33,047 nucleotides of DNA. Origin: a virus. This document shows, piece after piece, positions 1-33,047 of the stretch. Position 1 is the stretch's first letter. Each line of letters begins with the position of its first letter. The notes under the pieces are model-generated. The model did not search any database. It saw nothing but the letters and a program-made list of their open reading frames with translations, and was not told the DNA's origin. The position numbers and the translations under genes are program-made. Where the stretch lies: the IMG/VR virus record IMGVR_UViG_3300035125_000033, positions 1-33,047 of that record. One strand, written 5' to 3'.

Positions 1-107
1 CGTTACTAAGAGTATAGGTTTCTCCTGTAGCCCCCACACCAGCATAGTAGTCCATCCACTCGCCAGGACCATCGGTAATTCTGAATGGATTGGGTTTGTA
101 TGGCACG
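1..107 (-). CDS. Partial small virion-type protein, N-terminus only
   Basis: An open frame starts at a GTG at 107-105, just after the stop of the M15-like gene, and runs off the left edge of the window (35 codons visible). A good ribosome binding site (AAGGGAGAA) lies about ten bases upstream of the GTG. The visible protein begins VPYKPNPFRITDGPGEW and has a Gly/Tyr/Thr-rich stretch that reads like a small structural or decoration protein. Function is not recognised. The gene would continue the leftward late operon; the true 3' end is outside the window. Confidence 0.5.
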
Positions 108-108
108 G

Positions 109-456
109 TTAGAACTTCTCCCTTGTATTAGGATGTACTTGACAATGAATGTGCATCCCTTCCTTCTTTTCTGGAAATTGGTAGTGCGCAATCGCTACCT
201 GTTTCTCTGGTCTTTTGAAGTCGTATTGCCAGACCTCGTTGACAGCCTGTGCAATAAACTCAGCAACAGTCTGACTGTCACACTCAAGATCAACCGCACG
301 ACAAAAAGGCTGAGTCCCATGCACACCAGAATCGCCAGGCCGAAAAACACTATTGATCCGAGAAAGGCCAAAGCGTTTAGTTATCCAGTGAACTATTTCC
401 TGAAGCTGCTTGTCTAGGTTTAGTACGTCCAGGTTTTTTATCTGGTACGAGTACAT
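109..456 (-). CDS. M15-like peptidase, candidate endolysin
   Basis: This 115-residue protein carries a pattern seen in zinc D,D-peptidases of the M15 (VanY/D-Ala-D-Ala carboxypeptidase) type: a Ser-Gly-Val-His at 43-46, an Ala-Val-Asp at 54-56 and a His-Ile-His at 102-104, which would give the His/Asp/His zinc ligands. The spacing between the first His and the Asp is longer than the usual H-x6-D, so the assignment is tentative. Such enzymes cut peptidoglycan peptides and act as phage lysins. The gene sits at the lysis end of the late operon, next to small membrane proteins. Its start overlaps the preceding gene by 80 bases; no later ATG leaves the motif intact, and an AAGGA lies about 12 bases upstream. 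Confidence 0.5.
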   Translation of the reverse strand: MYSYQIKNLDVLNLDKQLQEIVHWITKRFGLSRINSVFRPGDSGVHGTQPFCRAVDLECDSQTVAEFIAQAVNEVWQYDFKRPEKQVAIAHYQFPEKKEGMHIHCQVHPNTREKF

Positions 457-610
457 GCCCTAAGTTTTCCTTTTCCTTCTCACACCGTTGAATCACGCTG
501 TCCAGTATCTTCTTGGCTTCATGGAGCCTGCGCTCGACTATCTTGACAGACGCTACGATGGCGTTGTATGCGTCCTTTGTGACGATAATGTAATGGTCAT
601 TAACTTCCAT
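377..610 (-). CDS. Small charged helical protein, function unknown
   Basis: The 77-residue product is predicted from composition to be mostly helical: a long run of Lys/Glu/Arg-rich sequence between about residues 15 and 50, then a Pro/Lys-rich, probably disordered tail. No signal peptide or membrane segment is visible. The ATG at 610 lies 11 bases inside the end of the upstream membrane protein gene, so translation is probably coupled. Its 3' end overlaps the M15-like gene by 80 bases. Position among lysis-type genes suggests a role in lysis or its regulation, but the sequence shows no diagnostic motif. Confidence 0.45.
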   Translation of the reverse strand: MEVNDHYIIVTKDAYNAIVASVKIVERRLHEAKKILDSVIQRCEKEKENLGHVLVPDKKPGRTKPRQAASGNSSLDN

Positions 611-863
611 TCAGCCGCTTAATCTCGCCAAGGATTTCAGTAACCTTATTGTTCATGCTGTTGAGTTTTTCAATCTGACTACCGGCCGAGGATTTTATGT
701 CATTTACAGCCTTGTTAAGCATTTCATGCCGTTCATCACAAAACTTCTCGTCTACTTTTTTCTCTACGTCTTTTCGCATATTTCCAAATATAATCCGCAT
801 AAGCCCCACCGTCGCTCCGCTAGTTACGACTCCAGTCAGTACTAAATGCCCGGGCTCTATCAT
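600..863 (-). CDS. Small membrane protein with coiled coil, holin or spanin-like
   Basis: The start is set at the ATG at 863, which overlaps the upstream stop codon as ATGA; a longer open frame exists but ignores this coupling. The 87-residue protein has one hydrophobic segment near its N-terminus (about 7-27), followed by a charged region with heptad-like spacing to the C-terminus (about 30-85). One membrane helix plus a long charged helix is the layout of several phage lysis accessory proteins (holin-like or inner-membrane spanin). It lies two genes from the M15-like lysin candidate. No family-specific motif is seen. Confidence 0.45.
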   Translation of the reverse strand: MIEPGHLVLTGVVTSGATVGLMRIIFGNMRKDVEKKVDEKFCDERHEMLNKAVNDIKSSAGSQIEKLNSMNNKVTEILGEIKRLNGS

Positions 864-1183
864 TTTTTCAGCTCCCGTTGTAGTCGTTCCAGTTCCTGAA
901 TCAGCCATTTGTAGTTTCCCTTCACTTCCTCTGGCAACAACTGAAAGCAAGCGTCATGGGTATAGCACCCAAAGTTGTTCTGTATTGCCCAGATTTGCTG
1001 CTGGACACGCCAAATGCGGTTGGCGATGCGATCTTGCTTAACGTCCATTGCTAGGGCTTCAAAGTCGTGCTTAAGCTCCAGGTGTACCTTCATGGGTGTG
1101 AAGAAATAAATAGCACCCAGGGTAGCGGTGATTAAAACTATGTAACTACCTGCGATAGCTAAAACTGCACGTAAAGTGTTCAT
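860..1183 (-). CDS. Membrane-anchored small protein, possible inner-membrane spanin
   Basis: The 107-residue protein starts with a strong membrane helix (about residues 5-29) and continues as a soluble, mostly helical domain with two cysteines (73 and 79) and a Leu/Glu/Arg-rich end. The ATG at 1183 is preceded by a purine stretch (GGGGGATG). The stop overlaps the next gene as ATGA. An N-terminal anchor with an extracytoplasmic coil is typical of Rz-type spanins, and the location in the lysis region fits, but no lipoprotein partner is identified, so the role is inferred only from layout. Confidence 0.45.
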   Translation of the reverse strand: MNTLRAVLAIAGSYIVLITATLGAIYFFTPMKVHLELKHDFEALAMDVKQDRIANRIWRVQQQIWAIQNNFGCYTHDACFQLLPEEVKGNYKWLIQELERLQRELKK

Positions 1184-1199
1184 AGTATATCATCCCCCG

Positions 1200-3197
1200 T
1201 TATGGTGCTACTATACTCGGTCCAGTAGAATCATACGACATTGTTGGAGCACCTGCTTTATAGCTGCACCCAAAAGTCTCTACTCCTACCTGTTCAACCG
1301 AAATGATAAAGCTGGGAGTTGCTGTTATGTTTGAACTTCCTGCAACACAACTTGCGTCAATTGTCATGGTGATGGTCTCGTCTGCTGTGATGTTATAGCT
1401 TGCCAAGGCTGGCAAGGTCACTGTGGCAGTATCAGCATCGGTCCTTGCCACTGCTGTGTAAGTGATAACATCCCTAACTTCATTATTCCAACCGTTGGCT
1501 TCACTCTGAGCCGAGTCAAATCCCTGAATGAAGGCAGTCGTTACAGCATTGTCGGCTCCGAGAGTAGCATCCCAAGTATCACCAGCAAGTTCTACAACAA
1601 TAGTCCTGCCACCGCTTCTAATATCCCCCTCTGGGCAACCACCAAATACAATTGTACCAGTTGCTTCGCCTGTTGCGATGTATTCATGAGAACCTATATC
1701 CCAAGATACACCTTCTGGTCTTGTAGTCCCAGCCCTGTCTGTTGTGAATAAAGACGACCAATCAACACCAACATTTATTGCTGAACTTCCTGCTGTAATA
1801 GTTCCGTCTGATTGAACACTTGGGTCAGTGATTACTTCACTGTCTTGGCACCCACTACTTGATTTAAAGCTAGCATAAGTTTCATTGTTACCCAAATATA
1901 TTACATTGTTACTTGAATTAAAAACATTATAATCAAATGACCAAGAATCACCATCGGCATGCGAGCCATATGTGATAGCATTGCCGCTTTCTTCGCTTGC
2001 AGGAAACTCATAACCTGTGGAATCATAAAAAATGTTGTTTTCTACATAACAATTAGTATGATCTGATCCTCCAAGGCTTGTGCTACCACTGTAACTAATT
2101 AAAAATGTAGAATCATGCCCCTTGAATGTATTATTTAAGACATAGATTTCGCTGGCTGCTGTAAAAGCTGAATCAGTTAAGGCAATGGTTATACAATGAC
2201 AATTAGTCGCGGACATTACATCCTCATGAAACCAATTGTTGTAAACTATAAATCCGGTAGGTTGATTATTTGTATGTGAAGGTTGTGGAGTCCAGTAAAT
2301 TATATTATGTTGATTTCCAGTGACATCTCTCCATCCTCGAATTTCATTATTCCAAATTCGATAATGAGTAGCATATAATTGAAGAACATCAGGATGCCCT
2401 CTTTCAGCTAAAATCCTATCTCCCAAAACATTATTATAAATATCTACTGAGCTATTCCAACATTCAATTACATCATCATGAGTGTTAGTCATCGTGTTAT
2501 GATGAATCAAGATACTCCCATAGCTCGATCCAACAGTACCAGAGGTAATGGTTATTCCATCCTGATAGTTGTCATGAATATAACAATAAGCCAACTCGAA
2601 ACTACTAAAATTATGACCAGAGTCAATAGGACACCGTATACCACTTTCCGAAGGTGCATCACCATTGTTATCTATTTCCATATATTCAAGAACTATATAA
2701 TCGGATGTCCCCTCAACCACTATCCCATCACCTTGACATCCAGTAATTCTCATTTTTCTATTTCCCGAACCATCATTACCGGAAATAGTAATATATTCCT
2801 TGTCATTCATCCAAAAGGCTTCATAGGTAGATGGTGTAATAGTTACAGTCCCGTCATGATTCGCACTTGCAGTCGGGTGCGCTGCTCCCGGTTTGATTGA
2901 AATGACATTACCTGAAGTACCAGAGCCTTGTATCCTACCTCTAACCCAAGTATAAGTAACTCCAGCCACACCACCATCAATGTAAAGAGTATCATTAGCA
3001 CTAATTTTATTTGCTCCTGCTCCCCATAATGCCCCGCCACTCGCAAAAACTGAATCACAATCCCAACAATTAGCCCAATCAGAACCATCATTGTTACCAG
3101 CAGAAGATGAGCTACAGTGCAGATTTTCGGCAAAAGAAGTAGATACCGATACCAACAAACAAAACACAAAAACAATAAATAGTATTAGTCTATTCAT
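1200..3197 (-). CDS. Secreted parallel beta-helix tailspike-like protein
   Basis: The 665-residue protein opens with a clear Sec signal peptide (basic NR, a hydrophobic core, then a likely cut after Ser-Phe-Ala near residue 23). Residues roughly 100-450 show the repeated Asn/Ile/Tyr pattern of right-handed parallel beta-helix proteins (for example IYNNVLG and VYNNWFH steps), the fold of pectate lyases and phage tailspikes. The last 150 residues form a separate beta-rich domain with a GG.TIVVELAGDTW motif and a GWNNEV motif, which I recognise as a recurrent C-terminal domain of phage and environmental bacterial surface proteins of unknown role. It probably binds or cleaves a host surface glycan. 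It overlaps the upstream gene by 8 bases. The signal peptide is odd for a virion protein. Confidence 0.7.
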   Translation of the reverse strand: MNRLILFIVFVFCLLVSVSTSFAENLHCSSSSAGNNDGSDWANCWDCDSVFASGGALWGAGANKISANDTLYIDGGVAGVTYTWVRGRIQGSGTSGNVISIKPGAAHPTASANHDGTVTITPSTYEAFWMNDKEYITISGNDGSGNRKMRITGCQGDGIVVEGTSDYIVLEYMEIDNNGDAPSESGIRCPIDSGHNFSSFELAYCYIHDNYQDGITITSGTVGSSYGSILIHHNTMTNTHDDVIECWNSSVDIYNNVLGDRILAERGHPDVLQLYATHYRIWNNEIRGWRDVTGNQHNIIYWTPQPSHTNNQPTGFIVYNNWFHEDVMSATNCHCITIALTDSAFTAASEIYVLNNTFKGHDSTFLISYSGSTSLGGSDHTNCYVENNIFYDSTGYEFPASEESGNAITYGSHADGDSWSFDYNVFNSSNNVIYLGNNETYASFKSSSGCQDSEVITDPSVQSDGTITAGSSAINVGVDWSSLFTTDRAGTTRPEGVSWDIGSHEYIATGEATGTIVFGGCPEGDIRSGGRTIVVELAGDTWDATLGADNAVTTAFIQGFDSAQSEANGWNNEVRDVITYTAVARTDADTATVTLPALASYNITADETITMTIDASCVAGSSNITATPSFIISVEQVGVETFGCSYKAGAPTMSYDSTGPSIVAP

Positions 3198-3804
3198 AAA
3201 GCTGATATTTCAAAGTTCTTATAGTACTTTCATTAGTCCATGAGTTGTCAGAGCCATCTCCGCTGTACTCAAGACGTTCTGTTGTGCCATCTTTGGTGCT
3301 TTCACAAAGGACTTGATTTGTGTCACTTATTTGATCGCAGTATGTTACAAGCCAATAAGTAGTAGTATTGGTAATGCTTGGACTGGTAGAGAATGTAAAG
3401 TCTATCCATTGATAACTTGTTGTCAAACTTGCCATAGCATAAGAATCTGATACAGCATCTGCTACTTGTGCTTGAGGTTCATCATTAGCTGCATCATGAG
3501 TGTAAATATAAACAATGATGTTTCCAGTGGGTGTACCAGATTTTTTAAGATACAACGCAACCTTACAAATAGACTTAGTAGCTGTTGCAACAAACTTGCA
3601 ACCATACCAATCTTTGTTGGCAGAAGGATTTAAGGCCCAATCGTAAACAGTATCAGAACCAGTTTCACCCTGAACTACCGTGTTACAACTAGCAACAGTT
3701 GTATTGCCTCCAGCTACAACCATCGGGTTCCAAGCATGACATGGTATGGTGGGAAATATCATCAAGCAAAACAATAAGTTTAGCCTCTTTATCAGTTGGC
3801 CCAT
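3190..3804 (-). CDS. Secreted jelly-roll-like beta protein, possible carbohydrate binding
   Basis: The start is set at the ATG at 3804, which overlaps the upstream TAA as TAATG. The 204-residue product begins with a signal peptide (KR, then a Leu/Ile-rich core, cut near Pro-Cys-His-Ala around residue 24). The mature part has the strand pattern of a beta-sandwich seen in appended binding modules: KVALYLKKSGTPTGNIIVYI near the middle, and YQWIDFTF and TTYWLVTY further on. It contains several cysteines that could pair in the periplasm. The gene lies between a fibre-like and a spike-like gene, so a glycan-binding or spike-accessory role is inferred. No catalytic motif is seen. Confidence 0.6.
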   Translation of the reverse strand: MGQLIKRLNLLFCLMIFPTIPCHAWNPMVVAGGNTTVASCNTVVQGETGSDTVYDWALNPSANKDWYGCKFVATATKSICKVALYLKKSGTPTGNIIVYIYTHDAANDEPQAQVADAVSDSYAMASLTTSYQWIDFTFSTSPSITNTTTYWLVTYCDQISDTNQVLCESTKDGTTERLEYSGDGSDNSWTNESTIRTLKYQLYE

Positions 3805-4844
3805 TAGTCGGCTACACCTCCATCTACACATGTTCCTATTTCACCAGTTACATACCATTTATTTACTGCTAAGCATGTGCATGTAACTTGGTTTCCTGCC
3901 GCTCCAGCAAGGTCAAGCTCGTCTTGTGCATCTAATTCTGTGCCATCAGAAAGAACGAAAAGATCAGAAGCATCGTTTGAAGTAAGGGAGTTGAGGTGTG
4001 CGGCTGTACTCTTAACTGTAACCCATTTACCCGTGGCTGTATCGCATTGGTCTGCTGGAATATCTACATCTCCCGCACCGGTCATTAGGATAATCGAGTT
4101 CATCTGCTCTGCTGTAAGCGTAATTCCATCTGCGTCAGTGATGACATTCATAGCTCCTTGAATTGTAGTAATTGCTAATGTGGTAGGGTCGCTAAACCCT
4201 TGAGTGAGATTTACACAATTCCACCGTGCGCTTCTGTAGACAAACAGTAAATATACAATCTGAGTGTCACTACCCGTAAAGTCCACACCTGCATTACCTT
4301 CAATATTGGCATTAGCGGAAAAGTCGATCTTGGCATACTGGTTGTCAACTTCAAGAACGAACCAGTCACCGTCTGAAAACTCGCTATGATCGTCGCCATC
4401 GTCAAAGTCAGTTATGGTATCAACCGTAGTGTCATCATCAGTCACGCTATAGAAATTATTCACGCCCGTTGCTGCCTCTGATACGTCCGGTGTAGTATCG
4501 TTTGCAGTCATAGCCTGGATTGTTGCACCACCTGTAAATTTCTCGTCTAAACCCGGAGCGTTGTCGTCAATATAAGCCTTAATACTTTGCTGAGTACACA
4601 GCTTAGTTGCACTGTCTGAAGCCATATCATCTTCATCAAGCACATCTGAGATATTGGGCGTCGTTGGAAAGTCTAGATTGTAACCGTTAAGATCAAGGTC
4701 ACTGCCGAGCTGGGGAGTAACATCATCGACCAACTGTGTTAAACCTCCACCGATCATGCCGTCGCCTATCATCGGTGCCCAGCAAGGTGCGGAATACAAA
4801 CCCAGTAAAAGAACAACAACGGCTATAACTCTTAATGTCTTCAC
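3804..4844 (-). CDS. Secreted tail-fibre-like protein
   Basis: The 346-residue product starts at GTG 4844, with a GGAG eight bases upstream. It has an N-terminal Sec signal peptide (KTLR, hydrophobic core, likely cut near Cys-Trp-Ala at 23). Right after it comes text typical of phage tail fibres: DDVTPQLGSDLDLNGYNLD (about residues 40-58), followed by DMASDSATKLCTQQSIKAYI (about 73-92). The rest is acidic, Thr/Asp-rich and beta-like. This suggests a host-recognition fibre, but one routed through the Sec system. The stop overlaps the next start (TAATG). Whether it is a virion part or a released adhesin cannot be decided from sequence alone. Confidence 0.65.
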   Translation of the reverse strand: MKTLRVIAVVVLLLGLYSAPCWAPMIGDGMIGGGLTQLVDDVTPQLGSDLDLNGYNLDFPTTPNISDVLDEDDMASDSATKLCTQQSIKAYIDDNAPGLDEKFTGGATIQAMTANDTTPDVSEAATGVNNFYSVTDDDTTVDTITDFDDGDDHSEFSDGDWFVLEVDNQYAKIDFSANANIEGNAGVDFTGSDTQIVYLLFVYRSARWNCVNLTQGFSDPTTLAITTIQGAMNVITDADGITLTAEQMNSIILMTGAGDVDIPADQCDTATGKWVTVKSTAAHLNSLTSNDASDLFVLSDGTELDAQDELDLAGAAGNQVTCTCLAVNKWYVTGEIGTCVDGGVAD

Positions 4845-4854
4845 AGTTTGTCTC

Positions 4855-5232
4855 CTAGTACCTGTAAGTTACTCGTAGCGTTGCATCGGTTGTTACTCGG
4901 ATAGCTTTAAACTTATGAATATCATGCTCGTTGACCAAAGTAATATTACTTCCGGCATTAACCAAGTGTCCTTCAGAGGAAGTCGGATCAGTACCATCAA
5001 TTCTAAACCTGATTTGATCACTTTCTACAGTTATAAAAACTGCCCTACACCTAGGACTGTCCATGTTACTTGCTGTGAAACCAATGGCAGTCGAGCTAAC
5101 CGTAATAGCTTCATAAGCACCAGCTTCGTGTTTTGATTCTATCACATTAACTGTTGTAAAAGCGCTTGCAACAGACGACAGAGTAAAGCTAACTAAAATT
5201 GTTAATACAATAACACGCATTTGTCGTTCCAT
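4855..5232 (-). CDS. Small secreted beta-rich virion-type protein
   Basis: The 125-residue protein follows a near-perfect ribosome binding site (AGGAGGTGATATC before the ATG). Residues 1-24 form a signal peptide ending Val-Ala-Ser-Ala. The mature domain matches a small beta protein often seen beside phage fibre genes, with an IRFRIDGTDPTSSEGHLVNA segment and a closing TLRVTYRY strand. In other phages such proteins have no signal peptide as far as I know, so the leader here is notable. It is the first of four consecutive secreted products. The role is probably structural (fibre or baseplate accessory); exact function unknown. Confidence 0.55.
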   Translation of the reverse strand: MERQMRVIVLTILVSFTLSSVASAFTTVNVIESKHEAGAYEAITVSSTAIGFTASNMDSPRCRAVFITVESDQIRFRIDGTDPTSSEGHLVNAGSNITLVNEHDIHKFKAIRVTTDATLRVTYRY

Positions 5233-5243
5233 GATATCACCTC

Positions 5244-5474
5244 CTAATCGTGCGGAAAAGCTCCGTAACTCTCACTTGCCCTATTCGTCCAAGCCGTGGA
5301 ATAGCTTGTATCTCCTTTGCCTCCTACATACCCAATAGTTTCACCGCTTTCGTCGTACTTCATGATATACCAATAACTGTCCTTATCCTTACAGCCAATA
5401 TACATTGGATCGCTGTCTACATCTGCATTATACGGATACCAGCGACCTGTGACTGTGCGTGGGTAGGATGGCAT
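5244..5474 (-). CDS. Small Tyr/Asp-rich protein, function unknown
   Basis: The 76-residue product begins MPSYPRTVTGRWYPYNADVD and is rich in Tyr, Asp, Gly and Ser, with no signal peptide or membrane helix. Its ATG lies three bases after the stop of the large ejection-type protein, with only a weak A-rich stretch upstream, so it probably depends on translation of that gene. The composition resembles small virion or fibre-associated proteins. It lies directly before the secreted fibre-like group. No family was recognised. Confidence 0.45.
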   Translation of the reverse strand: MPSYPRTVTGRWYPYNADVDSDPMYIGCKDKDSYWYIMKYDESGETIGYVGGKGDTSYSTAWTNRASESYGAFPHD

Positions 5475-5477
5475 AAT

Positions 5478-8400
5478 TTATTTTATTTCCATTCTGAGCA
5501 ATTGTTCTTTCCTAGTAAAAGTATCTGTTAATCTCTGCATTAGGGTTTCTGGCGTAATTTGAGTGCCATGAGACGGCACAGACAACCTGTATCTCTGTAT
5601 ATCTTTTAAAACAGCATCAGCTTGTTTACTCCCAAAACCATATCTATTAATCATGCGCCGAAATTGTGACAACAATCGTTCTCTTTGTTTATTCCAAAAA
5701 ACAGTTTGGGCTCTACGTGCTCGATAACTTTGATATCGTTTTGACGATTCTACAGGTTGAAATCCAAAGACTCCCTTTTTTACAGCCTGAAAAGTCGTAT
5801 ATTTTACAGGCTTGCCTTCATCATCTAATATTGCTTTTCCTGCTCGTGTAGTTTGCCCTTCTATTGCCAACCGTTTAGCTTTCATGGCATTAGAAAATAC
5901 CATCGGTGTAATTGGGGAATTCTCGATAGCTCTATAGATATCTCCGTTATACAAATGTTCTGTAGCTTTAATTGTGTCATCTATATATGAAAAAGGAACA
6001 CCCAAAACATCTGTTGCTCCTTCCAGAATCATAGCTCTTGGATCGTCGGAAGATAATCCATGCTGCCCAGGAATCTCCATACCGATAGAGCCACTAATAT
6101 CCACATCTAATAAAGCAGGGAGACCATAAACAATTTCATCCTCGACTTCTTCTAATCCAAACTCCTTTATTTTGCTTTTAAACCATTGTCTCGGCTGATA
6201 TCCATATCTTTGGGCAATTGATTCAAGTGTTTTCGCCAAAGGGATAGAACTAATACCACCTACAGCAACTATAGACCCTAACGCTTTCACAACAGCTTTT
6301 TTGTCTGTTCTGTTTAGAACTGCTAACAAGTTTATATAATGATGAGGGAATGTTCTAAACGTATAGGCTGAACGAGCTAATTTCGCAGGAATTGAACCGC
6401 GAAACAAACTAGGCAAATTGCTTTTTCCGTAAGTAAAGTGGCTGTCTTCTACTACCTGACCTGCCCTTTCTATGGCTTCATCGAATCCTAGTCCTTGTTT
6501 TCTAAACGCTCTAAATCCTGCTAAGAAAGTTGATTGCCGATTAAATCGTTCGGCAATTGCCATTGGCCCACCCATAATCTTTTGAACAACATTGGGTATT
6601 TTCCCATAGTTCCCAATATCACCCATTAATTCTCGAACATATTGTTCGTGGCCCCATCTTTTTTGAAGTGCAATTCGCAAAGCCTTTTGTTCCTCATTTA
6701 ATAATTGTTTTCCTTTGGGTGCATAATGAGCAACAATATCTGCCATTGCTTTCGATAACTTTGGATATGCCCACCTAGTTTCAAGGGACAATCTTGGTGC
6801 TGCTGCGATTGCGTTTTGGGTTGCATTTACAAACCCACTTTTTAAAACAGCCCCTAAATATTTATGGAAAGAAGCTGCTCGAATGCCAGAACTAATAATG
6901 TCTGTTGTGTCTGAGTTAGCCATTACATCTCGGACATATTCTTCTCCCCATCTAAATAATCGTGGTGCTTCGGCAGCAGGGATGCCTTTTTCAGATTTAT
7001 CAAATGCCATATTAACCAAAGTTTTTCTAAACTGCTGGGCAGCATCCATTTTTGTAGTATAACCGGCAAAACCATTCACATAATCATATAAAACTTTTTT
7101 TAGATTTCCCGTCTCAAACCCTTCAATAAAATTTTGGCGCGAGATTCCATGCTGCCCCCAGCCCCGTTGTTTGAAAATGTTCGCCACATTTTGTTTTAGT
7201 TCTTGTTGAATAGCTTCATCAAAGTTTTTACTAGCAACATCAATTACCTGACTGAGTGCCTCAGGGTTAATTTGAAAATATACTTCTTCTGGCAATTTAG
7301 TAACCTTGCCGCTATCAACTATTTCGTATCCTTCTTTTGCCAATTGACTTTTTATCCGTTGCCCTGCAAGCCCGGTATTAAATTGTATGCGTCTTGCTGG
7401 TTCTCCTTCTTTAATAGCCCGTACAAAATATTTTCCCGTTCGGACTCTAGGGAAATACCCTACAATGTTTCCAATTTGTTGCCTTAGTGCCATTATTTCG
7501 TCATCAGGGACTCCCATCTCTTTTATTTTTCTCCAAAAGAACGATTGAACATCGTCCAATGTTTGCCTAACAGCAGTATAAGCTTCTATCCCTCGTTGAG
7601 ACAACCCAGCTTTAGCCAGATCAACAGTATCAAAAACCTTACCTTCCTTGTCACCTAGAAGCAAAATCCTTTTAACCGCATCATAGTCTGCACCTTTCAA
7701 TTTAAAGAATGGCTCTAATCCCTCTAAAAACTGTTGCTGTAATTCAGTTCGTGCGTCTCCACGTGCCATTTCAATATCATACAATTTCTTTATTTGAGGA
7801 TACTTCTTGCTCAACCATTGAGGTATCCCAATAATTTGTTCTCTTACCTTAAGGTCTTTCCTTGTAGGAGGTTTCCACCAAACTTTGCCTGCTGTTTCTT
7901 TTATCAATCGTTGTGTGCTGTCTAAACCCTCTCGTAAGGGTAGCCCCGAATGAAAATACATTATGTCCTTTTCATCTAACATATCTTCGGCAGTGCGTTC
8001 CCACCACTGAGGATATGATCGTTGTGATTTCGCCGCAGCACGTAACACCTTAGAAGTTTCCGAAAGGTCTTGTCCCTTTAATCGAATAGTTTCTTTTGCA
8101 AGTTGTGTAAGGTCTTTTGTTTTCTCTATAGCCTCTTTCGACAAAACAGTACCAAGTCGCCGTTGGGGAACCTCTAAATCAATTGATTGAATGATTTTTT
8201 GATTTGCTTCTTGTATCGCTTTTATACGGTCTGTCGGCTGGGCATGTTTAACTGGTAATATTCGTTCTGTATTACCCTTAACAGTTTGGTTTATGATCTT
8301 TTGATTTCTTTGAGCAACAGAAAGATCAGCAGGATGAGTTAAATCGTCAAATAGCTCATCTATATATTGTTGATTTTTTACTTGCCTTTGTTGGATAGCT

Positions 8401-8840
8401 GTTTTTGTTTTCCCAGTTATTAGGTTTTCCATTATGTTTTGCGCCGATTGTTGTTCTAACGACTTAATTGCTTTTCTACCAAAAAACGCAACTGCTGTGT
8501 TCCCACCAATGGTCCAATCTAGCAATTTAGTAAATTCCAGAAAGTTTTGCTGGCTTCGTGCTTCAGCAGGCATTGCTTCTGCAAGCTTGCGGCCCTCTTC
8601 TGTCATATATTGATAAAATGGTATTAATCGAGTTACAAACCGACCAACATGCTCATACCATGATTTTTCCGGCTCGGCAGTAATGGTTCCATACTTTTGT
8701 GCTCTATACTCATCTCGGAATGAAGTAAGCGGTCTGGTATTATGGGCATAGTTAAACCCTAACGATTGACCGCCTATAGCATATCGTTTCTTGTTTTCTG
8801 GCTCTATAGGAACAGCACCAACAGCGTATTGCACCATCAT
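5478..8840 (-). CDS. Large polyvalent/ejection protein, PLxRFG-like
   Basis: At 1120 residues this is the longest gene. It is largely helical and charged, with a hydrophobic Gly/Ala/Val segment near residues 850-870 (ALGSIVAVGGISSIPLA). Two stretches match what I know of the large phage polyvalent proteins carrying the PLxRFG region: VGYFPRVRTGKYFVRA near 460, and IVYGLPALLDVDISGSIG near 900-915. In short-tailed phages the gene in this place, downstream of tail and small internal proteins, encodes an internal virion protein that is ejected with the DNA and may line the trans-envelope channel. Such proteins can also carry effector domains; none is obvious here. The start overlaps the upstream stop (ATGA), with a GGAG just upstream. 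Confidence 0.6.
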   Translation of the reverse strand: MMVQYAVGAVPIEPENKKRYAIGGQSLGFNYAHNTRPLTSFRDEYRAQKYGTITAEPEKSWYEHVGRFVTRLIPFYQYMTEEGRKLAEAMPAEARSQQNFLEFTKLLDWTIGGNTAVAFFGRKAIKSLEQQSAQNIMENLITGKTKTAIQQRQVKNQQYIDELFDDLTHPADLSVAQRNQKIINQTVKGNTERILPVKHAQPTDRIKAIQEANQKIIQSIDLEVPQRRLGTVLSKEAIEKTKDLTQLAKETIRLKGQDLSETSKVLRAAAKSQRSYPQWWERTAEDMLDEKDIMYFHSGLPLREGLDSTQRLIKETAGKVWWKPPTRKDLKVREQIIGIPQWLSKKYPQIKKLYDIEMARGDARTELQQQFLEGLEPFFKLKGADYDAVKRILLLGDKEGKVFDTVDLAKAGLSQRGIEAYTAVRQTLDDVQSFFWRKIKEMGVPDDEIMALRQQIGNIVGYFPRVRTGKYFVRAIKEGEPARRIQFNTGLAGQRIKSQLAKEGYEIVDSGKVTKLPEEVYFQINPEALSQVIDVASKNFDEAIQQELKQNVANIFKQRGWGQHGISRQNFIEGFETGNLKKVLYDYVNGFAGYTTKMDAAQQFRKTLVNMAFDKSEKGIPAAEAPRLFRWGEEYVRDVMANSDTTDIISSGIRAASFHKYLGAVLKSGFVNATQNAIAAAPRLSLETRWAYPKLSKAMADIVAHYAPKGKQLLNEEQKALRIALQKRWGHEQYVRELMGDIGNYGKIPNVVQKIMGGPMAIAERFNRQSTFLAGFRAFRKQGLGFDEAIERAGQVVEDSHFTYGKSNLPSLFRGSIPAKLARSAYTFRTFPHHYINLLAVLNRTDKKAVVKALGSIVAVGGISSIPLAKTLESIAQRYGYQPRQWFKSKIKEFGLEEVEDEIVYGLPALLDVDISGSIGMEIPGQHGLSSDDPRAMILEGATDVLGVPFSYIDDTIKATEHLYNGDIYRAIENSPITPMVFSNAMKAKRLAIEGQTTRAGKAILDDEGKPVKYTTFQAVKKGVFGFQPVESSKRYQSYRARRAQTVFWNKQRERLLSQFRRMINRYGFGSKQADAVLKDIQRYRLSVPSHGTQITPETLMQRLTDTFTRKEQLLRMEIK

Positions 8841-9649
8841 CTTACTCCGGTTTTATCAAGCACTATCCTTGGATTACCTTGGGCATCAGTATCGTCTAAA
8901 TCAACTATTACTATTTCCCCAGAAGGCATTTGGCGTAAATCGGAATTTGGATATTTCTGAAATATTCCTGCTCTCTCACCGGCCTCTATAATAATCGCTT
9001 TTTTTCGAAATTGCGGATCTTTATTCATGTCGCTAAAGAATTGCAAATCAGTTTTAGCCCGTTTATCAACAGCGCTGGTAGCATCATCTATCAATTTAGA
9101 AGATTTATAATATAACTCTTTTTGTGCTTGGCCTTTTGTTAGTACTTTCTCCGTGATGGCCTCTGCGGTTTTCCCTGGTCGGCCTCTTTTAGGATAAGTG
9201 TGTTCCCATATTGTTTTACCAGTCCTATCATCCACTGCCCACTGCGTAACGTCCCCTGCTTCATTCGTTGTCTTAGAAACAGAAAGATATTTTGAAGGAA
9301 TGCCAGCATCTCCAAATCCGGCACGATCTAATTCACCTGTCGCTTGGTTTAAAATACCGATAGCCATCCCATTACTTTGAATAACCCTAAACGGTTCTCG
9401 CTTTTTCCCCATCATTCCCATTGCTGTTGTAGTCAAATCTGTCATACGTTGCTTCCTAGCAATATCCGCTTTGGCTTTAAGAGCAGCCCCTAATTTCTCT
9501 TTTTCCCACGCAGTCTCAGCCGCAGCAATATCCTTCGCCATGTTGCTTTTGACCTTCAATAGCGCAAGATTAGTAAGCAGAGTCGGCAATACAGTTTTCC
9601 AAGGACTGTCCGGTTTTCTCGGTATAATCACAGGTTGATTGAAACTCAT
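8837..9649 (-). CDS. Putative internal virion protein, function unknown
   Basis: The start is set at the ATG at 9649, which overlaps the upstream stop as ATGA and has GGAGG eight bases before it; an earlier in-frame start lacks this. The 270-residue protein has a helical Ala/Lys-rich N-terminal third (about 30-75), a middle part with beta-like Gly/Thr-rich text, and an acidic C-terminus (IVIVDLDDTDAQGNPRIVLD). It sits between a Gly-rich small protein and the giant ejection-type protein, the position of internal core proteins in T7-like phages. No conserved domain was recognised. Confidence 0.5.
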   Translation of the reverse strand: MSFNQPVIIPRKPDSPWKTVLPTLLTNLALLKVKSNMAKDIAAAETAWEKEKLGAALKAKADIARKQRMTDLTTTAMGMMGKKREPFRVIQSNGMAIGILNQATGELDRAGFGDAGIPSKYLSVSKTTNEAGDVTQWAVDDRTGKTIWEHTYPKRGRPGKTAEAITEKVLTKGQAQKELYYKSSKLIDDATSAVDKRAKTDLQFFSDMNKDPQFRKKAIIIEAGERAGIFQKYPNSDLRQMPSGEIVIVDLDDTDAQGNPRIVLDKTGVR

Positions 9650-9978
9650 CGTTTGCCTCCTAGTAAGCCAATAGTTGCACCTATGGCTGTCCCCCAAGGA
9701 CCAAAGTACGACCCGGCCATAGCACCGCTTAACGACTTCTGGAAGGGTGCCCCAGGTTGGTCTTCATCACGAGTAAACAGGCTGCTTAATGCGTCATACC
9801 CGGCACCTAGCTGTGTCATCCCCCAACCAGGTAGCATGTTGGCTTGACCGCTCAGATAACCCCCAAGTCCGAGATTCTCTATCCCAGCAGTCGGGATGCT
9901 GAAGTTGGTAGTCCATGGGTCAGGGCCAGCGTACCCGCCTATTTGAAAACCGCTAAAATTAGGTTTATAGCCGTTCAT
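9646..9978 (-). CDS. Gly-rich protein with C-terminal glycine-zipper segment
   Basis: The start is set at the ATG at 9978 (TAATG overlap with the upstream stop). The 110-residue product is rich in Gly, Pro and aromatic residues, and ends in a hydrophobic Gly-spaced helix (GAMAGSYFGPWGTAIGATIG, about 85-104) of the glycine-zipper kind that packs in membranes. In short-tailed phages, small proteins with such helices in this location are ejected early and form part of the channel through the cell envelope (T7 gp14 or P22 gp7-type role). That role is inferred from position and composition only. Confidence 0.5.
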   Translation of the reverse strand: MNGYKPNFSGFQIGGYAGPDPWTTNFSIPTAGIENLGLGGYLSGQANMLPGWGMTQLGAGYDALSSLFTRDEDQPGAPFQKSLSGAMAGSYFGPWGTAIGATIGLLGGKR

Positions 9979-10553
9979 TATTTCTTTCCCCCTCCACTTT
10001 GGTCTATCTTTGGTGTTGGCATGGCCTGTGAGAATAATTGCTGTCGGGCCATCCAAGGATATTGCATAGCGTTTATGTCTGCTTCATACTTAGCCATCAA
10101 CCCCGGTGCAGTCATTCCCCATGCTTGCTGACCCACATTGCGTCCTGCCTGTTCCCAGAACTTGCCAAGGCCAGCAGCGCCAGCACCAGAGATACCGCCT
10201 CTTTGGGATGTGGCTAATCCACCAGCGCCCAGTTGCTCCATGAATTGCTTAGAAGCATCCTGATACGGTGCCCATACGCCTTGCATAACATCTGGAGATA
10301 AATTTCCATACCAATCGGCTGTCGGCCCTACAGCAAGGGGAACATCCCATAAGGGTCCGCCAGTACCTAATTGTGACATCTGTGGTCCCAATAGATTCAA
10401 TAATTTAGCGGCAGGAGGGCTGAGAATGTAATCGTCTCCTGACGGTGTTCCCCATGGACCTCCTGTATCAGGCTTGGCTGTAATGGGCGAAGGGATAGAA
10501 GGTCGTTCTAATGGCATGCCCCACGGATCTATCGGCCCACGTAAATCGTACAT
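9978..10553 (-). CDS. Gly/Pro-rich putative internal virion protein
   Basis: The 191-residue protein follows an AGGAGAA ribosome binding site. Its first half is Pro/Gly-rich and probably extended. The second half has an Ala/Gly/Gln-rich helical region (GISGAGAAGLGKFWEQAGRN, about 120-139) that may be amphipathic. No signal peptide is seen. It lies between the gp13-like protein and the glycine-zipper protein, so it most likely belongs to the set of small internal or ejected proteins. No family was recognised. Confidence 0.5.
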   Translation of the reverse strand: MYDLRGPIDPWGMPLERPSIPSPITAKPDTGGPWGTPSGDDYILSPPAAKLLNLLGPQMSQLGTGGPLWDVPLAVGPTADWYGNLSPDVMQGVWAPYQDASKQFMEQLGAGGLATSQRGGISGAGAAGLGKFWEQAGRNVGQQAWGMTAPGLMAKYEADINAMQYPWMARQQLFSQAMPTPKIDQSGGGKK

Positions 10554-10554
10554 C

Positions 10555-11016
10555 TTATTTTCTCCTTCTGCATACTACATTAATAATGTTGGACTCAATC
10601 ATATCAAATCCACGCTTGCCCATACGGTGCTTGAACGTATCCACAAGCCGCTTGTTTATAAGGTCTGCCGAAAACCAGACGGCCTTCCATCGTTCACCGA
10701 ACTTTATGTATTCGTCCAGTAGCATGTTGGTTGGTTCCAGCTTCTTCTTGCCCCATGAATGAAGTGCCAAGCAGTAAACCTTTGCTATATGAGGCAACCC
10801 CAACGCTTGCCACATAGCAAAAGCTACTGGTTTGTCGCTGTTCAATACTGCCCAGAACTCTGCGGTATTGCCCATCCAGCCCTGAGCTACCTGTGCAAAG
10901 AATGTCTGAAGGTTGCCGGATTGAATGCCGTTCACATGAGCCTTCTTGCAGAACTTGTCGATTTCTTCTGATATCATTGGCAACCATGCAGCGTTTGTGA
11001 TCTTAACGGCTTTCAT
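10555..11016 (-). CDS. GNAT-like small protein, T7 gp13-like position
   Basis: The 153-residue protein has the strand-helix order of a reduced N-acetyltransferase (GNAT) fold: AEFWAVLNSDKPVAFAMWQA (about 52-71) resembles the central strands that report on substrate, and the C-terminal part (GKRGFDMIESNIINVV) resembles the closing strand. The acetyl-CoA loop (Q/RxxGxG/A) is not evident, so catalysis is doubtful. Proteins of this size and place, just after the tail proteins and before ejection proteins, are found in T7-like phages as gp13-type internal proteins. The ATG overlaps the upstream TAA (TAATG). Confidence 0.45.
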   Translation of the reverse strand: MKAVKITNAAWLPMISEEIDKFCKKAHVNGIQSGNLQTFFAQVAQGWMGNTAEFWAVLNSDKPVAFAMWQALGLPHIAKVYCLALHSWGKKKLEPTNMLLDEYIKFGERWKAVWFSADLINKRLVDTFKHRMGKRGFDMIESNIINVVCRRRK

Positions 11017-11525
11017 TAAGCGTCCGTCATGTATAAAATCCTACATTCCATACTGTCGCCTGAAGCGAACAAATCGTCAATGGGCGTTCCCACACCATCA
11101 GAACCAAAAAACTCTATAGTTATATCGTTCGATTCAAATCCAACCCGACATAGCCTGAAGGCTGAACTGTCAATGTTAGCATATGTCCAAACACCGATAG
11201 CAAGCACAACGTTTCCAGAAAGACCGGCGGTTTCTATGGTTAATTTTTTGCCGTCCGCTGCATATGACCAGTTCGTATCCCCATCTCCTCTTGTAATTTC
11301 ATGGGGGCTTCCGCTTGAATCCACGTTGTCTCCATTCCACAGACTTTCAAGATATACGTCGATAGAATTAGCCGTAGCGGAATACGCCATTACACATTTA
11401 GCAAGCCTCAACACCCTGCCTTCAGTGCCATCACCCTGAATGACAAACTCTAAGTTTTCTTCAATGTCCGGTATGTCGGCACTTATCTGATTGCCCATTG
11501 CCGGTATGCTTGTATTCCATCCCAT
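11016..11525 (-). CDS. Beta-rich structural protein, function unknown
   Basis: The 169-residue product starts MGWNTSIPAMGNQISADIPD, which resembles the N-terminus of several phage virion proteins that begin with a short conserved hook followed by a beta domain. The rest is beta-like with many Asp, Gly and Ser. An AGGAGAAGAG ribosome binding site precedes the ATG. It lies just after a 73-residue companion and the propeller tail protein, so a tail-needle, fibre-anchor or decoration role is possible. No catalytic motif is visible. Confidence 0.5.
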   Translation of the reverse strand: MGWNTSIPAMGNQISADIPDIEENLEFVIQGDGTEGRVLRLAKCVMAYSATANSIDVYLESLWNGDNVDSSGSPHEITRGDGDTNWSYAADGKKLTIETAGLSGNVVLAIGVWTYANIDSSAFRLCRVGFESNDITIEFFGSDGVGTPIDDLFASGDSMECRILYMTDA

Positions 11526-11535
11526 TGCTCTTCTC

Positions 11536-11757
11536 CTATGTTATGTCCCCGAACTCATCCCAACTGCCTGTGTAACCATAAAACAAATCGGTGTCTGAAT
11601 CGTAATACATTCTTCCCTTCTCATCATCTGGACTATTGGTCCTTGGACTGAACCGCACACTTTGAAACACAGGGTTTTGGAGAAACTCCCATACTTCTTT
11701 CATCCATAAAAGCATTTCGTCTGTGTCCACCCCTGAAGGCGGCGGAGACAAATTCAT
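11536..11757 (-). CDS. Small tail-region protein, function unknown
   Basis: The 73-residue protein has a Pro-rich start, a short helix with Trp/Met (MLLWMKEVWEFLQN), and a beta end (GRMYYDSDTDLFYGYTGSWD, about 48-67) of the kind often repeated in phage fibre and spike proteins. The ATG overlaps the stop of the propeller gene (TAATG), with GGGAGAG just upstream, so it is coupled to that gene. It may be an attachment or adaptor peptide for fibres; this is an inference from text and position. Confidence 0.45.
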   Translation of the reverse strand: MNLSPPPSGVDTDEMLLWMKEVWEFLQNPVFQSVRFSPRTNSPDDEKGRMYYDSDTDLFYGYTGSWDEFGDIT

Positions 11758-13358
11758 TAGTACTCTCCCTGATCCGTGTATCTAAATTCTATCCAATTGA
11801 CTTGAAACCTTTCACTCGCAGCATCAGTCTGCCATTTAATTTGATGTCCTCGATTAGTCTGATTTAGGTAGAACACAGGATCGGCGGGACTGTTATGGGA
11901 GAGTGTCCCCAAAGAAGTCCAGTCAGCATTAATTATCTCGCCGACAGTATCTCCTCCGCGATAAGAGATATGAATATCAAAGTTACCGGATTGACAAAGG
12001 CCAAACCACAACTCGCAAAGTGTGCTCTTCCGCTTACCTGCCAGCCAGAGGATAGGTTCTACCCGATAGCCGTCAAGTGCTCCACCTGCTATGCCTTCGC
12101 TACCGTGCGTGTAAAGATGACCGTCGGTAAAAGCGTATACAAGCCGTTGACGCTGAGAAGAGTAATATGCCCAAGTACGCGCTCCTGCATCACTCCAGGT
12201 TGCAGTTGCTCCTAGTTCTGTTATCAAACCATTCCATGTATAATCAGGATAGGCAGACCAGTTATCAATATAGCGCATAGCCTTATCTTCTAGCTGCCAC
12301 TGACCGTTTTCAAGGTTATAGAACAGAATATGAGTAGGCGTAACTTCTCCTTCCATTGGGACTGCCCATGCGAGTTGATTTGTAAGTGGCACAAAAGTTC
12401 CGACTATCCTGCCATAATATGCGGAATTAATAGACTGAAGGTCACTCTCTATGTCGTCGCTGATTGGTTGAAGCTGGTTGCCACCGTTGTAAACACAAAA
12501 GCCATAGTTCTTGTTAAACAGCGCATGATATGTGCCCATGTTAATAATAGAATGATGCCCGACACAGCCTTGGGTAGGAACAATAGTATATGCCCGAAAT
12601 GGCGTATCGTAATCGGCAAGATAGGCTAGTTGATGAATAGAATCTTCACTGTAGATAAACATCTTATTCTGGCCCATCTTTTTACCGCCAGTAATGGGGT
12701 CGTCATTCGGTATATATAACTGGTCAGCCGCTTGAAATTCACAATCAGAAGTTGGGGTTGGCAAAATAGCACCAGCGTCCGTAGTGGCCCACCTGATTTC
12801 TATGTCCCCGTTAGTCTGGTCAGAGTATAGCCCGATGATTCTGTTCATGAAATATTCGAGATACCGAAACTTGTACTCTGTACCTGCGCTTACTAGCTTG
12901 GCGGCGTTAGCATCCCCATTGCTCCAAGCATAGGGCGTGGTGCCATCATCCCTGTCGGCAAACACAACATACGATCCTACCCTGATAGCCGAAACTAAAT
13001 CCCCATCTCCAGTCTGGTGCGTAACGCCTGATGCAGTCTTGTCCTGTGGGTCTTTAGCAGAGTCGTACACATAGAACTTGCCGTTGTCCCAGAAGCAAGA
13101 GTCTCGATTAACTCCATCGTACAGCTCAAACAATCCGAGACATTTGGTAGCCTGTGCGGTTGCGGAATTCGACCAGGCGGCACGGCCATAAGATTTCGTA
13201 CAGGCATTTCTGGTCCTGCGAAGATCGAAGTTAAGGCCGCCCACGTCATGAACAGCAAATACATTCTCCCCTATCTGCTTGAACAGACTACTGTCATCCT
13301 GTGGCACATCTACTTTCCTGCCCAAGATTGGCAGTATTTTTAACTCACGAAAATTCAT
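11757..13358 (-). CDS. Beta-propeller-like tail protein (hub/nozzle or DNA stabilisation)
   Basis: The start is set at the ATG at 13358, giving an ATGA overlap with the adaptor gene; a TTG six bases earlier is also open. The 533-residue protein is beta-rich throughout. It shows the loosely repeated aromatic/Asp pattern of propeller tail proteins, such as DSCFWDNGKFYVYDS, KMFIYSEDSIHQLAY and HILFYNLENGQWQLED. Short-tailed phages encode such a protein right after the adaptor: P22 gp10 (packaged-DNA stabilisation) or T7 gp12 (nozzle). The order portal, adaptor, propeller fits. Which of the two it matches better cannot be told from the text. Confidence 0.6.
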   Translation of the reverse strand: MNFRELKILPILGRKVDVPQDDSSLFKQIGENVFAVHDVGGLNFDLRRTRNACTKSYGRAAWSNSATAQATKCLGLFELYDGVNRDSCFWDNGKFYVYDSAKDPQDKTASGVTHQTGDGDLVSAIRVGSYVVFADRDDGTTPYAWSNGDANAAKLVSAGTEYKFRYLEYFMNRIIGLYSDQTNGDIEIRWATTDAGAILPTPTSDCEFQAADQLYIPNDDPITGGKKMGQNKMFIYSEDSIHQLAYLADYDTPFRAYTIVPTQGCVGHHSIINMGTYHALFNKNYGFCVYNGGNQLQPISDDIESDLQSINSAYYGRIVGTFVPLTNQLAWAVPMEGEVTPTHILFYNLENGQWQLEDKAMRYIDNWSAYPDYTWNGLITELGATATWSDAGARTWAYYSSQRQRLVYAFTDGHLYTHGSEGIAGGALDGYRVEPILWLAGKRKSTLCELWFGLCQSGNFDIHISYRGGDTVGEIINADWTSLGTLSHNSPADPVFYLNQTNRGHQIKWQTDAASERFQVNWIEFRYTDQGEY

Positions 13359-14077
13359 ACCCAATAGTACGGGTCTGTTATCCCGCCCTGTGTGTCCTTC
13401 TTATATTGAGGCACAAACTCCACTGGCTCGTCTGCTCGATTCAAGTCAGCGTCTATCAACTTTTCTATCCAGTACATAGCATTGCCAGCAGCGGCCTGAG
13501 CTTTCGGGGATAGCTGTAAGCCTGGCAAAAGCCGATGACATTCTTGAAGGCAAACACAGACAATAGCATGAAACCCGAGCATGTCCGGTACAAAGCTGTG
13601 GGAAGCATCATCATCCGCAAACGTTCCATGGTATTGCTGATACCAAGCACGAACAGTCACGGTTTCGTCCAGTTGACAATTGAATAAAAATGTGTTGCCA
13701 ACCCTGGTATAGTGCCTTGGCTTACCGTCGGTGTTGCCGCTATAACTAATGTACCTGTATCGGTCATGAAAGTCCCGCTCGGGCAAGTAATGTATCCGTG
13801 CATTCTCGCCAGTACTAGACTTTATCCATTCAAGAAACAGGACTTCTTTAATATTGGTAAACGAAAAATCGGATTCGGCAATGCTATACTCATCAGCAGT
13901 CACATCATGTGTTGCTGGCGTGGTTGCGCGCAGATAGGAAAAATTGTGCATACCACTAATGTGCTCCGCTGCCAGGTCTATCAAGTTATCAACAGACGTA
14001 TCATGGCTGGTAACGTCAAGATTAGGAATATATGCCTTCAGTTGAGCAATAATGTCAGTTCGTGTCTTATTCGCCAT
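13355..14077 (-). CDS. Head-tail adaptor protein
   Basis: The 240-residue product begins with a helical segment (IIAQLKAYIPN, then DNLIDLAAEHISGMHNFSYL). It has a beta middle part with FLEWIKSSTGENARIHYLP, and then VRAWYQQYHGTF before a final helical stretch (about 170-215). This helix-beta-helix plan with an early WI/YLR-type motif is typical of phage adaptor proteins that dock under the portal (P22 gp4 or T7 gp11-like). It lies immediately before the propeller protein and overlaps it by four bases, as expected for a connector. It overlaps the upstream gene by 11 bases, with a GGAGAAG ribosome binding site inside that gene. Confidence 0.55.
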   Translation of the reverse strand: MANKTRTDIIAQLKAYIPNLDVTSHDTSVDNLIDLAAEHISGMHNFSYLRATTPATHDVTADEYSIAESDFSFTNIKEVLFLEWIKSSTGENARIHYLPERDFHDRYRYISYSGNTDGKPRHYTRVGNTFLFNCQLDETVTVRAWYQQYHGTFADDDASHSFVPDMLGFHAIVCVCLQECHRLLPGLQLSPKAQAAAGNAMYWIEKLIDADLNRADEPVEFVPQYKKDTQGGITDPYYWV

Positions 14078-14438
14078 CTGGCTTCTCCGCTAAGAGTGCA
14101 TCCAATTCTGCCTGCTTCTCGGCTATCTCTGTCTTTAAGGCATCTACCTTGTCCTGATTAGCCAATTCCCAAACTACCAGCTTGTCTACTAGCCGAGGCT
14201 CAGGCTCCCATTTTCTGCTGAGCTTATTGAACTCAGCATAGCTGAAAATCTGACCTGCCTGCTCAACATAACCGTGCTTGCCCCTTACAACAATGCAAGC
14301 GTCCTCATCATGTCTGAATCTAGTTCTTGGCCTACCGGGGAGTCTGGCAGGCTCAAACGCCTTAACCTCAGCCCTGGTCGGTTCAGGCTCCTTAACCACA
14401 GTTTTCTTCGCTGTTGCTCTTTTTCGTATTGGTGTCAT
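14067..14438 (-). CDS. Basic-to-acidic small protein with C-terminal coiled coil
   Basis: The 123-residue protein has a Lys/Arg-rich first 15 residues, a Pro/Glu linker, a central domain with RHDEDACIVVRGKHGYVEQA, and a C-terminal coiled coil of Ala/Glu/Lys/Leu heptads (about 95-120). A mixed, charged layout like this is common for small head-completion or head-tail proteins in phages, but no family motif is seen. The ATG overlaps the upstream stop (TAATG), and the preceding GGAGGT acts as its ribosome binding site. Confidence 0.45.
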   Translation of the reverse strand: MTPIRKRATAKKTVVKEPEPTRAEVKAFEPARLPGRPRTRFRHDEDACIVVRGKHGYVEQAGQIFSYAEFNKLSRKWEPEPRLVDKLVVWELANQDKVDALKTEIAEKQAELDALLAEKPDGE

Positions 14439-14674
14439 TACTTACCTCCGTCCTTTTGCGTTGCCCTGGTAATCCAAGGCATATTCTCATCTAACCTTGC
14501 CAATATAGTCTTCAACTGCTCATAGATACTTTCTACAAGCATTCTCGTATCCTGAGGCGGGTTGCCAACCTCGCCACCACCAGTTACACCAGAAGAAACG
14601 TATCTGGGATCACCTCCTTCTGCATCTGGCAGCACGGTCATTCTTACTCTTTTTGTGAATGTTTGGCCGTCCAT
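14438..14674 (-). CDS. Small virion-associated protein, function unknown
   Basis: The 78-residue product begins MDGQTFTKRVRMTVLPDAEG, has a Gly-rich loop and ends in a short helix (ESIYEQLKTILARLDENM). It is the first tail-side gene after the glycan cassette. A strong ribosome binding site (AGGAGGG, six bases before the ATG) lies inside the 3' end of the GT9 gene, and the two frames overlap by 65 bases. This suggests the virion gene is original and the GT9 reading frame reads into it. No function can be assigned. Confidence 0.5.
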   Translation of the reverse strand: MDGQTFTKRVRMTVLPDAEGGDPRYVSSGVTGGGEVGNPPQDTRMLVESIYEQLKTILARLDENMPWITRATQKDGGK

Positions 14675-15635
14675 TGTAAACCCTCCTAATAGTATCGATT
14701 AATACTCCTGGTGCTGGGGATTCCGTACACTTTGGATACCCCAAGTCGTTGAGTTGGCAATGATTGCGCCATATACCCCTGTATTTATGAAGCAGATAAC
14801 AGGGGCTACAGTATGTGTCGGCTTGGATAGAGTAATCGTTATACCAATGTTTTGTAAGATTCTGCTTGCTACTGTGTGTAAGAAAACAAATCTTTGGGGT
14901 TTTAAAGCAACCAGCCGCATTAAGTAAACCCGTTTCGGGACCAAGAACCAAATCAGCATACTTCGCAAGAGCTGCCGAATACCTGAAACTCTTCTCAAGC
15001 TGAGGTAAATTAATGACTCTTTCGTGCTCAAAGGTGAGAAGCTTGCCCTGGTAGTTGGCTGTCGGGATGATAATCGAGTCTTTAAACTCGTCCAGCACAC
15101 GCCTAGCAACGATTTCAAAATATCGGTACACCTTTTGCACAGATGAACCAAACAACGCCCACAGGATAATAAAAGCCTTTTTGTGCTTTCGTCTAAACTC
15201 CTTGGCAATTCGCTTTTCCTCTTGGCTGAAATACAGCTCTCCAAGAGGTCTGTTCGGCTTATATCCTGCCTTGGTAATTTGGTTGTCATACCAGTTTACG
15301 CCCTTGCTTTGTTTTCTCTTCCAAGCCAAGCATTTATAATATTCCGGCTGCGGGAAAGCAAAGATATAATTGTTTTCCATCGTGCCTGTAAGGTTAACAA
15401 CCTTATCAAACCCTTTCCCGACATTTGCCCAATGCTCATCTAAGTTCTCCGAGTCGATGCTACCATCCACATGCGGCATTGTATCGTACACATACGGATT
15501 GTATCGCAGCATATCCAAAACATTCTGACTAGCATTGATTGTAATCCTGTAACCATCTTTTGCCAAATACGGTAATAACGAGCTAGCAATAATTCCGTCA
15601 CCTAATGCTCCATTCAATAGCGGATGACTACACAA
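14610..15635 (-). CDS. GT9 glycosyltransferase, apparently frameshifted at its start
   Basis: This frame encodes a glycosyltransferase family 9 (ADP-heptose:LPS heptosyltransferase-like) protein: NGALGDGIIASSLLPYL near the start, DLVLGPETGLLNAAGCFKTP near residue 233-252, and a Cys-containing end. GT9 enzymes move heptose or related sugars onto lipid-linked glycans in the cytoplasm. The open frame can only start at TTG 15635, with poor context. A well-placed ATG with GGAGGG upstream (15646-15644) reads MAKTCVVIRY and then hits TGA at 15616-15614; the normal GT9 start is ...VIRYGALGD, so the true N-terminus seems to be split by a one- or two-base shift near 15617. The last 20 codons overlap the next gene. 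Either a broken gene, a sequence error or recoding. Confidence 0.7.
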   Translation of the reverse strand: MCSHPLLNGALGDGIIASSLLPYLAKDGYRITINASQNVLDMLRYNPYVYDTMPHVDGSIDSENLDEHWANVGKGFDKVVNLTGTMENNYIFAFPQPEYYKCLAWKRKQSKGVNWYDNQITKAGYKPNRPLGELYFSQEEKRIAKEFRRKHKKAFIILWALFGSSVQKVYRYFEIVARRVLDEFKDSIIIPTANYQGKLLTFEHERVINLPQLEKSFRYSAALAKYADLVLGPETGLLNAAGCFKTPKICFLTHSSKQNLTKHWYNDYSIQADTYCSPCYLLHKYRGIWRNHCQLNDLGYPKCTESPAPGVLIDTIRRVYNGRPNIHKKSKNDRAARCRRR

Positions 15636-15671
15636 GTTTTAGCCATCCGCCTTTTCCCTCCAATTTCCTTA

Positions 15672-16310
15672 TCATACATGAAGAAACACTCTGCCGTCCT
15701 TGATAACATCTTTGTCTTTATCTGGCCTAGCATAGCCACTTGGCGTTTCGCCTAGTTGCTTTCCAATTTCTTTAACCGTATCTATGAACCTTTCGTTAAG
15801 GTCTTCGTATTTAACATACACAATTCTTTCTCTATAAAGACTGGCATTCCAACCAGCCACATGCGCCCAGTGCTTGTCCGTCATAGTTTTGTACTGCTGA
15901 TACTGATGTCGCAACATTCCCCCTACAGGCATTGATTCGGCAAACTCTTCAGCGGTTTCGCATTTTGGCCCTTCCAACCAAGGGAGACCATTTATGTGTT
16001 TACGATAACTTTCCATTACATCTTCAGGATTGCGGTAAATGTAAAAGACAGTATACATTTCCATGATTTCAGATAGCTTAGTCTCAAAAAACTCCACATC
16101 ATGATGGCTCTTGACAAAAATAGGTCTGCTGTCCTTCTGATGAAACTTCCGCAATAAATCTAGCATGTTCCCAGCAACATAAAGATTATACGCAATGGGT
16201 TCCAAGCTGATATATTCCCCCTTCCCTGCATACCCGAAGTTCATGCTCAGCGTATTAATAAGAAAGTGGGTGCCTGACCTTGGGAAACTGACCACCAGTG
16301 CTTTTTTCAT
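15672..16310 (-). CDS. PAPS-dependent sulfotransferase
   Basis: The 212-residue protein has the hallmarks of a carbohydrate or small-molecule sulfotransferase. The 5'-phosphosulfate loop SFPRSGTHFL is at residues 8-17, a Lys-Ser-His (67-69) sits where the catalytic Lys/His lies, the 3'-phosphate signature IYRNPEDVMESYRKH is at 91-105, and YVKYEDL follows at 165-171. Such enzymes transfer sulfate from PAPS to hydroxyl groups, often on sugars. It is somewhat short: the C-terminal RKGxxGDW-type loop is not evident, so the end may be trimmed. PAPS would have to come from the host. It is coupled by ATGA to the upstream glycosyltransferase, which suggests that a transferred sugar is the acceptor. 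Confidence 0.8.
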   Translation of the reverse strand: MKKALVVSFPRSGTHFLINTLSMNFGYAGKGEYISLEPIAYNLYVAGNMLDLLRKFHQKDSRPIFVKSHHDVEFFETKLSEIMEMYTVFYIYRNPEDVMESYRKHINGLPWLEGPKCETAEEFAESMPVGGMLRHQYQQYKTMTDKHWAHVAGWNASLYRERIVYVKYEDLNERFIDTVKEIGKQLGETPSGYARPDKDKDVIKDGRVFLHV

Positions 16311-17200
16311 TGTGCAGTCACCTGCTTTATAATATCATACATCTGGTCATAGTTTTTTAGCGAATACCTATCTTCTGCCCATTGTCTATACTTGGAAGAA
16401 TCATAATCGTCGTTTTGTATAATTTGACAAGCTGATTCTACAGTGTTAAACACACACTCTTCTGGAAACTGATCGATAGCTCCAGGCCAATTATGAACCA
16501 CAGGCTTTATGCCCTTTGCCATAGCTTCTATGACATTATTAGGGTTCCCCTCACTCATCGATACAGACAAACAGCAATCCATCATATCCCACCAGCTATC
16601 GAGCATTTCAAACTTTAGCCTGCCATACCAATAGAACTTCCTGTGAGATTCATGACATATATGATTGATGTACTCTAGCAATGCCCAATCTTGGCAGGCA
16701 CCAGCCAGGTGGAGAGAGTATTTGCTAGGTAAAGCTGCTAAGACCTGTGCAGCCAACGTAAGATTCTTCTTGGGATGAATGAAACATACCATACCGATGT
16801 TGTTGTTGAACGTTCTCTCCTTGAACGTCCATTTCTTGGTATCAACAGAATTGTAGATAAGTGATGTTGGGATATTAATATCATTTTCCTTAAACCAATC
16901 TTCTACCGCCTTCTTAATAAAGCTATTTACAAACACCATATGATCTACTTTGTTCCAGTCTATTTTTCTCCACTCAGGCTCAAAAAACTCGTAACGCCTC
17001 ATATAAAAGATATTCTTGGCATTTGGAAAGTGTTCCGGTCTTGTATAGCCATTAGACCACATATGAAGCACTACATCGGGATCAAATCCGTTAACGCCAT
17101 GGATAGCAACTCCCACGGTATGCCCTCGGATTTTAAGATAGTCAGGCACTAACTTTTGCCAAGGTAGCTTCCAGTCTGGTGTTAATACAAGAATCTTCAT
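16307..17200 (-). CDS. GT4-type (GT-B) glycosyltransferase
   Basis: The 297-residue protein starts MKILVLTPDWKLPWQKLVPD and shows the GT-B plan: an N-terminal acceptor half, and a C-terminal nucleotide-sugar half with MVCFIHPKKNLTLAAQVLAA (the lysine-containing loop) and VSMSEGNPNNVIEAMAKGIK (about 215-235). The last is the classic EGNPN.V.EAMA.G.PVV motif of family GT4. It probably moves a sugar from a nucleotide donor onto a glycan in the cytoplasm. It overlaps both neighbours by ATGA (radical SAM upstream, sulfotransferase downstream), so the three are made together. Confidence 0.8.
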   Translation of the reverse strand: MKILVLTPDWKLPWQKLVPDYLKIRGHTVGVAIHGVNGFDPDVVLHMWSNGYTRPEHFPNAKNIFYMRRYEFFEPEWRKIDWNKVDHMVFVNSFIKKAVEDWFKENDINIPTSLIYNSVDTKKWTFKERTFNNNIGMVCFIHPKKNLTLAAQVLAALPSKYSLHLAGACQDWALLEYINHICHESHRKFYWYGRLKFEMLDSWWDMMDCCLSVSMSEGNPNNVIEAMAKGIKPVVHNWPGAIDQFPEECVFNTVESACQIIQNDDYDSSKYRQWAEDRYSLKNYDQMYDIIKQVTAQ

Positions 17201-17901
17201 ATCAGGTTACAGTCCTTACAGAGTCTTAAATGTTTCCCGCCACCATTCAAATGAGCATCCCGATATTCAAGATAGGCAGGAGCGTTATATATTTCGTCCA
17301 ATGGCTGACTCCTCAAATTTCCAAATACCACCTCATAGTTATAGTCAGAACAGCACAGAATAACGTCACCTTGCCAGTTGATATACAGCTTTTTGTTCGG
17401 CCAAGGGCACCTGTCCAATTTGCTTTCCCTGAACACATCCACATGCCCCGCTCTGTTATAAAAGCTAGGCATCAATGCCATAAGACCAAAATGGTTAACT
17501 TGGGGATATGTTTCATCCTCTACTTGACCTAATTCCTTAAGGTCATAATGGTTAATATATAATGTGCTGACGCCCGCCTTTAACAACCCACACACATTTC
17601 CGTCAAGCAAATCCCCATTGGTACTGAGTCGTATGTTGTTATTCGGGAACCAATACCGTATGAGTTTTACAACATCCAATATACGCTCATCACACAACGG
17701 CTCTGCCATTAAATACGGATTGATACGCCCCTGATAGCCATGCGTGTATAACTCAGACAAGACGTGATTCAATAGCTCCATCGGCATCAAGCTGTCAGGC
17801 CGTTTATCCAGCTTGCTGTTCGGACACCAAGAGCATTTACGGTTACAGTAATCAATCGTTTGAATCTGTACCGATTTGACATTTTCCAACAAAGAACTCA
17901 T
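17197..17901 (-). CDS. Radical SAM protein with SPASM-like C-terminus
   Basis: The 234-residue protein has the radical SAM cluster motif CNRKCSWC (Cys 19, 23, 26), which binds the [4Fe-4S] cluster that cleaves S-adenosylmethionine. Near the end are Cys 165, 183, 184, 228 and 231 in a SPASM-like pattern (YINWQGDVILCCSDYN, then VVFGNLRSQPLDEIYNAPAY and a final CKDC), suggesting a second iron-sulfur cluster. SPASM proteins modify peptides or sugars by radical chemistry. Its location among glycosyltransferases and a methyltransferase points to a sugar or glycan-linked substrate, but the substrate cannot be read from sequence. It overlaps the methyltransferase by 50 bases. Confidence 0.8.
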   Translation of the reverse strand: MSSLLENVKSVQIQTIDYCNRKCSWCPNSKLDKRPDSLMPMELLNHVLSELYTHGYQGRINPYLMAEPLCDERILDVVKLIRYWFPNNNIRLSTNGDLLDGNVCGLLKAGVSTLYINHYDLKELGQVEDETYPQVNHFGLMALMPSFYNRAGHVDVFRESKLDRCPWPNKKLYINWQGDVILCCSDYNYEVVFGNLRSQPLDEIYNAPAYLEYRDAHLNGGGKHLRLCKDCNLI

Positions 17902-18484
17902 AAGATGGCTTTGCTATCCTTGCATGTACGGTGTACTTTTCCAATTTTTCAACTTTAAGTTTGCAAATGTTTATCAGCACAAACAGGTCTCTGTAATCAA
18001 AACCCCAATCATACTCCTCATGGTATGATTCACCCAATGGAATATTCAGTATCACTCGTCCATCTGGTTTAAGAACACGAGATATTTCCTTATAGCCTGC
18101 AAACCTATCCTTTGGGTCCACATGCTCAAGAACGTCCAAAGCTACAACATAGTCGAACAAGTCATCATCATAGGGTATATTGGTAACATCTGCTTGCACT
18201 GCGTTCATGTGCCACATTTGTTCTACGAAATCTACATATTTTAATGACATATCCGTGGCTCGATAATTCATGGCATTCAAAAGAATAAGACGTATTGCAG
18301 CGAACGTCAGACCGCTACCAACACCTATTTCAAGAATAGACTTGTGATAGAAATCATAGTCCAATAGCCTTTTAACAAGTGCTTGACGCTTCCAAATATT
18401 ATCAAGCAAGCCACTTTCTGTGCCTAATACAGCTTTGTGTTTGGCTGCATGCTTGTCCCAATAATTAACAGCTTCCTGCTGCAT
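17852..18484 (-). CDS. Class I SAM-dependent methyltransferase
   Basis: The start is set at ATG 18484; a TTG one codon earlier is also open. The 210-residue protein has motif I (ILEIGVGSGLTFAA, near residue 50), an acidic end of motif II, DYVVALDVLEHVDPKDRF (near 110-127), and RVLKPDGRVILNIPLGE, all typical of Methyltransf_11/25 enzymes. The substrate is unknown; by context it may methylate a sugar or a glycan-linked group, giving a cap. It overlaps the upstream glycosyltransferase by 20 bases and the radical SAM gene by 50, an arrangement common in compact late operons. Confidence 0.8.
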   Translation of the reverse strand: MQQEAVNYWDKHAAKHKAVLGTESGLLDNIWKRQALVKRLLDYDFYHKSILEIGVGSGLTFAAIRLILLNAMNYRATDMSLKYVDFVEQMWHMNAVQADVTNIPYDDDLFDYVVALDVLEHVDPKDRFAGYKEISRVLKPDGRVILNIPLGESYHEEYDWGFDYRDLFVLINICKLKVEKLEKYTVHARIAKPSYEFFVGKCQIGTDSND

Positions 18485-19532
18485 CAATCGTATCCTTATA
18501 TAGCTGCTCTATCTCCCCTAAATGGCTTTCCATAGAAAACCTTTGCCTGTTAGTAATCAGCTTCTTGCGTATATCTCGATGTTCTCTCCATCTTTCGGTC
18601 AACTCTGGTAAAGATTCTACGCTTAACCCAACTTCGTGCTCGCTCACAAACTCTTCAGACCACTTAGCGTTCATGGCTACTACCGGAACAGCAGCAGCTA
18701 TATATTCGAACATTTTATTGCTGGAAGTCTTAGCCCACTGGGTTGTAGGAAAAGTATTACCCACTAATCCCCAGTCGTGCTTTGTGAGGTTTTTAAGCAC
18801 ATCCATAAAGGAACAAGGCTGGTGAACAAAAGCAACGTCATCAAAAGTAGCATGGAAATCTTTATCAGTACGAATGGTATAAATATGAAAGTCCAGCCCA
18901 AGGCTCTTAGCCTCTTCTGCAAGACCTTGGTATTGGCAATATTTGAATCCGTAGTTACTATTCGTGTTTTCTTTTTCAAGTGACACCTTTCCTTGATAGA
19001 CTAACCCCCCTTGCCACTCATAGCATCTGTATCTAAACAATCCGCTGGGCACATAGCTTGGAATAACAGCATAAGGCTGAGTTAAATTATACTCTTTACA
19101 AACATCATCACGAACGTAATTACTAACGAAATTAAGGCCGTCTGCAAGTTGAAAGTTAGTATGCTCATCTACGGTATATCGAGTGACCTTATTTTCGTTA
19201 TTATTAGCCTTTTCAAGTTCTTCTTGAGTTGTTCTGGTTAGATATGTATCGTGGATATCAAGTAATACAGGCTTATTACAGACCTCTTTAATCATAGTAA
19301 CAAACCACGATGGTTCATTATGCACATGAAATATGTCAGCATGACTGGCATGAAGCTTTATGGCTTCGTGCAGATTTTCCAAATCATTACACAATGAAAC
19401 AGACGTAAACTTGTCTCTCATAGTAGGTAACTTCAAGCAAACCAAATGAACGTCATGGCCCTTGTTTATCAAGGGAAGGGCAAACTTTACTACCCTTATA
19501 CAACTATGATATGAGACCATGACTATATTCAT
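18465..19532 (-). CDS. GT-B glycosyltransferase, paralogue 2
   Basis: The 355-residue protein has a GT-B layout. Conserved pieces are HVHNEPSW (69-76), LDIHD (91-95), NFQLADGL (126-133), KHDWGLVGN and then MFEYIAAAVPVVAMNA in the C-terminal half. The last is the FEYMA.G.PVV motif of glycosyltransferase family 4. It most likely adds a sugar to a growing glycan in the cytoplasm. It is a tandem paralogue of the next gene upstream: the three N-terminal motifs lie at identical residue numbers in both. The start overlaps that gene as ATGA. Confidence 0.75.
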   Translation of the reverse strand: MNIVMVSYHSCIRVVKFALPLINKGHDVHLVCLKLPTMRDKFTSVSLCNDLENLHEAIKLHASHADIFHVHNEPSWFVTMIKEVCNKPVLLDIHDTYLTRTTQEELEKANNNENKVTRYTVDEHTNFQLADGLNFVSNYVRDDVCKEYNLTQPYAVIPSYVPSGLFRYRCYEWQGGLVYQGKVSLEKENTNSNYGFKYCQYQGLAEEAKSLGLDFHIYTIRTDKDFHATFDDVAFVHQPCSFMDVLKNLTKHDWGLVGNTFPTTQWAKTSSNKMFEYIAAAVPVVAMNAKWSEEFVSEHEVGLSVESLPELTERWREHRDIRKKLITNRQRFSMESHLGEIEQLYKDTIDAAGSC

Positions 19533-20581
19533 ACAAACTGCTCGTAAAACCGTTCCAATTTAAAGATATGATTTTCCATAGCGAACTCTTGGCGGTGCTT
19601 GATAACATTGTTCCTGCATATGTCTTTTTCGTCCCATCGCTCTACCAGCTCATCCACGCTGTCTACTATGATGCCAATATTGTATTCTTGTGCTAGCCTG
19701 GCACACTCAGATGCATTCATGACAACGATGGGAAGACCAGCAGCCATATATTCAAAGAGTTTGTTAGGGAAAGCCAAGTCCCAGTTGCTACACTTGTAAG
19801 AATTACCGACTAAACCCCAGTCATGACGAGACAAAGCAATCAGAAGATTTTCTAAATCTTGCGGGTCGAATACCTTGGCAAACTGTTGTAAAGCCCGTTT
19901 GTCTTCAATTCTATTTTTACCTAGATACACATAGAAATCCACCTTGGCCTCAGAGCACGACTGTGCCAGTGGGGTATAATTAGCGTAATCAAATACCTCC
20001 ATACCCGGAACTTTAAGTCTTTCTTCGGAAACAACCAAGCCTTCATACGCCAATCCGCCAAGGTACTCTGCACCCGCATAGTTGTACCACATTTTTAACA
20101 TATAGCTCGGCATTATAAGTGCTGGCTGATCTAACCCAAACTCTGATACAACCAAGTCCTTGAACGCTTCACCTGGAAATACCAACCCATCGGCAAGCTG
20201 AAAGTTGTTGCGTTCTTCCGTAACTATCCTGCCTCTGGGGTTATCGGTTAGAAGAGATTCTTCCTGCTGTTCTGGGGTGGTTCTAGCCAAAAAGCTATCA
20301 TGAATATCCAAAACAATCGGTTTATCAGTTCGTTCTTTTAGAAATGTAACTAGCCATGATGGTTCATTATGAACATGATAAATATCGGTAGAATCGTCTA
20401 CCAACTTAATACTGTTCGAAATTTGGCTTTGATTTTCGCATAGGTGAAGTGTTCTGTGCTGTTCCCAGAATTGAGGAACGTTCTCACAAATCATGCGAAG
20501 TTGGTGACCACGCTGTATCAGGGCAACAGCCGTCTTCTGTGCCCTGACACAAGCGTGTAATGTCACCATTGTGATGTTCAT
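19529..20581 (-). CDS. GT-B glycosyltransferase, paralogue 1
   Basis: The start is set at the ATG at 20581, one base after the stop of the preceding gene; a longer open frame would run into that gene. The 350-residue protein carries HVHNEPSW (69-76), LDIHD (91-95), NFQLADGL (126-133), RHDWGLVGN and LFEYMAAGLPIVVMNA, marking a GT4-like GT-B enzyme. Motifs are at the same residue numbers as in the neighbouring paralogue, so the pair arose by tandem duplication. It is the first gene of the glycan cassette and follows a structural gene with no visible promoter between them, so it should be expressed late. Confidence 0.75.
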   Translation of the reverse strand: MNITMVTLHACVRAQKTAVALIQRGHQLRMICENVPQFWEQHRTLHLCENQSQISNSIKLVDDSTDIYHVHNEPSWLVTFLKERTDKPIVLDIHDSFLARTTPEQQEESLLTDNPRGRIVTEERNNFQLADGLVFPGEAFKDLVVSEFGLDQPALIMPSYMLKMWYNYAGAEYLGGLAYEGLVVSEERLKVPGMEVFDYANYTPLAQSCSEAKVDFYVYLGKNRIEDKRALQQFAKVFDPQDLENLLIALSRHDWGLVGNSYKCSNWDLAFPNKLFEYMAAGLPIVVMNASECARLAQEYNIGIIVDSVDELVERWDEKDICRNNVIKHRQEFAMENHIFKLERFYEQFV

Positions 20582-20582
20582 G

Positions 20583-21071
20583 TTACGGAGTATCCCATTT
20601 GCTATCGTGATAAATGGGGTGATAGTCCACAAAAAATGCCACTGAACCTGTGGTAGTGGCGGTGTTAGCCGCCGTACCTTTGTCTGTATCTGGTGTGGCA
20701 CTGTCAATGGCAATGAACGTGCCTGGTCCAACCGTTGCAGAGGTGAATGTAACAGTACTGTTAATAGTGTACTGACTCACATCTGACGAGGTATGTTTAG
20801 CGTCCAGACTCGCCTCAACGCCGGTGTCCTTATAGAGTCGTGCAGTAACCTTATCAGCACTGGTGTTGGATAGTGTTGCAAGAACCAAGCAACCGAACTT
20901 TTTCAGCTTGATCGGCCCCTTGGGATACCAGCGAACCACGTGATCCGTAGTGGTGGCATCGGTTGTACCGAATGTAAACCCGCCAGCCGAGTCACCACCG
21001 CATTTCTTGGTCAACCCAAACCAGTGACGATGAATTACGCCGAATCTTGAATCATCATAATGAGCACCCAT
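20583..21071 (-). CDS. Probable head decoration or head-associated protein
   Basis: The 162-residue protein follows directly after the major capsid gene, with a strong ribosome binding site (AAAGGAGGTGA). It is Thr/Ser/Ala-rich and beta-like, with a Cys-containing start (WFGLTKKCGGDSAGGF) and the segment GPGTFIAIDSATPDTDKGTA. There is no signal peptide. Position right after the capsid gene, small size and beta composition suggest a capsid decoration or head-fibre protein, though the family was not recognised. It is also the last structural gene before the glycan cassette, making it one candidate acceptor for glycosylation. Confidence 0.5.
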   Translation of the reverse strand: MGAHYDDSRFGVIHRHWFGLTKKCGGDSAGGFTFGTTDATTTDHVVRWYPKGPIKLKKFGCLVLATLSNTSADKVTARLYKDTGVEASLDAKHTSSDVSQYTINSTVTFTSATVGPGTFIAIDSATPDTDKGTAANTATTTGSVAFFVDYHPIYHDSKWDTP

Positions 21072-21086
21072 ATCTCGTCACCTCCT

Positions 21087-22013
21087 TTAGGCTGAATCCA
21101 GTTTTACAATGTTATTGTCAGGGTCGGCTGCCCAGAAAATCTTATAGCCTGCAATCATGTACCAGGCTAAACCCTTGGAACGACCATAGTCGGTCAATTC
21201 CTTAGGTATAACTTCCGGGGCAATGGCAAGCCCTTCTAGAACAGGGCCACCTCCTGCGCCGAAAAAGTAAGCCTCTCCATATGCGCTGGATTTACCGATA
21301 GCATTGCTCAACCCGTGATTGGTTTTCACAAATCGAGTATCGTAGAACCTACCGAACTCACCAGACGCAGGGTACTTGGTGTACTGGAGAATGCTTTCCA
21401 CATCATCGTAAATGTCCCGCTTGGACTGAGATGAGCAGATACACATATAGTTGTCACCGTCCCAAGGCTCGCACTTCATGGACTGGTACAGGTAGTCAAT
21501 GATTTCCTTGACTGCGTATGTGTCCATGCCACGAGTTGCCGTAGCCGTAGCAGTACCGTTAGTGGTAAACACGCCGGTCCCGCTCTTTGAAGACACATAG
21601 CGGATTTTACAAGCGTCAAACTGCGCTTCCACGTCTGTGTCTATCACTTTAGCATAGTCATCCTTGAGAGCGGTCACTATTGGCTGTCGTACTCCAACCT
21701 GTCCTAAGCTCTCGTATTTACGGGTAAAGGGGATTGAATTCCCGTATTCGTAAAGGGTACACGTAGACTGATAGAACCTATGGGATCTAGCCGGAATAGT
21801 ATCCGTTTCAGTCAGTGTCCCGCCCTGAGTCGAAATGTTTCCGTATTTATCAAACAGGAAGGTCTCACCTGCGTTCTTGCCCCATGCTTCACGAAGTTGA
21901 CAGAATTGATGGAATTTCATGTCCGGCTGAGCTTGCCCAACCACTTCTCGTGTTAGCAAAGGGCTGTAGAGGTAGCCTCCCTGGGTTGATGTTGCCCAGA
22001 GTTGTCCTGGCAT
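21087..22013 (-). CDS. Major capsid protein, N4-gp56/HK97-fold type
   Basis: The 308-residue protein lies directly after the scaffold gene. It shows the order of the N4-gp56-type coat family: an N-terminal arm, then FHQFCQLREAWGKNAGETFL with TLTETDTIPARSHRFYQSTC (the E-loop-like and spine-helix region), EYGNSIPFTRKYESLG, a long helix with ALKDDYAKVIDTDVEAQF, and a beta end with GLAWYMIAGYKIFWA. Such proteins form the icosahedral shell in many copies. Length is in the usual range. An AAAGGAGTG ribosome binding site precedes the ATG. I am confident of the role and less sure of the exact subfamily. Confidence 0.8.
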   Translation of the reverse strand: MPGQLWATSTQGGYLYSPLLTREVVGQAQPDMKFHQFCQLREAWGKNAGETFLFDKYGNISTQGGTLTETDTIPARSHRFYQSTCTLYEYGNSIPFTRKYESLGQVGVRQPIVTALKDDYAKVIDTDVEAQFDACKIRYVSSKSGTGVFTTNGTATATATRGMDTYAVKEIIDYLYQSMKCEPWDGDNYMCICSSQSKRDIYDDVESILQYTKYPASGEFGRFYDTRFVKTNHGLSNAIGKSSAYGEAYFFGAGGGPVLEGLAIAPEVIPKELTDYGRSKGLAWYMIAGYKIFWAADPDNNIVKLDSA

Positions 22014-22032
22014 ACTTTCTCACACTCCTTTA

Positions 22033-22887
22033 CTATGTAAGTGACGGCCTCCTGTGAATTTTATCACGGTGTTGCCGGTGCATCTTGGCATAATCCTTGG
22101 GCGAGTAACCTTCATCCTCAGGTTCCATTGAGGGTTTCTTGGTCGTGTCGCCTTCAGGAAGTGCCGTTTCTTTGATTTTCTGACGTGTTTCCGTGGCTGA
22201 CTTTTTGCCCATATCCTTGAACTTGTTTACCTTGGCTGTAACCTTCTTTGCAGCCTCCCTGATTATCTCGTCCACCTGCGAGGTGACAGAACCATACTGT
22301 TGAGTCTCAGCAGCCGCTAACTTGCTGGCTTCCACATCGAGTAGTTCCTGCATGTCAGTGTCCCTGAACTCCTCATTAATATCGGCAAAGTCACGTTTCG
22401 CCATGTCGTAATTGTAACGAGTGATAATCTGGTTAAGCTCAGTCTTGGTTACTGCCTCACCTTCTGGCTGTGGCGCAGTGGAAGTTTCCATCGGTCTATT
22501 CTCCTGTGATGGGATTCCAGAGTTGCCGCTGATAAACCTGTCAATCTCGGCAAAATCCAGCCCTGCATCTTCGTATCGCTTGATACGCTGACGCTCTTGT
22601 TGAAGTTCTTGTTCCAATTGTTCTGCCCTTGCCTTTAGTGCCTGTGCCCCTCTTGTAGAATCGGCATATCGCTTTTTCCAGTCAGTTTTGTCTACCTTAA
22701 TAGGAGTCTCTGTCGGAGTTTCCTTTGAGGTATCCAAGTCGTCGGATTCAGGAAGAGTGGGGGATTCTTTAGGAACGAAAGTATCTGGAGTATCGCCCTT
22801 CTCAAACCCTGTCTCATCCAGCAAGCGATCCAGTGGTGTCTGGTCTGCCGCATCGTCGGGGGTTACAGTTTGTTCTTCTGGTGCCAT
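22033..22887 (-). CDS. Capsid scaffolding protein
   Basis: The 284-residue protein is strongly charged, Pro/Thr/Glu-rich in its first 75 residues (disordered), with a coiled coil of Glu/Gln/Arg (about 80-105), a helical middle, and a basic tail (RQHRDKIHRRPS) that would bind the coat protein. This plan and the place between portal and major capsid genes define phage scaffolds, which direct shell assembly and then leave or are cleaved. A strong ribosome binding site (AGAGGAGGTAAAC) precedes the ATG. No protease gene is seen nearby. Confidence 0.65.
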   Translation of the reverse strand: MAPEEQTVTPDDAADQTPLDRLLDETGFEKGDTPDTFVPKESPTLPESDDLDTSKETPTETPIKVDKTDWKKRYADSTRGAQALKARAEQLEQELQQERQRIKRYEDAGLDFAEIDRFISGNSGIPSQENRPMETSTAPQPEGEAVTKTELNQIITRYNYDMAKRDFADINEEFRDTDMQELLDVEASKLAAAETQQYGSVTSQVDEIIREAAKKVTAKVNKFKDMGKKSATETRQKIKETALPEGDTTKKPSMEPEDEGYSPKDYAKMHRQHRDKIHRRPSLT

Positions 22888-22905
22888 TGTTTACCTCCTC
22901 TAGGG

Positions 22906-23184
22906 CTAAGGTTCTAGGTTCCCAGAGCCTAAGTCGTTAATATCCTCTGCCGCATCGAACGGCCTCGGCTTGGCCTCTCTGGCCAAGTCGTCAAACCGCA
23001 TCTTAAACTCACGAAGGGCACGGACAGCTTCGATAAGCCCGTACCGGCGATATAAGTCATCAGTAGAATATGCCGCTTCTTCCAAATTATCGTGCAACTG
23101 CTGAAACTCGGGCAGAAACACCTTGAACCAGAAATCACTGCGCTGTGTTTCTTGAACCAGTCGGGACTTTTCGTTCTGCTCCAC
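22906..23184 (-). CDS. Small head-gene protein, function unknown
   Basis: The 92-residue protein starts at GTG 23184, six bases after a GGAGG, and overlaps the portal gene by 50 bases. It is mostly helical and charged (FFKV-like start, then YRRYGLIEAVRALREFKMRF), and ends in Asp/Asn/Gly-rich sequence. Small helical proteins between portal and scaffold are frequent in phages and may assist portal-scaffold contact, but nothing in the sequence decides this. No homologous family was recognised. Confidence 0.45.
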   Translation of the reverse strand: MEQNEKSRLVQETQRSDFWFKVFLPEFQQLHDNLEEAAYSTDDLYRRYGLIEAVRALREFKMRFDDLAREAKPRPFDAAEDINDLGSGNLEP

Positions 23185-25069
23185 CTTTATCCTCCGCCAG
23201 TGCTTTCCAGACCTCCAACATCCGATCTCGCTTGTTTTCCTCAGATTCGTGCTGAAGCTCTATTAATTTTTGCTGAAACTCGGCGCCTGTTTTTTCCCGC
23301 TCCAATGCCTGCTCTTCACGGAACTGCTGTATCGCCATCATCATTTGCTGATTTTGCATCTGCTGCCGTTGTGCCTGGATTTGAGCCACTTCCTCGTCTG
23401 TCTTCAGGTCCACCTTCTCGAAACCGAACGCGTCATGAAACTCCTTGATAACGTCCGCCCACGGAATGTAGTCCTGCGCCTGTTCGGGAAGGGCGTTATA
23501 CATCTTCACCATCGAGCCAATCTTTTCTATCTTCTCCATACGCTCAAAAAAGATGGATATACCTCGACCTATGATGTCTAAGTCGGTGACTATCATCTCG
23601 CGCTTTTCGTCATCGGACAACTCATCCAGCGCATAGCCTTCGTTCTTGAATATTTCCGTCATGCTGGGGTCGTTATCAAAGCCGGTTAGATACTGAATCA
23701 TTAAATCACGGCTCATGTCGATACAACCGACCAGAAACCCTCGTTCTATGTCCTTGGCTATGGATTGGAAGTCCGACATCGCAGACGCTTTCTTGCCCGC
23801 ATATATCGTTGCTTTCTCGCCTCTCGTGCCTCCGAACTGCTCCACGTATTCCGTTACTCCGTGGTCCTGCTCGTGAAGGCTGAACAGTTCTTGGAGCAAC
23901 GGCATAGCAGCGTCGGGATCGAAACCAAGGTCGTGAAACTTGAACGCCTCCCCCTGATAGCCGGTCCTGCGCCTTACGAATTTGCCCGGGTAGAGTTCCT
24001 GAGCGTCTGCTTTACCCTCGTCCGCCAATGCCATAGAATCAATTTCCCGGACACCGAGCAGTTTCCACATCAAGTTGTCCATCTGCATATTGACGAAATC
24101 AACTATTGCAGACTCAATACCCCTAACATCCTCAGTCAAACCCTTGCCAATATGCCGAAATAGCACTGATAATGGACTATCGAACACATATGGAGGCTTT
24201 TTGTGCCAGAATGGGTTGTTCTTAGGGTTAAGGATGAGATATTGGTCGTTTGCAACCGTGAAATGGCAGTTTTCTTTTACTACCTCGTTGTCCTCATTGA
24301 TAAGCGGTCCCCAGAAGTGGGACAGAAGCACATCCTTACGAAACCTGTTTTGCTCCTTGTAGATACCGAGTTTTCTGAGCCGGTTTTCCTCGTCCTCATC
24401 GAGTTTTTGCGGGTCTCCATAATCACCCTTGACCAGTTTCCCAATCTGGCTTTTGTCGTATATCCAGTTGCCCCCACCGTCCTTCAAGCTTGCCATCTTT
24501 TTGAGCTCAGGCAGTGTTATCCACTCGTCCTCAATGACTATCTTTCTGTCACGGGTGAAATAGAAGTTATATGGATTGACCGGCTTGCATTTCAGCTTTA
24601 ACTCTCTGCTTCTGACAATCTCGCCACGGCTGGTATCTATCGAAAACCTGGAGTCGTCCTCGCCTACCCAGAATTTCATGATCATCAGGGCAAGAGTAAA
24701 GCCGGACTCCAGGGCTTCGGCTAACAGGTCGAGAAACTTGGCAGCCTTAAGGTGAACCTTGAGTCCACGCTTAGTGATGTTGCACTTCTTACGTCTTTCA
24801 GGGTCTTTGCCGGGATGCTCAAAGTCAAAGTAGCTCTCAGAGCTGATAAGTATCCGCTTGATGAGACGTACTGCTCGTTTTATCTTCGGCTTGGAGATAG
24901 GCGTGTACGCCTTTGACTGCCAGACTTCCTTCTTGCCGAAGTCCTTCTTGCACAAATATTGGTCATAGTTCTGGTCCCAGACCTTGCGAATACCCTTGTT
25001 TTCCTCAAATATCTGGTCCTTACACGCTCGATAATATGCCAATATCTTGTCTACTTGGGTTTGTCTCAT
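23135..25069 (-). CDS. Portal protein
   Basis: The 644-residue protein has the size and shape of podovirus-type portals. The N-terminal segment has VWDQNYDQYLCKK and KRAVRLIKRILISS helices. The middle has NPYNFYFTRDRKIVIEDEW, and further on IGKGLTEDVRGIESAIVDFV and LMWKLLGVREIDSMALADEG, resembling the wing and stem regions. A long C-terminal Gln/Glu/Met-rich barrel follows (about 565-625). The portal forms the ring at one vertex through which DNA is packaged and ejected. It lies near terminase and before scaffold and capsid genes, as usual. The ATG overlaps the upstream TAA (TAATG). Confidence 0.8.
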   Translation of the reverse strand: MRQTQVDKILAYYRACKDQIFEENKGIRKVWDQNYDQYLCKKDFGKKEVWQSKAYTPISKPKIKRAVRLIKRILISSESYFDFEHPGKDPERRKKCNITKRGLKVHLKAAKFLDLLAEALESGFTLALMIMKFWVGEDDSRFSIDTSRGEIVRSRELKLKCKPVNPYNFYFTRDRKIVIEDEWITLPELKKMASLKDGGGNWIYDKSQIGKLVKGDYGDPQKLDEDEENRLRKLGIYKEQNRFRKDVLLSHFWGPLINEDNEVVKENCHFTVANDQYLILNPKNNPFWHKKPPYVFDSPLSVLFRHIGKGLTEDVRGIESAIVDFVNMQMDNLMWKLLGVREIDSMALADEGKADAQELYPGKFVRRRTGYQGEAFKFHDLGFDPDAAMPLLQELFSLHEQDHGVTEYVEQFGGTRGEKATIYAGKKASAMSDFQSIAKDIERGFLVGCIDMSRDLMIQYLTGFDNDPSMTEIFKNEGYALDELSDDEKREMIVTDLDIIGRGISIFFERMEKIEKIGSMVKMYNALPEQAQDYIPWADVIKEFHDAFGFEKVDLKTDEEVAQIQAQRQQMQNQQMMMAIQQFREEQALEREKTGAEFQQKLIELQHESEENKRDRMLEVWKALAEDKGGAERKVPTGSRNTAQ

Positions 25070-26139
25070 TAGTCACCATGCCCATAAAAAATGTCTTCAA
25101 TATTATAAGTCACGTAATCAAAACCTTTCTTAGCATGTTTCGTAGCCCCACCAGTAATTTCGCCTGCCGGATATTTCATACCATCAATACCTGCCCTGAG
25201 TAAAAACTCAGATGCTTTCTTATCTCCTCCCATTTCATTACTTAACGTTCTATAGAATCTACCGGCTGTGTTTTTCGTAGGAGCATACTCCAAATAGCGT
25301 AGTACTTTTCTACCTATTTTTGCATCACGCCCACCAGCAACAGGTGAGAATTTAGTTGGCCTATTGGCCCTAGCTTCTTCATACGTTCTGACAAGTCTCT
25401 CAGCTTCCCACCGCAACATTGTTCTTTGGTCTTTAGTTAGCGGTTTATCCCATCTTAAATACTCATAGGCTCCAGCTTTTTTCCCTTTATGTAGTGTAAG
25501 TGGAGTTACTACGCCTTTCCTCAAACTATCAGGTACAGTTGAATGCCATCGTGGACGACCAATTGGCTCTCCAGCCTTATTTATTTCTTGGACTAATACG
25601 TTCCAATATGGACTTTCTGTTGGGCCTTCTTGAAATTTTATAACTTTATCCCTACCCCACAACGACTTTACAATTTTACCTGGCTGAAAATATTCTCTAA
25701 GTTTATCAATTGATGGATACCCACCAGAATGTCTTGCATAGCTCTCAGCTACTTCTGGTATTTCAAAGTCAGCAGAATATAAGCCATACCCTCTTGCACC
25801 GCCACGAGTCCTCCCTAACATTTTAGGGTTCACACCCCTGCCAGTCTTCATGGCAGCATCGAATGCACCAGTACCACCACGCCAAGTCTTGATTTGACTG
25901 GCAAAACCTAACGGATCCACGGTCCTCGGAGGATTGAATATGCTCGGCTCACCTACCCCGCTCTTCGTCATGTATTGTGGGGGATTCTCAAACGGAAACG
26001 GTAACAACCTTGGTCCTGGACCTATACCCAACCTGCCAGTTAGCCACATTCCCAGTGCTTCTAAAGCAGACGGAGCACCCCTGATAGCTTCCAGTGTACC
26101 AGTAACCTGCGGTGATTGTCCTAACAGCGGTCTATTCAT
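25069..26139 (-). CDS. ADP-ribosyltransferase-like polyvalent protein
   Basis: The start is set at the ATG at 26139 (ATGA overlap with the zinc-ribbon stop, GGGAG five bases before it). After a Pro/Gly-rich N-terminal 70 residues, the 356-residue protein has a TWRGGTGAFDAAMKTG stretch (85-100) and GYGLYSADFEIPEVAESYAR (117-136). It ends with LLRAGIDGMKYPAGE and FDYVTYNIEDI (in the last 42 residues). This order (R-GG, then G.G.Y....E.AE.YA, then GidG..Y ... YV.y....I) is that of ADP-ribosyltransferase domains in phage polyvalent proteins, which are packaged and delivered with DNA to modify host proteins with NAD. The catalytic Glu cannot be fixed. It lies between terminase and portal. Confidence 0.55.
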   Translation of the reverse strand: MNRPLLGQSPQVTGTLEAIRGAPSALEALGMWLTGRLGIGPGPRLLPFPFENPPQYMTKSGVGEPSIFNPPRTVDPLGFASQIKTWRGGTGAFDAAMKTGRGVNPKMLGRTRGGARGYGLYSADFEIPEVAESYARHSGGYPSIDKLREYFQPGKIVKSLWGRDKVIKFQEGPTESPYWNVLVQEINKAGEPIGRPRWHSTVPDSLRKGVVTPLTLHKGKKAGAYEYLRWDKPLTKDQRTMLRWEAERLVRTYEEARANRPTKFSPVAGGRDAKIGRKVLRYLEYAPTKNTAGRFYRTLSNEMGGDKKASEFLLRAGIDGMKYPAGEITGGATKHAKKGFDYVTYNIEDIFYGHGD

Positions 26140-26522
26140 TTCTCCCAAAAGTTCTTCACATCGTCTTGAGGTAGGTGAAACCGTGCCGTTTCGTGCTTTA
26201 ATTCCAGATATTTAATCACACGAGGGTCTTGAGGGTCTACCGCTTGACGAAGACCTACCTCTGCCGAGTCGTACCGCTTCTTTCCCGTCTGCCCGCACCT
26301 GTCGCACTTCATCTTCCAGTAAATCTCGTGCGACCAGGGAGAATCGTCAAACCCCCAACCTTCGAACTCCCACTGGTGCCTGGGACAGGTTGAAGGGATG
26401 TACTTATAACTGGTTGTCTCAACTGTCTCGCCACATTTGAGACATTGATACACTTTATGAATGTGGTCTGCTTTTTGTGCGGTAAAACAATATTTTAGGT
26501 CGCCACCGCAAGTATGTTTCAT
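26136..26522 (-). CDS. Zinc-ribbon protein
   Basis: The start is set at ATG 26522, seven bases after a GGAG; an earlier ATG would place the coding region across the terminator-like hairpin. The 128-residue protein has two Cys-x2-Cys pairs, YQCLKCGE and KCDRCGQ, plus Cys-Gly-Gly near the start and a Thr-Cys-Pro-Arg in the middle, consistent with one or two zinc ribbons. The end is charged and helical. It may bind DNA or RNA, perhaps helping packaging or late regulation given its place between terminase and portal. No family was recognised. Confidence 0.5.
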   Translation of the reverse strand: MKHTCGGDLKYCFTAQKADHIHKVYQCLKCGETVETTSYKYIPSTCPRHQWEFEGWGFDDSPWSHEIYWKMKCDRCGQTGKKRYDSAEVGLRQAVDPQDPRVIKYLELKHETARFHLPQDDVKNFWEK

Positions 26523-26535
26523 GTGAAGCTCCAAT

Positions 26536-26580
26536 AAAAAAGGGGGATAGAGTCGTGGTCGGCCCGACTCTACCACCCCT
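26536..26580 (-). terminator. Hairpin plus T-run terminator candidate after terL
   Basis: On the minus strand a perfect 8-base stem (26572-26565 with 26555-26548, TAGAGTCG/CGACTCTA) encloses a 9-base loop. It is followed by CCCCC and a run of six T (26541-26536). Outer GGGG/CCCC bases can extend the stem. This is a Rho-independent terminator layout inside the late operon, just after the terminase gene. It would reduce expression of downstream genes unless transcripts resist termination. Confidence 0.6.
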
Positions 26581-26617
26581 TACCCAAGAGAAGGAGGAGA
26601 TTCCCTAGCCTTGGGGA

Positions 26618-28057
26618 TTATCCGTAAGTGTCACAAGGTCGTGTCTTTTGCCTTCTCATGGGACCAAAAACCTCCAGGTTGAATCTAAAATGCTCGATGT
26701 TATTAACAACTCTTCTGCCGACAGGCGTATCACGTGTAATCTCGGTCATGGGGCGGCTCATACAGCCGTACCTGAGCGCATCGTACCAGTGATCCTCAGT
26801 CTTGGTGTCCACATCTTCGGGTTTGTTCTCGTCTACGGGCAAATTCGGCAGGGTTCTGATGCCGTGCAGGCAATTACTGAAGATTAACAGGTTCGGTCTG
26901 CCGTCAGGACCGCTTTTTAGCCTTGAATGGATCTGATTCTTGCCGTTTATCCTGTTATTATCGCCAGGAATGATGGGAATCCCGGCAGACATCAGTACTC
27001 CTTGCATTTCGTCCTCGATAGACCCCATCATATGACCGGATTGGGTATTAATCTTAGGATCTGAGACCAAATACTCGATAGCCTCATGCTGACTTTTCTG
27101 TCGAATGCCGTGAGCTACGTCGGCAGCACTCAGTTGGCAACCAACATCGTCCTTCGGCTCCTGAAACTCGTCATGGGCAATACCGTACCACTCCTTATAC
27201 ACGTACAGCTTGTCATAAAAGTCCACGGCAAACCACAGCACGGCAAACGGATGGCTGTAACCCCAGTCCAGAGCTATAAACTTTGTCCATTCATGGGGGA
27301 TAGGGAACGGCTGTATGACATGCAGGTCGTACCGCCATTCGGGAAACGCCTGGCCTGCAAACACATCCCAATTGCCGTACAACATCATTTCTCGTTCCCG
27401 CCACGGCAGTGCTTCGAGGCGTTTCACATAGTTGGGATCATTTTCAATGATTGTAGGATTGTCGTAAACCGTGGCAGGAATGAAACAACGAGTAGTGCCG
27501 GTTCTGTTATCAATGATAGGTTTACCGGGCTCGCCGGCCTTTACGAAGTACTTTCTAACCCATTGATGACCGATATTACCGGGATTGGAAGTAGCTCTTA
27601 CTCTGGCAGGTATCTTAGGGTTGGTAGAACGGCAGGACATCTTCGAAAACGTGTATTGAGACTCGGTAAAGTGGGTAAGCTCATCATACCCCATATACTG
27701 ATATTCCTGCCCTAATACCAAGTACTTACTGTTCTCGTCCTGCATGTGGGCAAATCGAACGATAGCACCGGAAGGAAATATCCACCTGTTCTCCTGCGCT
27801 CTCCACTTGGCACCCGGGTAGACCCTGTCAAAGACTATCTTCGACCTGTCAACTAAATCCTGAAGCTCGGGGAAGGTGCGCCTGAACAGAATAGCTCTGT
27901 AGTCGGAAAACTCAATGTACCTGAGAGCTTCCATCAACAAGCACTCGCTCTTGCCGCCACCCCTGGCACCGCCGTACAGTACCTCGAACTCGTCCCTGCT
28001 CATGAACTCTACCTGGGGACCAGGGTGAGGCATCCATTTCTTGTCATGTGCTTTCAC
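26618..28057 (-). CDS. terL: Terminase large subunit
   Basis: The 479-residue protein is the DNA-packaging motor and nuclease. Walker A is GGARGGGKS (29-37), Walker B is YQYMGYDE (119-126), with the catalytic Glu at 126, and the coupling motif is ATSNPG (155-160). The RNase H-like nuclease half begins at ALDWGYSHPFA (Asp 264), continues with VSDP (Asp 333) and closes with DHWYDALRY (from Asp 422). Length and motif order are normal. It starts at GTG 28057, five bases after a GGAG, overlapping the small-subunit candidate by 14 bases. It uses ATP to pump DNA through the portal. Confidence 0.95.
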   Translation of the reverse strand: MKAHDKKWMPHPGPQVEFMSRDEFEVLYGGARGGGKSECLLMEALRYIEFSDYRAILFRRTFPELQDLVDRSKIVFDRVYPGAKWRAQENRWIFPSGAIVRFAHMQDENSKYLVLGQEYQYMGYDELTHFTESQYTFSKMSCRSTNPKIPARVRATSNPGNIGHQWVRKYFVKAGEPGKPIIDNRTGTTRCFIPATVYDNPTIIENDPNYVKRLEALPWREREMMLYGNWDVFAGQAFPEWRYDLHVIQPFPIPHEWTKFIALDWGYSHPFAVLWFAVDFYDKLYVYKEWYGIAHDEFQEPKDDVGCQLSAADVAHGIRQKSQHEAIEYLVSDPKINTQSGHMMGSIEDEMQGVLMSAGIPIIPGDNNRINGKNQIHSRLKSGPDGRPNLLIFSNCLHGIRTLPNLPVDENKPEDVDTKTEDHWYDALRYGCMSRPMTEITRDTPVGRRVVNNIEHFRFNLEVFGPMRRQKTRPCDTYG

Positions 28058-28427
28058 GTATCTCCGGTAAGCCCACCTTCAGCGCAGGTTTGACCTTTCT
28101 CTTCTTCTTGTCCTTGTTAACCTTGAACTTTTCCAACTCTACGGCTTCGAGTACGTCAGTTAGCTTCAGCATGGAGGTTAGGTCCATGTCGTTAGCCATC
28201 TGTTGGTACAAATATGCTGCTATTAATCCACGGTTGTTCAAGATCAGATTTATCAACTTCTGGCTTTGAGCCTTGGTGGGGGGCTTCCTTGACTTGCGAA
28301 GCTTCCTCGTTAAAGTATGAAGCTTGTCAAAAACTGGCCCTAAATCTCTTGCTATATCAATAGTCTCAACTACGTGCTGCTCTTTCCGCCGCATCTGCTC
28401 CACTCGCCTTAAACCCCTAGCGTTCAT
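28044..28427 (-). CDS. Small terminase subunit candidate
   Basis: The 127-residue protein is basic, helical, and overlaps the large terminase gene by 14 bases, which is where the DNA-recognition subunit is normally encoded. It shows QMRRKEQHVVETIDIARDLG, a second helix set with KAQSQKLINLILNNRGLIAA, and a Lys-rich tail (KVNKDKKKRKVKPALKVG). No clear helix-turn-helix can be assigned by eye. The name rests on position and size; alternatively it may be a small head protein. The ATG overlaps the upstream stop (ATGA). Confidence 0.45.
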   Translation of the reverse strand: MNARGLRRVEQMRRKEQHVVETIDIARDLGPVFDKLHTLTRKLRKSRKPPTKAQSQKLINLILNNRGLIAAYLYQQMANDMDLTSMLKLTDVLEAVELEKFKVNKDKKKRKVKPALKVGLPEIREST

Positions 28428-28561
28428 CGCTTCCTCTTCCTCTTATTTGCTTGAATCGCCCGATGATGCCTCAAAGCAGCCGCCCTCGTCTTGTGACGCT
28501 TGATGACCTTGCCCTTTTTCTTACCATGACAATGAACTACGGTCTTGCCCCTTACCGTCAT
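28424..28561 (-). CDS. 45-residue Arg/Lys/His-rich protein, first gene of late operon
   Basis: A small frame not usually reported in automatic annotation encodes 45 residues, MTVRGKTVVHCHGKKKGKVI in its first part, then KTRAAALRHHRAIQANKRKR. Similar tiny basic proteins with a VV.CHG.KKGK start and a K.A...H.AI.ANK end occur in many phages and may bind nucleic acid. The stop codon overlaps the next start as ATGA, which supports the frame. A strong ribosome binding site is not visible, so translation may start at ATG 28561 or at the GTG nine bases upstream. It is the first gene downstream of the structured leader. Confidence 0.55.
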   Translation of the reverse strand: MTVRGKTVVHCHGKKKGKVIKRHKTRAAALRHHRAIQANKRKRKR

Positions 28562-28601
28562 ATTGCACACAATTCACGCTATTACCAGTTCCCATCCGGC
28601 G

Positions 28602-28632
28602 CCAAACATACCGTTTGGCCCTGTAGCCAAAC
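28602..28632 (-). promoter_or_regulatory. Alternative hairpins built from CCAAAC/GTTTGG
   Basis: CCAAAC at 28602-28607 pairs with GTTTGG at 28613-28618, and the same GTTTGG side can pair instead with GCCAAAC at 28626-28632. Only one hairpin can form at a time on the transcript, just 40 bases before the first late gene. This is the layout of a translational or transcriptional switch. No ligand or protein is suggested by the sequence. Confidence 0.3.
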
Positions 28633-28660
28633 CTCTAACCCCTTAAAAACACAATGCCAA
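28632..28660 (-). promoter_or_regulatory. Weak second leftward promoter candidate
   Basis: On the minus strand TTGGCA (28660-28655) and TAGAGG (28637-28632) are separated by 17 bases, a fair sigma-70-type pair with a good -35 and a poor -10. It would start a transcript just before the first late gene, skipping the hairpin leader. The -10 match is weak and it overlaps the alternative hairpins, so confidence is low. Confidence 0.2.
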
Positions 28661-28705
28661 GTATGTATCCACCAAACAGAGAGATCTACAGTATTATCGG
28701 CAAAA

Positions 28706-29066
28706 GAGCTACCCGATATGACAGGCTATCGGACTCTACCCTGTGCAACTCACCTCTGCACAGCCTACGAGATTCGACCCCGTAGGACTTGAAACTCCCA
28801 CTATCAACTGAATTACCCTGCTCAGGAGTTGCCGTTTCACGCTGAGTGTCACTTGACTTGACTTCACGCCAGCCCGGGTATGTCAGGCCGCTGTAGTCCA
28901 TGTTCGGTCTGATCAGCCCGGTACCGATAACGTCCGTACCGGGCTAGATTGGGTAAAATTTGCGTGACTGAATATATAACTACACGTATGGGACCCACAG
29001 GCCATGCCTGAGGGGTCCCCAGGCTTGTCTGGACCGGTACAGGGCCTACTAGCCTGGTATCCGGTC
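28706..29066 (-). promoter_or_regulatory. Leader with seven strong hairpins
   Basis: On the leftward transcript seven hairpins are seen. 29066-29032 is about 12 pairs with two bulges; 29019-28990 is GGGACCC/GGGTCCC with an inner CAGGC/GCCTG; 28945-28915 is AGCCCGGTAC/GTACCGGGCT, 10 perfect pairs; 28830-28793 pairs AACTC with GAGTT. 28786-28764 is 8 pairs; 28763-28741 is CTGTGCA/TGCACAG, 7 pairs; 28737-28706 is AGAG and CCGATA with their complements. The four nearest the genes are almost back to back. No gene is supported in 28562-29480 apart from promoters and repeats. The region may act as a cis RNA controlling elongation of the late transcript. Confidence 0.55.
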
Positions 29067-29100
29067 TGTGCTGATACTGTGTACATAAGCAGGGTACAGG

Positions 29101-29128
29101 ATAACAGGCTTGGGAACCAGTCTGTCAA
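29101..29128 (-). promoter_or_regulatory. Leftward late promoter candidate
   Basis: On the minus strand a consensus TTGACA (29128-29123) is followed by 16 bases and TGTTAT (29106-29101), a four-of-six match to the -10 consensus. A transcript would start near 29094, reading first the hairpin leader and then the whole late block. It is the best sigma-70-type promoter in the gap and points towards the late genes. Confidence 0.5.
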
Positions 29129-29286
29129 GGATAAAATTACTATTACGCTATCGTAATTCCAATTCCGTGTACTTCCGCTTACCATCCTGTCAGTCCAATT
29201 ACCGTGTTGTAACTGGTAGTTACGGATCTTGACAGGTGAGACACGGAACATCTTGACTATGCTGATATTTTGTCCGAATTTGTCTC

Positions 29287-29330
29287 TGAGACAGTGGTAT
29301 GACACACGATTTAGACAGATTTTGAGACAG
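29287..29330. repeat. AGACAG repeats in 12-base phase
   Basis: The hexamer AGACAG lies at 29289, 29313 and 29325. The gaps are 24 and 12 bases, so all three share a 12-base register. The first is also half of an inverted repeat (TGTCTC/GAGACAG near 29281-29294). They lie upstream of both divergent operons and could be an operator or initiator-binding array. No protein is identified, and three hexamers are few. Confidence 0.3.
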
Positions 29331-29381
29331 ATTGAGTGAGGAGGTACGGTTTTTGGTGGTCCTGATTTAGGCCTGAAAAAA

Positions 29382-29410
29382 TATAACTGTGGAGTTACGA
29401 GGAGTTACGG
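29382..29410 (+). promoter_or_regulatory. TATAAC -10 element with tandem GGAGTTACG repeats
   Basis: TATAAC (29382-29387) is a five-of-six match to a -10 box in an A-rich stretch; no good -35 lies at the right distance. Immediately downstream, GGAGTTACG occurs twice in tandem (29391-29399 and 29401-29409), one helical turn apart, followed by AGTTGTGGG. A further AGTTACGG is at 29218. This may be the start region and operator for the rightward operon, possibly needing an activator. Confidence 0.3.
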
Positions 29411-29480
29411 AGTTGTGGGTTTATTTGGCACGGAGCTTGCTGTAAGGATAGGCAAACACAATGCCAAAGGGGGAGGGAAA

Positions 29481-29567
29481 ATGAGAGACCTTATCTTGCT
29501 AGTGTTAGTAACAGCGGGGATGATAGGTAGCTGGATATTTATAGTCTGGCTACATTTTTGCATGTAA
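29481..29567 (+). CDS. 28-residue membrane micro-protein
   Basis: A short frame starts at ATG 29481 after a very strong ribosome binding site (GGGGGAGGG, four bases upstream). The 28 residues are almost wholly hydrophobic, a single membrane helix (LILLVLVTAGMIGSWIFIVW) with a short charged start MRD. It is the first product of the rightward operon. Single-helix micro-proteins of phages can act as superinfection, lysis-timing or host-membrane factors, but the sequence does not tell which. The strength of the ribosome binding site argues for real expression. Confidence 0.55.
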   Translation: MRDLILLVLVTAGMIGSWIFIVWLHFCM

Positions 29568-29576
29568 TCAGTGACA

Positions 29577-29603
29577 GGGGCACCTTTAGCGTGTCCCTTT
29601 ATC
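29577..29603 (+). terminator. Terminator or attenuator-like hairpin
   Basis: GGGGCAC (29577-29583) pairs with GTGTCCC (29591-29597), seven pairs including one G-T, around a seven-base loop. TTTATCTT follows. The T-tract is short, so it may only attenuate. It separates the micro-protein from the rest of the rightward operon. Confidence 0.4.
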
Positions 29604-29634
29604 TTAGGCAAGACAGAAAGGTGGTGAAAAGACA

Positions 29635-29838
29635 ATGATGAGGAAAGGCGAAATAGTTAACATTTACCTAGACCCGATAACCAAACAGGATTATGAGGGC
29701 AAAGCAAAGCTTGTTAAACGGCTACAAACAGACAACTTTCCGTATCGCGAACAGTGGCAAGTTCAATTCCCAGATGATGATGGTATGAAGGTTAACAGAT
29801 GGCTCTGTGAAGATCCTGCAATAACATTTAAGGGATAA
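29635..29838 (+). CDS. Small protein of rightward operon, function unknown
   Basis: The 67-residue product follows AAGGTGGTGAAAAG, with the ATG seven to ten bases on. It is charged and beta-like: GEIVNIYLDPITKQDYEG and then YREQWQVQFPDDDG, ending near a basic-aromatic stretch. This pattern of a short strand-loop-strand protein with a QWQV.F segment recurs among early phage genes of unknown role. No signal peptide or metal motif is seen. Confidence 0.55.
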   Translation: MMRKGEIVNIYLDPITKQDYEGKAKLVKRLQTDNFPYREQWQVQFPDDDGMKVNRWLCEDPAITFKG

Positions 29839-29877
29839 CCCCCTGAGGTTGTATAATCCAAGACAAAGGAGGCAAAC

Positions 29878-30072
29878 ATGACAAGACAGGAGAAAATACT
29901 AGTCAATAGGTATCTGCGGACCCTATATCATGGTGTCCGCAACATCAGGCACGAGGTTGATGGTGCCGTAACGTGCACCGTCGACAGGATGCCTGGTACC
30001 CACCGGCAAGGGCGTATCTTTGCCGGCTGGGACAGAGACTTATTGCGGGAGGCATCAATTAACAAGCAATAA
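29878..30072 (+). CDS. Small protein of rightward operon, function unknown
   Basis: The 64-residue protein follows a strong ribosome binding site (AAAGGAGG, six bases before the ATG). It begins with a basic helix (TRQEKILVNRYLRTLYHG) and continues with beta-like sequence and an Arg-rich end. It is likely to be a small nucleic-acid-related protein, but no motif proves this. The previous gene stops 39 bases upstream; a TATAAT in that gap (29852-29857) has no matching -35. Confidence 0.5.
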   Translation: MTRQEKILVNRYLRTLYHGVRNIRHEVDGAVTCTVDRMPGTHRQGRIFAGWDRDLLREASINKQ

Positions 30073-30116
30073 CAAGGACTTGTAGGCAAACAGCACGCGA
30101 AAGGGGGTGAAACAGG

Positions 30117-30308
30117 ATGGATACAATCATAAGAGCACCGCACGGCACACACAGACGCAGCGTACCAATCGACAAGATAACCGTGCCTGATCTTTGGCAC
30201 ATTGCTATGACCTTGCAAGATAAGGCAGCACAAGACCAAGTCTTGGAATGTTGGTATCTTTGTCACGATCTACTTGCTAACATTATTGCAGATGGTGACA
30301 GCCTTTAA
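30117..30308 (+). CDS. Small protein of rightward operon, function unknown
   Basis: The 63-residue product follows AAAGGGGGTG. It begins MDTIIRAPHGTHRRSVPIDK, has a helical middle with DLWHIAMTLQDKAAQDQVLE and two cysteines-containing helices towards the end (CWYLCHDLLANII). The MDTI start is shared with a gene at 31204 but the rest differs. No function is recognised. Its last codons lie at the edge of a nested hairpin. Confidence 0.5.
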   Translation: MDTIIRAPHGTHRRSVPIDKITVPDLWHIAMTLQDKAAQDQVLECWYLCHDLLANIIADGDSL

Positions 30309-30360
30309 CCTTTTCCCCTACGGCATCCGTCATTAGGGTGCCGGTGGGCAAGGGGTTAAA
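30304..30360 (+). promoter_or_regulatory. Nested intergenic hairpin
   Basis: TTTAACC (30304-30310) pairs with GGTTAAA (30354-30360), and CGGCA (30321-30325) pairs with TGCCG (30339-30343) inside it. Additional CCCC/GGGG pairing is possible. No T-run follows, so this is unlikely to be a simple terminator. It may protect mRNA ends or control the next gene. Confidence 0.4.
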
Positions 30361-30387
30361 TACAGAAGGGAAGGAGGTGAAAAGACA

Positions 30388-30627
30388 ATGGCGAAGCAAG
30401 GAAAGTGCGAATCATGCAAGACTAGGTTTGTATGGGCTAAGGAGACACTATTACATAAATGTCATTGCCCAAAATGTGGCAGACCATTACAACAAACCTC
30501 ACATCTGCTGAAATGGCCCAAGTTACAACAGAATCCGTTAAACTTGAGCCGAGCAATCAGGTACTTTGGCACTCAGGCTTTTGGGTTGCCCGAAAAACCT
30601 CGGCATGACTGCCGGAAAGGCAACTAG
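30388..30627 (+). CDS. Zinc-ribbon small protein
   Basis: The 79-residue protein follows a near-perfect ribosome binding site (GGAAGGAGGTGA). It begins MAKQGKCESCKTRFVW and has CHCPKCGRP, giving two Cys-x2-Cys pairs (7 and 10; 27 and 30) that would hold one zinc in a rubredoxin-like ribbon. The tail is basic. Such proteins often bind DNA, RNA or RNA polymerase; the target here is unknown. The last residues (RHDCRKGN) are encoded by a copy of the 20-base hairpin repeat, so this tail may be an addition. Confidence 0.6.
   Translation: MAKQGKCESCKTRFVWAKETLLHKCHCPKCGRPLQQTSHLLKWPKLQQNPLNLSRAIRYFGTQAFGLPEKPRHDCRKGN
30601..30620 (+). repeat. Exact 20-base hairpin repeat, copy 1
   Basis: CGGCATGACTGCCGGAAAGG. 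CGGCA and TGCCG form a five-pair stem with a TGAC loop, followed at once by GAAAGG. The same 20 bases occur again exactly 320 bases downstream. Here they lie inside the 3' end of a coding region, in another reading frame than the second copy. Confidence 0.7.
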
Positions 30628-30649
30628 CCAAGAAGGGAGGGAGGTTATC

Positions 30650-30928
30650 ATGACAAGACACGACGTACTAAACAGTTATGATGTCAATGAGTATGGCATC
30701 ATTACCAGTCCCGGCAAATTCGAAGGGGAGATGGTCTATGTCCCTAGTCTATGGGACATAGTTCTTGGTGGTATGGCAGATGAGGAGTATTACGAAGAAG
30801 GTATTTTGCTTGCTGATATCCATATCACGAGCGCAGTTGACGAATTCCCAGAGTTGGAATCGGGTACTTACACCTTGTGGGAAAGCGAACAAGGTTTTGT
30901 ACATTGCGAAATGTTAACAACGGCATGA
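30650..30928 (+). CDS. Small acidic protein of rightward operon
   Basis: The start is set at ATG 30650, seven bases after GGGAGGGAGG; a longer frame exists but lacks this site. The 92-residue product is acidic, with VLNSYDVNEYGIITSPGKFE at the start, a hydrophobic segment (PSLWDIVLGGMAD), Asp/Glu-rich middle and an aromatic end. A strand-helix layout is likely, with no metal or membrane motif. Its stop codon (TGA) falls in the loop of the second hairpin copy. Confidence 0.55.
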   Translation: MTRHDVLNSYDVNEYGIITSPGKFEGEMVYVPSLWDIVLGGMADEEYYEEGILLADIHITSAVDEFPELESGTYTLWESEQGFVHCEMLTTA

Positions 30929-30940
30929 CTGCCGGAAAGG
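30921..30940 (+). repeat. Exact 20-base hairpin repeat, copy 2
   Basis: The same CGGCATGACTGCCGGAAAGG as at 30601. Here the TGA in the loop is the stop codon of the upstream gene and GAAAGGAG is the ribosome binding site of the next gene, eight bases before its ATG. So one element ends one gene and starts the next. Confidence 0.7.
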
Positions 30941-30948
30941 AGCACAGC

Positions 30949-31188
30949 ATGGACGTATTTGCAAAACATCAAACCAAGATTGCCAAGGACACTATGAAGA
31001 TGTCTGAAGTTGGTGCCTTGATTATGGGCGATATGACAAAGGCTGAAGCAAGGGCATTTCTCGCCCCTGATTGTATTATTCACAGCCTGTTTTTTGACTC
31101 TGATACCCCTGAGTTTCACCGTAGCGAGTATTGCGAAAAGAACTGCCAATACAAGTGCATCAATGGACATGCTTACAAAACAAGATAA
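30949..31188 (+). CDS. Conserved small phage protein with Cys cluster
   Basis: The start is set at ATG 30949 with GAAAGGAG in front. The 79-residue protein begins with a sequence I recognise from a widespread phage family of unknown role: MDVFAKHQTKIAKDTMKMSE, followed by a Gly-Met-Ala-like turn and MTKAEARAFL. The C-terminal part has three cysteines (EYCEKNCQYKCINGHAY) that could bind a metal. The family is usually encoded in early or accessory regions. Confidence 0.6.
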   Translation: MDVFAKHQTKIAKDTMKMSEVGALIMGDMTKAEARAFLAPDCIIHSLFFDSDTPEFHRSEYCEKNCQYKCINGHAYKTR

Positions 31189-31203
31189 GGAAGGAGAACG
31201 ACG

Positions 31204-31419
31204 ATGGATACAATCACCAAGCCTAAAGACGTTAAATTAGAGCTCACAGGCGGCAGCCTGTGGGAGCATTGGGCTATCAGCCCTAATGGAAATCGGATAC
31301 TCCGTCGAGGATCCTGTTTCGATTGTGTTGACAGCCAGGGGTATCTCACGTTTGACTCCCAATACGCTCAGGAGTCAGCGGCAGAGTTGTTCCGGCTTGA
31401 AGCCGTGAAAGGAGAGTGA
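31204..31419 (+). CDS. Small protein of rightward operon, function unknown
   Basis: The 71-residue protein follows AAGGAAGGAG. It starts MDTITKPKDVKLELTGGSLW and is beta-like with a Cys-Phe-Asp-Cys pair in RRGSCFDCVDSQG. It may bind nucleic acid or a metal, but a single CxxC-like pair is not enough to say. Its end overlaps the hairpin with AGCCG and the GAAAGGAG that serves the next gene. Confidence 0.5.
   Translation: MDTITKPKDVKLELTGGSLWEHWAISPNGNRILRRGSCFDCVDSQGYLTFDSQYAQESAAELFRLEAVKGE
31393..31416 (+). promoter_or_regulatory. Hairpin plus GAAAGG junction element
   Basis: CGGCT (31393-31397) and AGCCG (31401-31405) pair around a TGA loop; TGAAAGGAGAG follows directly and is the ribosome binding site for the gene at 31426. 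It is the same plan as the two exact repeats upstream, with a changed stem base pair that keeps pairing. Confidence 0.55.
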
Positions 31420-31425
31420 TACCTA

Positions 31426-31644
31426 ATGCAATGGTTATCCACAACATACGGCATCATCAAGGGCAACCCGCCGCCAGCCTGCATGGGTTGCTACAAGGTG
31501 CCGGCGGTTTGCAAGGTAAGGCTTGTTGAGTACCAAGGTAACGAGCCGGTAACGGTGGATGTGTCTTTGTGCTCTGATTGTGATGATAGGGCAAGACAAG
31601 GGACTTTGGATCTCAAATACGGCCATGTAGGCCGGGAAAGGTAA
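31426..31644 (+). CDS. Zinc-finger-like small protein
   Basis: The 72-residue protein has a Cys-Met-Gly-Cys and a further Cys (ACMGCYKVPAVCKVRLVEYQ) and then LCSDCDD, giving two CxxC pairs about 30 residues apart that could bind a zinc ion. The text between is beta-like. Its ATG lies nine bases after the GGAGAG of the preceding hairpin element. The role is unknown; nucleic-acid or protein binding is likely by analogy to other short zinc ribbons. Confidence 0.55.
   Translation: MQWLSTTYGIIKGNPPPACMGCYKVPAVCKVRLVEYQGNEPVTVDVSLCSDCDDRARQGTLDLKYGHVGRER
31620..31641 (+). promoter_or_regulatory. Hairpin plus GAAAGG junction element
   Basis: CGGCC (31620-31624) pairs with GGCCG (31630-31634) around an ATGTA loop, and GGAAAGG follows at 31635-31641. 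The stop codon of the upstream gene is just after it. The stem sequence differs from other copies, but pairing and the GAAAGG are kept. Confidence 0.55.
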
Positions 31645-31653
31645 GGTGAGAAG

Positions 31654-32037
31654 ATGGGAAAACGCAAAGCATTGAAGGCTAGACTAAAAGACTTATGTAA
31701 ACATGAATGGGAATATCAGCAAGCACTTAAACTGCTACCTGCTGTTAAAAAGGCAATAGGCGGTAAAGGCGGAAAAATCTACGCTGAAGTTGAAACTGTA
31801 GCCCAAAGCGGAATGAGCGTGACAGTCGCCTTGAGAATAGTACACAAAGGCAGCATTATAAACCTCAATGATACGGTTTTTGCTAAAATTTACGGTGACA
31901 GCATTAAAAATGGCACAGTTCGAGTGCACGGCTGTGGTATGGACATGCTCTTCGACTCTACATATCGGCTTTATCAATTCCTATTTGACCAACACAGGCG
32001 ACCATATCAAAAGCATTTGAACAGATACATAGGATAA
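31654..32037 (+). CDS. Conserved phage protein with GCGMDM motif
   Basis: The 127-residue protein is basic at the start and has the pattern of a conserved phage family of unknown role: SGMSVTVALRIVHKGSIINL in the middle, and VHGCGMDMLFDSTYRLYQFL near residues 92-111, containing the G-C-G-M-D-M signature, with a closing basic helix. Such proteins occur in early regions of many phages. The mechanism is unknown; the GCGMDM loop might be a metal or nucleotide site. An AAGGTGAG precedes the ATG. Confidence 0.6.
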   Translation: MGKRKALKARLKDLCKHEWEYQQALKLLPAVKKAIGGKGGKIYAEVETVAQSGMSVTVALRIVHKGSIINLNDTVFAKIYGDSIKNGTVRVHGCGMDMLFDSTYRLYQFLFDQHRRPYQKHLNRYIG

Positions 32038-32049
32038 CAACCCCCACGA

Positions 32050-32083
32050 AAGCCCCGGCCTCTACCGCTGGGGCTTGGAAAGG
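32050..32083 (+). promoter_or_regulatory. Hairpin plus GAAAGG junction element
   Basis: AAGCCCC (32050-32056) pairs with GGGGCTT (32070-32076), seven pairs, with CGG/CCG pairing possible inside. GGAAAGG follows at 32077-32083 and the ribosome binding site AAGGTGA a few bases later. It is the largest of the junction hairpins. Confidence 0.5.
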
Positions 32084-32096
32084 ATAAGGTGACGAT

Positions 32097-32504
32097 ATGG
32101 GAACAAGAAGCTTGACAGTATTTCAAGGCAATGGTTTAGACAACTTTGAGGAAATTGCGGTTATGTATCGGCATTATGACGGATACCCTACTGAACATGG
32201 GCAAGACCTTGCCGACTTTCTCAAAGATTTCCAAGTTGTCAACGGTTATGGTAGCGACACAAATAAGGTTGCCAATGGTATGAGTTGTTTAACAGCTCAA
32301 ATTGTAGCACACTTCAAAGAAGGTTGTGGGAATATATACCTTCATCCTGCTGGCACAAGAGATGCCGGAGAGGAATTTATTTACACAATTTATGAAAAAG
32401 ACGGCAAGGTTTATATTAAGTGCCAATCACAAGAGGATATGAACGTGCTATTTGATGGACTTGCCAACGAATTTGATGGAGAAAGCCTAGAAAAGACTGA
32501 ATAA
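32097..32504 (+). CDS. Conserved phage protein, MGTRSLTVF family
   Basis: The 135-residue protein starts MGTRSLTVFQGNGLDNFEEI and continues with IAVMYRHYDGYPTEHGQDLA, which I recognise as a widespread phage and bacterial family of unknown function. A domain of strands and one helix is likely, with a conserved Tyr-Arg-His and Asp-Gly-Tyr-Pro. The end is acidic. It is the last gene of the rightward operon, 16 bases before the terminator. No catalytic role can be stated. Confidence 0.65.
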   Translation: MGTRSLTVFQGNGLDNFEEIAVMYRHYDGYPTEHGQDLADFLKDFQVVNGYGSDTNKVANGMSCLTAQIVAHFKEGCGNIYLHPAGTRDAGEEFIYTIYEKDGKVYIKCQSQEDMNVLFDGLANEFDGESLEKTE

Positions 32505-32520
32505 ACCTAATTGTTTCAAT

Positions 32521-32551
32521 AAAGCCTCGATACTCCTCTTATCGGGGCTTT
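32521..32551. terminator. Bidirectional Rho-independent terminator
   Basis: AAAGCCTCGATA (32521-32532) pairs with TATCGGGGCTTT (32540-32551), twelve continuous pairs with one T-G, around a seven-base loop. T-rich sequence follows on the plus strand (CTTTGCCTTTCC), and the mirrored A-rich start gives TTTATTG on the minus strand. It ends both the rightward operon and the facing minus-strand genes. Confidence 0.85.
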
Positions 32552-32658
32552 CCTTTGCCTTTCCGATACCGGCTAACCGCAGCCCCCAACAAAGCAAAGA
32601 TGACGAAAATGATAACGATACCGACTAACTGGACAACTGCGATGATGGTTTCGATCAT
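32539..32658 (-). CDS. 39-residue membrane micro-protein
   Basis: A short minus-strand frame codes for one hydrophobic helix (AVVQLVGIVIIFVIFALLGA, about residues 7-26) followed by a basic tail (SRYRKGKGKPR), so the tail should be cytoplasmic. Its ATG overlaps the stop of the 26-residue gene (ATGA). Its stop lies inside the terminator hairpin. A weak ribosome binding site means it probably relies on coupling. Role unknown; a holin-like or host-membrane function is possible. Confidence 0.45.
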   Translation of the reverse strand: MIETIIAVVQLVGIVIIFVIFALLGAAVSRYRKGKGKPR

Positions 32659-32735
32659 AGTAAAATTTCAAGAACCTCATGCAAGGCACAAGCTTTAAGC
32701 TCGTTGTCATATAGTTCAACATTTTTCTTTTTCAT
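32655..32735 (-). CDS. 26-residue micro-protein
   Basis: A very short frame (MKKKNVELYDNELKACALHE and then VLEILL) starts at ATG 32735, a few bases after a GAGG. It has a basic start and an amphipathic helix with an acidic-hydrophobic end. It overlaps the next gene as ATGA, and an ATGA overlap on its upstream side joins it to the winged-helix frame if a stop is read through. Too small for confident naming; the coupling on both sides is the main support. Confidence 0.35.
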   Translation of the reverse strand: MKKKNVELYDNELKACALHEVLEILL

Positions 32736-32782
32736 CGCCTCATTTCGTCTGCATAGTCCCTATACAGTCTGTCAATCTTCTT

Positions 32783-32992
32783 TCAAAGCCATAACGGACG
32801 GTATCTTGTAGCCTGCCCACGCCTGTTATTAACTCTGGCAACCGCCCCTGCCCAAACCCAGGCCATAAGTTGCCGGTGTGCTCGCCTGGGACCGCCACGG
32901 CAAACACGCCTATAGTCAGCTTGGGTAAATGGCCTGTTCCGGTGACACATCCATATGAATTGACGGAGCCAGTATGTTTTGTTGGGAGGCAT
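32783..32992 (-). CDS. Winged-helix-like DNA-binding protein
   Basis: The 69-residue protein starts at ATG 32992, after a GGGGAT ribosome binding site. It reads as a small winged helix: a first helix (TYWLRQFIWMCHRNR), FTQADYRRV as a helix-turn, RRAHRQLMAWVWAGA as the recognition helix, and VARVNNRRGQATRYR as the wing. It could be a transcription regulator. The stop codon is TGA at 32785-32783; the same frame continues for 16 more codons and ends in an ATGA overlap with the next gene. An alternative 98-residue frame on the same strand is less protein-like. Confidence 0.5.
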   Translation of the reverse strand: MPPNKTYWLRQFIWMCHRNRPFTQADYRRVCRGGPRRAHRQLMAWVWAGAVARVNNRRGQATRYRPLWL

Positions 32993-33047
32993 ATTATCCC
33001 CATAGTGGCAATAAATACTATAAAAATATATTGCATCTCATAATCGG

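Follow-up and report, generated by a model that had tools for sequence, protein, structure and literature searches.

A variable slot of glycan-type genes between the capsid and tail genes of uncultured phages, and its possible role in virion glycosylation

The window analysed here, a stretch of 33,047 bases, is a single IMG/VR virus record (IMGVR_UViG_3300035125_000033). Its minus strand carries, in order, TerL, portal, a scaffold-like protein, the major capsid protein (MCP), a 162-aa protein, seven glycan-type genes, a putative tail adaptor, and more virion proteins. The MCP gene (21087..22013, minus strand; phrog_1357, E = 4.8e-10) forms the upstream boundary of what we call the slot. The putative tail adaptor (13355..14077, minus strand), which takes its name from its position and is conserved directly 3′ of the GT9-like gene in relatives, forms the downstream boundary, and the virion protein that follows in the minus-strand series (11757–13364) matches phrog_3287. 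The 162-aa protein directly downstream of MCP (20583..21071, minus strand) is referred to below as the cement-like protein. No tRNA and no Rfam match were found in the window.

All seven glycan-type ORFs lie on the minus strand between the capsid and tail genes, as a first-pass annotation of this DNA had it, and the enzyme families that it named were confirmed. The overlapping stops and starts that it described are also real. Counting from the cement-like ORF, a 1-nt gap is followed by overlaps of 4, 23, 50, 4, and 4 nt and by a closing gap of 36 nt. Nor does the cassette have a visible promoter of its own. A consensus scan of 13.0–23.2 kb, which may miss real sites, returned 18 promoter-like sites compared with 18.0 ± 4.2 in shuffles, and 7 terminator-like sites compared with 8.1. 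As these counts are close to chance, nothing in the region can be singled out as an internal promoter or terminator.

The first two genes encode GT-B glycosyltransferases, GTB1 (19529..20581, minus strand, with its ATG at 20581) and GTB2 (18465..19532, minus strand). They are 38–39% identical, which bears out their description as paralogues. With the Glyco_transf_4 profile (PF13439), GTB2 scores above the curated cut-off (E = 3.9e-10) and GTB1 falls just below it (28.0 v 28.5 bits). The nearest solved relatives of GTB2 are 4w6q and Gtf3-type glucosyltransferases; Gtf3 is a glucosyltransferase that acts on glycoproteins. A class I SAM methyltransferase (17852..18487, minus strand; PF08241, Methyltransf_11, E = 6.9e-16) comes next, followed by a radical SAM/twitch protein (17197..17901, minus strand) that matches PF13186 (SPASM) and PF04055 (Radical_SAM). 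The latter is a full-length phmmer match to the radical SAM dehydrogenase BtrN (E = 4.9e-16, residues 10–233), and its CX3CX2C motif and four auxiliary-cluster cysteines are all kept, with C19, C23, C26, C165, C183, C229, and C232 aligning with those of BtrN. BtrN belongs to an antibiotic cluster, where it oxidises 2-deoxy-scyllo-inosamine (PMC9012708), whereas the homologue in the window sits in a phage late operon, and for SPASM/twitch enzymes similarity alone does not predict function (PMC6231123). The fifth gene encodes a GT4-type glycosyltransferase (16307..17200, minus strand; PF13692, Glyco_trans_1_4, E = 8.3e-8; phrog_2170).

The sixth gene encodes a PAPS sulfotransferase (15672..16310, minus strand; PF00685, Sulfotransfer_1, above the cut-off at E = 4.2e-15). 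Its SFPRSGT loop, His69, Arg93, and Ser101 are invariant across six phage sequences, and we take these to be the PAPS loop, the catalytic histidine, and the arginine and serine of the 3′-phosphate site, in line with the residue roles generally known for the family. The donor, which the first-pass annotation had called unreadable, can thus be read in part. PAPS synthesis by the window itself was considered and rejected, since no APS kinase was found in it, and the host would therefore supply PAPS. Among 46 related records, just two (L011 and L162) contain an APS-kinase domain, which covers two thirds of the profile; in L011 this domain sits between TerL and portal, beside a sulfotransferase.

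The last gene of the cassette encodes a GT9-like glycosyltransferase (14610..15635, minus strand). Pfam, including PF01075, gave no match for this protein, and its identity comes from a profile match to 3tov (E = 5e-8) and from its predicted structure (pLDDT 89.4), which is closest to 3tov (Z 24.4) and also matches WaaF, WaaC, and TibC (Z 20.3). The GT9 assignment therefore stands, with a correction at the 5′ end, where the reading frame is disrupted: a well-placed ATG encodes MAKTCVVIRY and then a stop, and translation of the protein body would use a TTG in a different frame. The GD motif (G12 D13) is invariant in 23 sequences. TibC transfers heptose to protein and has a four-cysteine iron finger (PMC4358343), and the window's enzyme resembles the TibC/BAHT protein heptosyltransferases in its GT9-type GT-B fold, its catalytic-type aspartate, and four C-terminal cysteines that are invariant in the alignment. 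It differs from them in lacking an autotransporter partner and the N-terminal beta-barrel, as the model starts with the catalytic domain. The idea that the four-cysteine motif marks the enzyme as a protein glycosyltransferase of the TibC type was tried and rejected; LPS-type GT9s of the hosts share it (6 of 8 checked in prophage-bearing genomes), and this non-specific pattern was dropped as evidence for a protein acceptor.

Relatives were sampled with an MCP search, which yielded the best 80 of at least 555 IMG/VR matches plus ten bacterial-genome loci, and with a GTB search, which yielded 80 loci. ORFs were called on all sampled loci and labelled with profiles built on seed proteins, Pfam being tested for examples only. 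The related records are metagenomic and mostly partial, and the loci were chosen via MCP or GTB. In the arrangement that recurs, portal and scaffold are followed by MCP, the small cement-like protein, variable glycan genes, GT9, and the tail adaptor. A large subset of relatives has an expanded form, in which the variable part holds GTB, a methyltransferase, an optional radical SAM protein, GT4, and a varying sulfotransferase, PIG-L deacetylase, hexapeptide acyltransferase, or Gfo-Idh dehydrogenase. The slot usually holds a GT9-like enzyme, and its minimal form is GT9 only. In the ten bacterial-genome loci, nine have a methyltransferase-GT9 fusion as the minimal form, one locus being cut by a contig end. 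The fusion-bearing hosts are Paraburkholderia rhynchosiae WSM 3937, Paraburkholderia sp. C35, and MAGs named Polaromonas, Nevskia, Sulfuricaulis, Accumulibacter, Geobacteraceae, and others; the cultured Paraburkholderia carry intact prophage-like loci with the minimal slot.

The position of these genes is constant. In 29 of 45 distinct loci, at most 2.5 kb separates GT9 from MCP, and all 11 complete MCP-to-adaptor intervals contain GT9. Downstream of MCP, 268 kb hold 78 glycan-family ORFs, compared with 3 in 373 kb upstream. MCP is found no more than 1.8 kb upstream of GTB in 39 of 62 distinct GTB loci. GTB precedes GT9 in every locus that has both (33/33), and GT9 is the next labelled gene after the sulfotransferase in five of six. 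In two loci with other capsids (L014 and L015), the gene of a small protein next to the capsid gene is likewise followed by radical SAM, GT2, and methyltransferase genes. Endonuclease-like ORFs, read by eye, occupy the same site in some loci.

The content of the slot differs even among phages whose MCPs are 65–76% identical to that of the window. One such phage (L020, MCP 76%) has a methyltransferase, a radical SAM protein, a sulfotransferase, and GT9; another (L022, 69%) has GT9 only; a third (L024, 66%) has a methyltransferase, a radical SAM protein, an unlabelled ORF, and GT9; and a fourth (L003, 65%) has GTB, a deacetylase, an acyltransferase, an unassigned GT-like ORF, a methyltransferase, and two GT9 genes. 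Among 50,697 isolate phages, no match was found for GTB2, the sulfotransferase, or GT9, and one was found for the radical SAM protein. Isolates with a related capsid (Escherichia PTXU04, HelliStehle, and Vibrio 234P8) have no glycan genes in the slot, which indicates that the module is dispensable and that these isolates offer no experimental handle on it. The first-pass annotation had called the gene set unusual and had proposed a search of related phages for it at the same position. Unusual it is when set against isolates, but not among uncultured phages, where the slot is present in dozens of genomes; it recurs, with varied content, in these and in proteobacterial prophages. Most of the relatives found lie in phage structural operons rather than in host LPS operons, in scans that covered mostly viral contigs and sampled the host side less.

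In relatives, a small cement-like protein directly follows MCP and is present in nearly all loci. That of the window is 24% serine plus threonine and has a predicted all-beta structure (pLDDT 71.5). Its best structural match is a capsid chain of cyanophage Pam1 (Z 8.2, near background), and a further match, to the cement protein that phage KHP40 carries, also has a near-background Z. From its position and this weak fold match, we suggest that it may be a cement or decoration protein. The type it was compared with is the podoviral jelly-roll cement protein, whose gene likewise adjoins MCP. A conserved Ser/Thr acceptor site was looked for and rejected, because only Thr66, Ser105, Thr141, and Ser143 are serine or threonine in at least 80% of sequences, which is too few.

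The cement-like protein and GTB are inherited together. Across 35 phages that have MCP, the cement-like protein, and GTB, the distances of the latter two are strongly correlated (r = 0.82, Spearman 0.76) and remain so when MCP is controlled for (partial correlation 0.78; 0/2000 permutations, which treat related phages as exchangeable). By comparison, MCP and GTB distances correlate at r = 0.40 (Spearman 0.31), falling to 0.00 given the cement-like protein, and those of MCP and the cement-like protein at r = 0.49 (Spearman 0.50). Two other adjacent pairs, scaffold-MCP and GTB-methyltransferase, reach 0.43 and 0.39. The link holds within both subtypes (0/2000 and 2/2000 permutations), and the YPxGP subtype occurs in all four GTB-positive MCP-sampled loci and in 0 of 63 GTB-negative ones. 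Linkage alone does not explain this pattern, as recombination splits MCP from the cement-like protein, yet not the cement-like protein from GTB. Since the pairing is tighter than that of the other adjacent pairs compared, the cement-like protein is the leading candidate acceptor. GT9 shows no such link (0.21), and it may therefore have another target.

We consider a late-expressed, modular virion-glycosylation slot to be the best explanation of these observations, and a probable one. The slot genes would probably be transcribed with the head genes and be largely translationally coupled. GTB1, duplicated as GTB2, would most likely start or build a glycan on the cement-like protein, and GT4 and the near-constant GT9 may extend it or act at a second site. 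The methyltransferase would O-methylate the glycan, the BtrN-like enzyme would oxidise, or epimerise, a sugar hydroxyl, and the sulfotransferase would add a sulfate cap, using host PAPS as donor. Once decorated, the cement-like protein would join the capsid, and other virion proteins might be decorated too. The acceptor, the order of steps, the identity of the sugars, and sulfation itself are put forward here as predictions, as is a sulfated or methyl-capped product, and the biological role would most plausibly lie in particle surface charge, adsorption, or shielding. The first-pass annotation had likewise expected a late, virion-directed glycan. Its reading is strengthened by the conserved slot and by the finding that GTB is inherited along with the cement-like protein and not with MCP, and the acceptor, which it had called unreadable, is narrowed to a leading candidate. 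Several points count against virion glycosylation: GT9 relatives act mostly on lipopolysaccharide, the start of the GT9 gene has a broken reading frame, GT9 is not linked to the cement-like protein, isolates with a related capsid lack glycan genes in the slot, and the cement assignment depends on position and a weak fold match.

The enzymes could instead act late in infection on a polysaccharide of the host surface (LPS, O-antigen, or capsule), altering it so that re-adsorption of progeny or superinfection is blocked. The same enzyme families make up bacterial O-antigen and capsule clusters, the GT9 model is closest to 3tov, WaaF, and WaaC, and GT9 is not linked to the cement-like protein. We nevertheless regard this as unlikely, because the set has a conserved location within a phage late operon, with capsid genes before it and tail genes after it, GTB varies together with the cement-like protein but independently of the rest of the phage, and no polymerase, flippase, or membrane acceptor enzyme was noticed in the window. 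A change of the host surface in lysogens, to which the minimal forms in prophage-like loci of Paraburkholderia and others might point, is a very improbable reading of genes that sit inside a late operon where promoter-like sites are not above chance, and no integrase match was found among the window proteins scanned.

That the slot is neutral or selfish cargo, a tolerant insertion site at which glycan genes pile up with no virion role, would fit the high turnover of content between related phages and the endonuclease-like ORFs seen by eye at this site in some loci. It appears improbable given the retention of catalytic residues, the fixed gene order (33/33), the near-constant GT9, and the non-random pairing of the cement-like protein with GTB. 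Glycosyltransferases that hypermodify phage DNA are also known (Pyle 2024, cited in PMC12619734), and the enzymes might glycosylate or otherwise modify DNA bases. The genes are linked to structural rather than replication genes, however. The thymidylate synthase/hydroxymethylase family (PF00303) was found in 0 of 37 incomplete records by a search that detected its positive controls, and TET/JBP in 0 of the same 37 by a search that had none. With no supporting gene among these records, the DNA-modification reading was rejected as extremely improbable.

Phage-encoded virion glycans are known in mycobacteriophages of the Che8 type, cluster F1 (Freeman 2023, cited in PMC12619734 and PMC11256854). 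Rhodococcus phages with glycosyltransferase and methyltransferase genes are suspected of glycosylating their virions as well (PMC13313380). The present virion-glycosylation proposal resembles these systems in that phage glycosyltransferases, with methyltransferases in some actinobacteriophages (PMC13313380), decorate virion proteins. Mycobacteriophage glycans were shown on capsid and tail-tube subunits, whereas those proposed here are predicted from gene content, and the glycosyltransferase genes of Maravista are found close to the genome's 3′ end, whereas those of the window lie between capsid and tail genes. The window also adds a sulfotransferase, a BtrN-like enzyme, and other tailoring genes. 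The literature searched, which covered few subscription papers, yielded no description of the slot, of such cassettes with a sulfotransferase or a BtrN-like tailoring enzyme, or of a cement protein co-inherited with a glycosyltransferase.

More tentatively, we suggest that a widespread group of uncultured phages and prophages may share an interchangeable module for capsid glycans. Within it, a cement protein would pass from phage to phage together with the glycosyltransferase dedicated to it, and variable tailoring (sulfation, radical-SAM oxidation, methylation, and N-deacetylation/acylation) would give each phage its own, sometimes sulfated, particle surface. The prophage-like loci of cultured Paraburkholderia, with the slot in its minimal form, would allow direct tests, and the proposal, if true, supplies a testable acceptor and a testable enzyme pair. 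It would also imply sulfated or radical-oxidised glycans, of which none are known on phage particles in the literature searched. If so, virion glycosylation would not be peculiar to actinobacteriophages but would be common, and quick to change, among abundant uncultured phages.

The GT9-like glycosyltransferase gene that ends the glycan cassette (14610–15635, minus strand) is disrupted in frame at its 5′-end. Within window positions 15600–15650 (minus strand), a ribosome-binding site and ATG are followed by ten residues, TAT and a stop, after which the body of the gene continues in another frame. The same arrangement is found in the related phage record L002, which differs from the window by three mismatches and no gaps over 17 kb, and the geometry is matched (TAT, TAG, AT, GGAG) in a second relative, L007 (8455–8520). 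In a third, L099 (about 7200–7266), GT9 has no usable start. The disrupted start may represent a recoding signal, decay or an artefact.

Elsewhere in the window, a 1120-aa protein (5478–8840, minus strand) returned no matches in a Pfam search; phrog_11358 and phrog_10089 (DarB-like), giant proteins of phages, have ends that match its C-terminal part. The stretch at 28430–31650 is ORF-poor, with 3.2 kb lacking a convincing long ORF, and GC skew changes sign within it. Its repeated units, AGGAGGTGAAAAGACAATG and GGAGGCAAACATGACAAG, resemble a ribosome-binding site plus start, and the stretch is perhaps an array of tiny early genes on the plus strand.

In INPHARED, the BtrN-like radical SAM protein (17197–17901, minus strand) has a relative in just one record, MT835743 (5834–6550), an unannotated human faecal scaffold. 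More distant phages have another glycan slot, between TerL and portal (L011, 5572–11121; L162; L010, 5750–9599), containing GT-B glycosyltransferase, polysaccharide-deacetylase-like and methyltransferase genes; in L011, an APS-kinase domain there adjoins a Sulfotransfer_3 protein.

In two relatives (L007, 7048–7797; L021), a ParB-like ORF (PILVATNGQRLDGFKRYMAFKELGY, identified by eye) adjoins GT9 within the capsid–tail slot. The first ORF after MCP, at the slot entrance, was read by eye as HNH- or GIY-YIG-endonuclease-like in L085, L091, L092 and L115. Given these ORFs, exchange of slot contents could be driven by homing.
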